Assembly: GCA_021734785.1 (NCBI GenBank)
Contig: JAIPIF010000001.1
Span: 186,001-250,000, forward strand
Source: Candidatus Altimarinota bacterium
GTDB taxonomy: Bacteria; Patescibacteriota; Gracilibacteria; UBA4473
Reading direction: 5' to 3'
DNA: 64,000 nt
The notes under the pieces were generated by a model, which saw only the letters and a program-made list of their open reading frames with translations, was not told where the DNA came from and did not search any database. Of this stretch, positions 1-64,000 are shown piece by piece (positions within the stretch are counted from its first letter, which is position 1; each line of letters starts with the position of its first letter). Position numbers and translations under genes: made by a program.

Positions 1-2
1 CA

Positions 3-1061
3 TGTGACTTCTGCTACGACTGCAAGGGATGCAGTGACTGCATTTTTTGCTGGAATTTGCGACGCAAAAAGTACTGCATTTTTAACGAACAACTGAGCAA
101 GGAGGAATTTGAAAAACGAAAAGCCGAACTTCGAACGGATTCCCACAAACATTTAGAGATGTACCGCCAGAAATTTGCTGAAATGCTCCGAGACTCCGCC
201 ACACACAAGACGATGCAGATTCTCAACGGCGAAAATTGCGACGGCAATAACATCAAAAACTCCAAAAATACGCATTTTGCATTTAACGTCTCCGACTGCT
301 GGGATTCGTCGTTTCTCTCCGACGTGCTGGAGGCGACCGACTGCCGTGATCTCAATTATTCCCTCTACAAACCGGAGGGGAGTGTAGAGCTGATCAGTAC
401 GCTCAACATGAAATTCTGCTTCGCCTGCATGGGCACCCATTTTTCACACGAGTTGGCGTACTGCGATCACTGCGAAAATTCACACGACTGCTTCGGTTGC
501 ATTGGGCTGAATCACGGTGAGTACTGCATTCTCAACAAAAAATATTCGAAAGAAGCGTATTTTGCTCTGCGCGAAAAAATTGTGGCGCACATGAAAGAAA
601 CCGGCGAATGGGGGGAATTTTTTCCGGCCGCTATTTCCCCGCATGCGTACAATGAGACGGTTGCACACGAGTACTTTCCTCTTTCAAAATCCGAAGTGGA
701 ATCGCGAGGGCTCCGCTGGAAAGAGCCAGACAAACGCGACTTTGCTCCGCAAACATTTCAGCTCCCAGATCTACTGGAGGACACAGAGGATTCTGTCTGC
801 AACGAAACGTTGGCGTGTGCAAAGACGGGCAAAAATTTCAAAATCATTCCCCAAGAATTGAAGTTTTACCGAAAAATGAATGTCGCCCTCCCACGACTCT
901 GCCCGGACGCACGGCATGAGGCACGGATGGCGGTGCGGCAGCCGCGACAGCTCTTTTCCCGCACCTGTGGAAAATGTAGTGTCGAGATGCAGAGTACATT
1001 TGCACCGGATCGCCCGGAAAAAGTGCTGTGTGATGCCTGTTTTGTGGAGACGGTGAATTAA
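3..1061 (+). CDS. Cysteine-rich zinc-binding protein (5' end cut by window)
   Basis: The reading frame is open from the window edge, so the true start lies upstream; 352 residues are visible. Cysteines are densely spaced: an N-terminal run with CxxC and CxxCxxC spacing, a middle CxxC cluster around residues 138-175, and a C-terminal zinc ribbon with two CxxC pairs in the last 35 residues. A module of the form YCIxNxxxSKEEx occurs twice (near residues 25 and 175), which suggests an internal duplication. I recognise this as a protein type common in Patescibacteria genomes but know no established function. Metal binding, probably zinc, is inferred from the cysteine pattern. Confidence 0.75.
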   Translation, partial: CDFCYDCKGCSDCIFCWNLRRKKYCIFNEQLSKEEFEKRKAELRTDSHKHLEMYRQKFAEMLRDSATHKTMQILNGENCDGNNIKNSKNTHFAFNVSDCWDSSFLSDVLEATDCRDLNYSLYKPEGSVELISTLNMKFCFACMGTHFSHELAYCDHCENSHDCFGCIGLNHGEYCILNKKYSKEAYFALREKIVAHMKETGEWGEFFPAAISPHAYNETVAHEYFPLSKSEVESRGLRWKEPDKRDFAPQTFQLPDLLEDTEDSVCNETLACAKTGKNFKIIPQELKFYRKMNVALPRLCPDARHEARMAVRQPRQLFSRTCGKCSVEMQSTFAPDRPEKVLCDACFVETVN

Positions 1062-1063
1062 AA

Positions 1064-1089
1064 ACCCCCGTCTCAAATGAAACGGGGGT
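1064..1089 (-). terminator. Rho-independent terminator of the ThiH-like gene
   Basis: An inverted repeat with 8-bp arms (ACCCCCGT and ACGGGGGT) and a 10-nt loop lies between two convergent genes. On the minus strand it is followed by a run of T, so it should end the radical SAM transcript. Confidence 0.75.
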
Positions 1090-1102
1090 CCTGTTGCGTT
1101 CT

Positions 1103-2161
1103 TTAGTATTTTCCACGAATTTGTAAATCGTCCAGGATCGCTGTGGCCGATCGCTGGTCGCCCAAAATATTTTGGAAACGATTCGGATTGCATCCCGAGA
1201 GATTCCCTCCGACAGCTGGTCGTGGTGCCAGATCTCTCACATTCACAATATTCTCTACCGACAGAATAAACGATTCTGTTTCTCGGGCGGTAATGTAAAT
1301 TTTTGTTTCTGGGAGAGCGAGTCGGAGCAGGCTGAGATAAAAAATGTAGGTTTCGTCATCCACGCGTGTTCCGTGTTCGATTGTTTTGTCGGGCATGTGT
1401 TGCACTCGAGGGATCGCCACACTCGCCGGAAGCTTTCCGGTGAGTTCTTGGAGAACACACGCGTGCTGAATGAGCGATAAAATTTCAACATCGTTTCCCC
1501 TTTTTCCTTTCAAATTTATTCCCAGCAGTGCGCCGATCCCGACACTTGCAAATCCAGCATTCATCGCCCGTGTCTGAGCATGATACCGAAACCGAAAGTC
1601 AGACTTTGGTCCGGTCGGGTGATTTTCCGTGTACGATTCTCGATCGTACGTTTCCTGAAAAACACGGAACTGCAGTGGAACGTTAGAGTTTGAATTTTCG
1701 ATAATTTTTCGAAACCCAGCTTCCTCCAGAGGAGCGACGTTGAGACTGATTTGTCGCAACGGATTTCCAAATACTGGATTGAGTTTGTTCAGGATTTGAA
1801 TGGCCGCGATGACAGCGTGCGTGGAACCGGGATGTTCTCCAGCCAACACACAAAATTCTTGTGGGCGGAATTGGAGAACGACAGAAAAATCCTCTTCCAT
1901 CTCTTCAGGCGAGAGCGTCGATCGTTTTTTTTTATTTTCTGCGCTATGTCCACAATATTTGCAGTGATTCACACAACGATCCGAAATGTAACTGATCCCA
2001 AACAATTCAAGTTTTGGACCAAACAAGCGGAGATTTTCTTCCTGCGCGGCCTGACACACGGCATCAAAAAATTGTGGCCGATTTTGAAGAATCGTTTTCG
2101 CTATTTCCAGTTTTTTTTCTCCGGATGCTGCGACGAGCTGAGAAATTAATTTTTTTTCCAT
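1103..2161 (-). CDS. ThiH/HydG-like radical SAM protein
   Basis: This 352-residue protein has the radical SAM iron-sulfur motif CxxxCxxC at C63, C67 and C70, followed by a YCGH segment like that of the ThiH/HydG/NosL group. ThiH and HydG cleave the side chain of tyrosine to give dehydroglycine (for thiazole synthesis) or CO and cyanide (for hydrogenase maturation). The length fits ThiH; the extra C-terminal cluster domain of HydG is not seen. No thiazole or hydrogenase gene is nearby, so the substrate is open. It starts one base after the stop of the upstream gene at 2163, which suggests co-transcription. Confidence 0.75.
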   Translation of the reverse strand: MEKKLISQLVAASGEKKLEIAKTILQNRPQFFDAVCQAAQEENLRLFGPKLELFGISYISDRCVNHCKYCGHSAENKKKRSTLSPEEMEEDFSVVLQFRPQEFCVLAGEHPGSTHAVIAAIQILNKLNPVFGNPLRQISLNVAPLEEAGFRKIIENSNSNVPLQFRVFQETYDRESYTENHPTGPKSDFRFRYHAQTRAMNAGFASVGIGALLGINLKGKRGNDVEILSLIQHACVLQELTGKLPASVAIPRVQHMPDKTIEHGTRVDDETYIFYLSLLRLALPETKIYITARETESFILSVENIVNVRDLAPRPAVGGNLSGCNPNRFQNILGDQRSATAILDDLQIRGKY

Positions 2162-2162
2162 G

Positions 2163-3032
2163 TCATTTGTTTTTTTTGATTTTTAAAACATCTTTTTGTG
2201 TTCGAATTTCTGGCAGAAAATTTCCGCCCTCGTACGGACTGTTTGTCTGCGTTGTTTCTTGAAAAAAAACATTCGCAAACGCCATCAATCCGACGACTTT
2301 TCTATTTTTCCGCAATGGCAAAATGAAGTCTCGTTCGAATCGATGAATTTTTTTGTTTGCCGAAATTTCATGTGGATTTCCCAGCAGATCAATCGTAAGC
2401 AGGTCGAGTTTTCCTCTGGAAAAACTTTCAAAAAGGCTTTGGATCAAGCCGCCAAGCATGGATCCAAAATTTGAGCTTTTTCCATGAAAACCGACCAGAT
2501 CTTTTCCCAGAAATTGATTTTTTCCGGCAGCATCTTTTGGAGTTTTTTCAAAAACCGAAACGTCAAAAACGTACTCTAGTTTTTTTCCTCGAAAAAGAAC
2601 GCCGCTGGCATCCTGCTGGATGTGGCACAGAAAAAAATGAAGTACATTTTTTCCGATCGCATCTGCGCAGTCTGCATGTGTGATGATACCATTTTTATCA
2701 AATTTTATTTCGCCTAATATTCCCAATTTTAAGTTCAGTGGGGAAAAATACGATTTCAAATTTTTATCTAAAAGCGGAATCATGTTTTCCAAAAAAATCA
2801 GAGTTTCTGCGGCAGAAAAATTTTCTGAAAATTCTGCGTATTGGTAGTTTTCTCCTTTTCCAAAAAGCTCGTTGAATTTTTCAGCGGCCACTTCTTGATT
2901 GGATTTTTGCAGTTCAAATCCATTTTCAGATTTGATAATAGGTTTTTGCTTTTCAAGTTTTGCCATCAGTGATTGCAGGCTTAAAAAGACTTTTTCTTTG
3001 TCCCCGCGGACATCTACGTGAAGTTTTTTCAT
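2163..3032 (-). CDS. Hypothetical protein, 289 aa
   Basis: I do not recognise this protein. It starts with MKKLHVDVRG; an in-frame start 30 codons upstream is possible but encodes an unlikely extension over a T-rich leader. It is lysine- and phenylalanine-rich, has no signal peptide or clear membrane span, and mixes hydrophilic helices with short beta-like stretches. It precedes the ThiH-like gene with only one base between them, so the two probably form one transcription unit and it may serve that enzyme. That link is inference from spacing only. Confidence 0.6.
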   Translation of the reverse strand: MKKLHVDVRGDKEKVFLSLQSLMAKLEKQKPIIKSENGFELQKSNQEVAAEKFNELFGKGENYQYAEFSENFSAAETLIFLENMIPLLDKNLKSYFSPLNLKLGILGEIKFDKNGIITHADCADAIGKNVLHFFLCHIQQDASGVLFRGKKLEYVFDVSVFEKTPKDAAGKNQFLGKDLVGFHGKSSNFGSMLGGLIQSLFESFSRGKLDLLTIDLLGNPHEISANKKIHRFERDFILPLRKNRKVVGLMAFANVFFQETTQTNSPYEGGNFLPEIRTQKDVLKIKKNK

Positions 3033-3128
3033 TTTTAAAATAGATTTTTGGTGAAACATCGAATTGTAAAAGAACGCAACAGAAAAAGTTTTTCGGGATC
3101 TCAAAAAAGACCCAAAAAACAAAATGAC

Positions 3129-3200
3129 CAGCTTCGCCGGTCAGAATTGGGCACGAACGGTTATTTTATGCACAAATCCCTACCGGCGAAACCGGCTTTG
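3129..3200. repeat. GC-rich CCGGCGAA-type intergenic repeat
   Basis: The 250-base gap around 3033-3284 holds no convincing gene. It contains two short complementary-looking segments built on GCTTCGCCGG and CCGGCGAAACCGG. Related sequence occurs at 59656-59735, so this looks like a small dispersed family. Confidence 0.4.
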
Positions 3201-3284
3201 CCAATACAAAAACGAGAAAAAGAGGGTATGCATGTGCTGTGAGAATAAAAAATTCATTTTGTGTGTCAAATTTTTTTAAAAAAA

Positions 3285-3446
3285 TTAAACCATCCCATTT
3301 CCGCGGACGAGTGAGATGTCGACGTTGGTAAATTTTTCGCGAATCTCCTCCCGCGGGTCCCGCAGAAAAAATCGTGCCTGCTCGAGCGAAGGCGTTTCTT
3401 CCGGGAGGGCGGGGTTTGTGACGAGCTCAGATGAAAGGGGGTTCAT
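3285..3446 (-). CDS. Small hypothetical protein, 53 aa
   Basis: The frame starts at ATG 3446 and reads MNPLSSELVT onward, acidic in the middle (LRDPREEIREKF) and ending in GNGMV. An upstream in-frame start would add a T-rich phenylalanine-rich stretch that does not look coded. No good ribosome binding site is visible. Amino-acid composition looks protein-like but the length makes this tentative. It is isolated between minus-strand and plus-strand units. Confidence 0.35.
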   Translation of the reverse strand: MNPLSSELVTNPALPEETPSLEQARFFLRDPREEIREKFTNVDISLVRGNGMV

Positions 3447-3600
3447 GATTTGAAAGAATTTAAAAATAAAAAAAGAAAAATCCCTGAAGGGATTTCCCAA
3501 TATATTCCACGGCCAGCGAGGATTTCACCAGCAGTGGAGAGGAGGGACCCACCAGAAATTGTTTTTTGGAAAGTGCATCTTTGTGTCAGCATGATATCAC

Positions 3601-3649
3601 GCCATCAAGTTGTGTCAAATCTTTTTTTGGGTATTCTTTTCTTGATGGC
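3601..3649 (+). promoter_or_regulatory. 9-bp inverted repeat and -10 box at the first TrpR-like gene
   Basis: GCCATCAAG (3601-3609) and CTTGATGGC (3641-3649) are perfect inverted copies, 31 bases apart, and the second copy covers the ATG at 3645. A TATTCT box at 3632-3637 lies seven bases before that ATG. The repeat could be an operator for the encoded repressor-like protein or an RNA stem hiding the start. Confidence 0.4.
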
Positions 3650-3911
3650 TTCCAAAAAACAGCAATTTCTCACCGCGCTTTCAGACCACCTAAAAACACC
3701 GAAAGATTTTGACCGTTTTTTTTCTGACCTTCTCACTCCCGGCGAGTACGAAGATTTGATTGATCGATTCCTCATCTGTCGAGAGTTGGCCGCCGGCAAA
3801 ACCGTTCAAAACGTTTGCCAGACACTCGACGTCGCGAGTGCGACGGTTGTCCGTGGAAATCGGGTTTTGAAGCACGGGTCGGGACAGGTCAAAAAAATGG
3901 TGCAGTCCTGA
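3645..3911 (+). CDS. TrpR-like (YerC/YecD family) transcriptional regulator
   Basis: This 88-residue protein matches the TrpR/YerC helix-turn-helix family in size and pattern: a helical N-terminus, the conserved TPGEYEDLIDRF segment near residue 32, and the recognition helix region with SATVVRGNR near residue 68. YerC-type proteins are predicted DNA-binding repressors; most lack evidence of tryptophan binding. ATG 3645 is chosen because the family starts there and the upstream in-frame 65 codons are not protein-like. A second family member is at 59701-60015. The ligand is unknown. Confidence 0.8.
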   Translation: MASKKQQFLTALSDHLKTPKDFDRFFSDLLTPGEYEDLIDRFLICRELAAGKTVQNVCQTLDVASATVVRGNRVLKHGSGQVKKMVQS

Positions 3912-3973
3912 TTTTCGGTTGACGGTCTTTCCATGTCTCTGGTACAACAGAGCACCCTTTTGCCCCTCAAATC

Positions 3974-4933
3974 ATGTTTTCTTCCTTTGCAGCATGGCTG
4001 GTCACAGACATCCTTTCCCTCTCTGGGTGGGGGGCAGATGCACTGCAGTTTTTTCTCGCGGATACAATCTGGATTTTGCTCCTGTTGCTGGTAATCACGC
4101 ATTTTATGAGCTTGCTTCGGTGGTATTTGCCGGTGGATCGGGTGCGGCATCTTTTGGTGTCCCGACGCTGGTACGGAGCGGATTATTTTTTGGCCACATT
4201 GTTTGGGGCGGTGACGCCGTTTTGTTCGTGCTCCAGTACCCCGATGTTTATCGGATTTGTCCAGGCACGGGTGCCCCTGGGGGTGACGTTTTCGTTTCTT
4301 ATCACATCGCCCCTGATCAATGAAGTCGCTCTGGCACTTTTTTGGGGACTGTTTGGCTGGAAGGTGACGCTCTTTTATCTCCTCGCGGGGATTGTAATCG
4401 GTATGGTGGGGGGCATGATTCTCAGCCGGTTCCCGCTGGAAGGGTGGCTGGAGCCCTTTGTCCAAAAGCTGAGAGCGAGTGCAGAAAATGCTTCTCAAAA
4501 TACAAAGAAATTGCCGCTTTCCCACATTTGGAAAAAAGTTTCTGCCGAAGCACGCAGCATCTGGAAAAATCTCGCGCTGTACGTCTTGATCGGTGTGGCG
4601 ATCGGGGCGGTGGTGCACGGATATGTGCCGGAGGGATTTTTTGCTGAACGCCTTCAGGGAGCAGGGTGGTGGAGTGTGCCACTGGCAACCATTCTGGCCG
4701 TCCCGCTCTACATCAATGCCGCTGGAGCGATCCCCGTGGTAGAGTCGTTTGTCGCCAAAGGAGTGCCGTTGGGGACGGGGTTGGCGTTTATGATGGCGGT
4801 GGTGGGGCTGTCCCTCCCCGAAGCCTTTATTCTGCGGCGGGTGATGCGCCCGAAGCTTTTGGGACTCTTCTTTTCTCTCGTGACGCTGGGGATCATTCTC
4901 ATCGGCTGGGGATTTACCGCAATCCTGAGTTGA
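3974..4933 (+). CDS. YraQ/ArsP-family permease
   Basis: A 319-residue polytopic membrane protein with about eight hydrophobic spans and the family hallmark FCSCSS near residue 83, followed by the conserved ITSPLINE segment. The YraQ/ArsP_1 family (DUF318) includes exporters of organic arsenicals, but most members are uncharacterised. A hydrophilic loop of about 40 residues around position 165-200 separates the two halves, each with a similar arrangement, as is usual for the family. No ars gene is nearby, so the substrate cannot be assigned. It is followed after 35 bases by smpB. Confidence 0.85.
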   Translation: MFSSFAAWLVTDILSLSGWGADALQFFLADTIWILLLLLVITHFMSLLRWYLPVDRVRHLLVSRRWYGADYFLATLFGAVTPFCSCSSTPMFIGFVQARVPLGVTFSFLITSPLINEVALALFWGLFGWKVTLFYLLAGIVIGMVGGMILSRFPLEGWLEPFVQKLRASAENASQNTKKLPLSHIWKKVSAEARSIWKNLALYVLIGVAIGAVVHGYVPEGFFAERLQGAGWWSVPLATILAVPLYINAAGAIPVVESFVAKGVPLGTGLAFMMAVVGLSLPEAFILRRVMRPKLLGLFFSLVTLGIILIGWGFTAILS

Positions 4934-4968
4934 TTTTTTCGGTCAAATCCGCCAGAATCGCGCGCGAG

Positions 4969-5412
4969 ATGGCCATTGAAAATCGCCGTGCCCGATTTGA
5001 ATACGACCTGCTGGAGACGTTTACCGCGGGCATGGTGCTGGAGGGGTGGGAAGTCAAGTCTCTGCGTGCGGGATCGGCCAATCTGCGTTCGGCGTGGGTG
5101 ACGGTTCGCGATGGAGAGGTGTGGCTCGAAAACTGCTCGATTTCTCCCTGGAAATTTTCTGCACAAACAGCACAGGACGAGCGGCGATCCCGAAAACTGC
5201 TGCTCCACGCCCGAGAAATTTCGCGTCTTTCTCAAAAAGCCAACAACAGCGGACACACCATTATTCCTCTCAAAATTTTTGATCAAAAGGGACATCTAAA
5301 ATGCAGTATTGCGCTGGCTCGGGGCCGCAAAAAATATGAAAAACGACAGGTCCTGAAGGAGCGGTCGGAGAAGAAAGTAGCCCGGAAGGCGCTCAAGGAC
5401 TTCAATGGCTAA
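4969..5412 (+). CDS. smpB: SsrA-binding protein SmpB
   Basis: The 147-residue protein contains the SmpB signature: NRRARFEYDLLE at the start, GWEVKSLR near residue 28, and a lysine/arginine-rich C-terminal tail (EKRQVLKERSEKK...). SmpB binds tmRNA and brings it to stalled ribosomes for trans-translation. The length is slightly under the usual 150-160. The start MAIENRRARF matches the family. It sits just upstream of nrdR. The tmRNA gene itself was not found in this window. Confidence 0.95.
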   Translation: MAIENRRARFEYDLLETFTAGMVLEGWEVKSLRAGSANLRSAWVTVRDGEVWLENCSISPWKFSAQTAQDERRSRKLLLHAREISRLSQKANNSGHTIIPLKIFDQKGHLKCSIALARGRKKYEKRQVLKERSEKKVARKALKDFNG

Positions 5413-5474
5413 GTCTTTTGAAAACAAAAAATCCACAGTTGCCGTGCAGAATTTTTTCGCTACACTCGGAGTCG

Positions 5475-5924
5475 ATGCAGTGTCCGAGTTGTCACCATTC
5501 TGATTCCAAAGTCGTGGATTCCCGCATGTCGGAGCATGGGAGATCGATCCGTCGTCGACGGGAATGCCTGAAATGTGAATTTCGGTTTACGACTTTTGAG
5601 CGCGTCCAAACCGCAAACCTCATGGTCGAAAAGCGGGACGGCACTCCCGAACCCTACGATCGTCAAAAGCTTGAAAAAAGTATTCTCATCGCCTGTGCCA
5701 AACGTCCGGTTCCTCCAGAAGAAATTCACGAGAAGGTCTGTGGGCTGGAAGAAAAATGGGGACGAGGACCGCTTGTATCTTCTCAAGAAATTGGACGTGA
5801 TGTGATGGCGATGTTGCGAGAAGTGGATGAAATCGCCTTTCTCCGATTTGCCTCTGTGTACCAGCGATTTCCAGATGTGCAGACCTTCAAAAAAGAATTT
5901 GAAAAATTGCTCCATCAAAAATAA
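5475..5924 (+). CDS. nrdR: Transcriptional repressor NrdR
   Basis: This 149-residue protein has the NrdR layout: an N-terminal zinc ribbon (MQCPSC at residues 1-6 and CLKCEFRFTTFER near 31-43) followed by an ATP-cone domain. NrdR senses ATP/dATP and represses ribonucleotide reductase genes. The start at ATG 5475 gives the canonical MxCPxC N-terminus; an upstream in-frame ATG would add 19 unsupported residues. No nrd gene is in the window, so its targets must be elsewhere. It is followed closely by adk in the same direction. Confidence 0.95.
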   Translation: MQCPSCHHSDSKVVDSRMSEHGRSIRRRRECLKCEFRFTTFERVQTANLMVEKRDGTPEPYDRQKLEKSILIACAKRPVPPEEIHEKVCGLEEKWGRGPLVSSQEIGRDVMAMLREVDEIAFLRFASVYQRFPDVQTFKKEFEKLLHQK

Positions 5925-5948
5925 AATGCCCCTCAGAAAAACCCTTTC

Positions 5949-6584
5949 ATGAAAGATCTCATTCTCGTCGGCAAACAGGGAAGTGGCAAGGGCACCCAGG
6001 CAAAAATTCTTGCCAAGCGCTTTGGATACCACATTTTTGAAACAGGGGCTGCTCTGCGCGCAATTGCCCAAAAACCCTCTCCGCTGGGACAAAAAGTGAA
6101 GGCTATCACCACTCGTGGCGACCTGGTTCCCAACGAAATTGTGATGGAAATTGTGCACGACTTTCTTCAGGAAATCCCGGGAGATACGCCCGTGATTTTT
6201 GACGGCATTCCTCGATCAGAGGAGCAGCGCCAGACTCTTGAAAATCTCTTTTCTGTGCTCGGCCGCGATTTTCGCGTTCTGGAGATTCGTCTTTCCAATG
6301 AAGAAGCTATGGAACGCTTGATGATGCGCGCTCGTTGTAACGATTGTGGGCTTGATTTTGGCAGTGTTGAGGATGAATGTCCCCGATGTGGCTCCTTCGA
6401 TATTTTTCGCCGAGAGGACGACAATCCGGAATCCATCGCCAAGCGGCTCGAAAATTTTGATCGCTACACGGCGCCGCTGCTGTCTGTGTGGGAAAAAGAG
6501 GGAAAAGTGGTTTCAGTCAATGGAGAACAGGAGATTGGAAAGGTCACAGAAGAAATGTTCGAAAAATTAAAAGCCAAGGAGTAG
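5949..6584 (+). CDS. adk: Adenylate kinase with zinc-type lid
   Basis: The 211-residue protein begins with the P-loop GKQGSGKGTQ, has FDGIPRSEEQ in place of the usual FDGFPR, and carries a four-cysteine lid (CNDC...CPRC, about residues 129-148) typical of zinc-binding adenylate kinases of Gram-positive type. It interconverts ATP + AMP and 2 ADP in the cytoplasm. It lies directly before map, an order often seen in ribosomal operons, but here the pair is away from the ribosomal cluster. The first-domain motif ETGAALRAI differs from the common STGDMLR, so related nucleoside monophosphate specificity cannot be excluded. Confidence 0.85.
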   Translation: MKDLILVGKQGSGKGTQAKILAKRFGYHIFETGAALRAIAQKPSPLGQKVKAITTRGDLVPNEIVMEIVHDFLQEIPGDTPVIFDGIPRSEEQRQTLENLFSVLGRDFRVLEIRLSNEEAMERLMMRARCNDCGLDFGSVEDECPRCGSFDIFRREDDNPESIAKRLENFDRYTAPLLSVWEKEGKVVSVNGEQEIGKVTEEMFEKLKAKE

Positions 6585-6620
6585 TTGCCTTTTTTCGGCA
6601 GCAGGCGTAGGGTTTGCGCG

Positions 6621-7370
6621 ATGGGCGTGGTTCCAAAAACCCCCGAAGAACTTCAGATCATGCGTCGCGCGGGTGAAATTTTGCAGCGGACGCAGGAAGC
6701 CATGAAAGCCGAGCTGCATCCGGGGGTAACGCTCAAGGAAATAAATGCGATTGCAGAAGACACGATTCGCTCGCACGGCGCGAAGCCCGGATTTTTGGGA
6801 TATCAGGGGTTTCCGGCCAGCATCTGTGGAATGATCAATTCAGAGGTTGTGCACGGCATTCCTGGGGGACAAAAGTTGCGACGAGGAGATCTGGTTTCCA
6901 TTGATTGCGGCGTTATCTGGAAAGAGCTTTTTTCCGATGCGGCGTTTTCTCTCGTCATCGGAGGAGGGGAGGCGCACCCCGCGCGCGAAAAATTTCAGCA
7001 GACAGTGAGACAGGCACTTCTTGCCGGATGTGATGCTGCACGGGTGGGAAATCACCTCAGCGATATCGGGCATGCCATTGAGCAAGCCGTCCGTCGTGGA
7101 GGGTATTCGGTCTGCAAAGAATATACGGGGCATGGACTGGGATATGAAATGCACGAAGATCCACATGTCTTTAACTACGGCTCTCGAGGGCAGGGAATGC
7201 TGTTGATCGAGGGAATGACAATTGCCATTGAACCGATCATTGCCTCGGGCAATCCCAAATGTCGAATTCTTTCCGACGGGTGGACGGTGGTGACGGCAGA
7301 CGGAAAAGATGCCTGTCAGTGGGAGCATTGCGGGGTCGTGACCCCGGACGGTCTTGAAATTTTTGCCTGA
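6621..7370 (+). CDS. map: Methionine aminopeptidase type I
   Basis: This 249-residue protein shows the metal-binding pattern of MetAP: SIDCGVIWKELFSDAAF (two Asp ligands), the GHGLGYEMHEDP segment (His) and the C-terminal EPI and WxHCGVV stretches (Glu ligands). It removes the initiator methionine from nascent proteins. The start at ATG 6621 gives MGVVPKTPEE; an upstream TTG is less likely. It lies 36 bases after adk. The length is normal for the type Ia form without N-terminal extension. Confidence 0.93.
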   Translation: MGVVPKTPEELQIMRRAGEILQRTQEAMKAELHPGVTLKEINAIAEDTIRSHGAKPGFLGYQGFPASICGMINSEVVHGIPGGQKLRRGDLVSIDCGVIWKELFSDAAFSLVIGGGEAHPAREKFQQTVRQALLAGCDAARVGNHLSDIGHAIEQAVRRGGYSVCKEYTGHGLGYEMHEDPHVFNYGSRGQGMLLIEGMTIAIEPIIASGNPKCRILSDGWTVVTADGKDACQWEHCGVVTPDGLEIFA

Positions 7371-7401
7371 ATTTGTACGCTTTTGTCCCTTTCATTTTCC
7401 C

Positions 7402-8298
7402 ATGAAATTTTTTCGACGCATCTTTCTCTTTCTCCTGATCAACCTGGCAGTGATCGCGCTGTTGATCACGATTACAAGTGTGTTTGGAATTGAACCATAC
7501 CTGACACCGTATGGTCTCAATCTCCAGTCGCTCGCAATTTACGCAGCGATTATTGGGTTTTCCGGTGCATTTATTTCCCTCTTGCTCTCACGTTGGTTGG
7601 TACGGCAAACACTCAAAATTCGGATTTTAAAATCGCCGCAGAGCACAGCGGAATCCAATTTGATCCAGATCATTGAGCGTATCGCGCGCCAAAAAAATAT
7701 ACGGACGCCCCAGATTGGGGTGTACCAGTCGCCGGAGGTCAATGCCTTTGCTACGGGGCCCTCCAAAAATCGGTCCCTGGTGGCGGTTTCTTCGGCACTT
7801 CTGGATCAGTTTTCTTCACAAGAACTGGAGGGAGTGCTCGCCCACGAGATGGCACACATCTCCAACGGGGACATGGTGACCATGACCCTTTTACAGGGAG
7901 TGCTCAATACCTTTGTCATTTTTCTTGCCCGAGCAGGAGCGTACGCCTTGCAGCGCGGCTCCGGGCGAGGCGAAGTTGGGGGGCTCGCGTACTGGGGTCT
8001 GTCGATCGCGCTCGAGATTGTTTTTGGAATGCTTGCTCTGCTCATTTTGATGGCCTTTTCGCGTCATCGAGAATTTCGAGCTGATTTTTCTGGGGCTCAA
8101 ACCGTGGGCAAGCAGTCAATGCTTTCGGCGCTTCGACGGCTCCAAACGATGCAGCCACGAGCTCGAGATCCGCGACAGCCATCGTCCTTGCGTGCGTTCA
8201 AAATTTCCGATCGTCCGCGCCGCTGGGCTCATGCATTTGCCAGCCATCCCTCCCTCCAAAAACGCATTGAACGGCTTGAGCAGGCTCCGATTTCCTAA
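7402..8298 (+). CDS. htpX: Membrane metalloprotease HtpX homolog
   Basis: A 298-residue integral membrane protease with two N-terminal spans (about residues 5-25 and 38-60), the zinc motif HEMAHISNGD near residue 140, two further spans around 165-225 and the downstream glutamate ligand in EFRADFSGA. HtpX degrades damaged membrane proteins during envelope stress. The start at ATG 7402 follows map by 31 bases. Its presence along with PrsW and a rhomboid protease elsewhere in the window indicates a good set of membrane proteases for a small genome. Confidence 0.92.
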   Translation: MKFFRRIFLFLLINLAVIALLITITSVFGIEPYLTPYGLNLQSLAIYAAIIGFSGAFISLLLSRWLVRQTLKIRILKSPQSTAESNLIQIIERIARQKNIRTPQIGVYQSPEVNAFATGPSKNRSLVAVSSALLDQFSSQELEGVLAHEMAHISNGDMVTMTLLQGVLNTFVIFLARAGAYALQRGSGRGEVGGLAYWGLSIALEIVFGMLALLILMAFSRHREFRADFSGAQTVGKQSMLSALRRLQTMQPRARDPRQPSSLRAFKISDRPRRWAHAFASHPSLQKRIERLEQAPIS

Positions 8299-8306
8299 CG
8301 CCGTAT

Positions 8307-8336
8307 TTGACGGTTTTTGCTCAGTTGCGCTAGACT
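8307..8336 (+). promoter_or_regulatory. Promoter of the TPR lipoprotein gene
   Basis: TTGACG at 8307-8312 and TAGACT at 8331-8336 with an 18-nt spacer lie 22 bases before the ATG at 8359. Confidence 0.55.
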
Positions 8337-8358
8337 CATCTTGTTGTTTCCCCTTTCC

Positions 8359-9342
8359 ATGAAATCATTCGCCTCCCCTCTGTCCATCGGTTTTCTCTGT
8401 CTCAGTGTGGTTTTTTTTCCCGGCTGTGGCACCCCCGATCCGACCCTTGAGGACGCTATCGCCGAAAAACAAGCGGCGGTGGAGGCAATCTATCAAAAAA
8501 ATTTAGAGACGGCCTCTGCGCATTTGGAAACCGCCGAGCAAATGCTCGAATCCCTGGAAATGCCATCGGAGCAAGCACAATTGATGCTGGAGACAGCGGA
8601 AGTGTATCGTTTCAATCAGCAGTTCCCCGAAGCAAAAGACAAATTGATGCAGGCCATCGAACAATTTCAACTCCTCAAAAATACAGAAGGCGTTGGGGAT
8701 GCCTACAATATTTTGGGGATTATCGCCAAAGAACAGGGTGCGACAGATTTGGCACATTCTCATTACGATCATGCGATCGAACTCTATCAAGAAGCATCCT
8801 CCTCCAGTGTTTTCATCGCTCAAAACAACAAAGCGGACCTGCTCATTCAGCAAAAACAGTATGACGAAGCGCTCGATATCATTGATACAGCGCTCCAGGA
8901 ATCACGCGCACAAGAATTGCCGCTTCAGACAGCACTTCTCATGCTGACTCGAGGAGAAATTTTTGAAAAACAGGGAGACATGGAAATGGCACTCTTGCAC
9001 TATCAGGACAGTTGGGAGCTGATTGCCGAAAGTGACAATCAACGCATCAAATCACTGGTATTTCCCTTTCTCCGCCGAGCACACGAACGCTATAACTTTG
9101 TTTCCACGACAAGTGGAACCTGTGACGAAACCGTTTCCGTCCTGCAGGAGGGACAGTGTTTTTGCAAAGCGGGGTTTGGTCGCGATTGGTACGGCACGGA
9201 GTGTGTGGCCTTGCCCGAGCATGCGTACTTTGTTCACAGCAAAACCGACAGCTGGATGTGCCTCCCGGGATTTCATGAAGCGGAAGGGAGCTGTGTGCCA
9301 GATATCGCCTCGCCACCGCCCACGGCAGAGGAAGTGGAATAG
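8359..9342 (+). CDS. TPR-repeat lipoprotein
   Basis: The 327-residue protein starts with a signal peptide ending in a lipobox-like FFPGC (Cys about residue 23), so it should be lipid-anchored on the outer face of the cytoplasmic membrane. Residues 35-230 are helical tetratricopeptide-like repeats with the typical alanine/leucine/tyrosine spacing. The last 70 residues contain two short cysteine-containing segments (CDETVSVLQEGQCFCKAGFG and GSWMC-like stretches) that resemble small EGF-type loops. The partner is unknown; scaffolding of an envelope complex is a guess. Confidence 0.75.
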   Translation: MKSFASPLSIGFLCLSVVFFPGCGTPDPTLEDAIAEKQAAVEAIYQKNLETASAHLETAEQMLESLEMPSEQAQLMLETAEVYRFNQQFPEAKDKLMQAIEQFQLLKNTEGVGDAYNILGIIAKEQGATDLAHSHYDHAIELYQEASSSSVFIAQNNKADLLIQQKQYDEALDIIDTALQESRAQELPLQTALLMLTRGEIFEKQGDMEMALLHYQDSWELIAESDNQRIKSLVFPFLRRAHERYNFVSTTSGTCDETVSVLQEGQCFCKAGFGRDWYGTECVALPEHAYFVHSKTDSWMCLPGFHEAEGSCVPDIASPPPTAEEVE

Positions 9343-9356
9343 TTTTTTGTCCGTCG

Positions 9357-9384
9357 TTGACTTTTCTCCCCAAACCCGTACACT
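9357..9384 (+). promoter_or_regulatory. Promoter for the tRNA gene
   Basis: TTGACT (9357-9362), a 16-nt spacer and TACACT (9379-9384) lie about 65 bases before the tRNA. Confidence 0.55.
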
Positions 9385-9451
9385 GCGCCGCGCTTGCTCT
9401 TTTTCGTGTGCCCCGAAGCTTTGTCTGTGTGAGATGAAGGAGCCGCGACGA

Positions 9452-9525
9452 GGTCCCATAGTTCAGTGGAAGAACGCGGGTTTGCGGAACCCGAGACGCA
9501 AGTTCAATTCTTGCTGGGACCACCA
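9452..9525 (+). tRNA. tRNA with anticodon GCG, probably tRNA-Arg
   Basis: The cloverleaf folds cleanly: acceptor GGTCCCA with TGGGACC, D stem GTTC/GAAC with a short 7-nt loop, anticodon stem CGGGT/ACCCG, T stem GCAAG/CTTGC, discriminator A and encoded CCA (9523-9525). The seven-base anticodon loop TTGCGGA puts GCG at positions 34-36, which reads the arginine codon CGC. Most bacteria read CGN codons with an inosine-modified ACG anticodon, so GCG is unusual. The identity rests on my manual fold. Confidence 0.8.
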
Positions 9526-9564
9526 CCAAAAATAAGCTCATTTTTTCCAGAAACAGAAATGCTT

Positions 9565-9593
9565 TTGCCTTTTTGAACGGGCAATCGTATACT
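9565..9593 (+). promoter_or_regulatory. Promoter of the small lipoprotein gene
   Basis: TTGCCT (9565-9570), 17-nt spacer, TATACT (9588-9593); the ATG follows 11 bases later at 9605. Confidence 0.5.
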
Positions 9594-9604
9594 TTTCTAG
9601 AAAT

Positions 9605-9853
9605 ATGAAAAAGATTTTGGCAATTGCAATTGTAAGCGTCTTCCTTCTTGCTGGTTGTGGCAGTCAAACAAACCGACAGCGTTGGACAGACATTGAAAAA
9701 GACATCACTCCTGGCTGTGCAGTGTGGTTTGATGGGTGTAACAAATGTTTTGTCGAACACGGAAAAATTGGGCACTGCACGCTTCGAGATTGCCCAGGGG
9801 ATCCTGCTGACCAAAAGGAACCAACCTGTCTCGTAGACATGGAAGAGCTTTAG
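9605..9853 (+). CDS. Small cysteine-rich lipoprotein
   Basis: The 82-residue product has a textbook lipoprotein signal: MKKILAIAI then a hydrophobic core and LAGC, giving a mature N-terminal Cys at residue 18. The mature part is about 65 residues with five further cysteines (CAVWFDGCNKC, CTLRDC, C near the end), suggesting disulfide bonds outside the cell. I do not recognise a family, although the spacing recalls small secreted cysteine-knot-like domains. Its stop overlaps the end of the convergent tyrS gene by four bases. Confidence 0.75.
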   Translation: MKKILAIAIVSVFLLAGCGSQTNRQRWTDIEKDITPGCAVWFDGCNKCFVEHGKIGHCTLRDCPGDPADQKEPTCLVDMEEL

Positions 9854-11028
9854 TCTCGAACAATTTTCCCCCAGTTTCGCTTTCCACACTTGAGAATGTG
9901 TTTTCCTGATATCTGAATAAGTGCGTTTGGATCCGTTATTTTTTCTCCATCAATGGAGACCGCTCCCTGCTGAACCAGCCGACGGGCTTCTGAAGTGGAG
10001 GAACAAAATTGGCAGGTTTTGGCAATCAAATCAAGGACCCCAATTTCATCTGTTTTCACGGAAAACGTACACATCTCGTCTGGCACCTCTCGTTTTACAA
10101 ATTTCTGTACAAAGTCTTGTTCTGCCGCATCAGCAGACTTTTTATCATGCAGCCAAGTGACAATGTCTTTTGCCAGACGGACTTTTGCATCGCGGGGGTT
10201 TTTGGCAATCTGTTTTTTTATTTCCTCCAGATCCTCGTCGGTAAACATCTCGAAATATTTTTGCATTAACGCATCCGGGAGGGACATGACTTTCCCAAAA
10301 ATCTCTTTGGGCTCTTCATCGAGATAAATGGTGTTGCCCCAAGAGGTGGACATTTTGCGTCCGTCTGTGCCCTCGATCAGTTTCAATGTCATCACGTTTT
10401 GCGGCTCCTGACCGGCGGCTTTTTGGAGGGTTCGTCCAGCCAGCAGGTTAAACAGCTGATCCGTGCCTCCGATTTCTACATCAGCCCGGATCGCCACCGA
10501 GTCCTGTCCTTGCATCAGGGGGTACAAAAACTCATGGAGCGAAATCCGTTTTCCTGCTTTGAAACGATTGGAAAAATTTTCCCGATCGAGCATCTCTGCC
10601 ACCGAAAACTCCTGCGCGAGATCCGCAATTTCTGCAAAATTAAGTTTCCCCAGCCACTCAGAGTTGTACCGAACCTCACATTTGTCCACGTCCAGCACCC
10701 GCGCGATTTGGGGCAGGTAGGTTTTCATGTTTTCTTTGACCTTTTCCAGGGTGAGGCGTGGGCGCTCACTGTCTTTGTCACTGGCATCTCCCACAATTCC
10801 TGTGAAGTCGCCGATGATCAGCACAATTTGGTGTCCGGCTTCCTGAAACTGTTTCAGTTTCCGCAGCACCACCCCGCGTCCAATGTGCAGGCGAGACCCA
10901 GTGGGATCAATGCCGAGCTTGATCCGCAGTTTTTTGCCAGCTTTTAGTTTTTTCTCCAAATCTTCCCGGACGATTACGTCGACCGTGCCGCGAGAGAGAA
11001 TGTCGTCAATGATTTTTTGCTCGACCAT
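9850..11028 (-). CDS. tyrS: Tyrosyl-tRNA synthetase
   Basis: This 392-residue class I synthetase has the HIGH-type motif RLHIGRG near residue 50, the tyrosine-site region with GGTDQLFN, the KMSKS-type loop GRKMSTS, and a C-terminal S4 RNA-binding domain (EARRLVQQGAVSIDGEKI). It charges tRNA-Tyr. The layout (HIGR rather than HLGH, and the EIGGTDQ segment) fits the TyrZ-like bacterial group. The start at ATG 11028 gives MVEQKIIDD; upstream in-frame codons belong to the divergent promoter region. It shares that region with the PAP2-kinase gene. Confidence 0.95.
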   Translation of the reverse strand: MVEQKIIDDILSRGTVDVIVREDLEKKLKAGKKLRIKLGIDPTGSRLHIGRGVVLRKLKQFQEAGHQIVLIIGDFTGIVGDASDKDSERPRLTLEKVKENMKTYLPQIARVLDVDKCEVRYNSEWLGKLNFAEIADLAQEFSVAEMLDRENFSNRFKAGKRISLHEFLYPLMQGQDSVAIRADVEIGGTDQLFNLLAGRTLQKAAGQEPQNVMTLKLIEGTDGRKMSTSWGNTIYLDEEPKEIFGKVMSLPDALMQKYFEMFTDEDLEEIKKQIAKNPRDAKVRLAKDIVTWLHDKKSADAAEQDFVQKFVKREVPDEMCTFSVKTDEIGVLDLIAKTCQFCSSTSEARRLVQQGAVSIDGEKITDPNALIQISGKHILKCGKRNWGKIVRD

Positions 11029-11055
11029 TTTCCAAGAATTTGTACAATCGTGCGC

Positions 11056-12255
11056 GTGAGGATTGTGCCAAAAAGGAAAGCAGAAATCAATTTTCGACCC
11101 CTCAAACAGGAATTCTGGATGTGGGTCGGCGGGGGTGTGCTTCTTTTTTCTGTGGGAAAGATCCTGGATCAGTATATTTTTGATATTTTTCATTCTCTCC
11201 ACACGCCCGCCCTCGACGAGGCCGTCATTTTTCTGACCGAAACACTGGTGTGGTGGGTGCTGGTGGCATTTGCCATTGCTACGGCGTGGCGCCTCTGGAA
11301 AAATCCCGATCATCGTTCAAAACTCCTGCCTGCGTTTTTTGCTGTGGGAGCAGCGGCTATCCTTGCTCTCATTTTCAAAAGTATCTTCGAAGCGCCACGT
11401 CCTTACGAAATTACCTCGCTTGACCCGCTTGTTTCTGTCCGAACCCACAGTTTTCCCTCCTCTCACACGGCAGTGGTCTTCGCACTGATGATTCCCATGT
11501 TTCGTATTGCTCGTTGGCTCGGGGCAGGGTGGCTCTTTTTTGCCCTTTTGATTGGTCTGGCACGAATATACGAGCATGTGCATTTTCCCTCGGACATTGC
11601 TGGGGGAATTTTTGTTGGTGGCATTACCGGCGCTATTTTTTCCCATCCGACGACCGAGCAATATCTTCGAATTTTATGGCAGGAGCGGGAATTTCGACGA
11701 CAGAGTTTTCACTTTCTTGCCGGATTTCTCTCGGTTTTTGCACACTGGGCAGGATATCTGCGCTTGCGGGAGATTGCCGTTTTACTGCTGTTGGGACTGA
11801 TTGCGTCTTGGCTGGCAGCCAAAGGAAAATTTCCACTGGGAGCGCGGATGTGTCGCCTCTTTGACCGACCACGAGATTGTCAGTTTCCGGGGCGGGGCGC
11901 CTTTTATTTCCTTCTCGGAGTGGGGCTGTCCTTCTTTTTCTTTGACGTCAAAATTGCCTACGCTTCCATTTTGATTCTTTCCGTGGGGGACTCTTTCAAT
12001 CATCTCTTTGCCGGGCGAACACCACGACTGGTCAACTTTCCCTGGAATCGACGAAAAAACATGGTTGGGGTCTTGGTCGGCGTGGTGACAGGCACCTTTG
12101 CAGCACAATTTTTTGTGCCGGTGTGGGCGGCATTTCTCGCCTCTTCGATCGCGATCTTTCTCGAAACAATTCCGTTTCACTTTCGGCAGTTTTATGTCGA
12201 CGACAATCTCTTTGTTCCCCTTGTAGCAGGGGCCGTTATGTTTGTGCTGACGTGA
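11056..12255 (+). CDS. PAP2 phosphatase fused to a CTP-dependent polyprenol/lipid kinase
   Basis: One 399-residue membrane protein joins two domains. Residues 1-190 are a PAP2 (type 2 phosphatidic acid phosphatase) with all three motifs: K108-x6-RP (KSIFEAPRP), PSSH at 134-137 and R170-x5-H176-x3-D180. Residues 205-399 are a multi-span domain of the dolichol/phytol/diacylglycerol kinase family (SEC59/DGK1-like), with a GDSFNHLFAGR segment and the conserved VDDNL near 381-385. PAP2 would remove and the kinase add phosphate on a lipid such as undecaprenol. A TACAAT box at 11043-11048 seven bases before GTG 11056 favours that start; GTG 11065 and ATG 11119 are alternatives. Confidence 0.8.
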   Translation: MRIVPKRKAEINFRPLKQEFWMWVGGGVLLFSVGKILDQYIFDIFHSLHTPALDEAVIFLTETLVWWVLVAFAIATAWRLWKNPDHRSKLLPAFFAVGAAAILALIFKSIFEAPRPYEITSLDPLVSVRTHSFPSSHTAVVFALMIPMFRIARWLGAGWLFFALLIGLARIYEHVHFPSDIAGGIFVGGITGAIFSHPTTEQYLRILWQEREFRRQSFHFLAGFLSVFAHWAGYLRLREIAVLLLLGLIASWLAAKGKFPLGARMCRLFDRPRDCQFPGRGAFYFLLGVGLSFFFFDVKIAYASILILSVGDSFNHLFAGRTPRLVNFPWNRRKNMVGVLVGVVTGTFAAQFFVPVWAAFLASSIAIFLETIPFHFRQFYVDDNLFVPLVAGAVMFVLT

Positions 12256-12554
12256 GGAAACAGTGAAAAATTACAAATGACAAATGAGAAATGAGGGAGG
12301 GGTTAAAAAACTCAAAAGTTCAAAAGCTTAAAAGTTGAAAAGCGTAAAAGCTACAAAAGTGAATGACACCCTGCGACTCGGTTTGTCGGGATCTCGTTTG
12401 GAGAAAGTTGTGAAGTTATGAAGCAAGGAAGAAGGGAAAAATCAATTCTCAATTACAAATTACAAATGAGAAATAAGAGAAAAGAAAAAACGGAGACGCT
12501 TCACAACGAAAAAAGGTGGCAAAAAGAAAGCAGCTCAGTGGTCTTTTAAAATCC
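12256..12554. repeat. A-rich dispersed repeats in a gene-free 300-base gap
   Basis: No gene is visible. The gap holds two copies of a TTACAAATGACAAATGAG-like motif (12269-12296 and 12456-12476) and a run at 12312-12358 in which AAAAG recurs every 9-10 bases. Related motifs occur at 30391 and 34390. It separates the convergent PAP2-kinase gene and rpsH. Confidence 0.6.
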
Positions 12555-12932
12555 CTAGCTCACCTCACACAGCACTTCCCCACCGACATTCTGTTTGCGC
12601 GCCTCGTAGCCGGTCATCAGCCCTTTTGACGTGGAGACAATCGAAATGCCGTAGCCACTGAGGACTTTTCGGATTTTTTCTGCCGAGGTGTAGATCCGCT
12701 GGCCGCATTTTGACACGCGCTTGAGCGTCAGTTTTTTCTCTGGCAGTTCGAGGATGAGTACTTTGAATTTCCCCGATTCATCGACATGGACCGATTTCAA
12801 AAACTCATTTTTGAGCATGACTTTTGCCATCTCGTGTTTGAGTTTGGAGTAGGGGATTTCTGTGCGTTCACTTCGCGCAGTTTGCGCGTTGCGGATGCGA
12901 GTCAAGAAGTCAGCGATAGGATCAACACTCAT
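12555..12932 (-). CDS. rpsH: 30S ribosomal protein S8
   Basis: The 125-residue protein begins MSVDPIADFLTRIRNA, the classical S8 start, and ends with the conserved SGYGISIVSTSKGLMT and GGEVLCEVS segments. S8 binds 16S rRNA helix 21 and organises the central domain of the small subunit. It is the last gene of this ribosomal cluster; rplF, rplR, rpsE, rplO and secY, which usually follow, are not here. Confidence 0.97.
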   Translation of the reverse strand: MSVDPIADFLTRIRNAQTARSERTEIPYSKLKHEMAKVMLKNEFLKSVHVDESGKFKVLILELPEKKLTLKRVSKCGQRIYTSAEKIRKVLSGYGISIVSTSKGLMTGYEARKQNVGGEVLCEVS

Positions 12933-12935
12933 GGT

Positions 12936-13160
12936 TTACCAAGAAGATTTACGGACGCCCGGAATCTGGGCTTTTTCTGCGAGTTCACGAAAACAACATC
13001 GACAAATTCCAAAATCACGCATGTAACCACGGGGGCGTCCACAGAGGTTGCAGCGGTTGTACGCACGGGTAGCCAGATCGATCTTGCGTCCGTCTTTTTT
13101 GGCACGGAGATACCGATCCATGAATTTTTGAGATTTGTGAACGATTGCTTTTCGGGCCAT
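12936..13160 (-). CDS. rpsN: 30S ribosomal protein S14, zinc type
   Basis: A 74-residue S14 with the four-cysteine zinc site CNLC...CRCC near residues 37-56 and the conserved C-terminus [15 protein letters not shown]. It lies in the head of the 30S subunit. The zinc (C+) form is about 61 residues in most bacteria; the extra N-terminal residues [13 protein letters not shown] extend it slightly. It ends three bases before rpsH. Confidence 0.96.
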
Positions 13161-13169
13161 AAAGGAAAA

Positions 13170-13757
13170 TTAAGATTCTTTGTGTGCTTCTGGTTTCACC
13201 GGTTTTTTAAACGGAAACCCAAGGGATTCCAGAAGTTTGCGAGAATGCTCGATGTCGCTGGTCGAAGTAATGATCGATACCTGCATTCCATGAATTTTTC
13301 GAGAGTCTTCGGGTTTTTTCCCTTCGGGAAATGCCGTGTGATCTTTGAATCCCACAGAGCAGTTTCCGTCCTTGTCAAAACAGTTTCGTGCGACCCCTCG
13401 AAAGTCTCGCACACGGGGATAGGCGACATTGATGAGTTTGTGCAAAAAGTTGTAGGCCTCTTGATTGCGAAGCGTCACCGACAGGCCGATAGGCTGTCCT
13501 TCTCGCACCTTGAAGTTGGACACAGACATTTTTGATTTTCGCAAAACGGGTTTTTGCCCGGTAATGTTTGTGAGATTTTCCTCCACAAAAGAAAAATCTT
13601 TCGAATTTAGCTTTTGGAGATACGAACCCATCCCGACATTTACACAGATTTTTTGGATCTGTGGGATCTGCATAGGATTCTTGATTCCCAGCTCTTTTTG
13701 GAGTTTGGGACGAATATCCTTTCGGTAGCGTTCGTAGAGTTCAGAAGTGCGTTTCAT
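13170..13757 (-). CDS. rplE: 50S ribosomal protein L5
   Basis: The 195-residue protein contains the L5 hallmarks ICVNVGMGSYL, the TGQKPVLRKSKMSVSNFKVREG block and LINVAYPRVRDFRG. L5 binds 5S rRNA in the central protuberance. The length is slightly more than usual (about 180), from a charged C-terminal tail ending KPEAHKES. It overlaps the end of rplX by four bases, consistent with translational coupling. Confidence 0.97.
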   Translation of the reverse strand: MKRTSELYERYRKDIRPKLQKELGIKNPMQIPQIQKICVNVGMGSYLQKLNSKDFSFVEENLTNITGQKPVLRKSKMSVSNFKVREGQPIGLSVTLRNQEAYNFLHKLINVAYPRVRDFRGVARNCFDKDGNCSVGFKDHTAFPEGKKPEDSRKIHGMQVSIITSTSDIEHSRKLLESLGFPFKKPVKPEAHKES

Positions 13758-14113
13758 TTTTTGTCAGCATCAGGTTTTTTGGCGGCTTTTTTCGCCGTTT
13801 TTTTCCCAGAGACAATGGGTTCACCGGATTTTTTGGTGATCCGTGTCTTGGTAGTTCCCTCGAGTTTATAGCCCACCCGAGAGGGCTTGTTGGTCTTGGC
13901 ATCCACTACGGCGACATTGGAGGCATGGATCGGTGCATAAAATTCAACACGTTCTCCGGGGTTTCCATCGCGGCCTTTGACGTGCTTGATGCGTTTATTG
14001 GCTCCCTCGATGATGACCTGATTGGTTTTATGCAGGACGCGCGTAATGGTTCCCGACTTCCCTCGGTCTTTTCCGGTCAGTACTACCACGGGATCGTTTA
14101 CTTTGAGTTTCAT
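13754..14113 (-). CDS. rplX: 50S ribosomal protein L24
   Basis: Starting at ATG 14113, the 119-residue protein has the KOW motif (VVVLTGKDRGKSGTITRV) at the N-terminus, then the canonical VIIEGANKRIKHVK stretch. L24 starts 50S assembly. The last 20 residues form a lysine/alanine-rich tail (KKTAKKAAKKPDADKK) like the tails seen on S10 and L22 in this window. A TTG two codons upstream is a less likely start. Confidence 0.96.
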   Translation of the reverse strand: MKLKVNDPVVVLTGKDRGKSGTITRVLHKTNQVIIEGANKRIKHVKGRDGNPGERVEFYAPIHASNVAVVDAKTNKPSRVGYKLEGTTKTRITKKSGEPIVSGKKTAKKAAKKPDADKK

Positions 14114-14115
14114 GA

Positions 14116-14484
14116 TCAAAGGACTTCAGGGGCCAGGGAAATGATTTTTTGAAAGCCCTTGGCGCGGAGTTCGCGAGCAATGGGGCCAAAGACACGCGTG
14201 CCCTTGGGGAGTTTTTCATCATTTACGATCACGACAGCGTTTTCATCAAATCGGAGGACCGATCCATCTGGACGTCGGATGGGAGATTTTTGTCGGACGA
14301 TAACTGCCTTTTGGATGGATCGTTTTTTGACGACTCCCTTGGGCGCGGCTTCCTTGACACTGACGGTGATCACATCGCCTACCTGCGCATACCGCTGTTT
14401 GGATCCGCCCAGCACCTTGATGCAGCAGACCTTTTTTGCGCCGGTATTATCAGCGACGTTGAGCCAGGACATATTCTGAATCAT
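14116..14484 (-). CDS. rplN: 50S ribosomal protein L14
   Basis: The 122-residue protein starts [19 protein letters not shown], the standard L14 beginning, and has the conserved [17 protein letters not shown] and [13 protein letters not shown] segments. It contacts 23S rRNA and the bridge to the small subunit. ATG 14484 overlaps the stop of rpsQ by four bases; a longer in-frame extension reads through rpsQ and is rejected. Confidence 0.97.
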
Positions 14485-14726
14485 GTGGAGGAAGCGGAAG
14501 TTACGGTTTCGGTAAGTTTCCAGTGTTTTTTCCTTGAGATTGGTCGGCACTGTTGGATGACGACCTTGTCTCCTACTTTTGCAACCCCTTTTTCATCATG
14601 AGCCAAGAAATAGGCATTGGTAGGGTACATTTTTTTGTACTTGGGATGCGGCTGGTATTCGATCACTTCGACCTTGATCGTCTTGTCTCCAGAAATTTTG
14701 GCGACGGTTCCTTTTTTGGTGATCAT
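14481..14726 (-). CDS. rpsQ: 30S ribosomal protein S17
   Basis: This 81-residue S17 has [18 protein letters not shown] at the start and [19 protein letters not shown] in the middle, both typical. It binds the lower part of 16S rRNA. Its start overlaps the rpmC stop by four bases and its stop overlaps the rplN start, so the three are probably coupled. Confidence 0.96.
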
Positions 14727-14935
14727 TTTTGAGCAGTTTTAGCGGCGATAAACTGCTCGTCACGGAGCAGGGTTTTTATCTGAGCTACGAGCAAACGGAG
14801 TTTCTTGATCTGCGCGGTATTTTGATTTTGCCCGGTTCGCACGTGAAATCGAACGCGTGCCAATTCGCGCTCTGTCTTCTTCAGTTTTTCCTGAAGTTGG
14901 ACAAGCGTCATCTGGCGGAGTTCTTGGATTTTCAT
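14723..14935 (-). CDS. rpmC: 50S ribosomal protein L29
   Basis: A 70-residue, all-helical protein starting [18 protein letters not shown], the L29 pattern. It lies near the exit tunnel of the large subunit. Its start codon overlaps the stop of rplP by one base (TAATG arrangement). Confidence 0.95.
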   Translation of the reverse strand: MKIQELRQMTLVQLQEKLKKTERELARVRFHVRTGQNQNTAQIKKLRLLVAQIKTLLRDEQFIAAKTAQK

Positions 14936-15351
14936 TACAGATCAGGCGTTATAACTTTACAACGAACGGGAAGCTTGTAGGTAGCGAGCTTGAGCGCTCG
15001 GCGCATGGCTTCGGTTTCAGCGCCTCCCATTTCAAACAGAATTTTGCCCGGTTTGACCTGGACAACCCATTTGTCAGGAGCGCCTTTTCCTGATCCCATG
15101 GGAACTTCCGCTCCTTTGGCTGTCAGGATTTTGTCGGGGAAGACCCGAATCCAGACCTTTCCCCCGCGTTTGACCGCACGAGTGATCACTCGACGGGCGG
15201 CTTCGATCTGACGTGCAGAGATTTCTCCTGCATCCAGCGACTTGATCGCAATGCGTCCAAATGCGATTTCTCCACCGCGCGTCGCTACTCCCTTGGATTG
15301 GGAGCGCAGACGAAATTCTTTTCGGTGTTTGACGCGTTTCGGTTGAAGCAT
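14935..15351 (-). CDS. rplP: 50S ribosomal protein L16
   Basis: The 138-residue protein shows the L16 features [14 protein letters not shown], the [27 protein letters not shown]-type core and KLPVRCKVI at the end. L16 helps position tRNA in the A site. In almost all bacteria rplP follows rpsC directly; here 3.4 kb of other genes intervene, and rplP has its own strong promoter 21 bases upstream. Confidence 0.97.
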
Positions 15352-15372
15352 TCTGTACGAAAAAGCCGTCGG

Positions 15373-15400
15373 ATTCTAAGCAGAAAAAAAAAAGTGTCAA
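15373..15400 (-). promoter_or_regulatory. Promoter of the rplP-rpsH ribosomal half-operon
   Basis: On the minus strand TTGACA (15400-15395), a 16-nt spacer and TAGAAT (15378-15373) form a near-consensus sigma-70 promoter, 21 bases before the rplP ATG. It follows directly after the terminator of the inserted block. Confidence 0.8.
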
Positions 15401-15436
15401 GGTTTTTTTGGGGATTCCAAAAGGGAAAAAAGAAAG

Positions 15437-15466
15437 TCCCCGACTGATTTTTGTGCCAGTCGGGGA
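15437..15466 (-). terminator. Terminator closing the inserted block
   Basis: TCCCCGACTG and CAGTCGGGGA are perfect 10-bp arms with a 10-nt loop. On the minus strand a T-rich tract follows, so transcription of the gene ending at 15483 should stop before rplP. Confidence 0.85.
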
Positions 15467-15482
15467 TGTGGATCGTTGTTTT

Positions 15483-15848
15483 TTACGCCGTGCACAGTTT
15501 GCGCAGCGCTTCTGCTTTTTTTGGGTCCCAGATTTGCGTTTGGATTCGTCTGCCGTTTTTCTTGCCAACGAGAAAGACTTTGAAACTCCCGAGCCGTCTT
15601 CCCCACAGGTTTCTGTCGATGTTTAATCCCACAAAAAAGCAGGATTGTTTCTTCGATTTTCCCAAAACTTTTTGCATTTTGGGCGTGATGGGAATAACTC
15701 TTTGAAATTCATAATTTAGTTTTTCCCGAAGTGGCACTCTGGCTTCGTGATGTTTTGCCACTGCACTGAATCGGTTTTCTGTGATCATTGGTTCATTTTT
15801 CATAATTTCTGAACTTAAATTTATACTTGTGTTAGCTGTTTCCGCCAT
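15483..15848 (-). CDS. Hypothetical basic protein in the ribosomal cluster
   Basis: I do not recognise this protein. From ATG 15848 it has 121 residues, basic and without signal peptide or membrane span; the C-terminal 90 residues (from FSAVAKHHEARV through NIDRNLWGRRLG to the WDPKKAEALRKL end) look well folded, mixing strands and a final helix. The start is uncertain: ATG 15803 is another option. A promoter (TTGACA-17-TAAAAG) lies about 95 bases upstream and a strong terminator follows, so it is a one-gene unit between the SLH gene and rplP. Function unknown. Confidence 0.55.
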   Translation of the reverse strand: MAETANTSINLSSEIMKNEPMITENRFSAVAKHHEARVPLREKLNYEFQRVIPITPKMQKVLGKSKKQSCFFVGLNIDRNLWGRRLGSFKVFLVGKKNGRRIQTQIWDPKKAEALRKLCTA

Positions 15849-15944
15849 TTCGCAAACAGCAAAAACAGCCAACACGAGAGCTCCAAAACAACGATGCCGA
15901 GAAGAACGTCATCTCTTTTCTCGTGGAAAAGAAACGAACGAGCA

Positions 15945-15973
15945 CTTTTAGGAAAGATTTTTGCTTTTGTCAA
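15945..15973 (-). promoter_or_regulatory. Promoter of the basic hypothetical gene
   Basis: On the minus strand TTGACA (15973-15968), 17-nt spacer, TAAAAG (15950-15945), just after the SLH gene stop codon. Confidence 0.6.
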
Positions 15974-15975
15974 CC

Positions 15976-17139
15976 TTATCGGATCCGCACATCAGTGCCT
16001 CCAAAGGGGAAAAATCCTTGGGGGCGGGCATTGGTGGTAATCCAGTCAGGAAAAAAGAGCACCATCCGCGAACTCCCGCCAGAGACAGCTTGCTCGGAGA
16101 TTCGTGCCAGGAGTTCGATCTGGGCACGATTGTTTCGCATCAGCGTGAGCGTGGTGGGGATCACGATGGTGTCGCTGTCGGGGATGATTTCCTCCGAAAT
16201 CTTTTGTCCCCCAGCCTCCAGCCAGAGCGCGTCAAAATCTTCAAACACACCCGAGGGCCCCAGGCGCTGAAACTGCATTTCTTCGATCTCCACCGTGCCC
16301 CCCTCTGTGGTGAAATGGAGCGGCATCAGCACCACCTCTGCCGTCCCGGGATCGACCGTGGTCTGGCGTCGTTTTTTTTCACTGGGTTGAGTGACCTTGA
16401 GGACGCTGTCGTCTTTTGGCACGACCCGACTCCCACTCGAAAACTGCGAGAGAGGATCGGTTGCCGGTGTGGTCGGGGGGGTGGTTTCTTCTTGCTCTGG
16501 AGCGGGGAGGTCTTCCGCTTCTTCGCCGGATTCATCATCTTCCGCTGTCTGCAGGGCGGTCATGACTTTCCAGAGGGCGACCGCGACTTCGTTGCGGGTG
16601 AGGAGCGCTGCCGGCAGCAGTTTTTCACTTTCCCGATCGGGGAAAAGATCATAGGTTTTCACCACCCCGACAAAGGGTTCGTACCAAGAGTCCTCGGCCA
16701 CATCGTCAAAGTCGTGCGGGAGGTTTTCCTCCAGATCAAAGGTGCGGACGAGCATCTTGAGAAACTCAGCAGTGTTGACGGTTTTTCCGGGTCGAAAGGT
16801 GCCGTCATCGTACCCGTCCAGAATGTTTTCTTCTGCGGCACGAGCAACAAATTTTTCATACCATGCGTCCGTGGTCACATCCGAAAACCGTCCGTTATTT
16901 TTTTTCTCATCGGAGACATCGAGCTTCTTTCCCAACAGCAGCATCTTCGCCAGTTCGGCCCGATTGACCGGAGCCGCGCCATCAAACCGCCCATCCGGGC
17001 GTCCGTGCATGACGTTCTGGGCTTTGAGAAACCCCGCGGCTCGTCCCTGGCGAGACGCTTCTGCCACATCCGGAAAATCCCGTGCGCTCAGCGGCGTAGT
17101 GATCAGCAAACACACGAAGGCAAGCAGGATTTTTTTCAT
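15976..17139 (-). CDS. Secreted SLH-domain protein
   Basis: The 387-residue protein has a signal peptide (MKKILLAFVCLLITTPLSA), then about three S-layer homology repeats over residues 20-195, recognisable by FPDVAE, FSDVTTDAWYEKFV, GYDDGTFRPGKTVNTAEFLKM and FDDVAEDSWYEPFV. A Glu/Pro/Thr-rich linker (about 195-245) leads to a C-terminal beta-rich domain of about 130 residues. SLH domains hold proteins on the cell wall, often through pyruvylated polysaccharide. It is the last gene of the sigma-factor operon and overlaps the preceding gene by four bases, so it is likely part of the response that sigma factor controls. Confidence 0.85.
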   Translation of the reverse strand: MKKILLAFVCLLITTPLSARDFPDVAEASRQGRAAGFLKAQNVMHGRPDGRFDGAAPVNRAELAKMLLLGKKLDVSDEKKNNGRFSDVTTDAWYEKFVARAAEENILDGYDDGTFRPGKTVNTAEFLKMLVRTFDLEENLPHDFDDVAEDSWYEPFVGVVKTYDLFPDRESEKLLPAALLTRNEVAVALWKVMTALQTAEDDESGEEAEDLPAPEQEETTPPTTPATDPLSQFSSGSRVVPKDDSVLKVTQPSEKKRRQTTVDPGTAEVVLMPLHFTTEGGTVEIEEMQFQRLGPSGVFEDFDALWLEAGGQKISEEIIPDSDTIVIPTTLTLMRNNRAQIELLARISEQAVSGGSSRMVLFFPDWITTNARPQGFFPFGGTDVRIR

Positions 17140-17570
17140 TTGTCGGTGAGAGGAAGACGGGTTGATTGTAGTTTTTTTTGGGCGGCTTTCAAAAAGCTTT
17201 TATCCATCCCCCTGAGTTCTCGGGACTTTTCAAAACTTTCGATCTGCTGCTGGAGACGCATTTTCCGTTCCTGGAGTATTTTTCCCAAAAGGGCTCGGTT
17301 TTCTGCTTTCGTTTTTTGTTCAAATTCTCGCAAAAAGTCGGGATCGGGGTTTTCTTGCTGTGCCTGAAGCATTTCGATATCTCGTTCCAGCTTTTGCACT
17401 ACTTGTTCTTGTTGTTCTGGAGAAATGTCTTCCATGCCCTCCACCGTCTGCTGGAGAGTTTCAAACTGCTGGATTTTGAGCTCCACGGCTTCTGTCAGCG
17501 ATACATTTGCCGCCGAAGCGACCCCGCTCCACAAGAGACACCCGAGACCGATCAAGAGGAGTTTTTTCAT
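17136..17570 (-). CDS. Exported coiled-coil protein
   Basis: A 144-residue product with a clear signal peptide (MKKLLLIGLGCLLWSGVASA) and a mature part that is almost wholly helical and charged, rich in Glu, Gln and Lys with heptad-like spacing. It resembles small periplasmic coiled-coil proteins such as the Spy/CpxP/ZraP type in general character, but I see no diagnostic LTxxQ motif. It is the third gene in the ECF sigma operon, overlapping both neighbours by four bases. A role as an envelope sensor or chaperone paired with the anti-sigma factor is inference. Confidence 0.65.
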   Translation of the reverse strand: MKKLLLIGLGCLLWSGVASAANVSLTEAVELKIQQFETLQQTVEGMEDISPEQQEQVVQKLERDIEMLQAQQENPDPDFLREFEQKTKAENRALLGKILQERKMRLQQQIESFEKSRELRGMDKSFLKAAQKKLQSTRLPLTDK

Positions 17571-18067
17571 GGTTGGGAGCCCATATTTTTTTCCGACAAG
17601 AGCGCAAAAAGATCCGTTTCCTGGATTTCTTCGATCTGTTCGAGATCGCTAGAAAACGCCTCAATATCTTGCTGGAGTTTTTGTTCAATGGTCCGAGCGA
17701 TTTCCTGCTGGACCGGATCAGGAGCAGGGACAAGGGAAAACGTTCCCACGACGGCCACAAACAAGAGCGGCAGCACCGTCTGCAGGGACTTTTGCCAGGA
17801 AAAATTTCTCCAGAGAATGAGCGCTCCCCATCCACCCCACGCTCGTTTCCGTGGTGCAAAACACTGTTTGATCGCCTGCTTCAGTGCTTTCTTGCTCGGC
17901 ACTTCTTTTCGAGTCTGCGCCGTCAGGAAATCTTGCACGGCGAAAAATTCCCGGATTTCCTCAGCATGCTCAGGAAATTCATCCAAAATCACCTCCAGCT
18001 CGTCGCCGTCTTCGGCACGTTGGAGCACTTGGTTGAGAATTTTGAGGAGCGGATCAGCGGGAGTCAT
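17567..18067 (-). CDS. Putative membrane anti-sigma factor
   Basis: The 166-residue protein has a helical N-terminal cytoplasmic part (about residues 1-90, with EDGDELEVILDEFPEH), one transmembrane span near residues 95-115 (VLPLLFVAVVGTFSLV) and a 50-residue acidic outer tail. That topology, and its place right after and overlapping an ECF sigma gene, is the usual arrangement of anti-sigma factors. The HxxxCxxC zinc motif of ZAS anti-sigmas is absent, so the binding mode would differ. The function is inferred from context. Confidence 0.65.
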   Translation of the reverse strand: MTPADPLLKILNQVLQRAEDGDELEVILDEFPEHAEEIREFFAVQDFLTAQTRKEVPSKKALKQAIKQCFAPRKRAWGGWGALILWRNFSWQKSLQTVLPLLFVAVVGTFSLVPAPDPVQQEIARTIEQKLQQDIEAFSSDLEQIEEIQETDLFALLSEKNMGSQP

Positions 18068-18627
18068 TTTTGAGAGAGGGAGAGATGAGATTGCAGTTTT
18101 CGCAGGGCACGGACTTGGATTTGCCGCACGTTGGCTTCAGATTTTTTTGTTTTTTTCGCAATGTCTGCGTTGGAGTACCCCTTGAGAAATTTCAGTTCAA
18201 TGATCTCACGATGGGCCGGTTTGAGTTTTTTGAGCAGGGCACTGAGGGCCGTATTTTTTTCTTTTTCCTGTATCTGCTCGTGCGGGTTTTTTCGTTCGTC
18301 TGGAATTTGTTCAAACAGAGAAAGGGATTCTTCTTTTCGCAGAGTGATGTCGCGTTTTTTTTGTTGATAGTTGATGATCAGGTTTCGGGCAATGGTAAAG
18401 AAATATGCCAGCGGCGACTTGCCGCGATCCTGGTATCGTTCTTTTGCCTCAAACGCTCGGACAAATACCGTCTGTGCCAGATCTTCGGCTTCCGATTTGT
18501 CGTTGAGTTTCGACAGCACGTACCGGTACACGGGCGTAAAAAACTGCTGGTACAAAAGAGCAAACGCGTCAGTATCTCCGTGTTTGGCGGAGAGCATCAG
18601 TTCCGAAACGTTGGTTTCTTCGCTCAT
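18064..18627 (-). CDS. ECF-type RNA polymerase sigma factor
   Basis: This 187-residue protein has region 2 (AFALLYQQFFTPVYRYVLSKL and the EAEDLAQTVFVRAFE core) and region 4 with a helix-turn-helix (LKPAHREIIELKFLKGYSNADIAKKTKKSEANVRQ). It lacks regions 1 and 3, as ECF factors do. It should direct RNA polymerase to a small regulon, probably including its own operon. ATG 18627 has a GGAG site upstream; a longer start is less likely. The candidate anti-sigma gene overlaps it by four bases. It lies between rpsC and rplP, an unusual location. Confidence 0.9.
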   Translation of the reverse strand: MSEETNVSELMLSAKHGDTDAFALLYQQFFTPVYRYVLSKLNDKSEAEDLAQTVFVRAFEAKERYQDRGKSPLAYFFTIARNLIINYQQKKRDITLRKEESLSLFEQIPDERKNPHEQIQEKEKNTALSALLKKLKPAHREIIELKFLKGYSNADIAKKTKKSEANVRQIQVRALRKLQSHLSLSQK

Positions 18628-18684
18628 TGTGGGGTCTCCGCCGGGAGAAAATTTTGGGGCACATCTGACACTCCCGATAACCAA

Positions 18685-18710
18685 AAGACGCCTATTTTGT
18701 GACAGGTTTC
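18685..18710 (-). promoter_or_regulatory. Candidate ECF-type promoter for the sigma operon
   Basis: On the minus strand GAAACC (18710-18705) and CGTCTT (18690-18685) resemble the GAAC/CGTC elements recognised by ECF sigma factors (for example B. subtilis SigW/SigM types), with 15 nt between GAAAC and CGTC. It lies about 58 bases before the sigma start codon, suggesting autoregulation. Confidence 0.5.
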
Positions 18711-18774
18711 GTCCAAAAATTCAAGTGGACCATTCAACGGCTTGCTCAAAATTTTTTCCACGTTTGTGTTTTTC

Positions 18775-19422
18775 TCAGTTCAGCTCCTGATTTTTAAACA
18801 CCATCCCGTGGTAGACCCAGACCTTGATACCGATGGCACCGTAGGTGGTGTCAGCCTTGATCATGGCATAGTCGATGTTTGCTCGCAGGGTGTGGAGGGG
18901 GACCGTCCCAAATCCATAGGATTCTTTCCGCGCGATGTCGACTCCATTGAGTCGCCCGGAGACCTGAATTTTTACTCCCTTGGCTCCAGAATCTTTGGCG
19001 CGGTCAACGGCCATTTTGCAGACGCGTCGGTAGGGAAATCGTCGTTGAATCTGATCCGCAATCGACTTGGCCATCAGCGTGGCGTCGGCATCGGGTTTTC
19101 GAACCTCCTGGACTTTGACTTCCAGCTCTTTGGTTTCAAATTTCTCACGGAGTTCTTTGCTCAGCTTTTCAATGTTTTCTCCGCTCCGACCGATGATCAC
19201 GCCGGGCTTCGCCGTGTGGAGTGTCACGATCGTTTTTCCGCTCCTCCGTTGAATTTCAACTTTTGCCACGCCCGCAGAAGCGTAGCGTTTTTCCAGAAGT
19301 TTTCGGATCTGCACGTCCTGAAGTAATTTATCCTTAAAAGTCCTCAGAGAGGAAAACCAGTTTGAATCCCACGTACGTGTGATGCCGATGCGAAGCGAAT
19401 GCGGTGAAACTTTTTTACCCAT
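18775..19422 (-). CDS. rpsC: 30S ribosomal protein S3
   Basis: The 215-residue protein begins MGKKVSPHSLRIGITRTWDS and has the KH-domain GVIIGRSGENIEKL and the C-terminal YGAIGIKVWVYHG, all typical of S3. It lines the mRNA entry channel of the 30S subunit. Four bases separate it from rplV. It is the last gene of the promoter-proximal half of the cluster; no terminator is obvious after it, so some read-through into the sigma operon is possible. Confidence 0.97.
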   Translation of the reverse strand: MGKKVSPHSLRIGITRTWDSNWFSSLRTFKDKLLQDVQIRKLLEKRYASAGVAKVEIQRRSGKTIVTLHTAKPGVIIGRSGENIEKLSKELREKFETKELEVKVQEVRKPDADATLMAKSIADQIQRRFPYRRVCKMAVDRAKDSGAKGVKIQVSGRLNGVDIARKESYGFGTVPLHTLRANIDYAMIKADTTYGAIGIKVWVYHGMVFKNQELN

Positions 19423-19426
19423 ACCG

Positions 19427-19936
19427 TTATTTTTTGGAAGAAGAAGATTTTGAAGAAGGGCTCTTTTTTGGCGTTGATTTTTTTACGCCGGTTTTGGTCG
19501 TTGATTTCTGAGGTGCAGATTTTGTCTCGGTTTTTTCTGCTGGTTTCTTGGTGGTTTTTTTGGCAGTGTCTGTCTCGGTGGTATTTTTTTTAGCGGTTTT
19601 GACAGGGGGATTTCTCTTTTCCAAGAAAACGGAGATGTGGCAGGTAGGCTTCATCAGTGGAAGCGCTCGACCGCGTGTCGAGGGCAAAAATCGCCGCCAA
19701 AATTCTCCTCGATTGACGACAATCTGCGAAACAGCGAGTTCGACCCGTTTTGCATTCTCGTTTTGTTCGGCATTTGCTACGGCGGATTGAATCACCTTGT
19801 ACAGATGTTTCGCTGCTTTTTGGGGCATAAAGCGAAGCTTCTCCATCGCCTCGTTTACGGGCTTTCCACGTACGAGTCCGGCCACAATGTTGACCTTTTT
19901 TTGTGCAATTCGGACTTTTCGGAGATGCGCTTTCAT
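19427..19936 (-). CDS. rplV: 50S ribosomal protein L22 with lysine-rich tail
   Basis: The L22 domain occupies residues 1-115, starting MKAHLRKVRIAQKKVN, with the exit-tunnel loop region NRGEFWRRFLPSTRGRALPLMKPTCHI. A further 54 residues form a repetitive tail of Lys, Thr, Ser and Pro, not part of the normal L22 fold (usual length about 110). Such tails are likely disordered and rRNA-binding. ATG 19936 matches the family start. Confidence 0.96.
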   Translation of the reverse strand: MKAHLRKVRIAQKKVNIVAGLVRGKPVNEAMEKLRFMPQKAAKHLYKVIQSAVANAEQNENAKRVELAVSQIVVNRGEFWRRFLPSTRGRALPLMKPTCHISVFLEKRNPPVKTAKKNTTETDTAKKTTKKPAEKTETKSAPQKSTTKTGVKKSTPKKSPSSKSSSSKK

Positions 19937-19956
19937 GAGAAGAGGAATCAAAAAAA

Positions 19957-20223
19957 TTAGCGTTCACGGCCACCGTGAGAACGGAACTTCCGTGTCGGAG
20001 AAAATTCTCCTAGACGATGTCCGACCATAGCTTCAGTGCAAAACACGGAAATAAATTCCTTGCCGTTGTGCACGCCAAAGGTGTGTCCGACCATTTCTGG
20101 AGCAATTACACAGTCGCGGCTCCAGGTTTTGATCACCTGTTTTTTGCCAGACTCATTGGCTTTTTTGACCTTTTTGATGAGTCGGGGATCGACGTAGGGA
20201 CCTTTTTTGGCAGATCGGGTCAT
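19957..20223 (-). CDS. rpsS: 30S ribosomal protein S19
   Basis: The 88-residue protein has the S19 signature [15 protein letters not shown], the [28 protein letters not shown] core and the C-terminal [16 protein letters not shown]. It lies in the head of the 30S subunit. Order and direction match the S10 operon. Confidence 0.97.
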
Positions 20224-20251
20224 GGAGAGGACAAATTACAAAGTACAAATA

Positions 20252-21094
20252 TTATTTTTTCTTTGCGCGATGGCGCGAACGGACAATGTGTTTGTCCGAC
20301 TGCTTGTTGCGGCGAGTCTTGACTCCCAGAGCGTGAGCGCCCCAAGGGGTTTTTGGATATTTCATTCCGATAGGGCTCCCGCCTTCACCCCCTCCGTGGG
20401 GATGGTCGCAGGGATTCATGGCTTTTCCGCGTACCTGTGGACGTCGTCCTTTTTTTCGGGTGCGTCCGGCTTTTCCCATTTGCAAAAGAGCGCGTTCTTC
20501 GTTGGACAATATGCCCACCGTCGCAAAACAGGATTTTTCCACTCGTCGGATTTCTCCGCTGGGGAGTTGGACTTGTGCCTTGGCTCCCTCCAGGGAAACG
20601 AGCTTTGCTTTTTGTCCGGCGGAGCGAACAAATTTTCCGCCCTGGTTCTTTTGGACTTCCAGATTGTAAATCTCAAATCCAACCGGAATATTTTCCAGGG
20701 GCAGTCGAGTGCCGGGACGGGCTTTTGCCTTTTGAGAACAGAGAACCTCATCGCCGACCTTGGCGCCTTTCCACGCCAAAATATATCGTTTGTCTCCGTC
20801 AGGGTAATTGACCAGTGCAATGTTTGCTGTGCGATTTGGATCGTATTCGAGCGCTGCAATTTTTCCCGGGATATCCAGTTTGTCTGTTCGGTTGAAATCC
20901 ACTGTTCGATACTGCCGACGAGTGCCACCACCACGGTGGCGAATCGAAATGGTCCCCCCACTGCGTCCGGCGGTTTTTTTGCCGACACTCAGCAGGCGAC
21001 GAACCGAGGGTTTTTTGGCACTCAGCTGTTCATTGTCGAGTGTGTTCATCCCTCGTTGTGCATTGGAAACGGCCTTGATCGTTCGAATACCCAT
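20252..21094 (-). CDS. rplB: 50S ribosomal protein L2
   Basis: This 280-residue L2 carries the RNA-binding core (RHRGGGTRRQYRTVDF) and the catalytic-site loop with AMNPCDHPHGGGEGG and its conserved His near the peptidyl-transferase centre. The length matches the family. It starts one base inside the stop of rplW. Confidence 0.97.
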   Translation of the reverse strand: MGIRTIKAVSNAQRGMNTLDNEQLSAKKPSVRRLLSVGKKTAGRSGGTISIRHRGGGTRRQYRTVDFNRTDKLDIPGKIAALEYDPNRTANIALVNYPDGDKRYILAWKGAKVGDEVLCSQKAKARPGTRLPLENIPVGFEIYNLEVQKNQGGKFVRSAGQKAKLVSLEGAKAQVQLPSGEIRRVEKSCFATVGILSNEERALLQMGKAGRTRKKGRRPQVRGKAMNPCDHPHGGGEGGSPIGMKYPKTPWGAHALGVKTRRNKQSDKHIVRSRHRAKKK

Positions 21095-21387
21095 TATTTA
21101 AACGCGTTAAAATCCAGTTTCTTCTTGCCTCCCAGCGTCACCACGGCTTTTTTGAGATCGCGTCGTCTTTTGAGAATGCGTCCGCGACCAATGAGTCGTG
21201 TTTTTTCGGGAAGCGTTGAAATATTTACGTTTTCAGCCGTGATGCCATAAAACTCTTTCAGCGCTTTTTTGACCAAGGGCTTGGTTGCCTCTGGGTGTAC
21301 GAGAAAACTATATTTTCCCTTCGCCTCAGCGGCGACAGATTTTTCCGTTTGGATGGGTTTCACGAGAACGTCTTTGAGCGCAATCAT
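21094..21387 (-). CDS. rplW: 50S ribosomal protein L23
   Basis: A 97-residue L23 starting MIALKDVLVKPIQTEKSV, with YSFLVHPEATKPLVKKALKEFYG and the basic GRGRILKRRRDLKKAVVTL region. L23 forms the docking site for trigger factor and SRP at the exit tunnel. The start overlaps the end of rplD by four bases. Confidence 0.95.
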   Translation of the reverse strand: MIALKDVLVKPIQTEKSVAAEAKGKYSFLVHPEATKPLVKKALKEFYGITAENVNISTLPEKTRLIGRGRILKRRRDLKKAVVTLGGKKKLDFNAFK

Positions 21388-22022
21388 TGGGAAGGAGCAG
21401 GACAAAAGGTTTCTTCAGTGGCCGAAAGCGCTTCGCGGAGGAAGCAAATTTTTTCAGCATGTAGGACGTCGTAGGGATTGAGATATTTTGCCACGATGGT
21501 ATTTACGCCCGGGATGTTGGCAACGGATTTCTGAAACACTTCATTTTTTTCCGGCAACACAAATAAATACTTTTTCGCCGGAGGAAAGTGTTTCAGCATT
21601 TCCAGGGCGGCTTTTGTTTTGGGCTCTTTTTTTTCAAATGCCTCCAGGATCAATACATTTTTTTCTTTTGCCTGGACACTGAGACTCGAAAAAAGCGCTG
21701 CGCGGCGTTCCTTCTTTGGCATAGATTTGTGAAAGTTTCGGGTATTTCTTGGCCCGTGTGCGACACCGCCTCCGCGGATCAGATTGGTCGAGAGGGCTCC
21801 TCGTCGAGCACGCCCGGTTCCTTTTTGGCGAAAGGCTTTTGATTTGGTCAGAGTGACTTCTGCTCGTGTCTGTGTGTGCGCGACAGGCGTTCGTTTGTTT
21901 GCCAGTCGCAGCAGAATTGCCCGATGCATGAGATCGGGATTGATTTTAGCTTCAAAAAGAGAGGCCGGAAGCGTCATGTCTCCCGTTTTTTGGCCGCTGG
22001 AATTGTACAGATCAGCTTTCAT
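21384..22022 (-). CDS. rplD: 50S ribosomal protein L4
   Basis: The 212-residue protein has the L4 features: the MKADLYNSSGQKTG start, the long tunnel loop with KAFRQKGTGRARRGALS and the C-terminal Rossmann-like domain ending with ALSATEETFCPAPSQ. ATG 22022 overlaps the rplC stop by four bases; a longer reading frame upstream only shadows rplC. In some bacteria L4 also regulates the S10 operon, but no leader structure for that was recognised here. Confidence 0.96.
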   Translation of the reverse strand: MKADLYNSSGQKTGDMTLPASLFEAKINPDLMHRAILLRLANKRTPVAHTQTRAEVTLTKSKAFRQKGTGRARRGALSTNLIRGGGVAHGPRNTRNFHKSMPKKERRAALFSSLSVQAKEKNVLILEAFEKKEPKTKAALEMLKHFPPAKKYLFVLPEKNEVFQKSVANIPGVNTIVAKYLNPYDVLHAEKICFLREALSATEETFCPAPSQ

Positions 22023-22606
22023 TTGGATTCTCGGACAAAAACAAAAGAATTTACGGCTCCTGGCACCCCACCGCGAACGGCGAGAATGTTTTGTGCAGGA
22101 TCTAGTTCTACGATTCCCGTGCGGAGGGTCACCGTACGAAACCCCGAATGTCCGGGCATTTTTTTCCCTTTGAGAATTCGGCCAGGTTTGGCACACATGC
22201 CCACGGATCCGGGCTCACGATGGTGATGTGACCCGTGTGTCTCTCTTCCGCGTCCAAAGTTCCAGCGTTTGATTACCCCAGTAAATCCGTGCCCTTTGGA
22301 TGTGCCGGTGATTTTGATAGTGTGAACCTCCTTGAGGCTCTCAAGAGAGACAGAATCTCCTTTTTTGGCTGTGCCGGCTTCCACCAGCAGCTCTCGAATA
22401 AATTTATATTTTTTATTCTCATTTTTCCCGAAATTTTTTCGTTCAAAGCTTCCCAGGACGGCGGCATCATAGCCGTCGTTTTCCAGGGTTTTGACCTGAA
22501 GTATTTTCATGTCGGGGACTTCGAGGAGCGTGACGGGGGTGACCTTTCCGCTTTGCGGATCGATCACACGAGTCATGCCAATTTTTCGGGCGAGCACGCC
22601 ATTCAT
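22019..22606 (-). CDS. rplC: 50S ribosomal protein L3
   Basis: This 195-residue L3 starts MNGVLARKIGMTRV and has the conserved KGHGFTGVIKRWNFGRG and GSVGMCAKPGRILKGKKMPGH segments near the peptidyl-transferase centre. The length is slightly shorter than in E. coli. It overlaps rpsJ by four bases. Confidence 0.97.
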   Translation of the reverse strand: MNGVLARKIGMTRVIDPQSGKVTPVTLLEVPDMKILQVKTLENDGYDAAVLGSFERKNFGKNENKKYKFIRELLVEAGTAKKGDSVSLESLKEVHTIKITGTSKGHGFTGVIKRWNFGRGRETHGSHHHREPGSVGMCAKPGRILKGKKMPGHSGFRTVTLRTGIVELDPAQNILAVRGGVPGAVNSFVFVRESK

Positions 22607-23010
22607 GAGGAAAGCATTTTAATTTCAACATTCACTCCTGCAGGGAGTGAGAGATTTTGCAGACTTTCAATCGTCTTTGGGGTCGGCTCTTTGATGTCGA
22701 TGAGCCGTTTGTGGATACGGATCCCGTATTGATCGCGCGCATCCTTATTGACAAAGAAAGATCGATTGACGGTATACTTTTTGATTTTTGTGGGCAATGG
22801 CACCGGACCGGACACCATGGAGCCACTGCGTTCGGCGGTCTCAAAAATCGACCTGGCGGCCTCGTCGATCATCGTGTAGTCAAAGGATTTCACAATGATG
22901 CGGACTTTGGCTGGAGCGACCGATTTTTCTGCTGCTTTTTTTGCAGATTTTTTCGGAGCGGCTTTTGCCGTTTTGGTGGTTTTGGAAGGCGTCTTTTTTG
23001 TGGTTGCCAT
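22603..23010 (-). CDS. rpsJ: 30S ribosomal protein S10 with lysine-rich N-terminus
   Basis: Residues about 35-135 are a normal S10 (KVRIIVKSFDYTMIDEAA, SGPVPLPTKIKKYTV and HKRLIDIKEPTPKTIESL). The first 35 residues are an added Lys/Ala/Thr-rich extension absent from most S10 proteins. S10 functions in the 30S head and, with NusB, in antitermination. It is the first gene of the cluster, with a strong promoter 27 bases upstream. Confidence 0.96.
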   Translation of the reverse strand: MATTKKTPSKTTKTAKAAPKKSAKKAAEKSVAPAKVRIIVKSFDYTMIDEAARSIFETAERSGSMVSGPVPLPTKIKKYTVNRSFFVNKDARDQYGIRIHKRLIDIKEPTPKTIESLQNLSLPAGVNVEIKMLSS

Positions 23011-23037
23011 CAGCTTTTTTTCAAAAAGAGCTCGCGG

Positions 23038-23065
23038 ATTGTAGATAAAAAAGGGAGGTTGTCAA
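23038..23065 (-). promoter_or_regulatory. Promoter of the rpsJ-rpsC ribosomal half-operon
   Basis: On the minus strand TTGACA (23065-23060), 16-nt spacer, TACAAT (23043-23038). The architecture is the same as the rplP promoter, including the 16-nt spacer. Confidence 0.8.
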
Positions 23066-23192
23066 ATCTTTTTTTGAGCTCCGTGATCCCAGAAGAGAAA
23101 GCTTCAAAAGGCTCATTTTTGGAGAGAAAATTCTCGAAAAAATGTCCAAAAAACTCGCGTAACTTCGGGTAACAAAAAAATAAAAAAAATAT

Positions 23193-23221
23193 TTGACAAT
23201 TTTTGGCCTGCTCAGTATTGT
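23193..23221 (+). promoter_or_regulatory. Promoter of the sigma-4/winged-helix gene
   Basis: TTGACA (23193-23198), 17-nt spacer, TATTGT (23216-23221), 36 bases before the start codon. Confidence 0.65.
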
Positions 23222-23257
23222 GTTTCTGAAAATCTTTGCTTTTATTTTTCAAATAAC

Positions 23258-24340
23258 ATGACAGCATCCGATACATCGGCGCAGGCACAAGTTGACTTTG
23301 ATGCTTTGATGAAGCGTCTTTTGGGATTGCTTACCAAAAAAGAACAGGACGTGATTGAGCGTCGATTTGCGATTGGAAAAGACAAACGCGAAACCCTCGA
23401 TAAGATCGGGAAAAGCTATTCGATCACGCGCGAACGGGTTCGTCAGATCGAGGCAGTCGCGATCCAAAAGCTCGCTCGAATCTCTCAGGACAAATCCATT
23501 CGGGTGGTTCATGACTTGGCTATTTCTGTGCTCAACGAGCACGGAAAAGTTATGTCTGAGGCGTTGCTTGTGTCAGAGATGATCAAGCACATTGGCAAAA
23601 ATAAAAATGTCGGTGTCAATGCCGTCAAGTTTACGCTCTGGGTTTCAGACCGACTCGAAAAACACGAAAAAAATCAGTTTTATCGTCCTTTTTGGTATAC
23701 GGCAGACGTCAAACTTTCCGAAATTAAAGCGGGAATCCGTGACATCAAAAAAGTGCTGGAAAAAAAGCACGACGTGATGTCTTTTTCGGAAATTGCTCAG
23801 ACCCTGGGTACCAAATATCCTGAAGCCATGCTAGAGTCTTTGCTCTATATTAGTTGGGATTTCCTCAAAACCGAAAAGGGATGGGGGCTCAAATCTTGGC
23901 GGTTTATCAATCCTCGCTCGATCAAAGATTGCATCACGATCATTCTCAAGAAACACGGCAAACCCCTGCACTTCAGTGAAATTATGGAACGCATTTTGCG
24001 TGACTTTCCCAATCGAAAACGGGTCACTCCGCAAGCGAGCCACAATGAGCTGATCCGCCACGACGAATTTGTGCTGGTGGGACGGGGGCTGTACGGACTC
24101 AAAGAATGGGGCTACGCAGCTGGAACTGTTTGTGATCTGATTCGGAGTGTCCTCCTCGAAAACAAAGGACCGATGAAGCGTCAGCAGATCATCAAAAAAG
24201 TACTCGAAAAACGAGATGTTCGTTTGGGGACCATTTCCCTGAGTCTGCAGAAATATCCGTTTTTTAAGCGCGTCGGTCGTGCGGTGTATGAGTATGATGG
24301 ATCGCTCGACAAAAATCGTCGCCGAAAATACAGCGGTTAA
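23258..24340 (+). CDS. Sigma-70 region 4 protein with tandem winged-helix (HARE-HTH-like) domains
   Basis: The 360-residue protein opens with a sigma-70 region 4 (residues about 15-75): LTKKEQDVIERRFAI and a helix-turn-helix with YSITRERVRQIEAVAIQKL, as in primary sigma factors. No region 2 or 3 is present. The rest looks like four winged-helix units beginning near residues 83, 160, 230 and 290; each has the pattern of helix, FSEI-like helix and a final strand with W, G or Y. These resemble the HARE-HTH domain of RNA polymerase delta subunit. It probably binds polymerase or DNA as a global regulator; the exact role is unknown. Confidence 0.75.
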   Translation: MTASDTSAQAQVDFDALMKRLLGLLTKKEQDVIERRFAIGKDKRETLDKIGKSYSITRERVRQIEAVAIQKLARISQDKSIRVVHDLAISVLNEHGKVMSEALLVSEMIKHIGKNKNVGVNAVKFTLWVSDRLEKHEKNQFYRPFWYTADVKLSEIKAGIRDIKKVLEKKHDVMSFSEIAQTLGTKYPEAMLESLLYISWDFLKTEKGWGLKSWRFINPRSIKDCITIILKKHGKPLHFSEIMERILRDFPNRKRVTPQASHNELIRHDEFVLVGRGLYGLKEWGYAAGTVCDLIRSVLLENKGPMKRQQIIKKVLEKRDVRLGTISLSLQKYPFFKRVGRAVYEYDGSLDKNRRRKYSG

Positions 24341-25032
24341 ATCGGCTTTGCCTGCAGAGAGGAGAAGAAGTCTCGCTGTGCGAGACGGTCTTTTTCCGTG
24401 TTGATGCCATTTTCGCCGATGAGATATTCATCTATTTCCAGCGGAGCTGCTTGTCGTTTGATACACTGGAGAACTTTGGCGACAAGCTTTTTGGGATTTG
24501 AAGAAAAGACCATGTTTTTACTGATATCCCGTTCAGAGTGTTTGAGAATTTCCCGAATATGGTCTGCGATGCCGCCCTGTCCCTCCAGCACGCCGATGGG
24601 CTTCCCTTCGTCAAATGCAGCGGTAAACTCATTCAGCGTTCCAGTGCCGCCAGGCAGAATAATGACGCCATCACAGGAGCGAACATTGATGATGTCTCGC
24701 ATCAGGAGTCCCATCCCCGTAAAGAGAAAATGATCGTAGTGATCGATGGGCGATTTGTATTTTTGTATGTGTGAAACAATCGAAATGGCCGGAGAGATCC
24801 CCATCGTGTAGCCACCAAGCTCCTTGGCTCCCTTGGCTGCTTCGTCAGGCAGGCCTGGACAAGCACCATTACTCAGGACGCAGTTGTGGCGGGCGATCTC
24901 TCGCCCCACCTCTCGACAGGTTTCGACGGCCTGGGAATTGCGCATGATTTTTCCGCTCGCAGATCCCATTACCCCGATGGTGGGCTGGTACTGTGGGAAA
25001 AGATCGAAAATGTTGTGCACGGTTTTTTTCAT
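24337..25032 (-). CDS. LOG family protein (Rossmann-fold nucleotide-binding)
   Basis: A 231-residue protein with the LOG/lysine-decarboxylase-like motif PGGTGTLNEFTAAFDEG (about residues 129-145) and an N-terminal GVMGSASG. Related enzymes release cytokinin-type bases by splitting nucleoside monophosphates, and many bacterial members are simply nucleotide 5'-monophosphate nucleosidases. An additional ARHNCVLSNGACPGLPDEAAKGAKE segment fits the broader TIGR00725-like group. The gene converges on the sigma-4 gene with a four-base overlap of stop codons and lies just downstream of the PrsW-like gene. Confidence 0.75.
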   Translation of the reverse strand: MKKTVHNIFDLFPQYQPTIGVMGSASGKIMRNSQAVETCREVGREIARHNCVLSNGACPGLPDEAAKGAKELGGYTMGISPAISIVSHIQKYKSPIDHYDHFLFTGMGLLMRDIINVRSCDGVIILPGGTGTLNEFTAAFDEGKPIGVLEGQGGIADHIREILKHSERDISKNMVFSSNPKKLVAKVLQCIKRQAAPLEIDEYLIGENGINTEKDRLAQRDFFSSLQAKPI

Positions 25033-26103
25033 CTAAAGAAACGGTTTAGAAAGAACATGCCCCCACTGCTGATGGGTATCTTTTCGATGGAGCAGGTGGA
25101 GGATAAAAAAGAAAAGGATGAGCAAAAACGGAACCAGTGCTGCCACCTGACCAAATTCGAGCAGAGAATTGAACACCGCGTGGGCGATCATGGCCCAGAG
25201 CATTCCTTCCATGAGCTTTTCCTCGTGAAACAAAACACCGGACTTGAGATGGAGCACCTTGTGCATAAATCGCAAGAGGGGATGTTTTCGCTGCTGAGCT
25301 TTGTCCCGGTACATCTCCTCGGAAAAGTGAGCCATGCCATAAAAGTACCCGAGGATAGCAGAAAAGCAGACGTGAGCTACCACAGAAAAGCTTGATCGCA
25401 GGACAAAAAACAGGAAAAACTGCGAGGAGTTTTCGCCGGAGCTGGCCCAGAATTTTTGCAAATACAGAATGTTTTCGACAAAGGCAAATCCCAGGGCAAT
25501 GATGATGGCATACGAAATGGCGTCTGAGACGCTCTTGATTTTTTCCTCATTCGAAAACCGGAGCATCAGATATTTGATAAATTCTTCGAGCATTCCCACC
25601 ACCACAAAGAACCAGACACGGGAGGGAAAGACAGAGGAGAGTGCGTATCCCGCCACCCCAAAAAGCACTCCCATCGAAACGAAGAGAAATGGACTTTCGA
25701 ATATTTTGCCGACTTTGCGGCGAAACACCCGAAAGGAGTTGTCGCCGGAGATCATTTCGATCACTCCCATCAGCACTGCGGAGAAGAGAAACAGTGCCGC
25801 GGCCACAATGCCGCTGACAACTACGAAAGCCAGTAATTTCGGCGCGCCCGGCATGGCCACCAGATCTGCCAGATGTTCAAAGAGATTGACATGCTCAAAG
25901 TACCAGATGGCGTGTCCCCAATATTTTTCATATAATTTAATCGGCAACACCGAGAGCATTCCCGCCAAAAACGTGAGGATTACGTACCGATTTCGCAACG
26001 GATTTTGACGCTGAAAAAACCAGACCCAGAGTAGGATGGGCGCCAGACCGATCAGTCCGAATTTGAGAATCGTCAGCGGAGAAAACACACTCAGGTCAAA
26101 CAT
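25033..26103 (-). CDS. PrsW-family intramembrane metalloprotease
   Basis: The 356-residue protein has about nine hydrophobic spans and the PrsW/CAAX-protease-like motifs EEFIKYLMLR (EExxK type), FAFVENILY, HVCFSAILGY and HAVFN. In Bacillus, PrsW cleaves an anti-sigma factor at site 1. Here an ECF sigma/anti-sigma pair lies 7 kb away, which makes a functional link possible but unproven. It immediately precedes the LOG gene. Confidence 0.85.
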   Translation of the reverse strand: MFDLSVFSPLTILKFGLIGLAPILLWVWFFQRQNPLRNRYVILTFLAGMLSVLPIKLYEKYWGHAIWYFEHVNLFEHLADLVAMPGAPKLLAFVVVSGIVAAALFLFSAVLMGVIEMISGDNSFRVFRRKVGKIFESPFLFVSMGVLFGVAGYALSSVFPSRVWFFVVVGMLEEFIKYLMLRFSNEEKIKSVSDAISYAIIIALGFAFVENILYLQKFWASSGENSSQFFLFFVLRSSFSVVAHVCFSAILGYFYGMAHFSEEMYRDKAQQRKHPLLRFMHKVLHLKSGVLFHEEKLMEGMLWAMIAHAVFNSLLEFGQVAALVPFLLILFFFILHLLHRKDTHQQWGHVLSKPFL

Positions 26104-26201
26104 ATATTTTGTGGCGAGTCGAAATGTTACCCATCATTAAACCACAAAACTGCCAAAAAAGCAAGCGTTCTCTCTTATTTTCTGCTGCGAGCTCTTTGTG
26201 A

Positions 26202-27479
26202 CTAGCTTTCCTTTTTGCGCACGACCTGCGGGCGATCGAGCTGCCAGTTGACGAGCTTTTGTTGGCCAATCCCAAAAATCGTTGACGTCAACCAGTAGAT
26301 CCCCACGGCAGCGGGCAGTGAGGCAGCAAAAAATCCAATCATCAGTGGCATGACCCACTGCATGGCCTTGTTCATTGACTCCATCTGCATGGGCGATGTG
26401 GCTGGTTTTTTGTCCACCTTTTTTTCGGATTTTTTTGCCTCTTTTTTCGTGCGTTTTTTTGCAGAAATCAGCGACATCCGAATAGCAATCCACTGTGCGA
26501 CTCCCACAATAATAGGAAGGAGGATCATATTGCGTTCGTTGAGATTGAGCCCCAAAAACTGGGTGTTGACCACGGAGAGGTCTACTCCCTGCTGAAACGA
26601 GTACAGCAGGTACGAGAGATGGGGCGAGAGGCCATCTCGCACGATGTAGTACAGCCCCAGCAGTATGGGGAGTTGCAAGAGCATTGGAAGGCATGAGCTC
26701 ATGGGGCTGACCTTTTGCGATTTGTACAATTCCATCGTTTTCATGGCAATGGCCTGCTGATCTCCCTTGTGCTTTTCTCGGAGTTCCGCAATTTTGGGCT
26801 GCAATTTTTGGAGTCGTCGCTGTGAGCGCATGGCTTTTTGATTGGGCATAAACAAGAGTGCTCGCACCAGCAGCGTCAAAATTACAATCGACCAGCCGAA
26901 AGGATGCCCGGGGAGGGTCTGCGTAAAAAAGACGAGCAGATTAAACAGCGGTCGCGAGATAATGGCGCGAAAAAGCTGACGAAACATTCCGGGATCATTG
27001 AATTCAAACGGCTCACTCTCCAGTGTCAGTGCATCGGTTTCTGGTCGATCGAGGATGATTTCTGCTGTGTACACGCCCTCTTCCGAAAAGAGTTCGTCAT
27101 TGTACTCGCGGAGAGAAAACGGCATTTTCCCTTCCGGCTGTACCGTAAATCCGGGTACGTTTTCTGGATCACAATTTTCAAAATCAGACACGGCGACTTT
27201 TTGTCCATTGACGACACGGAAAATCCTGAGGGTGTTTTTTTCACTCTCACAGGGAGAAGTAAATTTGAGAGCCTGATTGCTCTGATTTTCTATTTCAAAA
27301 ACAGCCAAATTTCCCCGGACAATGCTGTCATCTTTGAGTTCAAAGGTCACCGGGCCAATGGTATCAGGGGCCTTTTCTTCTTCGCCGCCGAAAAATTTCT
27401 GAAATCCCCAGGCGACAAGATAAAACACCAAAAACCAGATGATGAAACTTTTGAGAAACGAGGTGACTTTTTTGTTCAT
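26202..27479 (-). CDS. yidC: Membrane protein insertase YidC
   Basis: This 425-residue protein has an N-terminal span (about residues 8-28), an extracellular beta domain of about 140 residues, and the conserved five-span insertase core with FGWSIVILTLLVRALLFMPNQKAM and SCLPMLLQLPILLGLY. A lysine-rich cytoplasmic loop (KKRTKKEAKKSEKKVDKK) is long. YidC inserts proteins alone or with Sec. The extracellular domain is intermediate between the large Gram-negative and the absent Gram-positive forms. It overlaps rnpA by four bases. Confidence 0.95.
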   Translation of the reverse strand: MNKKVTSFLKSFIIWFLVFYLVAWGFQKFFGGEEEKAPDTIGPVTFELKDDSIVRGNLAVFEIENQSNQALKFTSPCESEKNTLRIFRVVNGQKVAVSDFENCDPENVPGFTVQPEGKMPFSLREYNDELFSEEGVYTAEIILDRPETDALTLESEPFEFNDPGMFRQLFRAIISRPLFNLLVFFTQTLPGHPFGWSIVILTLLVRALLFMPNQKAMRSQRRLQKLQPKIAELREKHKGDQQAIAMKTMELYKSQKVSPMSSCLPMLLQLPILLGLYYIVRDGLSPHLSYLLYSFQQGVDLSVVNTQFLGLNLNERNMILLPIIVGVAQWIAIRMSLISAKKRTKKEAKKSEKKVDKKPATSPMQMESMNKAMQWVMPLMIGFFAASLPAAVGIYWLTSTIFGIGQQKLVNWQLDRPQVVRKKES

Positions 27480-27805
27480 GATTTTTTTGTCAGGATGCGA
27501 CACGCCCGGATGATTTTTTCTCGCGTGGGTGCCTCCAAAATTTCTGCGCCACGGTACAAAAAGATCACATTCTTGTCCACCATTTTCCCCACGAGCCCCG
27601 CTCGCAGAATTTCATACAGTTGCCGGCGCAGGCGATTTCGCTTGACCGCAGAGCGGCTCACCTTTTTGCCCACCACTACGGCAAAACGGGGTTCCCGATT
27701 TGTTTTTGACAGCAAGAAGAGCTGTCCCTCAATTCGTTCTTTTTTGGCACGCGAAAAAGCCCGCTGAAACAGGCGACGCGAAAACCGAAGGCTGCGGGGA
27801 AGCAT
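27476..27805 (-). CDS. rnpA: Ribonuclease P protein component
   Basis: The 109-residue basic protein has the RnpA signature with RFAVVVGKKVSRSAVKRNRLRRQLYE, the conserved RNR segment that contacts pre-tRNA. It works with the RnpB RNA to mature tRNA 5' ends. It lies nine bases after rpmH and overlaps yidC, the usual bacterial order. Confidence 0.95.
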   Translation of the reverse strand: MLPRSLRFSRRLFQRAFSRAKKERIEGQLFLLSKTNREPRFAVVVGKKVSRSAVKRNRLRRQLYEILRAGLVGKMVDKNVIFLYRGAEILEAPTREKIIRACRILTKKS

Positions 27806-27814
27806 AGAGTGGGT

Positions 27815-27967
27815 CTACGACCAGGGAGTTTTTTTGGGCTCGACCGAAAGGAGCTTGCGTCCTTTTGCCCGACGGGCAGCCAGGGCGCGGCGGCCTCCGA
27901 CTGAGCGCATGCGCGCACGGAAACCGTGAGTTCGAAGTCGTTTTCGCCAGCGGATTTTTGACAGCAT
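27815..27967 (-). CDS. rpmH: 50S ribosomal protein L34
   Basis: A 50-residue basic protein on the minus strand starting [20 protein letters not shown] and ending [15 protein letters not shown]. The RTHGFRARM and [16 protein letters not shown] segments define L34; the family normally starts KRTxQPS, so the N-terminus is divergent. It heads the rpmH-rnpA-yidC cluster often found near the replication origin. dnaA and a clear DnaA-box cluster are not visible upstream. Confidence 0.93.
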
Positions 27968-27995
27968 ACGTTCAATTCAAATCAAATGCGGGCGG

Positions 27996-28024
27996 AATGT
28001 AGGGGAGTGGCGGAAAATTGTCAA
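27996..28024 (-). promoter_or_regulatory. Promoter of rpmH-rnpA-yidC
   Basis: On the minus strand TTGACA (28024-28019), 17-nt spacer, TACATT (28001-27996), 28 bases before the rpmH ATG. Confidence 0.75.
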
Positions 28025-28031
28025 ATTTTCT

Positions 28032-28059
28032 TTGTAAAACGAAAAACAATTTTTATAAT
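28032..28059 (+). promoter_or_regulatory. Promoter of an 80-residue hypothetical gene
   Basis: TTGTAA (28032-28037), 16-nt spacer, TATAAT (28054-28059). The ATG at 28067 begins only seven bases after the -10 box, so the mRNA would have almost no leader. Confidence 0.55.
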
Positions 28060-28066
28060 GAAATAA

Positions 28067-28309
28067 ATGAGACCACAAGAAATACCTCTATCCAGAGAAA
28101 AAAGGTCCAAAAAGGAACTTTCTCGAGCGCTCAAAAAAAAGCTAGGAAACGCACTCGGATATGCCTTTTTTGACAGGCCCGAAATCCCTGAAGATTTGAA
28201 AGACCAAGTAATTCTTGGGGCGTATGGAGAGGGAGGACTCCCCGAAATAAAAACAAAAACAGGGGAAATTATTTTCGTTCGGAGTTCCCTGGATCCTCAA
28301 GAAAAATAG
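28067..28309 (+). CDS. Hypothetical protein, 80 aa
   Basis: I do not recognise this small protein. It is charged, with a lysine/arginine-rich N-terminal third (REKRSKKELSRALKKKLG) and an acidic end that includes IKTKTGEIIFVRSS, a possible beta hairpin. No signal peptide or membrane span. A perfect TATAAT lies immediately upstream, which supports expression. It diverges from rpmH. Confidence 0.6.
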   Translation: MRPQEIPLSREKRSKKELSRALKKKLGNALGYAFFDRPEIPEDLKDQVILGAYGEGGLPEIKTKTGEIIFVRSSLDPQEK

Positions 28310-28335
28310 CAATTTTTGTCCCTGCAAAATAAAAA

Positions 28336-28361
28336 TGGCATCCCGAATGTTCGAGATGCCA
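28336..28361 (-). terminator. Terminator of the 136-residue hypothetical gene
   Basis: TGGCATC and GATGCCA arms plus an inner CGA/TCG pairing form a strong stem with a 4-nt loop. On the minus strand TTTTTATTTT follows. The gap lies between two convergent genes. Confidence 0.7.
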
Positions 28362-28379
28362 GTCAGTACGTTTTGGCGG

Positions 28380-28790
28380 TTACTCTTCAAAGCTTTCAAG
28401 GAACTCCAAAAAGAGTTCCCATGCTCTGCCGGGAGACAGGCTCGAGGACTCTTCTGTGACCGGTGTTGCTTCCCATTCAGAAGAAACAAAAACAGTCCCT
28501 AGGTACAAGTAGCCTTTCCGGAGTGTAAAAACAAAATCTCCATCAGCCCAGCTGTCTTTTTTTGTTTTGGCTGTGTGCCAAAATAAGCAGCCCTCCCAGT
28601 GGGAAGGGACGCCATTCCTTGTTCGTTCATTTTCCTCAAAATATTTCAAAGCCGATTCATCGGCTTTTGAATCGCAATCCCCCTTCGACTTTAGGGGAAA
28701 TTTTTTTGATTTCCCAGCTTTTCCCTGGGGGATTTTTTCAATTAATCCCCATAAATTATTGGGAATTTTGTAAGATTCCTTTTTTTTCAT
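28380..28790 (-). CDS. Hypothetical protein, 136 aa
   Basis: The product is soluble and rich in Lys, Glu, Trp and Ser; it has YKIPNNLWGLIEKIPQ near the N-terminus and an acidic C-terminal helix (WELFLEFLESFEE). Aromatic residues are regularly spaced in the centre (GCLFWHTAKTKKDSWADGDF), which suggests a compact beta domain. No known family was recognised. A strong terminator follows. Confidence 0.6.
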   Translation of the reverse strand: MKKKESYKIPNNLWGLIEKIPQGKAGKSKKFPLKSKGDCDSKADESALKYFEENERTRNGVPSHWEGCLFWHTAKTKKDSWADGDFVFTLRKGYLYLGTVFVSSEWEATPVTEESSSLSPGRAWELFLEFLESFEE

Positions 28791-28792
28791 AA

Positions 28793-29033
28793 GTTCTAGA
28801 TTTTAATTGGTTCATAATTTATTTTTCGACATTCTTTTCTTCACAGGTGTTGCATGAAGAAAACAATGCCGAAAAACATAGTCGTTGCCAAAACGTGAAA
28901 GAACGGATCGAGAGCTCATTTTTGGAATGAGTGGTCGATCACATGTTTTCAATAAAAAATTTTTCGAAAAATGTCAATTCTTTTCCCCTGCAAAATGCCA
29001 GGGTTTTTTTGCACTGCGCACAAAAATTAACGT
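28793..29033. other. Gap of about 300 bases without a gene
   Basis: The sequence between 28793 and 29091 is AT-rich and holds no convincing reading frame. The only recognised element is the gdhA promoter at 29034-29062. Confidence 0.5.
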
Positions 29034-29062
29034 TTGACGCCCCGATTTTGGCTCCCTAAAAT
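29034..29062 (+). promoter_or_regulatory. Promoter of gdhA
   Basis: TTGACG (29034-29039), 17-nt spacer, TAAAAT (29057-29062), 29 bases before the ATG. Confidence 0.7.
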
Positions 29063-29091
29063 CGCACAGAAATCTTTCACCTTTTCTTCCC

Positions 29092-30405
29092 ATGACTGCC
29101 AAAAAACCGTTCGAACATTTTCTCAAAAATCTCCGTGGCGCGGCCGATGTCGCTGGACTCTCGCCCGAAGGACTTGCGGCTCTGGAGACCCCCGAACATA
29201 TCCACCAGACCGAGGTCGAGTTTGCGCTCGACTCGGGGGAAAAGAAAAAAGTGCCCGGCTACCGTGTGGAGCACAATTCTGCCCGCGGCCCATACAAAGG
29301 CGGCATCCGGTACCATCACGAGGCCGATCTGGATGAAGTCAAAGCACTCGCCGCACTGATGTCTCTGAAATGTGCCGTGGTCAATATCCCGATGGGCGGT
29401 GGAAAAGGCGGGATCCAGGTCAACCCAAAAGAATTGTCCGAGTCCGAAATCGAACGGATGAGTCGGGCGTATTTCCGCTGGGGCACCGAAGAAGGCATCT
29501 TCGGCGTCAATCGCGATGTGCCTGCACCGGATGTGTACACCACGCCGCAGGTGATGGCATGGATGCTGGACGAGCACGAAAAAGTCCTCGGCTACAAATC
29601 GCCGGGCGTGATCACCGGAAAACCCTTGGAACTCGGCGGATCGCTGGGGCGCTCGTACGCAACCAGTCAGGGTGGATTTTTTGTCCTGATGAAATATCTC
29701 GAAAAACTCAACAAAGTCCCCGGCGAGACGACGGTGGCTATCCAGGGATTTGGAAACGCCGGCGCGTACTTCGCCGAGATCGCGCACAAGGCCGGATTTC
29801 GAGTGGTGGCCGCATCGGACTCAAAAGGCGGGGTGGCCTGCGACGTGGACAGTGATTCCTTTGACGTGCGCAAACTCTCTGAATGGAAAAAAGCCGCGGG
29901 ATCTCTCCGCGGGAATTTCTGTGAGGGCAAAAGCTGTGACATGGAAATGATGAAAAAGGAACACGTCAAAATAGTTTCCAATGAAGAACTCTTGGAAATG
30001 GATGTCGATGTGCTGGTTCTCGCGGCACTGGATGGCGTGGTGCACGAGGAAAACGCCGACCGGATCAAAGCCCCAATTATTCTGGAACTGGCAAACGGAC
30101 CGGTGACGCCAGAGGGGGATGTGATCTTGGAAAAAAACAACGGCGCAGTGATCCCTGACATTTTGGCCAATGCCGGTGGGGTGACGGTCTCGTACTTCGA
30201 GTGGGTCCAAAATCGATCCGGCGATGTCTGGGAGGAGGATTATGTGATCGCGAAGCTGCGGAAAATTATGGAACACGCCTTCGATGACCTGATGAAAGTT
30301 CGAGACGAAAATGATACCTCGCTCCGTCAGGCAGCGTTTGTCCTGGGGGTGCAACGAATCGCGACAGCGATGAAACTGCGAGGGACGATTGCAAATGACA
30401 AATAA
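29092..30405 (+). CDS. gdhA: Glutamate dehydrogenase (Glu/Leu/Phe/Val dehydrogenase family)
   Basis: The 437-residue protein has the family's N-terminal domain with GPYKGGIRYH and the catalytic lysine in MGGGKGGIQVNP, the NVPAPDV-like RDVPAPDVYT stretch, and a Rossmann domain with AIQGFGNAGAYFAEI. It interconverts glutamate with 2-oxoglutarate and ammonia using NAD(P). The motif set and length fit hexameric type II enzymes of archaea and Gram-positives. The last few codons (TIANDK) run into an intergenic repeat, so the C-terminus may have been altered by repeat insertion. It stands alone, with its own promoter. Confidence 0.93.
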   Translation: MTAKKPFEHFLKNLRGAADVAGLSPEGLAALETPEHIHQTEVEFALDSGEKKKVPGYRVEHNSARGPYKGGIRYHHEADLDEVKALAALMSLKCAVVNIPMGGGKGGIQVNPKELSESEIERMSRAYFRWGTEEGIFGVNRDVPAPDVYTTPQVMAWMLDEHEKVLGYKSPGVITGKPLELGGSLGRSYATSQGGFFVLMKYLEKLNKVPGETTVAIQGFGNAGAYFAEIAHKAGFRVVAASDSKGGVACDVDSDSFDVRKLSEWKKAAGSLRGNFCEGKSCDMEMMKKEHVKIVSNEELLEMDVDVLVLAALDGVVHEENADRIKAPIILELANGPVTPEGDVILEKNNGAVIPDILANAGGVTVSYFEWVQNRSGDVWEEDYVIAKLRKIMEHAFDDLMKVRDENDTSLRQAAFVLGVQRIATAMKLRGTIANDK

Positions 30406-30496
30406 CAGAGAACAAAGAACAATTTTCAATTACGAATTACAGATGACAGATGAGGAAATCCCCCCGGCCCCCTTTGAAAAAGGGGGAGGAAGTTAA
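30391..30496 (+). repeat. Composite dispersed repeat, copy 1
   Basis: After gdhA comes a run with CAAAGAACAATTTTCAATTA, then GGAAATCCCCCC and a hairpin CCCCCTTTGAAAAAGGGGG (30469-30487). The same three parts in the same order recur after efp at 34390-34470. Confidence 0.75.
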
Positions 30497-30546
30497 AAAC
30501 AGAAGAGAGCTGCGGGAACGTTCGGCTTGCGATGAAAAAGCTCGCT

Positions 30547-31602
30547 TTACAGAATCTCCCCTCCGCCCAGGCACACATCCTGATCATACAAGACGAGCGA
30601 CTGCCCGGGAGTGATTGCGCGGACGGGGGTTTTGAATTCCACGGAAATTTCTTCTCCCTCCACGCGCACGGTGCAGGGGGTCCCCTGGTCGCGGTACCGG
30701 ATTTTCCCCAGTGCTTCAAATTTCTCTGACGGCGGATCACCGGCGATCCAGTGCATCTTTTTCGCTTTCAAATTTTTCTCCATCAAAAACGACTCGTCCT
30801 GGCTCACGACGAGCTCGTTTCTCCCAAAATCTTTTTCCACCACAAACCAGGGGGCTTCTGCAAAGTCTTTGACCCCGCCGATGTGCAGCTCCCGCCGCTG
30901 GCCGAGGGTATAAAATGCCAGTCCCTGGTGCTCGCCCAGGACTTTTCCAGACGTTTTCTCAATAATTTTTCCGGGCGATTTTTTCAGGTATTTCTGCAAA
31001 AATTCAGAATAATTCCGTTCTCCAATAAAACAGATCCCGGTGGAGTCTTTGCGCTCTGCGTTTGTCAGCTGCGCCTGGCGGGCAATTTTTCGCACTTCAT
31101 TTTTTTTCATCTCTGCCAGCGGAAAAAGTGTCATCCCGAGCTGCGTTTGATTCAGCCGATGGAGAAAATACGTTTGGTCTTTGCCCCGGTCGGTCGGAAT
31201 TTTTAGTTCAAATTTTCCATTCACTTCCTCCACCTGAGCGTAGTGTCCCGTGGCAATCTTGTCGGCGCCCTTTTTTTGTGCCCACTCTAGAAACGGTCCA
31301 AACTTTACCCGGCTGTTGCAGAGGATGTCGGGGTTTGGAGTGCGGCCGGCACGATTTTCCTCCAAAAAATATTCAAACACCTCCTGCCAGTACACGTCCG
31401 AAAAATCCACGGTTTCCAGTGGAATCTCTAGCTTCTCTGCCACGCGCTCGGCCTCTGCCAAATCTTCCGGTGCGGTGCACTCGGGATCGGTGGATTTCCA
31501 GTTGCGCATGAAGGCGCCGATCACCTCATGACCTTGCTTTTTCAAAAGCCACGCCGCCACGGCTGAGTCCACGCCGCCCGAGAGTCCCACGACGACTCTC
31601 AT
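30547..31602 (-). CDS. mnmA: tRNA-specific 2-thiouridylase MnmA
   Basis: This 351-residue enzyme has the PP-loop GLSGGVDSAVAAWLL at the start, the first catalytic Cys in NPDILCNSRVKFG and the second in DSTGICFIGERN, followed by the C-terminal beta domains. It activates U34 of tRNA-Lys, -Glu and -Gln with ATP and inserts sulfur to give s2U34. The tRNA-Glu(TTC) at 48944 is a substrate. Its ATG overlaps the stop of a 35-residue gene, and grpE precedes that. Confidence 0.95.
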   Translation of the reverse strand: MRVVVGLSGGVDSAVAAWLLKKQGHEVIGAFMRNWKSTDPECTAPEDLAEAERVAEKLEIPLETVDFSDVYWQEVFEYFLEENRAGRTPNPDILCNSRVKFGPFLEWAQKKGADKIATGHYAQVEEVNGKFELKIPTDRGKDQTYFLHRLNQTQLGMTLFPLAEMKKNEVRKIARQAQLTNAERKDSTGICFIGERNYSEFLQKYLKKSPGKIIEKTSGKVLGEHQGLAFYTLGQRRELHIGGVKDFAEAPWFVVEKDFGRNELVVSQDESFLMEKNLKAKKMHWIAGDPPSEKFEALGKIRYRDQGTPCTVRVEGEEISVEFKTPVRAITPGQSLVLYDQDVCLGGGEIL

Positions 31603-31706
31603 CCGTATGCGAAAGGCAAGAACGGCAGGATCAAAGCGCCAATCAGCGCGATGACCGTCACCCAGACGACGATTTTGAGACCGAGATTTTTCTTCTTTTT
31701 TCCCAT
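31599..31706 (-). CDS. Single-span membrane microprotein, 35 aa
   Basis: Read on the minus strand from ATG 31706, the product starts MGKKKKNLGLK and continues with one hydrophobic span (IVVWVTVIALIGALILPFL), ending PFAYG. The positive-inside rule predicts the lysine cluster in the cytoplasm. Its TGA overlaps the mnmA ATG as ATGA and it begins 15 bases after grpE ends, so it is tightly placed inside an operon. Such spacing argues for a real gene despite the size. Function unknown; its character resembles other very small single-span proteins such as those in the DUF4044 class. Confidence 0.6.
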   Translation of the reverse strand: MGKKKKNLGLKIVVWVTVIALIGALILPFLPFAYG

Positions 31707-31721
31707 GATTTGTTAAAAAAA

Positions 31722-32198
31722 TTAGGATTCTGGCGCGGCCGAAACCTTTGCCGGAAGAATGGGCTTCCCCCCAAACTGCCAGCCGGGCTCGAGGACTTGT
31801 ACGACCTTTCCCGCCTCTCCCTCAGCGGTCATCAGGACCTCATGCTTCTCCGGATCCAGCGGGGTACCGGGAGCGGGGTCAATTTTTTCCACGCCGAGTG
31901 TGTGCAGTTTGCCCCAAAATTTTTCGACGACCTCTTTCACATCTTTGTCCGCGGAGTGCTCTGCGCCGAGAGACAGTTCCAAAAAATTCGGCAAGAGTTT
32001 CTGGAGAAATTCCGCCACCGCGAGAGAGGACCAGCTTTTTCTTCCCTCCGTCTCCCGGCGACGAAAGTTTTCCAAATCCGCCAGCGCCCGTTTGCGGGCG
32101 TCTTCAGCTTTTTCTCGTCTTTCCTCGAGGGTGTCAATTTCCGCCTCCAGGGTTTCGATTTTTTTGAGGAGGGGGTCTTTTTTCTGTTTTTGTGCCAT
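31722..32198 (-). CDS. grpE: Nucleotide exchange factor GrpE
   Basis: The 158-residue protein has a long N-terminal coiled coil (about residues 8-55, with ADLENFRRRETEGRK) and the compact beta domain with HTLGVEKIDPAPGTPLDPEKHEVLM. GrpE releases ADP from DnaK. dnaK and dnaJ are not in the window. ATG 32198 gives MAQKQKKDPLL; an upstream in-frame start is less likely. It is the first gene of the grpE-microprotein-mnmA unit. Confidence 0.93.
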   Translation of the reverse strand: MAQKQKKDPLLKKIETLEAEIDTLEERREKAEDARKRALADLENFRRRETEGRKSWSSLAVAEFLQKLLPNFLELSLGAEHSADKDVKEVVEKFWGKLHTLGVEKIDPAPGTPLDPEKHEVLMTAEGEAGKVVQVLEPGWQFGGKPILPAKVSAAPES

Positions 32199-32236
32199 GA
32201 GAGAAATAAGTTTGAACAGCAAGTTTTCGGCTCTGA

Positions 32237-32265
32237 TTTTGACAAATTTCCCCAAAACGTCAAAA
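32237..32265. promoter_or_regulatory. Face-to-face promoter region between grpE and the DUF1189 gene
   Basis: TTTTGAC (32237-32243) and GTCAAAA (32259-32265) are inverted copies with 15 nt between them. Each provides a TTGAC -35 box for its strand, so divergent promoters would overlap; the -10 boxes are weak. Confidence 0.4.
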
Positions 32266-32294
32266 ATTTAGGGGAACAAAAATACACAGTTTCC

Positions 32295-33116
32295 ATGAAT
32301 CTTCATTTTCATCTCGGTCACAAACACAAGCCGCTCAGTCTCTGGCAGCGTTTTTCTGCCGTGTGGCAGGCGCATTTCCTCTCCCAGCTGGATCGAGATC
32401 CGGGAATGGGAAAGGCTTGGAAGTTTTGGTTTCTTCACACAACTCTTTTTACGATCCTGGCGACGCTGGTACTGGGGACAGTCTTTTCCATCGGATGGCA
32501 AGGCGCCAGGCGAGACCTCGTGCAGCAAGTGCCTTCTGAGGCAGCCGTGGTGCTTTCTGAGGGGACGCTTTCGACCGAAAACATTCCCGAGCCAATTTTT
32601 TGGGAAGATCCAAAACAAGAGTTTCTCTTGGCGATCGACACCCAGGGAACGCTCACGCTTCCCGAAAACCCGGTCCAAGAAACCGTTGTCCTGATCGGTC
32701 CACAAATGGCGCAAGTCTCTGAAAACTACGGCGCAAAAATTCAAGACTTTTCCTGGGCAGAGGTCGAGGATTTTCGCCTGACGGGAGCCGAAGTCAAGCA
32801 GTGGCTCGCGGACAATGGCTGGAAAATTGAAACCGTGGTGTGGATTGCTTTGTTTGTCCTCTTCTGGATCTGGCTGGCGGCGGTCCGACTGATCAGTGCA
32901 CTTTTTTGGGCGCTCTTGGCGTGGATGGCGGGGACACTGCTGGGGATCAAGGGATGGACGTTTGAAAAAAGTTTCCGGGCGATGCTGCACTACCTGATGC
33001 TGACGATGATTTTTTGGGTCTTACTTGAGACGGGCGGGATCAACTTTTGGGGATCGACGGCTGTGCTCCTCTTTTTGCTTTTTGGGATGAATTTTTGGCA
33101 TCTCAAAAAAGTCTGA
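32295..33116 (+). CDS. DUF1189-like membrane protein
   Basis: The 273-residue protein has one N-terminal span (about residues 45-67), an outer domain of about 100 residues without cysteines, and four spans near the C-terminus (from WIALFVLFWIWLAAV). That topology and the outer domain's AEVEDFRLTGAEVKQWL section fit the DUF1189 family, found in Firmicutes and CPR bacteria. The function of the family is unknown. It is followed by an RDD-family gene after 27 bases. Confidence 0.65.
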   Translation: MNLHFHLGHKHKPLSLWQRFSAVWQAHFLSQLDRDPGMGKAWKFWFLHTTLFTILATLVLGTVFSIGWQGARRDLVQQVPSEAAVVLSEGTLSTENIPEPIFWEDPKQEFLLAIDTQGTLTLPENPVQETVVLIGPQMAQVSENYGAKIQDFSWAEVEDFRLTGAEVKQWLADNGWKIETVVWIALFVLFWIWLAAVRLISALFWALLAWMAGTLLGIKGWTFEKSFRAMLHYLMLTMIFWVLLETGGINFWGSTAVLLFLLFGMNFWHLKKV

Positions 33117-33143
33117 TTTTTTCTTTTTTTAATTTTTCTTCTC

Positions 33144-33764
33144 ATGGAAGCCTCTCCCGTAATGCTGTCCGGCGCGTTCCCCCCATTTCTTGCAATTTTT
33201 GCAGGGATCCTGGTGTTTTTCTTTTGGATTTCGATCTTTCTTTTGATTCCGTTGCTGACGGTCCTTGCCTCCCGAGCAAACTGGCGACAAGAAAAAAAAC
33301 CGGTACAGATAAGGGGATACTGTGGATTTTGGAAACGGGTGGCGATCATGATGATCGATATGTTTCTTTCTTTTCTGATCGTGCCGATTTTCTTCAACCT
33401 GTATCTTTATTTTCGGGACGGACAGACACTGGGGGACAAAATTTTTGGAGCGAAATTGGTCAACAAAGAAAATCAAACCGTTACGGCAAGCGTCGGTCGA
33501 TTGTTTCTCCGCCCGGTGGCAAAAATATTTTCCAAACTCGCTCTCGGCATTGGGTACTGGCCGGCAGGATGGCGTGAAGAAAAAAACGCGTGGCATGACA
33601 GCTTGTCTGATACGCGGTACGTTTCTACTCGTCGCATTCTCGGAATTTGGGTGGTGTTGGCAGTGGCACTGCCGATGCTGTTTCCCATTCTTTGGACCAT
33701 TGTCTTGGGAGCTATTTCTGGGTACCAAGAAGCAGCGATGCAAGCGCAAATGGGTGGTCTATAA
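33144..33764 (+). CDS. RDD family membrane protein
   Basis: A 206-residue protein with an N-terminal span, then GYCGFWKRVAIMMIDMF (the R and D positions of the RDD family), a second span, GQTLGDKIFGAKLV, and a WHDSLSDTRYV segment that matches the family's third conserved Asp. Two more spans follow. RDD proteins are poorly understood; some are linked to ion transport. An N-terminal span before the RDD domain is extra. Confidence 0.75.
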   Translation: MEASPVMLSGAFPPFLAIFAGILVFFFWISIFLLIPLLTVLASRANWRQEKKPVQIRGYCGFWKRVAIMMIDMFLSFLIVPIFFNLYLYFRDGQTLGDKIFGAKLVNKENQTVTASVGRLFLRPVAKIFSKLALGIGYWPAGWREEKNAWHDSLSDTRYVSTRRILGIWVVLAVALPMLFPILWTIVLGAISGYQEAAMQAQMGGL

Positions 33765-33821
33765 TTTTTTGACAGCGACTCTTTTTTCGGGCACACTCCG
33801 CGGGAATTTTTCCCATTTCTC

Positions 33822-34385
33822 ATGCTGGGCATCACCGATCTCAAAACTGGCGCCAAACTCATTCTCGATGGCGAACCGTACATCGTCACCTGGAATCAGT
33901 TTGGCAAAACTGCTCGTCAGGGCGGCGTGATGAAGACCAAACTTCGTAATCTGCTCAATGGACGTGTCATGGAAAAAACCTTTCAGGGAAGTGATAAGAT
34001 CGAAGAAGCGGATGTGGGGTTTCGCCGGGCACAGTTTCTTTATTCCACCGGCGACGAGTTTGAATTTATGGATCAGGAATCGTTTGAAACGGTTACGCTC
34101 TCGCGCGAATCGTTGGGGGAGACAGCCTCTTTTCTCACGGACGGAATGGATGTGGATCTGCAGTATTTCAATGCCCGTCCCATCAATGTACAGTTGCCTC
34201 CAAAAATGACCTTTACTGTCACGGAGACCGATCCCGGCGTCAAAGGAGATCGGGCACAAAGTGGAACCAAGCCAGCCAAAATTGATACCGGCTACATGGT
34301 ATCAGTGCCGCTTTTTGTCGAAAAAGGAGAAAAAATTGTCATCAACACGGATTCAGGAGAGTACGTCGAGCGAGCGAGGGGGTGA
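33822..34385 (+). CDS. efp: Elongation factor P
   Basis: This 187-residue three-domain protein has the EF-P layout (KOW-like domain, two OB domains with MDQESFETVTLSRE and GVKGDRAQSGTKPAKIDTGYMVSVPLFVEKGEKI). EF-P rescues ribosomes stalled at polyproline. The tip loop reads GKTARQGG, placing Arg32 rather than the usual Lys near the modified position; an arginine at this place is rhamnosylated by EarP in some bacteria, but no earP is in the window. A TTGACA at 33769 may belong to its promoter. Confidence 0.93.
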   Translation: MLGITDLKTGAKLILDGEPYIVTWNQFGKTARQGGVMKTKLRNLLNGRVMEKTFQGSDKIEEADVGFRRAQFLYSTGDEFEFMDQESFETVTLSRESLGETASFLTDGMDVDLQYFNARPINVQLPPKMTFTVTETDPGVKGDRAQSGTKPAKIDTGYMVSVPLFVEKGEKIVINTDSGEYVERARG

Positions 34386-34389
34386 GATT

Positions 34390-34477
34390 GCAAAGAACAA
34401 AGAACAATTTTCAATTCCGAATTCCAGATGGGGAAATCCCCCCGTCCCCCTTTGAAAAAGGGGGTGGAGTTTTGAAG
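34390..34477 (+). repeat. Composite dispersed repeat, copy 2
   Basis: This has the same parts as 30391-30496: CAAAGAACAATTTTCAATT, GGAAATCCCCCC and a CCCCCTTTGAAAAAGGGGG hairpin (34446-34464). Confidence 0.75.
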
Positions 34478-34740
34478 AAAAAGAAAAGAATTGTAGGGGC
34501 AAGATATATCTTGCCCGTACAGAAAAACATTTTGACCCATAAAAAAGGAGGGAAAGATTGCTTCGTTTCCCGCTTCGCAGGAATCTCGCAATGACGGAGG
34601 GGGCTTGAAAAAAGAGAGGGATTGTTTTGTCTCCTGCCAGAGCGGGACGCAAACACGTCGCTCCACAACGCATTTTTTTTGCTCTGTGAAATCGCTCCTG
34701 CGCAGGGACGGAAGGAAGAATTGGGGGGAGGTAAAACGTT
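34478..34740. repeat. Mosaic of short repeats, including a 20-bp palindrome
   Basis: The rest of the 420-base gap before 34808 has no convincing gene. A perfect 20-bp palindrome, GGGCAAGATATATCTTGCCC, spans 34497-34516. A GATTGCTTCG...GCAATGACGG unit (34557-34594) resembles a dispersed repeat family found in many genomes. A second stretch near 34620-34675 has a similar flavour. Confidence 0.6.
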
Positions 34741-34807
34741 CAATCTTTCATGTCACTGCAAAAGGTTTTCTTTTTTTCCTCTCCAAAAAAGCGTACACTG
34801 GCAGTCG

Positions 34808-35365
34808 ATGGATATCGCACTCAGCTGGGATCTGGTTCTTGTGGCAGCGGCGATTTTGCTTTTTGCCTACAACTTTCTCCTCGGGCAGGATGCCACGCTC
34901 AAGCTCGTGCTCTCGATCTACATCGCCACGCTGACGGCAGATGGAATTGCGCACATGGTTGAATCTTTTCTCATCAAGCCGTCGCCGGCACTGACCGCGT
35001 GGGCGGACGGAGCGGGGGAGGACTGGTTTCTCTTTCTGCGTCTGGGTTTCTTTTTACTCGCGATCATCATTTTCGTCGTGAAGGGCGGATTTCACATCCG
35101 TCTCGAAAAGCACGACCACTGGGCGGCACGGACCGTGATTCATGCGGTGTTTTCTGTGCTGTCGGCGACACTCTTTCTTGCGACTATTTTGATCTATCTT
35201 TCGGGCAATTCTTTTGTCGACGGACTGCAGCACGCTACTGAAATTCCTCTGTACGAGCAGTCTTCCATTGCACGGCTTTTGCTCGGGCACTACCAGGTCT
35301 GGTTCTCTCTCCCGGCGATTGGATTTCTCGTTACAAGTTTTTTCTTTGAGCGGCCACGAGATTAG
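34808..35365 (+). CDS. Hypothetical polytopic membrane protein, 185 aa
   Basis: Starting at MDIALSWDLVLVAAA, the protein has about five hydrophobic spans connected by short loops, the second loop carrying GIAHMVESFLIKPSPALTAWADG. No family was recognised with confidence. A TACACT box at 34794-34799 ends eight bases before the ATG, again implying a leaderless mRNA. It is isolated between the repeat mosaic and another small membrane protein. Confidence 0.6.
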   Translation: MDIALSWDLVLVAAAILLFAYNFLLGQDATLKLVLSIYIATLTADGIAHMVESFLIKPSPALTAWADGAGEDWFLFLRLGFFLLAIIIFVVKGGFHIRLEKHDHWAARTVIHAVFSVLSATLFLATILIYLSGNSFVDGLQHATEIPLYEQSSIARLLLGHYQVWFSLPAIGFLVTSFFFERPRD

Positions 35366-35408
35366 TATGGAATATTTTCTGTTGCAGAATTAATTCAACA
35401 TTCTTCTC

Positions 35409-35723
35409 ATGAAAATCATTGAAAAACATCAAGGCTGTCCAGAACTTGGGAAAAGTAGTTCAAATCTCGAACTTCCAAACTGTTGGGGGCCGGCTGGAGA
35501 TTATTACACAGTATTTGGAACAGAACTCAGATTTTTGACGAAACACATCCTGATTTCCATTCTTCTCGGATGTATTTTCTTTGCGATTTTTTTCTTTCTC
35601 AAAAGAAAGCGAAAAATAAAAGTCCCGTTCTTTTTCTTCCTGCTCCTTTCTGTAATTGCAACCATTCTTTGTTTTTTCTTGCTCGCCTATTTTTTTCCTG
35701 TTGTGGTGTATTATTTAGAGTAA
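35409..35723 (+). CDS. Hypothetical two-span membrane protein, 104 aa
   Basis: The N-terminal 45 residues are hydrophilic with two cysteines (HQGCPELGK and LPNCWGPAGDYY), followed by two spans (about 46-65 and 72-96) split by the basic loop KRKRKIK. No signal peptide. No known family recognised. The gene has a lower GC content than its neighbours. Confidence 0.5.
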   Translation: MKIIEKHQGCPELGKSSSNLELPNCWGPAGDYYTVFGTELRFLTKHILISILLGCIFFAIFFFLKRKRKIKVPFFFFLLLSVIATILCFFLLAYFFPVVVYYLE

Positions 35724-35764
35724 AGGGAGACAAAAAGAGTCGTACCATTCGTATCAGAAGTCGC

Positions 35765-36184
35765 CTAGTCTCTGTTGTGTGATGTTTTCTTGTTGTACTG
35801 CTCTAAAACTGCTTTTTGTGTTGCGCGAACAACTGGGCCTATTTTTTCAAATATTTTCGCAAGCTTTGCTTTTTTTGCTTGGATGCCGGGATGTTTAAAT
35901 GCTTCTGTAAGCGAAATCTGCTCATCGCCAGCAAGTCCCTCGATAGGTTCTCGATTAACTTCATAGAATGTAGCTACTGCTGTTCTTAGAGCAGTAGCTC
36001 TTAGTTGGTCAAAATAGGGATTGCCGATAACATCTTCATCAAGCCATTTCAAAACTAGGTTTGGGTCTTGAGAATGTGGCGAGAGAAGCGGAGCGAGCGA
36101 ATTATATCCCAGAATTAGTTGCTTATCTTTCAGTGCTTCAGGTGTGAGCGCAACACTCTCTTTGAATAAGCTGTTACTTTCCAT
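35765..36184 (-). CDS. Hypothetical helical protein, 139 aa
   Basis: A soluble, mostly helical protein starting MESNSLFKESVALTPEALKD, with alternating charged helices and a basic C-terminus. It lacks cysteines and membrane spans. Its base composition is AT-richer than the flanking genes, as is the 35409 gene, so this 1-kb stretch may have been acquired together. No function can be assigned. Confidence 0.5.
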   Translation of the reverse strand: MESNSLFKESVALTPEALKDKQLILGYNSLAPLLSPHSQDPNLVLKWLDEDVIGNPYFDQLRATALRTAVATFYEVNREPIEGLAGDEQISLTEAFKHPGIQAKKAKLAKIFEKIGPVVRATQKAVLEQYNKKTSHNRD

Positions 36185-36296
36185 GTTTTAATTAATTGTT
36201 AAAGGAAGTTAATATACACAACAATAAAATTTCACCTAACTCCCTGATAACAGAAAACTTTTCGGATATAATCATTCTACGTCCTATATCACGAAA

Positions 36297-37199
36297 TTAC
36301 AAAATCCGTTTCCGCTTGAGCCAGCGCCAGAGCGAGAGCGTGGCGATCACGGTGAAGATCACCAGAAACGTTACCACCCCGACAAAGGCAGAGTGGTCGG
36401 TTTCTAGGGTGTTGAGAATATTCATCCCAAACAGTCCCACGATCACGGCGAGAAATGAAAAAATTGCGGTGACAGAGGTCAGCAGCAGGTCCAGCTGAAT
36501 GATCACGTTTCGGCGGCTGGAGAGCTGCAGCGTGATGATTTCCTGGGTGTCGTCGATGTTTTCATCAAGCTCCTGAATCCGGTTGGACACATCCTCAATC
36601 TGCTCGACCGCATCGTCCAGCACCGACTCGATTTCGACGGTGTCGGTCGGCTCCTTGCTCAGATACAGCTCCAGCATTTCTTCGTCGTCCTCTACGATTT
36701 CGTCCAAAATCTCATTGAGCTCCCGCGCATTTTTTCCCAGCTTTGAGATTTGTTTTTTGATCGCCAACAGTTTTTTCAGCTTTTCATCCAGCAGTTTTTG
36801 TTGGAGCGATTCCAGCAAATTTTCCGAGAGCTGCAGCAGACGATCGTACTTGCTTTTTGTTTTTTCAAGAATGTAGTTGAGCGCGGTCTCCAGCACGATG
36901 TGCTCAAAAAGTGATTTCTCCCGCGACTGAATTTTTTCCACCAGTTTGGGGACAAATTTATTGGCAATCCTGTCACTTTCGAGATTAAACACCAGGACAT
37001 GATTTTTGCCGATCAGGAGTTTCACTGACCGAAAGTTTAAGACAATAGCTTTTCCGCGGCGGGCGATGGTCGGCATCTGTCGCAGAGACAAAATCGGACG
37101 CAGATCACGACTGTGCATGGAAAACTCTGCCACGAGTTCCCGCTTGCTCAGCGATTTTTCTGCCTGATTTCCTCGGATATCGATTTCAAGGATGCGCAT
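36297..37199 (-). CDS. CorA/Mrs2-like magnesium transporter
   Basis: The 300-residue protein has a long helical cytoplasmic domain and two C-terminal spans, with the defining GMN motif in GLFGMNIL near the end of the first span. The N-terminal SRDLRPILSL and RGKAIVLNFRSVKLLIGKNHVLVF blocks look like the eukaryotic/mitochondrial Mrs2 subfamily rather than classical bacterial CorA. It probably carries Mg2+ into the cell as a pentamer. It follows the DUF2797 gene by eight bases on the same strand. Confidence 0.85.
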   Translation of the reverse strand: MRILEIDIRGNQAEKSLSKRELVAEFSMHSRDLRPILSLRQMPTIARRGKAIVLNFRSVKLLIGKNHVLVFNLESDRIANKFVPKLVEKIQSREKSLFEHIVLETALNYILEKTKSKYDRLLQLSENLLESLQQKLLDEKLKKLLAIKKQISKLGKNARELNEILDEIVEDDEEMLELYLSKEPTDTVEIESVLDDAVEQIEDVSNRIQELDENIDDTQEIITLQLSSRRNVIIQLDLLLTSVTAIFSFLAVIVGLFGMNILNTLETDHSAFVGVVTFLVIFTVIATLSLWRWLKRKRIL

Positions 37200-37207
37200 G
37201 AAAAAAA

Positions 37208-38110
37208 TTAAAAGAGGGCGTTTTGGAGCACACGACTCGTCTGGAGTCCGGCAGGGCGCGGGGTAAAGTCAACTTCTCGTCCGCGTAAATATTTCGTGTC
37301 CAGGGCGACCAGATCACTTGCTGCCTCCAGCACAAGAAACGGTCCTTTTTTGGCGACGAGGGTTCCACTGAGCCAGTCGCCTTTTTCTAGCTGAATCATT
37401 AGAGGAGAAGTGGGTAATTTTCCTGTCTGGTACAGCGGCTCCCAGCAACAGAATTCCGGCTCGGATTTCCAGAAACTTTTGAGATGTTCTTCCGTCGAAA
37501 TGAGCTCTTTTTTTTCTGCCAAAAGTGTCCGTAAAATTTTTTCTGCCTCACTGCACGACACGGAGGGCAGCAGAAGATCTTTTTTTTCGCTGGATTTGAT
37601 TTTGTCCCCGAGTCCGGTCTTTCGGAGCAAGGACTCGATCTGCCGTGCGGCAATCCCGTCAGGCGCTTCCGCGACAAACAGGGTCGCATGACTGCCTTGC
37701 TCGAGCTGCCGAAGTTCTTTTCGTTCAGATTTGCAGACACCCACCTTGATCAGGTCTTTTTCAAACAAGGCCAGGTACACCAAATGTTTCCCTGCGATTT
37801 TTTCCAGATCCCCCGGCTGGAGTTGGCTCTGGTCAAATCCATCAAACGCCGTGTACACAAAGTTGCCTTCGATTGCGCGGCAATAATCGCATTTTGGTTT
37901 TCCCGTAGCCTGTTTGGGGCAGGGTTTCCAGCGGCCATGTTCACGGCTTCCTGCACAGCGGACCTCTGAGCAGATTTCCAGCGAAAGGGGATTTCCGATC
38001 TGGATCGGTTTGACGCCAAATTTATTGGCAAAATTGTCCGTCACGCCTGCCCCCTCAAACTGGCACGTCTCGGGATCATTCCAGCGGAAATCGTACAGGA
38101 GCACTTTCAT
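37208..38110 (-). CDS. DUF2797 family protein
   Basis: A 300-residue soluble protein with a set of cysteines near the N-terminus (CSEVRCAGS, CPKQ and CDYC, residues about 47-78) that could bind zinc, then a GIY-YIG-like segment with LVYLALFEKDLIKVGVCKS, which is the usual reading for the DUF2797 family. That family is uncharacterised. ATG 38110 is chosen since it gives MKVLLYDFRW. It diverges from recJ by 29 bases. Confidence 0.65.
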   Translation of the reverse strand: MKVLLYDFRWNDPETCQFEGAGVTDNFANKFGVKPIQIGNPLSLEICSEVRCAGSREHGRWKPCPKQATGKPKCDYCRAIEGNFVYTAFDGFDQSQLQPGDLEKIAGKHLVYLALFEKDLIKVGVCKSERKELRQLEQGSHATLFVAEAPDGIAARQIESLLRKTGLGDKIKSSEKKDLLLPSVSCSEAEKILRTLLAEKKELISTEEHLKSFWKSEPEFCCWEPLYQTGKLPTSPLMIQLEKGDWLSGTLVAKKGPFLVLEAASDLVALDTKYLRGREVDFTPRPAGLQTSRVLQNALF

Positions 38111-38139
38111 TTTTCGCGGCAAGTTGTACCATCATCGCG

Positions 38140-39831
38140 ATGAAAAAGCAACGCTCCTTTTCCCAGAAGCACTGGGTGGCGTTTGACACAAAAGAATCGA
38201 TTGGGTTGCCGAAATCGCTCGAATCTCTGCAGGAAATTTTACTCCAAAATCGGGGACTGGGGGATCACGAGGCGATTGATCAGTTTCTCTCTCCCTCGCT
38301 CGGGCAGCTGAGTGACCCGTTTGAAATGACGGACATGGAGGCGGCAGTGGACCGTATTTTTTCAGCTCTTCAACAAAACGAACGGATCGTCGTGTTTGGC
38401 GACTTTGACACGGACGGGATCACCGCGACGGTGATTTTGGTGTGGGCGCTGCAGCAGCTGGGGGCAAAGGTTTCCTACCGCATCCCTGAGCGCAATACCG
38501 ACAGCCATGGACTCAAAAAAGAAATCCTGGCAGAGATCGCTGCCAAAAAAGTCTCACTCGTGATCACGGTCGATTGCGCGACCAACAATCAAGCCGAAAT
38601 TGACTTTGCGGTTTCAAAAGGGCTGGACGTGATCGTGACGGACCATCACGCACTGGAAAAAGGCCGCTTTCCCTCCGCTGCCATGGCAGTGGTCAATCCT
38701 CATCGCGATGCTCCTTCCGCCCCGTGGCATAATTTATCCGGAGCCGGTGTCGCGTGGAAAGTAGTTGCGGCGCTTGCTCAAAAGGTCTTTTGCCAAACTC
38801 CCGAAAAAATATCCGAGCTCCTCTGGCCGCTGCTGGAGCTGGCCGCCATCGGCACGATTTCCGATTGTGTGCCGCTGCAGGGCGAAAATCGAATTCTGGC
38901 AAAATTTGGGCTGGAAAAAATGCAGAATTCCTCCTGGGATGGACTTCGGCGACTGCTGGCTGAGGTCCCCACTCCGACCGAAGAAACCATTGCCTTTTCC
39001 ATTGCGCCGCGGCTCAATGCCGCCAGTCGCGTCGGGGATGTGCTGGTGGCGGTGCAGCTTTTTCTCGGAGCTGCTTCCTCCAATGCTGCGCGAATCGCCC
39101 GACTGGATCGATGGAATGAAGAACGCAAAATCGCCACCGAGCAGGCGATCGCCGAGTCTCGTTTGCAGATCGAAACCACAGCACACTGTCAGGTGTTTTC
39201 TGGTGAGTGGACGCCGGGGATTCTGGGGTTGCTTGCCTCTCGTCATGCCGAACAGTTGGGAGTGCCGGTGGTGGCGTGCACGCTTCGATCTGATGGAAAA
39301 TTGACTGCCAGTGCTCGTGCGCCAGAGGGGGCATCGATCATCGCCGCGCTCCAAGAACAAGCGGGGCTGTTTTCCGTCTTTGGGGGGCACGATGGAGCGG
39401 CCGGATTTGTCACCGACCCCGAGCAGCTGGAGCAGATCCGCTGCCATTTGCAGTCCCATTTTTCTCTTCAAAAAAAAGCCGATCTGGCCCTCAAAGTTGA
39501 TGCATTTGTTTCTCCGACCCTGCTCAATTTTGCGCTCATCGATTTTCTCTCCTTTTTGGCCCCGTTTGGGGCAGGAAATCCCCAGCCGGTGTTTGGCGTT
39601 TGCGGCGTTCGACTGTTGCAGCTGGTGCCGATGGGGGAAGCAAAAAATCACCTACGATTGACGGGAGTGGTGGAGGGCGAATCCCTGGAGGCGGTGGCTT
39701 TTTTCGCCGATCATCTGCGAGAAAATCTTTCTCCAGGAGACACCGTGGATCTAGCGGTGACGGTGTCTGAAAACACCTGGAACGGAGAGCGCCGGTGTCA
39801 GCTGCGTGTCGTGGACGTGAGAAAATCTTGA
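38140..39831 (+). CDS. recJ: Single-stranded-DNA-specific exonuclease RecJ
   Basis: This 563-residue protein has the DHH-superfamily motifs: FGDFDTDG (motif I, residues about 87-94), VTVDCATN, and VTDHHALE (motif III), then the DHHA1 and OB-fold parts with GGHDGAAGF and PFGAGNPQP. RecJ degrades single-stranded DNA 5' to 3' in mismatch repair and recombination. Motif I has DFDTDG where DYDADG is typical. A TACCAT box ends seven bases before the ATG. Confidence 0.93.
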   Translation: MKKQRSFSQKHWVAFDTKESIGLPKSLESLQEILLQNRGLGDHEAIDQFLSPSLGQLSDPFEMTDMEAAVDRIFSALQQNERIVVFGDFDTDGITATVILVWALQQLGAKVSYRIPERNTDSHGLKKEILAEIAAKKVSLVITVDCATNNQAEIDFAVSKGLDVIVTDHHALEKGRFPSAAMAVVNPHRDAPSAPWHNLSGAGVAWKVVAALAQKVFCQTPEKISELLWPLLELAAIGTISDCVPLQGENRILAKFGLEKMQNSSWDGLRRLLAEVPTPTEETIAFSIAPRLNAASRVGDVLVAVQLFLGAASSNAARIARLDRWNEERKIATEQAIAESRLQIETTAHCQVFSGEWTPGILGLLASRHAEQLGVPVVACTLRSDGKLTASARAPEGASIIAALQEQAGLFSVFGGHDGAAGFVTDPEQLEQIRCHLQSHFSLQKKADLALKVDAFVSPTLLNFALIDFLSFLAPFGAGNPQPVFGVCGVRLLQLVPMGEAKNHLRLTGVVEGESLEAVAFFADHLRENLSPGDTVDLAVTVSENTWNGERRCQLRVVDVRKS

Positions 39832-39856
39832 ACAATTTTTCTTCGCATCGTACACT
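39828..39856 (+). promoter_or_regulatory. Promoter of pyrB, overlapping the end of recJ
   Basis: TTGAAC (39828-39833), 17-nt spacer, TACACT (39851-39856). The -35 box overlaps the recJ stop codon; the ATG at 39864 is seven bases after the -10 box. Confidence 0.65.
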
Positions 39857-39863
39857 GGTCCTG

Positions 39864-40766
39864 ATGCAGCACATTCTTTCCGCCGCCCAGTTTGACCGCG
39901 AGCGTCTGGAAAAATTTCTCGCGGCGGCCAGTCGCATGGCCGAGTGCGTGAAGTGCGACGGGGCGCGGATAGCGGATGGAAAAGTTTTGGCGACGTTTTT
40001 TTACGAGCCCTCCACCCGCACACGACTTTCCTTTGAGACGGCGATGCTGCGGCTGGGGGGACACGTCATTTCTGTTCCCGACAAAAGCGTGTCTTCCGTC
40101 AAAAAAGGCGAATCCGTGGAGGACACGGTGCGGGTTCTCTCGGGGTTTGCCGACGTGATCGCGATGCGATCAGATACGACCGGATTTCTTGAGCGGGCGG
40201 CAGCGGTTTCGACCGTTCCCATCATCAATGCCGGCGACGGCGGCGATGGGGAGCATCCGACGCAGTCACTGCTCGATCTCTTTACCATTTCTCGATATTT
40301 TTCTCTGGAAACCCCCCTGCGGGTGACGTTTGTCGGAGACATGAAGTATGGACGGACGGTGCATTCGCTGGCACCACTGCTGCGAAATTTTCCCGAGGTG
40401 CAGCTGCGGTTTGTTTCTCCCAAAGAATTGGCACTCCCGAAAAAATATCAGGCAGATGGCGACGAACATCTCACCGAGATTTCTGAGAATATTTTGAAAA
40501 ACACGGACGTACTGTATGTCACACGCATCCAAGAAGAACGTTTTGCCGACCGCGCTCAGTACGAAAAACTCAAAAACAAATTTCATTTCACCGCGGAGAA
40601 AATCAAAATAATGCCGAAAAATTCGATTCTTCTCCATCCGCTGCCGCGGGTGGGAGAGATTGATCCGGCTGTGGACGCGCTCCCACAGGCCACATATTTC
40701 GAACAAGCTCACAACGGCGTCCCCGTGCGAATGACGTTGATCGCCCAGCTCCTCGATCTGCTCTGA
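39864..40766 (+). CDS. pyrB: Aspartate carbamoyltransferase catalytic subunit
   Basis: The 300-residue enzyme carries the carbamoyl-phosphate motif STRTR (FFYEPSTRTRLSFETAM), the GDGGDGEHPTQSLLD segment and the C-terminal HPLPRVGEID. It joins carbamoyl phosphate to aspartate in pyrimidine synthesis. pyrC follows after four bases. No pyrI regulatory gene is seen, so it probably works as an unregulated trimer. ATG 39864 gives MQHILSAAQF, as in homologs. Confidence 0.95.
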   Translation: MQHILSAAQFDRERLEKFLAAASRMAECVKCDGARIADGKVLATFFYEPSTRTRLSFETAMLRLGGHVISVPDKSVSSVKKGESVEDTVRVLSGFADVIAMRSDTTGFLERAAAVSTVPIINAGDGGDGEHPTQSLLDLFTISRYFSLETPLRVTFVGDMKYGRTVHSLAPLLRNFPEVQLRFVSPKELALPKKYQADGDEHLTEISENILKNTDVLYVTRIQEERFADRAQYEKLKNKFHFTAEKIKIMPKNSILLHPLPRVGEIDPAVDALPQATYFEQAHNGVPVRMTLIAQLLDLL

Positions 40767-40770
40767 TCCC

Positions 40771-41997
40771 ATGAAATTTTCCATTTCCTCTGTCCGCATC
40801 GTCGACTCGGATCGGGATATTTTTGGCACCGTTTCGGTCGAAAATGGAAAGATTGCCTCCGTGCAGGAGGAGCCTGTTTCCACCCCCCCCAAAAAACTCC
40901 TCCTCCCGGGGATGGTGGATCCGCACGTGCATTTTCGCGATCCGGGTGCGGCCGGGTTTCAAACAGCAGAAGACTTTGCCTCCGGCTCAGCCGCGGCAGC
41001 GGCGGGGGGCGTGACGACGGTTTTTGACATGCCCAACACGCAGCCGCCTGTGTTTTCCGCAGAAAACTTGGCACAAAAAAGAACCATCGTTTCTGCCAAA
41101 TCCCTCGTGCGGTGGGGACTCTTTTTTGGGGCGGGGGAGCACAATTTGCCCGAAATTTCCGCGGTCAAAAATGTCCCCGGGATCAAGCTGTACGCCAACG
41201 ACACGACCGGGCATTTGCGGGTCTCTCAAGAAAAAACCTGGCGAGATATTTTTTCCCTCGGGCGACGAGTGGTGGTCCATGCCGAAGGAGAAACCTTTGT
41301 CCATCTGGCACGCGTGTGGGCGGAAATAGGGTTTCCCTGCCCGCTGCATCTGGCACACACGGCTCGGGCGATCGAGGTTTCTGCTCTGCGAGATTTGAAA
41401 AAAAAGACCGACCGGATTTCTGCCGAAGTGGCTCCTCATCACCTCTTTTTTACGGCAGAGGATGTGACCGACGGTTTCCTCCGGATGAAGCCCGAACTCG
41501 GCTTGAAATCGGATCAAGAGGCGCTGTGGCAGGGAATTGCTGACGGCACAATCGACTGCGCGGGATCGGATCACGCGCCGCATCCGGTTTCCGCCAAAAA
41601 AACAAACACACCGGCGTTTGGGGTGCCGGGGGTGCAGCACATTTTTCCACTTTTGTTCTCTGCGTGGCTGGAGCGGGGATGGGATCTCCAAAATCTTGTT
41701 CGTTTTACCTCCCAGCGGGCGGCCGAAATATTTCATCTTTCGCCACGGGGACAGATTGCACCGGGGGTTCCGGCGGATCTGGCCCTTTTTGATCTGACTG
41801 CTCCGCAAAAAGTTTCTGATCAAACGCTTTTTTCCCGCTGCGGGTGGACGCCGTACGGAGATTTCTCACTGCCCTGCGTGTCTCAGACCTGGGTGGGAGG
41901 GATTGAAGTTTTTTGCGACAGAAAAATTACGGCGGGAGACTGGCGCGCCGATGAAGAACGCTTTCTTCCTGGTCTCAGCCAAAAAAGTTTGGATTGA
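40771..41997 (+). CDS. pyrC: Dihydroorotase, type I
   Basis: This 408-residue amidohydrolase has the zinc motif HVHFRDPG at the start of the barrel, FDMPNTQPP, then the later His ligands (ALDLAHTARAI-like HLAHTARAIEV) and the metal-binding Asp in GSDHAPHP. It closes carbamoyl aspartate to dihydroorotate, the step after PyrB. The type I form matches the motif DPHVHFRDPG and length over 400. Other pyr genes are absent from the window. It converges with the pilin-like gene, overlapping it by 23 bases at the 3' end. Confidence 0.94.
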   Translation: MKFSISSVRIVDSDRDIFGTVSVENGKIASVQEEPVSTPPKKLLLPGMVDPHVHFRDPGAAGFQTAEDFASGSAAAAAGGVTTVFDMPNTQPPVFSAENLAQKRTIVSAKSLVRWGLFFGAGEHNLPEISAVKNVPGIKLYANDTTGHLRVSQEKTWRDIFSLGRRVVVHAEGETFVHLARVWAEIGFPCPLHLAHTARAIEVSALRDLKKKTDRISAEVAPHHLFFTAEDVTDGFLRMKPELGLKSDQEALWQGIADGTIDCAGSDHAPHPVSAKKTNTPAFGVPGVQHIFPLLFSAWLERGWDLQNLVRFTSQRAAEIFHLSPRGQIAPGVPADLALFDLTAPQKVSDQTLFSRCGWTPYGDFSLPCVSQTWVGGIEVFCDRKITAGDWRADEERFLPGLSQKSLD

Positions 41998-42466
41998 TCG
42001 TCCGCAGGATCATCGCCGCAGAAAAGAGCAGGATCAAGCTAAAGAGAGCCTGGGTGATGCGGGTTTTGGCTTGTGAAACGGCATCGGGGCTGGCGCCGCC
42101 GGCAATGATCTGGATCCCGGAGACCACGATGATCAGGACACAGACCAGCCCAATCGCGATCGCACCAAATTTGTAGATCAGACTCACATACGCGGCGAAA
42201 ACATCGACGCCCGAGTTGCCGGCGACACTGCGGATCTGTCGTCCGTCCCCGATGGGGATGGGCTCTTCAAATTCGACACAGTATTTCACCTTTTTCCCAT
42301 CTTTAAGTGTAAATCCATACCCGTCATCTTCCCCATCTTCCCCTTGCCCGAGGATGCAGCCACCGGTGGAGATATGTCCTCCCTCTGCGGTAGCTTGTGC
42401 TGAGACACTCGCCCAGGAGGGCAAGAGCAGGAGTGCGAGCAGCAGGATGAGAAAGAGTTTTTTCAT
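41975..42466 (-). CDS. TrbC/VirB2-like exported two-span membrane protein
   Basis: The 163-residue product has a signal peptide (MKKLFLILLLALLLLPSWASVSA), a 65-residue outer part with two cysteines, and two C-terminal spans, the second beginning KTRITQALFSLILLFSAAMILRTI. The GIQIIAGGASPDAVSQAKTRI turn between spans is the typical feature of the VirB2/TrbC-like pilin family widespread in CPR bacteria. It may be a pilus subunit or an envelope pore component. It lies one base after the 42468 gene and likely forms a unit with it. No VirB4-like ATPase is in the window. Confidence 0.7.
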   Translation of the reverse strand: MKKLFLILLLALLLLPSWASVSAQATAEGGHISTGGCILGQGEDGEDDGYGFTLKDGKKVKYCVEFEEPIPIGDGRQIRSVAGNSGVDVFAAYVSLIYKFGAIAIGLVCVLIIVVSGIQIIAGGASPDAVSQAKTRITQALFSLILLFSAAMILRTINPNFFG

Positions 42467-42467
42467 G

Positions 42468-43913
42468 TTACCAGAGGAGAAGGTCGAGGAAAAGCTGCAC
42501 CAGTGCGTACGCCGCAAAGGCGATCACCAGGCCAAACACGGTGTAGAGAAAAATCTGTTTGCCGCGCTGGAGCTGTTGTTCGTTGCCCTGGGCGATGATG
42601 AAGTAGATGGCGGAGACCACCAGCATCAAAATCGCAAAGGTTCCGATGATTTGGGCAAACAGGCGGATGACTTTGTCAAAAAGGTTTGTTTGGCTGTCGC
42701 CGCCGATCAGGGTCAGCTCGCCCTCACGAGAATTTTCTGTGGCGCGGAGAGTCCCCGTGACATCAAACTTGCCCGAGGCAATCATCATCTCGTGCAGTCG
42801 GATCTCCATGAAGCGATTATTGAGGAATTGGATTTTTTTGCCGTAGGTGTTGACGTTTTTTTCACGAGCGTCGGTTAATTTTTTGAGACAGTCTGCGGCA
42901 GGATCGCACGCAGCACTTCCACCGGAGGTTATGACGACTTCTCGCATATCCTCCACCTTTTTTCGCAGATTTTGTAGCGTTTTTTTTGCGGCTTCGACGC
43001 GTTCTATTTCTTTGTCTGAAGGAGTGGTAGGGTCTCCGTTTTCATCCTTTGGACCGACGGCCGTCCAGCCGGAGATGATCCCAGGGATGTCGATGGCGGA
43101 GCAGTTTGTTCCGTTGGTAAACCTTGAGTCAAGATTTCCCTTTTCTCCAGAGATTATTGGGAGATAGTTTTTGAGCTTTTCAAATTCTCGGTCAGCGAGG
43201 GTGAGTGTTTTTTCTTCCCCGTCAACTTCTTCTTTGGTTTCGAGCACGATACAGTCGGCGGCCTGGGACAGCTCTGGGTAGGTGTCGGTGCCTTCACGGG
43301 CGAGGGCTTCTTTGAGCTTTTTTGCGGCCTCCTCCAGCTCGCCAAACTGACGTTTGAAATTTTGGAGGGGGAGGACATTGTCTCGGGCATCGTCTTGCTG
43401 GAGTTTTTCCAGCTTGGGAATAACCCCCTGGATATTTTTTGCGCAGTTTTTGTACAGGGTGGTGCGTTCTTGGGTGACGGAAGTGTTTTTCTTGTCTGTG
43501 TCCGACAAGCCCTGATAAATGCTGTCCGCCTTTGTGTCGTAGGGATTGACTGTGATCTCATCATCGGGGTCGAGGAGGAGGCGGTGGATTTCGGGGTTGG
43601 GGCAGTTGGGTTTGTCTGGGTCGACGGTGATGTCTGCATCAGAGCCAAAATTTCCATCTTTCCAGCCGTCTAAACTTGGGAGCGTCGCCAAAATAAACCG
43701 GAGTTTTTTTTGTTCTTCTTCTGTTTTCTTTTCGTATTCACTTTTTTTCAGGGTTTCAAACGATCCGTCCTGGGTATTTTTGTACACCGATTTCATTTCT
43801 TCGCCTTCGATGTTTTTGGCAAGCTTTTCAAAATCGGGTGTCTCCTGAGCCCACGCCGATCCCCCGAGCGTGAGCCCGAGCAGGAGGAGTGAGAGCGCGA
43901 GGAGTTTTTTCAT
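42468..43913 (-). CDS. Large exported protein with VirB2/TrbC-like C-terminus
   Basis: This 481-residue protein starts with a signal peptide (MKKLLALSLLLLGLTLGGSAWA), then about 370 residues of charged, helical outer domain with three or four cysteines and repeated Asp/Glu stretches, and ends in two spans (from IRLFAQIIGTFAILMLVVSAIYF) split by a NEQQLQRGKQIFLYT turn, matching the two-span pilin-like domain of the next gene. So it looks like a pilin-type membrane hairpin fused to a large extracellular domain. It precedes the smaller pilin-like gene. Function is unknown; an assembly or adhesion role is a guess. Confidence 0.65.
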   Translation of the reverse strand: MKKLLALSLLLLGLTLGGSAWAQETPDFEKLAKNIEGEEMKSVYKNTQDGSFETLKKSEYEKKTEEEQKKLRFILATLPSLDGWKDGNFGSDADITVDPDKPNCPNPEIHRLLLDPDDEITVNPYDTKADSIYQGLSDTDKKNTSVTQERTTLYKNCAKNIQGVIPKLEKLQQDDARDNVLPLQNFKRQFGELEEAAKKLKEALAREGTDTYPELSQAADCIVLETKEEVDGEEKTLTLADREFEKLKNYLPIISGEKGNLDSRFTNGTNCSAIDIPGIISGWTAVGPKDENGDPTTPSDKEIERVEAAKKTLQNLRKKVEDMREVVITSGGSAACDPAADCLKKLTDAREKNVNTYGKKIQFLNNRFMEIRLHEMMIASGKFDVTGTLRATENSREGELTLIGGDSQTNLFDKVIRLFAQIIGTFAILMLVVSAIYFIIAQGNEQQLQRGKQIFLYTVFGLVIAFAAYALVQLFLDLLLW

Positions 43914-44005
43914 GGGACAATGATCGCAAAAGTGTACCACAAAATCCCAGCCAATGCAAGCGGGGGAGCGTGTTTTCGCTTTTGACGAGACGGGGGTTCT
44001 CTCCC

Positions 44006-44692
44006 TCAGCTAAACCGCTCATGAAACACGGCATTGTGGGGGCAGCGTTTTTTGAGAAGTTGTACCGTCTGGGTGACCATGTCGCCATTGCCACAGACAT
44101 AAAATTCCGCATTTTTCGTCCACTCACTTTCTTCCAAAAACTGGGTGATCCGACAGTTTCGACCCCATTTTTTCCAATCGTCAAAGTTTTTTGTCCGCGA
44201 AAATCCGAGCTGCACATTCACATTTTCCATTGCTGTCAGCTCCTCCAAGTACGCCAGATCTCCGGGCTCTCGCCCCCCGTACAGCAGGGTCATGGGGCGA
44301 GGATTTTTTTCCGCTCGCTCCGCCAGGATCATCGACCGGATGGGTGCGATGCCCGTGCCCGTGGCACAAAAAACCAGTTCGGTATTTTTCCTCTCCGACC
44401 GCACAAACTGCCCAAATGGGCCGCGAAAGAAAAACGTCTCTCCCGGCTTTGCCGCGTCAAACACCCCCGACGCGAGCCCGCCCGGAAGGATCCGCACGAT
44501 GAATTCCAAAAAATTTTCCTCCGGGCTCGAGGCAATCGAGTACGCCCGCCAGGCTTTTTTTCCAAACTCCATCGAGACAAACTGTCCGGCAACAAACTCA
44601 AAATCTTCCGGCCGTGTAAATCGAAAGCGCTTTGTGTCGCGGGCGACGATTTCCACCGCTTCCAGCACCAGCTCTCCTTCGGTGATGTTCAT
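44006..44692 (-). CDS. Ferredoxin-NAD(P)+ reductase-like flavoprotein
   Basis: A 228-residue FNR-fold protein: the FAD-binding RAYSIASSP motif (residues about 48-56), GPFGQF, and the NAD(P) half with CATGTGIAPIRSMI and a C-terminal YVCGNGDMV. It would pass electrons between NAD(P)H and an iron-sulfur partner. The stop of the neighbouring 2Fe-2S protein gene overlaps its start by four bases, so the two form an electron-transfer pair. No phenol/benzoate oxygenase genes are nearby. Confidence 0.85.
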   Translation of the reverse strand: MNITEGELVLEAVEIVARDTKRFRFTRPEDFEFVAGQFVSMEFGKKAWRAYSIASSPEENFLEFIVRILPGGLASGVFDAAKPGETFFFRGPFGQFVRSERKNTELVFCATGTGIAPIRSMILAERAEKNPRPMTLLYGGREPGDLAYLEELTAMENVNVQLGFSRTKNFDDWKKWGRNCRITQFLEESEWTKNAEFYVCGNGDMVTQTVQLLKKRCPHNAVFHERFS

Positions 44693-44940
44693 GATTTCGA
44701 CAGCGATTTACAGAGTTTTCCCACTTCCACGGGAGTCATGAAATCATGGACTTTTCGGCTTGCCGCCTGCTCGACGACTACCGCAGGACCCTTGGCACAG
44801 TGTCCCTGACAGCCACAGCGTTCGAGCGAAATATTTTTTTTGCCTTTGAGCTCCTGCTCGGCACGGGCAAAAGACAGATCTGAAAACCGATCACGACAGG
44901 CCTTTCCCCGACAGACCCGGAGGAACGTTTTTCCCGCCAT
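44689..44940 (-). CDS. Thioredoxin-like [2Fe-2S] ferredoxin
   Basis: An 83-residue protein with the cysteine pattern of the thioredoxin-like 2Fe-2S group (NuoE/HoxE C-terminal type): CRGKACRDRF at the start and CGCQGHCAKGP in the middle. It most likely carries one electron at a time for the adjacent FNR-like protein. No complex I or hydrogenase genes are present. Its start codon overlaps the stop of the 44940-46988 gene by one base, so all three may be co-transcribed. Confidence 0.8.
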   Translation of the reverse strand: MAGKTFLRVCRGKACRDRFSDLSFARAEQELKGKKNISLERCGCQGHCAKGPAVVVEQAASRKVHDFMTPVEVGKLCKSLSKS

Positions 44941-46988
44941 CAGAGGGAGAATTCATAGATTTTGTCATCCGTGACGACATTCACTTTTTGTCCGGCGTCA
45001 TCCACCACAAAGTCTTTCGCATTGGGGAGGTCAAAGAGGACTTGTTTTTTGTACGTGGCAAATCGGTCACCCTTGGTAAAGACCAGGATGCGAGAATTTT
45101 CCGGATCGAGCACGTACAGGAAATCCAATTCTGGTGTGGTGTAGAGTTTCAGATTTTTCCCCGAAAAGGGCTGGCTGGGCAGCTCCCGAAAGGAGAAGTC
45201 TTGCTTTTCCCCACGAAAGAGCTTCTGAATCGTCCCATCATCCGAGAGAATGTAGATCGCTCCGTCGATCGCAAAACTCACGGCGCGCGAGAGATCGGCG
45301 CCTTGGTTGTACGGGGTGGCACCGGAGTACCGGTCTCGCTGGCGTTCGTATTTCCAGATCTGATTTTCCACAGGATCGAGGAAGTACACATACCGTCCGT
45401 ATGTATCGAGCTCAATGCCCTGTTTCCAAGTGGTGTCGGCGGTGTTCATCGGGGTGAGGACACTGTTTCGATATTCGACGATCCGCGGCGCATCCGTGAG
45501 GAAGAGCAGCGTGTTTTGATCCTCTCGGGCAGCCGCGGAGAGGACGGTCTCTTTGTCCGTGATCGGGAGTCCCGTCTCGACAATGTTTCGTACGGTTTTG
45601 TAGACATTTTTGACATCGTACACAAAAAGATTGCCGCGCAGCTCTAGCATGCCCAGCGCATCGAGATTGTCATTTTTGGTTCCCAGATCTGCCAGGAGTT
45701 GGGCCTGGGTTTTGCGTGCATTTTCGACCTGCAGGAGCTTGTCCTGGATGTCGGCCAGCAAAAATTGGGCATCCGAGCGAAAGCTGCTGCTTTTGGCATT
45801 CATCACGTCCTGCACAGCATCTTGTGCCAATTCCAAACGTTCACTGGCAGAGCTACGATCTCCTTGAATCAAAAAACTGTCGGCTTCTTGCAATGCCTCC
45901 CGTGCAATCGAGAGTTGCTCGCGCATGGCGGCAGTTTCGGCGGATTCGTACCCGCTGACACCGCGGACGATCATCACCAGGACAAACAGACCCAGCACCG
46001 CTCCGGCAATCGTCAGCAATTTTTTCCGTGGGGGGAGGTTCACTCCGGAAAACTCCGGCAAACGGATGCGAAACGAAAACGGATCACCGCCTTTTTCGCG
46101 CGGAGGCTTTTGGGCCGCTGGTTCTTTCTCTGTCTCGAGTTCTTCCTCTTCAAACAGGGGTTCGGCAGAGGATTCGGTCGCCACTTCTTTTGGAGGAGAC
46201 GTTTTTTCTGCAGGAGCTGATGTTTCTTCGGGGGCTTCTTCCGGTGTTTCTTCGACGGGCTCGGGGGCTTTTGCCGTAGCTTTTTTTGCCGAAACTTTGG
46301 GAACCATTTTGGACAAAAATCCGCTCGTGCTCATCGAGCTCTTTTTTCCGACCCCAATGGCTGTCACGAGGAGGCTCTCTTCTGCCTTGAGCATGAGCTC
46401 GTTCCGAAGATTTTTGCACGATTCATCGAAATCACTGCGCGAAAAAATATCCACCAGCTGGGTACTCGTGATCGAGTGCAGCAGGCGTTTATTGGCAAAA
46501 AGCAGCGTGTCCTCCACCGACACCTGACCGCTCAAAATATTCACAAACAAATCTTCTCCCGGCTCCACTGTTTCCGAAATTTGCGAGACGGAGGATTGGC
46601 GCACCATGTAGGCTTCGGCTTCACCACTTTGAGTCAGATAGAGATTCTGAAAGTCAAAAAATGCCACAATAATGTTGGGAGTCTTTTTGAGTTTTTGACG
46701 ATTTTTTCGGGCATCGGTGTTGGCGGCTTTGAGCGCCTCCTCAAATCGCTGGTAGGGGTCGTCAATGTTTTGAACCAGCTGAAAGGTTTCGACAATGGAT
46801 CCAAACAGGGACTCGGCGACGGTACGCGGATCTTTGTCCTCTTCGTCAAATTGACCGAGGAAATAAACCTCTTGGCCTTCGCCGATTGTCTCGTGAAAGG
46901 CAAATGCAGTATTGGCCTCAGTGGCCTTGGTCTCGAAGGTGTGCACGGCAAAACTCATGAGAGAAAGGTTATTTTTTTGCTCATCCAT
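44940..46988 (-). CDS. Membrane protein with phosphatase-like N-terminus and beta-propeller C-terminus
   Basis: The 682-residue protein has three parts. Residues 1-225 resemble a PPM/PP2C-type phosphatase fold (VYFLGQFDEEDKD, FQNLYLTQSGEAEAYMVRQ, and LLFANKRLLHSI) but lack the usual DG metal ligands, so it may be inactive. Residues 225-340 are a low-complexity Pro/Glu/Ala linker ending in one span (TIAGAVLGLFVLVMIV). Residues 345-682 are a coiled coil followed by a beta-propeller with repeats such as GRYVYFLDPVENQIWKYE and AIYILSDDGTIQKL. ATG 46958 is an alternative start. The role, perhaps sensing across the membrane, is unknown. Confidence 0.6.
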   Translation of the reverse strand: MDEQKNNLSLMSFAVHTFETKATEANTAFAFHETIGEGQEVYFLGQFDEEDKDPRTVAESLFGSIVETFQLVQNIDDPYQRFEEALKAANTDARKNRQKLKKTPNIIVAFFDFQNLYLTQSGEAEAYMVRQSSVSQISETVEPGEDLFVNILSGQVSVEDTLLFANKRLLHSITSTQLVDIFSRSDFDESCKNLRNELMLKAEESLLVTAIGVGKKSSMSTSGFLSKMVPKVSAKKATAKAPEPVEETPEEAPEETSAPAEKTSPPKEVATESSAEPLFEEEELETEKEPAAQKPPREKGGDPFSFRIRLPEFSGVNLPPRKKLLTIAGAVLGLFVLVMIVRGVSGYESAETAAMREQLSIAREALQEADSFLIQGDRSSASERLELAQDAVQDVMNAKSSSFRSDAQFLLADIQDKLLQVENARKTQAQLLADLGTKNDNLDALGMLELRGNLFVYDVKNVYKTVRNIVETGLPITDKETVLSAAAREDQNTLLFLTDAPRIVEYRNSVLTPMNTADTTWKQGIELDTYGRYVYFLDPVENQIWKYERQRDRYSGATPYNQGADLSRAVSFAIDGAIYILSDDGTIQKLFRGEKQDFSFRELPSQPFSGKNLKLYTTPELDFLYVLDPENSRILVFTKGDRFATYKKQVLFDLPNAKDFVVDDAGQKVNVVTDDKIYEFSL

Positions 46989-47010
46989 ACCATACAAAAG
47001 TAAAAAAATT

Positions 47011-47039
47011 TTGCAATTTTCTGGGAACATTCTTACCAT
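47011..47039 (+). promoter_or_regulatory. Promoter of the repetitive secreted protein gene
   Basis: TTGCAA (47011-47016), 17-nt spacer, TACCAT (47034-47039). TTGCAA is its own reverse complement, so it could also serve the divergent gene at 46988. Confidence 0.55.
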
Positions 47040-47080
47040 TGAGAGTGCGTTTTTTCCGCTTTTCTAACACACACACAAAA

Positions 47081-48496
47081 ATGAAAAAATATCTGTTGCT
47101 TTTCAGCGCACTCTTTTTGGTGGGGACGGCCTGGGGAGCGTATTCCATCAACAGCACAAGCATTCCCGAAAAGGAATCCGACAGTTCGGTTTCTCATCTT
47201 GAATTTAATGCCATCACTAGCGCGCTCGATGCCATCAGCAATGATGGCTCCACGTTTGAAATGTCTGGAACAATAAAAGCATCGCAATTTTGTATCGGTG
47301 CCGATTGTATTGATACTTCTTGGCCCACGGGAGGCACCACCTATACCGCTGGCGTGGGGATTGATCTGACAGGAGATGCGATTTCAATCGATGACACAGG
47401 ATGTGTTGCCGATCAGATTTTGAAATGGAATGGAGTCGATGACTGGGCATGTGCGGCAGACGACGACACCATCGCCACGACGACGACCTGTGCCGATGGC
47501 CAGGTATTGAAATGGAATAACACAGGATCAGCGTGGGAATGTGGGGATGACGATTCAGCTACCCCCGGAACAGACACGCTGGCAGATCTGACCTGTGCCG
47601 CAGATGAAATTGCAAAATACATTGGTGGGGTCTGGACTTGTGCGGCAGACGCGGACACCGACACCACGTACACGGCTGGTACCGGCATTGCCATTGCAGG
47701 AGGGGTGATTTCGTTGCAAGCGGATGGAGGGGCGGCGTGTGCCGACGGACAGATTTTGAAATGGAACAACACCGGTTCGGTGTGGGTATGTGCAGACAAT
47801 ATCGACACGAACAGTGACACGCTGGCGAAACTTTCTCCCGATTGTATGGATACGCAGATTGCCCAGTTTAGTGGAGGTGCCTGGTCCTGTGCGGCCATGA
47901 CACTGACGGAGGAGGATCCAGAGGTGGGAACGCTGACAGAGGGAAAATGGTGTATCGCTGCAGGTGGAAAAGTGGACTGTATCCAGGATGCACCGACAGA
48001 TTTTTGGACAGACGGAACAGAAGAAATTTATTTCAGTGACGGAGTAAAAAATGTGGGAATCAAAACGGAGAACGCGTCTGCAGATTTATCCGTGAAGGGA
48101 AAAATATTGGCAAAGGAGCTGTGTGTTGCGGATGATGATGCTGATATTACGGGAGGAGCAGAGGCTACCGATAAAAATGCAGGAATTCGGTGTATTGATA
48201 ATGCCAAGTTCGAAGCATTTCTGGCGGCATTCGGGGATCCCGCAGGAGGAAGCGGTGCCGATTTCGATCTGGCATTTATTTCTCCAGGGGTAGTGCAAGT
48301 GAGCTGGACGGCTCTTACTTGTAACGCAAGTGCAGCAGGGACACTTCGATTTGGACAGAGTAGCACCGAAGGACAAGTTCTCCAGATTTGCATGGCAAAT
48401 AATGTAGGGACGTACGGCTGGTACACTATTATCAATTCATCGGGGATTCCAGGAGGAGCTCAGCAAGAAACAACGGGTACCATGAGTTCGCTATAA
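47081..48496 (+). CDS. Repetitive secreted fibre-like protein
   Basis: The 471-residue product has a signal peptide (MKKYLLLFSALFLVGTAWG) and a mature part rich in Asp, Thr, Gly and Cys. The unit CADGQxLKWNNTGSxWxC recurs, with weaker variants at about residues 115, 142, 180, 235 and 270, each flanked by two cysteines. Between them come YTAGTGIAIAGGVISL-type segments as found in phage tail-fibre and trimeric adhesin stalks. The C-terminal 150 residues are not repetitive. It is probably a cell-surface fibre or adhesin; a terminator follows directly. Confidence 0.7.
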   Translation: MKKYLLLFSALFLVGTAWGAYSINSTSIPEKESDSSVSHLEFNAITSALDAISNDGSTFEMSGTIKASQFCIGADCIDTSWPTGGTTYTAGVGIDLTGDAISIDDTGCVADQILKWNGVDDWACAADDDTIATTTTCADGQVLKWNNTGSAWECGDDDSATPGTDTLADLTCAADEIAKYIGGVWTCAADADTDTTYTAGTGIAIAGGVISLQADGGAACADGQILKWNNTGSVWVCADNIDTNSDTLAKLSPDCMDTQIAQFSGGAWSCAAMTLTEEDPEVGTLTEGKWCIAAGGKVDCIQDAPTDFWTDGTEEIYFSDGVKNVGIKTENASADLSVKGKILAKELCVADDDADITGGAEATDKNAGIRCIDNAKFEAFLAAFGDPAGGSGADFDLAFISPGVVQVSWTALTCNASAAGTLRFGQSSTEGQVLQICMANNVGTYGWYTIINSSGIPGGAQQETTGTMSSL

Positions 48497-48526
48497 GTCC
48501 GGCGTACTAAGTTGGGAAACAAAAAA

Positions 48527-48549
48527 GGCCCGCTCCGGCGGGCTTTTTT
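48527..48549 (+). terminator. Terminator of the repetitive secreted protein gene
   Basis: GCCCGC and GCGGGC arms with a TCCG loop, followed by six T, 32 bases after the stop codon. Confidence 0.85.
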
Positions 48550-48631
48550 CTTATCCAAAATTAAGAATGCCACAGGAGGAGGCCATCCCTTCTTTCAGCT
48601 TGAAAAAGCCGCTGCACTCGTTGGGGCCAAT

Positions 48632-48650
48632 GGGAGCGCCACGGGGAATC
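48632..48650 (-). repeat. tRNA-Glu 3'-end fragment, copy A
   Basis: The sequence GAGCGCCACGGGGAATC (plus strand) matches the acceptor and T-arm end of tRNA-Glu at 48948-48961 except for one base. It lies in a 450-base gene-free gap (48550-48943). The stretch between copies has hairpins at 48661-48677 and 48754-48770. Confidence 0.65.
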
Positions 48651-48812
48651 TCGTGCCTTCGTCCCGACAGGTCGGGACTCGGTTGAGAGATTTGTTTCCT
48701 CGTCACGGTGTTCCTCGGTACAAATCCTCGAACTCTCTGGGTTCGCTTCCCCCATCGTGTACCACGATGTAAAAAAGCCGCTCCCCCCGCTGGGGGCATC
48801 GATTTTTCCAAT

Positions 48813-48830
48813 GGGAGCGCCACGGGGAAT
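48813..48830 (-). repeat. tRNA-Glu 3'-end fragment, copy B
   Basis: A second GAGCGCCACGGGGAAT fragment, with the same flanking CCAATGG on one side as copy A. On the minus strand each fragment is followed about 25-35 bases later by a CGGCTTTTT run. Confidence 0.65.
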
Positions 48831-48908
48831 ACTCGCTCACAAGGTTCGCTCGTGACTTCGTATCGAACCCGGGTCCGCTTCCAAATTGACTCCGTCAAAA
48901 CAAAAACC

Positions 48909-48933
48909 ACCCCGAGCCACAAGGGCTCGGGGT
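48909..48933 (-). terminator. Terminator after tRNA-Glu
   Basis: ACCCCGAGCC and GGCTCGGGGT are perfect arms with a 5-nt loop, followed on the minus strand by GGTTTTTGTTTTG. Confidence 0.8.
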
Positions 48934-48943
48934 GATTTTTGCG

Positions 48944-49018
48944 TGGTAGCGCCACGGGGAATCGAACCCCGGTTACCAGGATGAAAACCTGGCGTCCTAA
49001 CCACTAGACGATGGCGCC
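48944..49018 (-). tRNA. tRNA-Glu (anticodon TTC)
   Basis: On the minus strand the acceptor GGCGCCA pairs with TGGCGCT (one G-U), the anticodon stem is CCAGG/CCTGG with loop TTTTCAT, giving anticodon TTC, and the T arm is CGGGGTTCGATTCCCCG. Discriminator A and CCA are encoded (48947-48944). It is a normal elongator tRNA for GAA/GAG and a substrate of MnmA. Confidence 0.95.
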
Positions 49019-49129
49019 TTGTTTTTCTCGCGGAAGCACCTGCTTCACTCAGAGAATTTGAAAGCCTCTCAAAAGAGCGGGGGAATTGTAAGAAAATCCG
49101 TTCTGCTGTCAAAATTTTCCCACGTCATT

Positions 49130-50659
49130 TTACGGCGAGCTCGCCGGTACTGCCGGGGCGGGAGGCTTGCCAGGCTGATTGATCTGCTGGATCAGTGCGT
49201 TGTACTTCTCTGCGGCGAGATTGATCACGGAGTCAAACGGCTTGCCTTCGCCCAGCTCGTAGGCCTGCTTGTACCACTCGGCGGCTTCAATGTATTTGCC
49301 CTGTTTTTCCCGCAGGAGCCCGAGGTTGAGAAACGTTCGTGGCTGCTCGGGATCGAGCGTTTTGGCTTTTTGCAAAACCTCCTCGGCTGCCACAAACTGT
49401 TTGTTGGCAATCAGCGCCCAGCCGTACAGATTCATAGCCAGCAGATCGTCGGGGTTTTCTGCCAGGAGTTTTTCGGCAATGTTGAGCGCAATGGCCGGAC
49501 GCTGGATCACGTCAATGGATGTGTAGATGGCGCTCACGTATTTTTTCGGTTCGGGATCCTCCTCCACCAGATCGGTGTACAGATCGAGCACTCGATCAAA
49601 TTTCTGCTGGGCGGATAAAATTTCAATCAGTTTCCAGCGCACCTCACTGGAAAATTCAAAATCGTGCTGAAGGGCTTTTTCAAAAAAGATCGCGGCCTCA
49701 GTGTCATTTCCCGTTTTTTCCAAACTCAGCGCGAGAAAGTATTGTGTCTGGGGACGGAGCGGATCCATCTCGTACGCATGCCGAAAATCTTCCAGCGCGG
49801 ATTCATATTTTTGCTGAAGAAAAAACGCATACCCCCGCAAAATCCAGGCATCGATGTACCCGATGTCTTCCTTGATCGCGACTTCGGCAAACTCCTGTGC
49901 CAGGATCGCCTCGTGGTGCTCAGCCAGCACCTTTGCCATCAGGGCAAAGAGGTGCGGATTTTTTCCATCGGCAAATTCGTCAAAGGTTTCGTACACGCCC
50001 AGCAGCGCTTCTACCTTTTCCGCCAGGGCTGGACTCAGACTCTGCAGTGGCGCGCTGACCTCCGTGACTCCTTCGGCAGTGACCGTGAGCTCCGCTTCTC
50101 TTTTGGGGAGACGGGAAAGGGTTTCGAGGATTTCTTGAGCGCGGGCGTGGTCGTTTTGGAGGGCAAGTACAATCGCCTGATACAGTTTCAGTCCGGGCGA
50201 AAGAGCTTCCTTGTGGGTTTCGAGCATGGCAAGTGCTGAGACAAAATCCCGCTTAAAAATATGCTGTCGTGCCTCCAAGATCGCAATGTCCGGATGATTC
50301 GGAAATTTTTGTCGAAGCTGTGCAATGAGCTGGGACAGTTTTTGCATCTGTCCGGAGCGAAGATAGACTTCTCCGAGGAGAAAATAGGGCTGAGACAGAT
50401 GTGGTTTTTCCGCGATCGCCGCAGAAAGCTCGATGGTGGCCAGAGAAAAATATTCGTGCTCCATCAGGCGTTGGGCTTCTCGTAGGCGTCCCAGGTACGA
50501 GATGCGTCGAGGTACGCCCTGTCGCTCAATCTGGCTGGGGGAAGGACTCGTCATGTCGGTTACCCAGACCTCGAGCTTTTCTCGAAAAATCCAGCCGATG
50601 CCACCGAAGATAGCAATCAAAATCAAAATATTGAGACCCCGAATGATTGTTTTTTTCAT
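49130..50659 (-). CDS. TPR-repeat membrane-anchored protein
   Basis: The 509-residue protein has one N-terminal span (about residues 6-25) and then a chain of tetratricopeptide repeats from residue 55 to 490, seen as repeated patterns such as YFLLGEVYLRSGQ, AWILRGYAFFLQQKYESALEDFRHAYEMDP and LNLGLLREKQGKYIEAAEWYKQAYELG. It ends in a Pro/Ala-rich tail. It probably acts as a scaffold on the outer face of the membrane; no partner can be named. It diverges from the V-ATPase operon. Confidence 0.8.
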   Translation of the reverse strand: MKKTIIRGLNILILIAIFGGIGWIFREKLEVWVTDMTSPSPSQIERQGVPRRISYLGRLREAQRLMEHEYFSLATIELSAAIAEKPHLSQPYFLLGEVYLRSGQMQKLSQLIAQLRQKFPNHPDIAILEARQHIFKRDFVSALAMLETHKEALSPGLKLYQAIVLALQNDHARAQEILETLSRLPKREAELTVTAEGVTEVSAPLQSLSPALAEKVEALLGVYETFDEFADGKNPHLFALMAKVLAEHHEAILAQEFAEVAIKEDIGYIDAWILRGYAFFLQQKYESALEDFRHAYEMDPLRPQTQYFLALSLEKTGNDTEAAIFFEKALQHDFEFSSEVRWKLIEILSAQQKFDRVLDLYTDLVEEDPEPKKYVSAIYTSIDVIQRPAIALNIAEKLLAENPDDLLAMNLYGWALIANKQFVAAEEVLQKAKTLDPEQPRTFLNLGLLREKQGKYIEAAEWYKQAYELGEGKPFDSVINLAAEKYNALIQQINQPGKPPAPAVPASSP

Positions 50660-50771
50660 CGGGGTGATTGTACGGGCACGGGCTCTTTTGGCAATATTTT
50701 TCTTTCGCTGTGATGCTGCAAATCCGCTTGCACTCGGGGACCCTGAGACACAAAAAAAGTTCTGAAATTGT

Positions 50772-50800
50772 TTGACATTTCGAAAAACTTCGTGAAAATT
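50772..50800 (+). promoter_or_regulatory. Probable promoter of the V-ATPase operon
   Basis: A perfect TTGACA at 50772-50777 precedes the operon; the -10 box at 17 nt spacing is only AAAATT, so the assignment is moderate. Confidence 0.4.
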
Positions 50801-50823
50801 CGCGAGAACTTATTTTCAACCCC

Positions 50824-51144
50824 ATGTCTGACGACAGTTTTTTGACCCAAATCCAAGACGCCGAGCAGACCGCAGAAGAACGCATTGAAAAAGCGCTTCA
50901 AAAGAAACAATCCGACCTCCAACAGTGGAAAAGCGAGCTGACAAAACAGCGAAAAAAATCGCTTGAAGTAGCCCAGGAATCTTCCCGAGAAGACCTCAAA
51001 TCGGTCAAGATTTCGGCACGCCAAAAATACGAAAAAGCAGTAGAAAAAGGAACAGAGGAGGCGGCGATGCTCGAGACCGAAAAAAAAGCACTGATCGAAT
51101 CTCACCTTGCGGAAGCAACTGAATTTTTGATCCAACGACTCTAA
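50824..51144 (+). CDS. V-type ATPase subunit G/H (peripheral stalk)
   Basis: A 106-residue protein that is wholly coiled-coil, rich in Lys, Glu and Gln, starting MSDDSFLTQIQDAEQTAEERIEKAL. The position before subunit I and the composition match the AhaH/NtpF-type peripheral stalk subunit, which pairs with subunit E. It is the first gene of the operon. Confidence 0.8.
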   Translation: MSDDSFLTQIQDAEQTAEERIEKALQKKQSDLQQWKSELTKQRKKSLEVAQESSREDLKSVKISARQKYEKAVEKGTEEAAMLETEKKALIESHLAEATEFLIQRL

Positions 51145-51147
51145 ACC

Positions 51148-53160
51148 ATGGCAAAAGTTCCGCTCCAAAAAATTCGGATTACGGGGTTGCGACAGCACTA
51201 CAAAATTCTGTTGCAGGAGCTCCATCGCAAGGGCATTTTGCAGTTGGTCGAAAATGAGAAATTCCGTGAGGCATCTTCCGATGCGCCGACTCCAAATCAC
51301 TTTGATGCATTTGATCTGGCGCGGATTGATTTTGCGCTTCGGTATCTTTCGCCCCATGCGCCCAAAAAAGGAAAACTCGAAAATATTCTGACAGGTGGCA
51401 AGCTCATCATGCCAGAAGAAGTCGCCAAAAAACGGTTTGCGGCATTTGCTCCGCAGCTGGAATCGGTTGTATCTGAATGCGAAAAACTGGAAGAATCTTC
51501 TGTCCGCGTGCGCAACGAATTGCAGCAGCTTCAGCAGAAAAAAGAGAAAGCGGGATCTTTTTTCCGTTTTTCTCTGCCGATAAATACGCCGCTGGAAACC
51601 GAACGGACTCGTTCGTGGGTGGGGAGTGTCCCCGTGGCAAAGCGTGATGCATTTATCGAAGCGCTGGCCAAGACGTCGCATTTGCTTGATCTGGAGGAAT
51701 TTTCGACAGCCGAAAAACAGGTTTTTCTCCGGCTGACTGTCCTCAATGAAGTTACGCCTCGCCTGCCGGAACTTTTTCAACGATTTGGATTTCAAGAATT
51801 TGATCTGGCCTCTGAATTTGAGGCCTTTGGGGAGAAAACACCGGCACAGATTTTGGAACGCATCGAAGCCGAACAAAAAAGGCTGGCCAAAGAACTCACG
51901 CACAACAAAACGCGAATAGAAGCACTGGCCAAGCACACAGAAGATCTCAAGATCACCCGAGACTTTCACCACTGGTACAAAGATAAAAATGACGCGGAAA
52001 AACACATGTTTCGCTCTCAGCGAGTGTTTGCGTTTGAGGCCTGGATCCCCAAATTTCGACTCAAAAAACTCAACCACTGGATCGAGCAAACATTTCTTGG
52101 GGATGTGGCTGTAGAAGCGATCGAGCCGAACAAAAAAGAATCACCTCCAACCCTCCTGCATAATAAAAGCGGTATCAGTTCGTTTCAGATGATCACCGAG
52201 ATGTTTGGATCTCCCAGAGAAAAAGAAATCGATCCCACGCCAGGGATGGCGCCCTTTTTTATCATCTTTTTTGGTGTGTGTCTGTCCGACACGGGATACG
52301 GACTTTTGCTGTTTCTCATTACAAGTCTCCTCTTGCTCTTTGGCAAACATTCCAAACAGGCGCGTCGCGTGATCTGGATGATTTTTTTGCTTGGTATTTC
52401 GGCGACCGCCGGCGGAATTTTGCTCGGGGGGCACTTCGGAATGACCGTTGATCAGGCACCGGCGTTTCTCACCACGGTCAATGCCGCCGGAGACCTCGTT
52501 TTTCGCGGACAAATTTTGGATCCCATGAGTGGATCGGGAGCGCTCAGCTTTTTGGTTTTCACTTTTGCTGTCGGTATTTTTCAGCTCCTCATGGGACTGG
52601 TGATGCAGTTTCTCCAAAATCTTCACAATCGTGATTATGTTTCGGCATTCGCCGATAGCGTGGCCTGGTTTTATTTTTTAGTGTCGCTGTTGCTCTGGGC
52701 GCTGGCAGATCAGTTTGGCTTTGACAAGCAGCTCCTGAGCTATTTCGCGCTTTCGGGCGCGGGCATTCTGGTCCTGACGCAGGGACGCAAGAAGAAAAAC
52801 ATCGTTCTCAAACTTCTCTTTGGTATCCTTGGCCTGTACGGCATTATGGATTACGTTTCCAGTATGCTGAGCTACTCGCGTCTGATGGCGCTCGGGCTTG
52901 CGACCGGCATCATCGGATCAGCCATGAATATGACGGCGATCGTTCTGGGGGACATGCTCCCAGGGATTTTGGGCATTTTGGTATTGGTGCTTTTTCTTTT
53001 GTTTGGACATTCCATCAATTTCGCGCTCTCAATGCTCGGCGCATTCGTTCACACGATGCGTTTACAGTTTATTGAGTTTTTTGGCCGTTTTTACGGCGGT
53101 GGCGCGCAGCAATTCAAAGCATTTGCGCGTGTCAAAAAATACCTTTTATTTCGTTCCTAA
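51148..53160 (+). CDS. V-type ATPase subunit I (a subunit)
   Basis: This 670-residue protein has a soluble coiled-coil half (residues 1-350) and a membrane half of about seven to eight spans (from FFIIFFGVCLSDTGYGLLLF). The last spans contain SMLSYSRLMALGLATG, with the arginine needed for ion passage, and HSINFALSMLGAFVHTMRLQFIEFF, both hallmarks of subunit I. It anchors the stalk and forms the ion half-channels. It begins three bases after the G/H stop. Confidence 0.95.
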   Translation: MAKVPLQKIRITGLRQHYKILLQELHRKGILQLVENEKFREASSDAPTPNHFDAFDLARIDFALRYLSPHAPKKGKLENILTGGKLIMPEEVAKKRFAAFAPQLESVVSECEKLEESSVRVRNELQQLQQKKEKAGSFFRFSLPINTPLETERTRSWVGSVPVAKRDAFIEALAKTSHLLDLEEFSTAEKQVFLRLTVLNEVTPRLPELFQRFGFQEFDLASEFEAFGEKTPAQILERIEAEQKRLAKELTHNKTRIEALAKHTEDLKITRDFHHWYKDKNDAEKHMFRSQRVFAFEAWIPKFRLKKLNHWIEQTFLGDVAVEAIEPNKKESPPTLLHNKSGISSFQMITEMFGSPREKEIDPTPGMAPFFIIFFGVCLSDTGYGLLLFLITSLLLLFGKHSKQARRVIWMIFLLGISATAGGILLGGHFGMTVDQAPAFLTTVNAAGDLVFRGQILDPMSGSGALSFLVFTFAVGIFQLLMGLVMQFLQNLHNRDYVSAFADSVAWFYFLVSLLLWALADQFGFDKQLLSYFALSGAGILVLTQGRKKKNIVLKLLFGILGLYGIMDYVSSMLSYSRLMALGLATGIIGSAMNMTAIVLGDMLPGILGILVLVLFLLFGHSINFALSMLGAFVHTMRLQFIEFFGRFYGGGAQQFKAFARVKKYLLFRS

Positions 53161-53189
53161 TTTTTTTAATTTTTTAACCCTCTAAAAAA

Positions 53190-53723
53190 ATGGAAGAAGC
53201 TGTCAACACAGCCGCAGCCGCAGCACCAATGGTTGACGCCATGAGTGCAGTCAACTGGGGACTCATTTTCTCGATTCTGGGAGCACTGTTTGCGGTGGTG
53301 CTCGGAGGAATGGGATCCAGTATCGGTATCAAACTCGCCGGCCAAAAAGCCGCGGGAGTACTTGCCGAAAAACCCAGCATGTTTGGGTCGCTCGTGACGA
53401 TGGTCGTTTTGCCTGGTTCTCAGGGAATTTACGGCCTGCTGATCGCCATCTTGATCCTCAATCAGATTGGGGCGTTGGGTGGAGAAATCGTCGAGCTCAC
53501 GATGAGTAATGGCCTGTCCTTTTTGGTCGCAGGGCTGATCATCGGACTTCTTGGCCTGACCTCTGCTATGTTTCAGGGACGAGTCGTGGCCGCCGCGATT
53601 GGCGGATTGGCACGAGATGAATCCATCTTTGGTGGAGCCATCACCATGTCCGTGTTGATCGAGACCTACGCGATTTTTGGTCTGCTGATCTCTATCTTTA
53701 TCACCAACTCCGCGCTCGCATAG
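53190..53723 (+). CDS. V-type ATPase subunit K (proteolipid, doubled hairpin)
   Basis: The 177-residue protein has four spans as two related hairpins. The first hairpin has VVLPGSQGIYG with Q78; the second has QGRVVAAAIGG (Q129) and ETYAIFG with the ion-binding E158. These positions correspond to L61, T64, Q65, Q110 and E139 of Enterococcus hirae NtpK, the sodium-binding ring, with Ser for Thr. So the rotor probably moves Na+ rather than H+. Only one carboxylate exists per double hairpin. Confidence 0.92.
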   Translation: MEEAVNTAAAAAPMVDAMSAVNWGLIFSILGALFAVVLGGMGSSIGIKLAGQKAAGVLAEKPSMFGSLVTMVVLPGSQGIYGLLIAILILNQIGALGGEIVELTMSNGLSFLVAGLIIGLLGLTSAMFQGRVVAAAIGGLARDESIFGGAITMSVLIETYAIFGLLISIFITNSALA

Positions 53724-53751
53724 TTTTGAACCCTTTTTCAATATTTTTCCC

Positions 53752-54309
53752 ATGGCATTGCAAGATATTCTCCACAAAATTCTCGACGAAGCCGCTGAAG
53801 AAGTGAAGCGCATCGAACAGGAAACCCAGAACGAAAAGAAAACGCTCGAACAAGAATCGAAGGCACAGGAAGTACAGGAAAAAAAGGAAGTCGAAGCGCG
53901 CAAAGTTTCCGCGATCGAATCCCTCGAGCGCAAAACAGAAGCGATGGCACGTCGAGAAGCAAAAAAACAGTTGCTCGGTGCCAAACACCGTATTATCACG
54001 ACGGCGATGGAAAAATTTCACAGCCATTTCTGCGGACTCAAAGAGGACGCGTATGGGGAAATTTTGAAGCAGTTATTTGCCAAAGTTGAAAACAAGAAAG
54101 GAATCGTCCTGGCTCCCAAAGATCGAGTGGAGCTGACCAAAAAACATGCCCCCTCTGCGCTGGAGGTTCGGGCGGACGATGCGGTCAAAGGAGGATTTGT
54201 CGTTCAGTACGGCACGTCCGAAGTGGACAACTCCTTTCACAATCTTGTGTATTCCGAATTTCGCAATGACGTAGAAACGTTCTTCGCTCAAAAACTTGGC
54301 CTGATCTAA
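53752..54309 (+). CDS. V-type ATPase subunit E
   Basis: A 185-residue protein with a long charged N-terminal coiled coil (residues 10-80, with the EEVKRIEQETQNEKKTLEQ pattern) and a compact C-terminal domain with VRADDAVKGGFVVQYGTSEVDNSF, which matches subunit E. It pairs with G/H as a peripheral stalk. The stop overlaps the start of subunit C. Confidence 0.88.
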   Translation: MALQDILHKILDEAAEEVKRIEQETQNEKKTLEQESKAQEVQEKKEVEARKVSAIESLERKTEAMARREAKKQLLGAKHRIITTAMEKFHSHFCGLKEDAYGEILKQLFAKVENKKGIVLAPKDRVELTKKHAPSALEVRADDAVKGGFVVQYGTSEVDNSFHNLVYSEFRNDVETFFAQKLGLI

Positions 54310-55319
54310 TGCAAAAAGAATTCCTTTTTCTCAGCGGACAGATTCGTGCGTTGCAGTCGAAACTCCTGACACTGCCGCAGATGGATCGTATGATTGGGGC
54401 GCGCACGCCCGAGGAAGCCTTTCGTGTCCTCGTGGAGCTCCAGTATGCTCAGTATTTTGACGAATCGACGCGCCCGGAGGATTTTCACCGGGTGATCCGC
54501 CAGGGAATCTTGGAAACAAAACAATTGATCCAAAAAGGAACGGACAATGATCCGGCCTTTGAATTTGTCTGGCGCGAGCTTGATCTGAATTCTCTCAAGC
54601 GGGCTCTCAAGATTCGCCTGGTGGAGAATGGGACAGAAATTAAAGATTTTACCGAAGAAAATGGATTCTCCGACTATGGGGATCTGACCAAAGAGCAGGT
54701 TGAAGCCATCGTCTTTCGGGGCGAACAGCTTGACCAGATTCCACACGAATACGGTCGTGCCATCGCCAAAGCCATTGCATATTTTGAGGAACACGCGGAT
54801 TTTCAGCAGGTGGAGTTTCTTCTTGATCGAGCGCATTTTGACTTTCTTGACCGGATAGCGCGCAAATCGCCCCATGATTTTCTGCGGAATCTTTTGGCCT
54901 TTCAGGCCGATGTGACCAATATTCGTTCGGCGGCTCGCCTGATTCTTTTGTACGAAACCGCCCTCCCTGCAGAGGGATTTCTGCCGTATGGAACTTTTGA
55001 TTTTTCTCTTTTCAAAGAGGCCAAGACGCGTGAAGCGCTTTTGGCGGCTCTCAAAAAAACACGATTTGAGCCGATGCTTCAAACCCTCAAAGCGGAGACA
55101 GCCCCAGAGCAACTGCTGGTCCAGATCGGTCGAGCACTGGATGAACGATTTCAAGCATTTCTCTCTGACGCTGAGTCTGGAGAAATTGGTTCGATTCAGA
55201 TTCCACTTGTCTACCTCGAGCGACGGCTCCAAAATGCGCGTCGTTTGAAATTTATTATGTTTGCTAAATTTTATGGGCTGGACCCCGAAAAAATTTACGA
55301 AGTCCTTCCCACTCTCTGA
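54309..55319 (+). CDS. V-type ATPase subunit C
   Basis: This 336-residue helical protein resembles the d/C subunit: three similar helical segments and a typical IRSAARLILLYE-type NIRSAARLIL stretch. Subunit C caps the proteolipid ring and joins it to the central stalk. The start codon overlaps the end of subunit E by one base. Confidence 0.85.
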   Translation: MQKEFLFLSGQIRALQSKLLTLPQMDRMIGARTPEEAFRVLVELQYAQYFDESTRPEDFHRVIRQGILETKQLIQKGTDNDPAFEFVWRELDLNSLKRALKIRLVENGTEIKDFTEENGFSDYGDLTKEQVEAIVFRGEQLDQIPHEYGRAIAKAIAYFEEHADFQQVEFLLDRAHFDFLDRIARKSPHDFLRNLLAFQADVTNIRSAARLILLYETALPAEGFLPYGTFDFSLFKEAKTREALLAALKKTRFEPMLQTLKAETAPEQLLVQIGRALDERFQAFLSDAESGEIGSIQIPLVYLERRLQNARRLKFIMFAKFYGLDPEKIYEVLPTL

Positions 55320-55326
55320 TTTTCTC

Positions 55327-55680
55327 ATGACACACCAGTACAAACTTTCTGTTGTCGGCCATGCCAGTTCGATCCTTATCTATCGAGCGATCGGTGTCGA
55401 GACGCATGGCGTGGCAGACAAAGCCGAAGCACGCAGTGTGGTGGAAGCCCTTGCGAGCGAAGACAAAGGCGATGAACAAAAAACGCCCGTGTACGCCATT
55501 ATTTTTGTCGAAGAAAACTTTTACAAAGATCTGCCCCCAGAATTGATCGAGAAATTTACCCGCCGTCCGTTGCCGGCGGTGATCCCGGTACCTTCACCGG
55601 ATTCGGGCAAAGACAGCTTTGCCAAGCAGCGCCTCTCCACGATCGTCGAAAAGGCGGTTGGGAGCGATATTTTGAGCTAA
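55327..55680 (+). CDS. V-type ATPase subunit F
   Basis: The 117-residue protein has a Rossmann-like start (LSVVGHASSILIYRAIGVETHGV) and IIFVEENFYKDLPPELIEKF, typical of subunit F, and a C-terminal helix. Subunit F is part of the central shaft. ATG 55327 is favoured over an upstream start that overlaps subunit C. Confidence 0.9.
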   Translation: MTHQYKLSVVGHASSILIYRAIGVETHGVADKAEARSVVEALASEDKGDEQKTPVYAIIFVEENFYKDLPPELIEKFTRRPLPAVIPVPSPDSGKDSFAKQRLSTIVEKAVGSDILS

Positions 55681-55704
55681 TTTTTTCTTTTTTTCTTTCT
55701 TATC

Positions 55705-57465
55705 ATGAGTGACACCCAACCCGTAATCGTAAAAGTAGCCGGCCCACTGGTCGTAGCGAAAAACATGGAAAAAGCCCAGATGTATGAGGTGGTCCGCGTG
55801 GGAGACGAAGGTCTCGTGGGCGAGGTCATCCGTCTGGAAGAAGGTCTTGCCTCGATCCAGGTGTATGAAGAAACCGCCGGTGTTGGACCAGGAGAGCCGG
55901 TCAAACCCACCGGAAAAACCCTTTCTGTCGAACTCGGGCCGGGACTGCTCGAAACAATCTACGACGGAGTCCAGCGGCCTCTTAAGGTGCTGGAAGAAAA
56001 AACGGGATACTTTTTGGCCCGCGGGATCGATGCTGATGGTTTGGACCAGAATAAAAAATGGGATTTTGTGCCCACGGTCAAAACCGGCGACACCGTTTCC
56101 GAAGGCGATGTGCTCGGTACCGTGCAGGAGACGTCACTCATTTTGCACAAGGTGCTCGTTCCCATCGGTATTCAGGATGCCAAAGTCAAAAAAATTGAAT
56201 CGGGACATTTCAAAGTCTCCGACACCATTGCCACCGTGGAAGTCAAAGGCGGCAAAACACAGGACCTGCAGATGCGTCAGTACTGGCCCATCCGTGAGGC
56301 CCGCAAAGCAAAAAACAAACGCATCCCCGACACCCTGATGAAAACGGGCGGCCGATCGGTGGATATGTTTTTCCCACTCGTACACGGTGGAGCGGCCTGT
56401 ATCCCCGGTCCATTTGGATCTGGAAAAACCGTGACGCAGCAGACACTCGCCAAATACTGTGATGCGCAGGTGATCGTCTACATCGGATGCGGAGAGCGCG
56501 GAAATGAGATGACGGATGTGCTCAACGAATTTCCTGAACTGATCGATCCAAATACTGGTGAGCCCCTGATGCGCCGCACGGTGATGATCGCGAATACTTC
56601 CAACATGCCGGTGGCTGCCCGCGAAGCATCGGTTTACACCGGGATCACCATTGCCGAGTACTACCGCGACATGGGCTACAATGTCGCCCTGATGGCGGAC
56701 TCCACGTCCCGTTGGGCCGAGGCCATGCGTGAGATCTCGGGCCGTCTGGAAGAGATGCCGGGAGAGGAGGGATACCCGGCGTACCTGGGATCCAAAACAG
56801 CTGAATTTTACGAGCGCGCTGGGGCGGTCGATTGTCTGGGATCTGACGATCGCCAGGGAGCCCTGACCGTGATCGGGGCGGTTTCTCCCCCCGGAGGAGA
56901 CCTCTCTGAGCCGGTGTCCCAAAACACACTTCGTGTGACGAAGGTCTTCTGGGGCCTGGATGCAAAATTGGCCTATCAGCGACACTTCCCGGCGATCAAC
57001 TGGCTGAAATCCTACTCGCTCTACGTGCCCAACCTCGATAAATATATGAAAGAGCACGTTGCGCCTGATTACTGGGATGTGCGTGCGGAGGGAATGGGGC
57101 TTCTTCAAGAGGAATCCAAACTCGAAGAAATCGTGAAGCTGGTAGGACCAGAAGCGTTATCTTTCCGCGAGAAACTGGTTCTTTTGACCGCCAAGTCAAT
57201 CCGAGAAGACTTCCTCTACCAGGATTCTTTCAACCCCGTCGATGCGTACACGATCCCCCAGAAACAGTACCAGATGCTCAAAACAATCCTGACCATGTAC
57301 TGGGAGGGGCTCAAGCTTGCGGATCGTGAGGAATTTGATTTCAAAAAAATCGAAGAACTCCCCGTGCTGCAAAAAGTCACCAAAGTCAAAGAACTCGATG
57401 CCGAAGACCTCAAAGCGTTCGAAAAAGTCCGTGACGACATCGCCAGTGCGATGGCCGGACTGTAG
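55705..57465 (+). CDS. V-type ATPase catalytic subunit A
   Basis: The 586-residue catalytic subunit has the Walker [13 protein letters not shown], the catalytic [11 protein letters not shown], the [25 protein letters not shown] block and [16 protein letters not shown]. It hydrolyses or makes ATP at the A/B interface. The length matches the family. It is the last gene before a strong terminator; the B and D genes that normally follow A are missing here, although an A3B3 hexamer requires B. Confidence 0.95.
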
Positions 57466-57510
57466 CGTTGCGAAGAAGGGAAGGAATGAAGCTTGGAAGC
57501 AAAAGGAAAA

Positions 57511-57538
57511 CCCCGCCCAGTGATGAGCGGGGTTTTTT
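57511..57538. terminator. Terminator of the V-ATPase operon (bidirectional)
   Basis: AACCCCGC and GCGGGGTT arms with a 10-nt loop, followed by six T on the plus strand and by TTTTCCTTTT on the minus strand, so it can end transcripts from both sides. Confidence 0.85.
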
Positions 57539-57559
57539 GGTGGTACTTTTTTGAAGAAA

Positions 57560-57700
57560 TCAGCAACTGCGAGAATCACCCCCGTGTTCGAGTGTCTCAT
57601 GAACGTGTTTGAGTACCACTTGTATAAAGTTGTCAGACATTTCAGAAGCGGGTGGGGTTATTTTTGTGACTTCGTTATCGGTTCTTTCTGGGGAAGGCAT
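57560..57700 (-). CDS. Candidate small protein, 46 aa
   Basis: Minus-strand frame from ATG 57700 starting MPSPERTDNEVTKI, then SEMSDNFIQVVLKHVHETLEHG and ending GDSRSC. Composition is protein-like, with a likely amphipathic helix, and it converges on a bidirectional terminator. No ribosome binding site is visible. It is short, so this is only a candidate. Confidence 0.35.
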   Translation of the reverse strand: MPSPERTDNEVTKITPPASEMSDNFIQVVLKHVHETLEHGGDSRSC

Positions 57701-57950
57701 GGCTGAAAAAGGTGTTTAAAAAATAAAAGAATTTAAAAAAAGAGATTCCAAGTGGCAAAAGTAAACGGAGTCCTGGTAGCGTTCATTCATTGTTTCAAAA
57801 ATTACAAAAAATCCCGGTGGCCCGGGATCTGGGAGATGACATTCGTTTTTCGCCTATTTCTCCGTCCCGGCGGGTGCCGATCCAAAAAAGTAGAAAAACT
57901 GATTTCGATGTGTCATCGCGGGACATTGTACGCAGAGGGGGCGGGGAGCG
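57701..57950. other. Gap between V-ATPase and radical SAM regions
   Basis: No secure gene. A GC-richer 150-base stretch (57790-57950) has a plus-strand frame from a TTG reading LQKIPVARDLGDDIRFSPIS, which could be a gene remnant, but it runs into T-rich sequence and the 3' end of the opposite gene. Direct evidence of subunit B or D remnants was not seen. Confidence 0.3.
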
Positions 57951-58436
57951 TCAAATGTTTTTTATTTTTTTTCTTTGTGCTAGAGGTACCTTTTGGAGCA
58001 CGTTTTTCAAAAAGTTTTTTTTGATTTGTTTTTTATTTTTTGTTTTTGAAAATAAGATTTCCAGATTTTGAATGAGCGTCAATTCTTCTCGAATCTCTTG
58101 AGGGGAGAGGTTTGGTTGAGACAAGAAATTGGCGAAACATCGTTGGTACTGAGCGAGGGTTTTACAATTTAAGAAATTTTGAACTCCAAATAATTTTTTA
58201 TCATTTTCACTTGCTGGCAAAAGATCTGCTGAAAATTCTTTTCGACAGGTTTCCTCTTTAAGTGCTTGAAAAACAGGACAATTTAGACAGTTGTTTCTAC
58301 AATTTTTGACGACAGGGGCATCAAAAATAAAACGATATCCCCGCCAACTATCGACAATAATTGTCTCAAATCCGTCGTACTTTCGACGAATTTTTTGCCA
58401 CTCTTTTTCTGCGAGTTCGATGATTTGAGGATCCAT
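57951..58436 (-). CDS. Hypothetical protein with cysteine cluster, 161 aa
   Basis: A basic protein starting MDPQIIELAEKEWQKIRRKY. The centre carries a cysteine cluster (CRNNCLNCPVFQALKEETC, residues about 47-65) and two further cysteines at about 91 and 99, which could bind an iron-sulfur cluster or zinc. The C-terminus is lysine-rich. It lies downstream of the radical SAM gene on the same strand, but a terminator stands between them. No known family recognised. Confidence 0.6.
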   Translation of the reverse strand: MDPQIIELAEKEWQKIRRKYDGFETIIVDSWRGYRFIFDAPVVKNCRNNCLNCPVFQALKEETCRKEFSADLLPASENDKKLFGVQNFLNCKTLAQYQRCFANFLSQPNLSPQEIREELTLIQNLEILFSKTKNKKQIKKNFLKNVLQKVPLAQRKKIKNI

Positions 58437-58454
58437 GTTTTTTGGGATAAAAAA

Positions 58455-58472
58455 GGGGGCACATTTGCCCCC
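58455..58472 (-). terminator. Terminator of the radical SAM/SPASM gene
   Basis: GGGGGCA and TGCCCCC arms with a 4-nt loop; on the minus strand TTTTTTAT follows. Confidence 0.8.
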
Positions 58473-58486
58473 CTTGGGCGTTGTGT

Positions 58487-59542
58487 TTAGCTTTTTAAAA
58501 GGGGAACAGGACAGAGAGAATAGCCCCCAAATGGATCGCCACTGCCTTCAACAGTGGCACGACATCCTCCGCGGCACTTTTCCCACTTTTTACAACTTCG
58601 GCACGGCTTTCCTATATTTTCGTTTGTGAGGCATTTTCGATTGCAGATTAGATCGGATTCGTACGCTTTTTTAATCGGTTTAATGTCAGAAACGTCAGCC
58701 AATTTTACCGTTGAATTTGAACAAGCACGAATGTGTCCATCCACTCCAAAATATAACCCCTTGTCGAAAAACGGACAGGATCCAAAAACGTGTGGCATCA
58801 AAACCTCTTTTTTTTCCAGACCAAAACCTTCACGTACAGTCTGAATTTTTTTGATCATCGTTGCCAACATTTGTGGGGTGGGAGCAATTTTCCAGTAGTT
58901 TTTGTCAATGGGTTCTCCCGATCCCATGAGTTCGAGATCCGTCCCGATGTCATTTTCCAAACACCAACGATAGTAGTTTGGTACAAGTTCAACATTCTTT
59001 TTGCGCAACAAATTTTGTAATCGAAACATTGGATTTTTGTATCCTGCTTCCTGGAAAATTTGAATTGCATCAAACATCTTTTGAACTGTTTTTTTAGAAC
59101 TTCCGATCATTTCTGCTTGTAGGTTCCAAGTGTTTTTGTCACCGGGATTTACGTTCAATTTTCCAGTGACAAAAACTTCATGATCGTACAGCCAGCGAGC
59201 AAGTTCAGGAGTGATTGCCAGCATGTTTGTAAAAATCCATGGTTTGATTCCACGTCGGAGAAGCTCTTGGATGTAAGATTTGAGGGGAGACCACAGTAGC
59301 GGTTCTCCACCCAAAATATCCATTGTTTCAAGCTCTTTTCCAGAGTAATCGTGACATAAATCCAAAATTTGGATCGCTTGCTTGAGAGACATTTCTTGAT
59401 TATTCAGAAGACCTCGTTTGACCATGTAGCATCCTGGACAGCGAAGCTGGCATTGAGTTGTCACTTCAATAATTCCGTACTTCAAACCTACTTTTTCTTC
59501 AGTTTTTTCGTACCTTTCTAAGATTCCATTTTGATTTTTCAT
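58487..59542 (-). CDS. Radical SAM/SPASM domain protein
   Basis: The 351-residue protein has the radical SAM motif CxxxCxxC at C31, C35 and C38 (TTQCQLRCPGCYM), a DILGGEPLL segment and, near the C-terminus, a SPASM-type cysteine set ending CKKWEKCRGGCRA. SPASM enzymes modify peptides or act as sulfatase activators; some are elements in cofactor or RiPP pathways. No precursor peptide was recognised in the neighbourhood. The base composition is AT-richer than the surrounding genes, which may signal acquisition. Confidence 0.85.
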   Translation of the reverse strand: MKNQNGILERYEKTEEKVGLKYGIIEVTTQCQLRCPGCYMVKRGLLNNQEMSLKQAIQILDLCHDYSGKELETMDILGGEPLLWSPLKSYIQELLRRGIKPWIFTNMLAITPELARWLYDHEVFVTGKLNVNPGDKNTWNLQAEMIGSSKKTVQKMFDAIQIFQEAGYKNPMFRLQNLLRKKNVELVPNYYRWCLENDIGTDLELMGSGEPIDKNYWKIAPTPQMLATMIKKIQTVREGFGLEKKEVLMPHVFGSCPFFDKGLYFGVDGHIRACSNSTVKLADVSDIKPIKKAYESDLICNRKCLTNENIGKPCRSCKKWEKCRGGCRATVEGSGDPFGGYSLCPVPLLKS

Positions 59543-59655
59543 ACTTTTAAAATTTTAAGTTCAACAATAATTTTTCATTTCTTCCGTGCCGAGATGTCAA
59601 AGAACACAACACGAAAAGTCTTTTGAGATTCCGTTTCTGGAACTCAAAAAACACA

Positions 59656-59735
59656 TTCGCCGACTTCGTCGGCGAAACCTGATTTCGAATTTTTACAAAC
59701 TCACGCACCAGATCCCGCCGGCGAAGCCGATTTGG
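59656..59735. repeat. TTCGCCGAC hairpin and CCGGCGAAGCCG repeat
   Basis: TTCGCCGA/TCGGCGAA form a hairpin at 59656-59676, and GCCGGCGAAGCCGATTTGGG lies at 59718-59737, in the 3' end of the TrpR-like gene. Related to the repeat at 3129. Confidence 0.5.
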
Positions 59736-60015
59736 GATGATGATGCATGCGGTCGAGCACCAGCTGGTACCCCCCAAATTTTCCGCGCAAAAATTTTGAC
59801 ACCCGCGCGATCGTGGTGGAGCTCATGTTTGTTTTCTTTTCAATCTGGCTGTACGGGAGTCCTTTTGCCAAAAGCTGCGCCACCTGCCATCGACGCGCAA
59901 ACTCACGGGTTTCTTCTTCCGTCAGGAGATCGCGCACAAACCGCCACACCTCCTCTTCGGTTTCTAACCTCAGAAAGGCCTGCAGCAGGGCGGAGACAGT
60001 CGAGTCAGTTTTCAT
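59701..60015 (-). CDS. Second TrpR-like (YerC/YecD family) regulator
   Basis: A 104-residue protein of the same family as the one at 3645: a helical N-terminus with EEEVWRFVRDLLTEEETREFARRW and a recognition region with TNMSSTTIARVSKFL. The start at ATG 60015 (MKTDSTVSALLQ) is chosen because a GTG four codons upstream would lie in the -10 box. The last 15 residues (HHHPKSASPAGSGA-like) are encoded by a dispersed repeat, so the tail may be recent. An operator-like palindrome overlaps its promoter. Confidence 0.85.
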   Translation of the reverse strand: MKTDSTVSALLQAFLRLETEEEVWRFVRDLLTEEETREFARRWQVAQLLAKGLPYSQIEKKTNMSSTTIARVSKFLRGKFGGYQLVLDRMHHHPKSASPAGSGA

Positions 60016-60024
60016 GGACGAGGG

Positions 60025-60054
60025 CACTTTATCTGACTAAAGTGATTGTGTCAA
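60025..60054 (-). promoter_or_regulatory. Promoter and operator of the second TrpR-like gene
   Basis: On the minus strand TTGACA (60054-60049), 17-nt spacer, TAAAGT (60031-60026). A perfect inverted repeat CACTTTA-N6-TAAAGTG (60025-60044) covers the -10 box and most of the spacer, as expected for an autoregulated repressor gene. Confidence 0.7.
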
Positions 60055-60090
60055 ATGTTTTTTTGTTTTTTTCGTTTCTGGGCACTTGAG

Positions 60091-60111
60091 ATCCTGAAAC
60101 AAGTTCAGGAT
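60091..60111. repeat. ATCCTGAA...TTCAGGAT hairpin repeat
   Basis: A perfect 8-bp stem with a 5-nt loop, continuing with GACA, lies just before hisS. It matches a short dispersed hairpin sequence seen in many bacterial genomes. Confidence 0.5.
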
Positions 60112-60132
60112 GACAAAGCCTTGGCGCCTCTG

Positions 60133-60138
60133 CTACAA
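60133..60138 (+). promoter_or_regulatory. -10 box of hisS
   Basis: TACAAT ends eight bases before the ATG at 60147; the -35 box is weak. Confidence 0.4.
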
Positions 60139-60146
60139 TCCCCTCG

Positions 60147-61463
60147 ATGGCAAAAGCAAACACCTCGGCCCCGGGCGGATTTCCCGAATTCACTCCCGCG
60201 CAGCAGCGGGTGGTGCAGCACTGGAAAAAAACGATTGGTGAAGTTTTTGAAAAACACGGCTTTCCGCTGCTCGAGACGCCACTGGTGGAGCGCGCGGAGA
60301 ACTTTGTTGCAAAAGGTGGAAACCCGAAAGAAATCTACGTCCTCGATCGGTTGCTCCGCGAGGAAGCGGTGGACCAGGACAAAGATCAGCGTGCGATTCG
60401 TTTTGACCACACGGTGCCGTTGGCACTGTTTGTGGCACGACATTTCAATGAACTTTCGTTCCCGTTTCGCCGGTCGGTGATCGGGCCAGTGATGCGCGGG
60501 GAGCGCCAACAAAAGGGGCGGTTTCGGCAGTTTGATCAGTGTGACATCGACGTGATCGGATCAGAAAATCTGTCCCTCGCAAACGATGCGCAGATGGTCG
60601 CGATCATCGTGGAGATTTTTGAAAAATTGATGCCGGAGCAAAAATTTATCGTCCGGATCAATAATCGAAAAATTATCAGCGGCCAAGCAAAGGCAGGAGG
60701 GGCAACGCCGAAAGAAATTTGGGAGATAACTGATAACCGCGAAAAAACGGGTCAGAAGAAATATGAACAGGAAATTGCAAAAGCCATAAAAAATAAAGAA
60801 GTATTTTCAATTTTTAGCGATAAAGTTATTTCTGAAATCGACAAAGCTCGGAAGAAAAGAGATTGGGAAAAATATTTAGAGTTGTTAGAGAATTCCTTGG
60901 GAAAATTACATGAAGAATGTAAAGCCGGGCTCGGGGAATTAAGAAAAGTGATTGCATATTTGGATTCAATGAAAATTGACCGAGAAAAATATGACCTAGA
61001 TCCTTTTGTTGCCCGCGGGCTGGACTACTACACCGGCACGGTTTTTGAGACACATTTGGTGGGCTCGGAGGACCTGGGATCGATTTGCAGTGGGGGTCGG
61101 TACGATGATTTGGCTCAGATTTTCACGGGAAAACAATTGCCGGGAGTGGGGATTTCGATCGGACTGACACGGCTCTTGTGGCAGCTGTTTGACGCGAAAA
61201 TTTTGACCCCAGAGCAGGCGACCAGCTCTGAAGTAATTGTTTTATCCCGCTCGCCAGAGGTGCTGCCGCGCTCACTGGAAATTGCCCAAAAACTTCGTTC
61301 GAAAAATATCCCCACAGAGGTGTACCTGGAGCCAAAAAAAATTCAGAAACAGTTTGCCTACGCCCAAAAAATGGGGATCCCGGCGCGCGTGATCGTGGGG
61401 GACGATGTCGTGGTGGAGACGGAGGATCCTGGGCTTGAGAAGAAAATAAACTCACTCCTGTGA
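60147..61463 (+). CDS. hisS: Histidyl-tRNA synthetase
   Basis: This 438-residue class II synthetase has motif 2 (GRFRQFDQCDIDVIG), the histidyl-specific RGLDYYTGTVFE, the SGGRYDDLA segment and the C-terminal anticodon domain. It charges tRNA-His. Residues about 190-285 are encoded by DNA that is clearly AT-richer than the rest, with codons such as TTA and ATA otherwise rare here, so the insertion domain may have been replaced by recombination. The rhomboid gene overlaps its end by four bases. Confidence 0.94.
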   Translation: MAKANTSAPGGFPEFTPAQQRVVQHWKKTIGEVFEKHGFPLLETPLVERAENFVAKGGNPKEIYVLDRLLREEAVDQDKDQRAIRFDHTVPLALFVARHFNELSFPFRRSVIGPVMRGERQQKGRFRQFDQCDIDVIGSENLSLANDAQMVAIIVEIFEKLMPEQKFIVRINNRKIISGQAKAGGATPKEIWEITDNREKTGQKKYEQEIAKAIKNKEVFSIFSDKVISEIDKARKKRDWEKYLELLENSLGKLHEECKAGLGELRKVIAYLDSMKIDREKYDLDPFVARGLDYYTGTVFETHLVGSEDLGSICSGGRYDDLAQIFTGKQLPGVGISIGLTRLLWQLFDAKILTPEQATSSEVIVLSRSPEVLPRSLEIAQKLRSKNIPTEVYLEPKKIQKQFAYAQKMGIPARVIVGDDVVVETEDPGLEKKINSLL

Positions 61464-61999
61464 TGCGCCGAATTCCTCCTGTGACGATTGCCCTGCTGGC
61501 GATCAACGGTGTCATTTTCCTTGCCAACCATGCGGGCGCAACGCCCTGGACGGTCAGCTTTCCTGGCACATTTTCACTGGGCACATTCCTGGCACATTTC
61601 TCGCACGTGTCGCTCTGGCATCTGGCAGCAAACCTGTACGGGATCTTGATTATTTCGCCCATTCTGGAACAAGTTTTCTCCCGCCGGAAATACATTCTGT
61701 TTCTCCTGCTGCTGTGGCTCGTGCAGGGGGCGGTGTTTCCCTTTGTCCAGACCACACCGACGTTGGGGTTCTCCGGCATGTTGATGGGGATGATCGCGTT
61801 TCTGGCCGTGCGGTGGTACGGGCCGTTTGGCGGCAGCGTGACGCCGGTGCAGAAGCAGTTTGGAAAATCGATGCTGGCGCTGGTGGGGATCAATCTCGCG
61901 GTGCCTCTTTTGATCCCGCAAATTTCGTTTCTCGGGCACGCGACCGGAGCCGTGGTGGGCGCGATTTTGGCGCTGTTTTTCCACCCCAAAAATCGTTGA
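61460..61999 (+). CDS. Rhomboid-family intramembrane serine protease
   Basis: A 179-residue protein with about six spans, the HLAANLYGILI segment, the active-site GFSG (Ser about residue 105) and the catalytic His in FLGHATGAVVG. Rhomboids cleave membrane proteins inside the bilayer. It is shorter than most but has all key residues. It is translationally coupled to hisS. Confidence 0.85.
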   Translation: MMRRIPPVTIALLAINGVIFLANHAGATPWTVSFPGTFSLGTFLAHFSHVSLWHLAANLYGILIISPILEQVFSRRKYILFLLLLWLVQGAVFPFVQTTPTLGFSGMLMGMIAFLAVRWYGPFGGSVTPVQKQFGKSMLALVGINLAVPLLIPQISFLGHATGAVVGAILALFFHPKNR

Positions 62000-62031
62000 C
62001 AAAACGAGAGGGCTGAATATCTTCTCCACAC

Positions 62032-62060
62032 TTGCAAAAAACCTGTTTTTTTGGTACAAT
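62032..62060 (+). promoter_or_regulatory. Promoter of the RND efflux genes
   Basis: TTGCAA (62032-62037), 17-nt spacer, TACAAT (62055-62060). A second possible promoter, TTGACA at 61996-62001 with TATCTT 16 nt on, lies just upstream. Confidence 0.6.
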
Positions 62061-62080
62061 CACCGGATTATTTCTCAAAA

Positions 62081-63724
62081 ATGAAACAATATCTCACCTG
62101 GAAAAATCTCAAAATTGTCGCAGGGATCGTCCTCCTTTTGGTCCTGATCACGGTTCTCTCGGGAGGAGAAAGCCTTCCCGAAGAGGCATCGCCAGACCCG
62201 GTGGTCAAAACAGTCGAAGTGATTCCCTTTGGTGCCTGGGATCCGGATGCCTCGCGGGAAATCCTCGGGACGGTGGAGTCCTCCACAAATGTGGATATTT
62301 TGGCCGAAATCCCAGGGACGATTGCTTCGGTGCCGGTTTCCATCGGCGACACTGTTTCTTCGGGGCAGATCCTTGCTCGGTACGAAAGACGAAATGATGC
62401 CACGCAGCTGGGGTACGAAAATGCATTCCAGAATCTCAATGCCGCTCGCGCTTCGGCTCAAAATTCCGTGCGCTCGGCGGAAATCTCCCTGACGACGGCG
62501 GAGCAATCGCTGCGGCAGATACAGGCCACAGAAGGACAGAGCTATTCTCAAAGTCTCGACACCCTGCGGACGACCGCTCGGAATGCGGAGACGACGCTTT
62601 CGACGGCAGCCAATTGGGCGGACAGAATCCTGCATGCCTCGGACAAGTTTCGATTTGAAATCGATCCGACGCGGCAAATGATCGGTTCGAATAATTCAGT
62701 CCAAAAACAACAGGCAAAAAATATGCTTTCCCGGCTTTTACAAGACATGCAGGCGTTTGATGTCTTTCCTCGGGAATCAGTTCTGAGCGAAGGAACGCTC
62801 CTCGTTTTTGCTGAAAAACGGCTTGCGGCATTGCAGGACATACAGAAAATCCTTCGAGATCTCAATGCCCTGATTCATGAAACGCCGATTACCTCACGAT
62901 TTTCTGCGGCCAACCGCAGCACCTATCAGGCCGAAGTAGAGGGGCAGATGGCAGCAGTAGACGCTGTGGTGCTTTCGCTGGAAACAAAAATCGAAACCGC
63001 CAAAACATCAACCGAAGGCAATGAGCTTTCCGTCCTGGCGGCACAAAACAAAGTCGAAAACGCTCGCGCGGCGCTGGAGCTGGCACGGGCCAATGCAGCC
63101 TCCAGTGTTTCTGCAGCTGAAAACCAGCTCCGTCTCGCGCAGGCCTCACAGTCGGATCTGTCTGTGCGCGCTCCTTTTGCCGGGACGATCACTGCCAAAG
63201 CCGTCCAGGCGGCGACACAGGTCAAAGCCGGAGCACTCCTTTTTTCTCTGGCGGGAAAAAATGTTGAGCCCAAAATTACTGCCACGCTTTCTGCGGAAGA
63301 GCTTCAAAAACTCAGAAATGCGCCCGAAAAAGTGCAGGTACGATTTCCCGATGGAATGCTTTTTCCTCTCCCGACAGTGCAGGTGAGTGGGACGATCGAT
63401 CCGGCGAGTCAAAAAATGAATGTCGAATTTCCGCTGGAGTCTTTGCCGGATGAGGCACTCGTGGGAAGTTTTGTCCGCATTCTCGTGCCTCTGCGCAATG
63501 GGGTGTCCAATCTTGTGCCGATTTCTGCGGTTTCTTTTGAGCCCGATGGAGCAGAAGTACTGGTCGTTTCCCCAGAAAACACCGCCCGTCGTCAAAAAGT
63601 GGAAACCGGACGCATCATCTCAGATGCCATTGAAATTCGCTCGGGATTACAGCCTGGAGATCAGTTGGTGCGCTTTCGAAAACGGGTCAATGCGGGGGAA
63701 ATGGTTGAAATTCGAAACCAATGA
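62081..63724 (+). CDS. RND efflux periplasmic adaptor (HlyD/MFP family)
   Basis: The 547-residue protein has an N-terminal membrane anchor (about residues 8-26), a split lipoyl-like domain (ILAEIPGTIASVPVSIGDTVSSGQILARY and, later, VRAPFAGTITAKAVQAATQV), between them a very long coiled-coil hairpin of about 270 residues with conserved alanines, and C-terminal beta domains. Adaptors link an inner-membrane RND pump to an outer duct. The hairpin is much longer than in AcrA. The RND pump gene follows, overlapping by four bases. Confidence 0.88.
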   Translation: MKQYLTWKNLKIVAGIVLLLVLITVLSGGESLPEEASPDPVVKTVEVIPFGAWDPDASREILGTVESSTNVDILAEIPGTIASVPVSIGDTVSSGQILARYERRNDATQLGYENAFQNLNAARASAQNSVRSAEISLTTAEQSLRQIQATEGQSYSQSLDTLRTTARNAETTLSTAANWADRILHASDKFRFEIDPTRQMIGSNNSVQKQQAKNMLSRLLQDMQAFDVFPRESVLSEGTLLVFAEKRLAALQDIQKILRDLNALIHETPITSRFSAANRSTYQAEVEGQMAAVDAVVLSLETKIETAKTSTEGNELSVLAAQNKVENARAALELARANAASSVSAAENQLRLAQASQSDLSVRAPFAGTITAKAVQAATQVKAGALLFSLAGKNVEPKITATLSAEELQKLRNAPEKVQVRFPDGMLFPLPTVQVSGTIDPASQKMNVEFPLESLPDEALVGSFVRILVPLRNGVSNLVPISAVSFEPDGAEVLVVSPENTARRQKVETGRIISDAIEIRSGLQPGDQLVRFRKRVNAGEMVEIRNQ

Positions 63725-64000
63725 TTGAACAACTCTCGCGCTTTTGGACCTTCCTCCTCGACCGCTTCCGGGTGGTGGCGCTAATTGTCATCTTCATTCT
63801 CACAATGGGGTCGGTGTCGTACATGACCATCCCGCGGGAGACAGAGCCCACCGTAGAAATCCCTGCCGCAACCGTGACCACCGTATGGCCGGGAGCTAGT
63901 CCCTCAGATGTCGAAAAACTCGTCACGCGCAAACTGGAGCAAGAGATCAAAACGCTCGACCAGCTCGACACCTTTACTTCCGTCACTCGCTCGGGTGTGT
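63721..64000 (+). CDS. RND efflux transporter (3' end cut by window)
   Basis: The first 93 residues of an AcrB/MdtB-type pump are visible: MIEQLSRFWTFLLDRF, a first span (RVVALIVIFILTMGSVSYM), then IPRETEPTVEIPAATVTTVWPGASPSDVEKLVTRKLEQEIKTL, the conserved entry of the first porter domain. It exports small molecules using a proton or sodium gradient. The remainder lies beyond the window. Confidence 0.85.
   Translation, partial: MIEQLSRFWTFLLDRFRVVALIVIFILTMGSVSYMTIPRETEPTVEIPAATVTTVWPGASPSDVEKLVTRKLEQEIKTLDQLDTFTSVTRSGV

Follow-up and report, generated by a model that had tools for sequence, protein, structure and literature searches.

Five genes between rpsC and rplP

Few bacterial gene orders are as stable as that of the S10 operon. 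How, then, did a sigma factor operon come to lie inside it in the genome studied here (G000), and does its position serve a function? The first-pass annotation had proposed that read-through from rpsC could tie envelope remodelling to growth rate. We analyzed a window of 64,000 nucleotides, the whole stretch presented above, which belongs to a 345-kb contig of a draft genome (1.06 Mb, 9 contigs, 77% complete). Open reading frame calls showed that 3423 bases separate rpsC and rplP, with five genes on the same strand inside. The features are listed by window position; promoters and terminators throughout are sequence predictions.

23038..23065, minus strand: promoter of S10 unit 1, TTGACA, 16-base spacer, TACAAT, then CCGCGAGCTCTTTTT; twin of the rplP promoter
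22019..23009, minus strand: rpsJ and rplC, start of S10 unit 1, which runs from rpsJ to rpsC (open reading frames, blastp order table, sequence)
19422-18775, minus strand: rpsC, last gene of unit 1 (Pfam Ribosomal_S3_C, 6e-33; KH_2, 7.8e-19)
18628..18774, minus strand: gap of 147 bases between rpsC and the ECF gene
18698..18724, minus strand: TTGAA-N15-TGTCACA, a candidate promoter or operator for the ECF operon (7-mer comparison of six ECF operons)
18627-18064, minus strand: ECF sigma factor (Pfam Sigma70_r2, 8.7e-17; Sigma70_r4, 1.4e-11)
18067-17567, minus strand: one-span protein, candidate single-span anti-sigma factor (position, a hydrophobic stretch read by eye, conservation with the ECF gene)
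17570-17136, minus strand: exported all-helical protein, third gene of a conserved trio, candidate sensor (AlphaFold pLDDT 72)
17139-15976, minus strand: exported SLH protein, three SLH repeats and a C-terminal part
15945..15973, minus strand: candidate promoter of the small basic gene, TTGACA, 17-base spacer, TAAAAG (read directly from the sequence)
15803-15483, minus strand: small basic orphan protein, 106 amino acids (reading frame open from 15875; likeliest start 15803)
15437..15466, minus strand: intrinsic terminator after the small basic gene, 11 pairs, 7 of them G-C
15373..15400, minus strand: rplP promoter, TTGACA, 16-base spacer, TAGAAT (11/12), then CCGACGGCTTTTT (promoter scan)
15351-14935, minus strand: rplP (Pfam)
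12555..15351, minus strand: S10/spc unit 2, rplP rpmC rpsQ rplN rplX rplE rpsN rpsH (open reading frames, blastp order table)

Open reading frames and Pfam confirmed the five genes at the positions given in the first-pass annotation, together with their strand and the 4-base overlap at each of the three junctions that lead from the ECF gene (start most likely at 18627) through the one-span and helical genes to the SLH gene. The terminator (15466-15437) and the near-consensus promoter (15400-15373) that it had described before rplP are both present and were the top scan matches. This terminator goes with the extra orphan gene, outside the older block.

Products of the block

ECF sigma factors were defined by sigma-70 regions 2 and 4, no full region 3, and a length of about 190 amino acids. 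The first gene encodes such a protein (187 amino acids), with Sigma70_r2, Sigma70_r4, and TIGR02937 all above cut-off. Its closest model is the BldN family, to which its closest solved structure (6dxo) also belongs, but membership in the BldN family (TIGR02952) was rejected at 125 bits versus a curated cut-off of 206. BldN/RsbN-like systems resemble this one in having sigma regions 2 and 4 and a small one-span protein encoded next. They differ in that the sigma factor here falls below the BldN cut-off, its one-span neighbor is without an anti-sigma family match, and two further products are added, the exported helical protein and the SLH protein.

The one-span protein matched nothing in Pfam or NCBIfam, and a profile search found no anti-sigma chain. 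Convincing matches were found in 6 of 353 genomes of the class, all with a related ECF gene that adjoins it in each; two borderline matches in family f14 (E value of 6e-4) were treated as noise. Its position and shape suggest that it is an anti-sigma factor. The exported helical protein matched no known family and had no PDB fold match at an E value of 0.001. Position and modeled shape make it a candidate sensor. A CnrX/Spy-type periplasmic sensor was considered for it and rejected, with no metal-resistor Pfam match, no fold match, and a model that is all-helical only.

The fourth product is an SLH protein by its PF00395 matches in three stretches (1.3e-20). Its C-terminal part was modeled as strands, with confidence too low for a structure search. 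Like the S-layer protein Sap, it has an apparent signal peptide followed by three SLH repeats, and its sequence matches the SLH region of Sap. In contrast to Sap and other SLH surface proteins it is small, with a C-terminal part that has no assignment, and it also differs from SLH surface proteins in its membership in an ECF operon, which we found only in the genus of G000 and G001. Anchoring of SLH repeats to a pyruvylated wall polymer would call for a CsaB-type pyruvyl transferase. Of 20 genomes of the host family, 17 have a gene of the pyruvyl-transferase family, with a PF04230 match in G000 and G001 (this Pfam family is broader than CsaB). The SLH protein may have a surface role. The small basic protein matched no Pfam family and had no homologues in the 60 relatives searched, PHROGs, or NCBIfam.

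A conserved element upstream of the ECF operon

TGTCACA was the only 7-mer common to the upstream regions of all six related ECF operons. Five of the operons have it 74 to 80 bases ahead of the start codon, that of the sixth (G003) being uncertain, and in G000 it sits within the gap between rpsC and the ECF gene. In three g10 genomes and G003, the trio of ECF, one-span, and helical genes is without an SLH gene and lies away from ribosomal genes. TGTCACA accompanies it there as well. Since the trio carries its own TGTCACA and lives elsewhere in relatives, the ECF operon therefore appears to be self-contained, and the SLH gene and the small basic orphan are probably later additions to it.

A scan of the genome for the element returned one perfect match, the ECF operon itself. 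Matches with a single mismatch were inside genes or before unrelated genes, and so we claim no wider regulon. The likeliest working of the operon is a conventional one, in which the membrane anti-sigma factor would hold the sigma factor until an envelope signal, perhaps via the helical protein, freed it. The freed sigma factor would then transcribe its own operon from the TGTCACA element, giving more SLH protein. The ribosomal neighbors would not be part of this sigma/anti-sigma circuit.

Two other observations concern ECF genes. A second ECF gene of G000 (L123 8998-11780) comes after ruvX and the gene for a solute-binding protein, and several family members seem to share this order. At 44940-47039, the window encodes a protein of 667-699 amino acids without a Pfam match, a homologue of which (47-49% identity) is divergent beside the ECF trio in G016 and G010.

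The rpsC-rplP junction in relatives

The gap was measured for every neighboring pair from rpsJ to rpsE, using the blastp order table, in 20 genomes of the family, which belongs to the Gracilibacteria. rpsC and rplP were no longer neighbors in 18 of them; the two that keep direct adjacency are G009, with a gap of 324 nt, and G015, with 77 nt. Six genomes (G000, G011, G012, G013, G017, and G018) have an insert of 758 to 7236 nt between the two genes; they are 96 kb apart in G014 and on opposite strands in G010. In the remaining family genomes, other genes or a contig end adjoin each half that was found. Every other scored junction from rplC to rpsH is intact in the family wherever both of its genes were found. 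If the halves never re-fuse, a tree of 12 ribosomal proteins calls for approximately 8 separate breaks, a count that rests on draft genomes, some of which are split at contig ends. Among 40 class members sampled outside the family, rpsC and rplP are adjacent in about 33, and families f2, f15, and f17 are split. (Some families of the class read TGA as a residue.)

The genes at the gap or adjoining it differ among genomes: Tad-type pilus genes in G013, a T4SS pilin in G011 and G018, trypsin-like proteases in g10 and G008, an amidase/SpoIID protein in G002, and glutamine synthetase in G014. The window itself encodes two T4SS pilin-domain proteins at 41975-43916, one of them long with the pilin domain C-terminal. 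They belong to the same Pfam family as the pilins in the rpsC-rplP gap of G011 and G018.

The same-genus genome G001 carries the ECF, one-span, helical, and SLH genes and then rplP in the same order as G000, with 43-80% identity (70% for the ECF sigma gene). The small basic gene is missing, and a divergent gene encoding 1453 amino acids stands before the ECF gene. Its rpsC is on another contig, where a terminator and a convergent gene lie downstream of it.

Promoters and terminators at the junction

The score of the rplP promoter was reached by none of 100 shuffles of the 220 bases before rplP. All 18 family genomes whose upstream DNA could be read have such a promoter, at a distance that varies, including G009 and G015, in which the genes are adjacent, and G014, in which it is further upstream. 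The family consensus is TTGACA-N16-TANAAT with a conserved CNGNCGGCTTTT start region, as before rpsJ, where the pattern is found in most family members. Family f13, with rpsC and rplP still adjacent, has such an rplP promoter too; the nearest outside family, f5, has none. The earlier suggestion of a promoter that restarts ribosomal transcription finds support here.

Of 18 family genomes, 11 have an intrinsic terminator after rpsC, as do 3 of the 5 other genomes with a split, compared with none of 25 outside-family genomes that are intact or were counted so (including G055, with a 494-nt gap). Both signals were associated with the break (promoter, p of 2e-7; terminator, p of 1e-5, in statistics that ignore kinship). 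However, a terminator scan found none in the 147 bases after rpsC in G000, which is a counterpoint to reading the cluster as two units.

The sequence TAAAATCCGACGGCTTTT, near-identical to its rplP counterpart, precedes infA-rpsM-rpsK at G000:C6:173404. The promoters of rpsJ, rplP, and infA-rpsM-rpsK (G000:C6:173404-173439) have the same spacer and a GC-rich start region, CCGnCGGC/CCGCGAGC, followed by T-runs. This common region is a possible ribosomal-promoter signature and perhaps a discriminator for stringent control. An Rfam scan of 12000-24000 found no known RNA element above cut-offs.

Discussion

We consider it quite probable that the S10 cluster of this family was split into two units at rpsC/rplP, leaving that junction open to cargo and breakage, and that the self-contained ECF/SLH block is one such cargo. 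As predicted from the signals, the near-consensus promoter would drive the genes from rplP to rpsH, and an intrinsic terminator would, in many members, close the unit from rpsJ to rpsC. With co-transcription no longer needed, selection on adjacency would have been lost at rpsC/rplP alone, and so different cargo could enter or the halves could part, lineage by lineage. Gene order shows that entry and separation do differ among lineages. In the genus of G000, the cargo would be the trio of ECF sigma factor, single-span anti-sigma factor, and exported helical protein, plus the SLH protein.

The insertion first described is real, lineage-specific, and inside S10, but the function read into it, envelope building that tracks growth rate through an ECF/SLH operon fed by read-through from rpsC, did not find support. 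That coupling would give a reason for the place of the block, and it would fit the shared strand, the 147-base gap without a detectable terminator in G000, and the fact that, in both genomes of the genus, the block has stayed beside ribosomal genes, those on the rplP side. However, G001 keeps the block without rpsC before it, its rpsC ending instead in the terminator and convergent gene. Two other lineages have the trio away from ribosomal genes. The block has an upstream element of its own, the conserved TGTCACA, which travels with the trio. Elsewhere the junction hosts unrelated cargo, such as pilus genes, proteases, and glutamine synthetase. With rpsC and rplP adjacent in some relatives and the trio elsewhere in others, the coupling is weakened as well as not needed, and we think it improbable, though read-through may occur in G000 itself, where no terminator was found after rpsC. 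The first-pass annotation had itself named such relatives as a result that would weaken its functional reading. Still less credible, to the point of being very remote, is an error of assembly or binning. The genome is an incomplete draft and the join of rpsC to the ECF gene is seen in it only, but G001 reproduces the rplP side of the block, coherent ribosomal protein genes flank it inside a large contig, and its sigma gene is 70% identical to the same-genus copy. Nothing in these sequences suggests a chimeric join.

Repeated breakage also has to be weighed against a family ancestor that was already split, with re-fusion in G009 and G015; there would then be few breaks and no repeated weak point. 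With 18 of 20 genomes split, one early split and two re-fusions are cheaper by the number of events alone. However, re-fusion must restore order and strand twice, and rpsC and rplP are tightly adjacent in the nearest outside family. Furthermore, in G011, G012, G013, G017, and G018 the two halves still stand on either side of the insert in their old order, and G012 and G018 have kept the old upstream flank too. An ancestral split is thus unlikely in our judgment. Returning to two units with a freed junction, promoter-first seems the simplest order of events, because adjacent genomes bearing the promoter exist. We propose tentatively, at a little under an even chance, that gain of the promoter came first and alone made rpsC|rplP the break site, both in the host family and, independently, in one or more other lineages of Gracilibacteria, with the order promoter, terminator, cargo, and separation readable in living genomes.

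In other phyla, this ribosomal protein cluster has dissolved stepwise, with small insertions first and separation later: a few unrelated genes enter at a boundary, and full separation is seen in later lineages (PMC8046335). The 3.4-kb insert in G000 and the wider separation in its sister G001 resemble this course; here too a small insertion lies at a transcription boundary, marked by predicted signals, and relatives are disconnected. The events highlighted in that work were mostly between classical operons, with one, nrdHEF, within rpoBC (PMC8046335). In contrast, the boundary described here is inside the classical S10 operon, with a predicted promoter and often a terminator, and it was broken repeatedly within one family. 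Among the papers searched, none dealt with a split of S10 between rpsC and rplP or with SLH proteins alongside sigma factors in Patescibacteria, and none described repeated break-up at a single new boundary within S10.

For stable gene orders, the course of break-up is usually pieced together from scattered cases. In this one family, a single junction presents intermediate states: adjacency with an internal promoter (G015), adjacency with both a promoter and a terminator (G009), small inserts, larger ones, and full separation. The locus also advises caution in deducing function from gene neighborhood, with an envelope operon beside ribosomal genes that would be cargo and that lives elsewhere in relatives. 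The sequence after the minus-10 element that is common to the rpsJ, rplP, and infA promoters may give a ribosomal-promoter signature in an uncultured group. A second break was seen between rpsH (window 12555) and rplF, which are parted in one clade (G000, G001, G009, G002, and G006).
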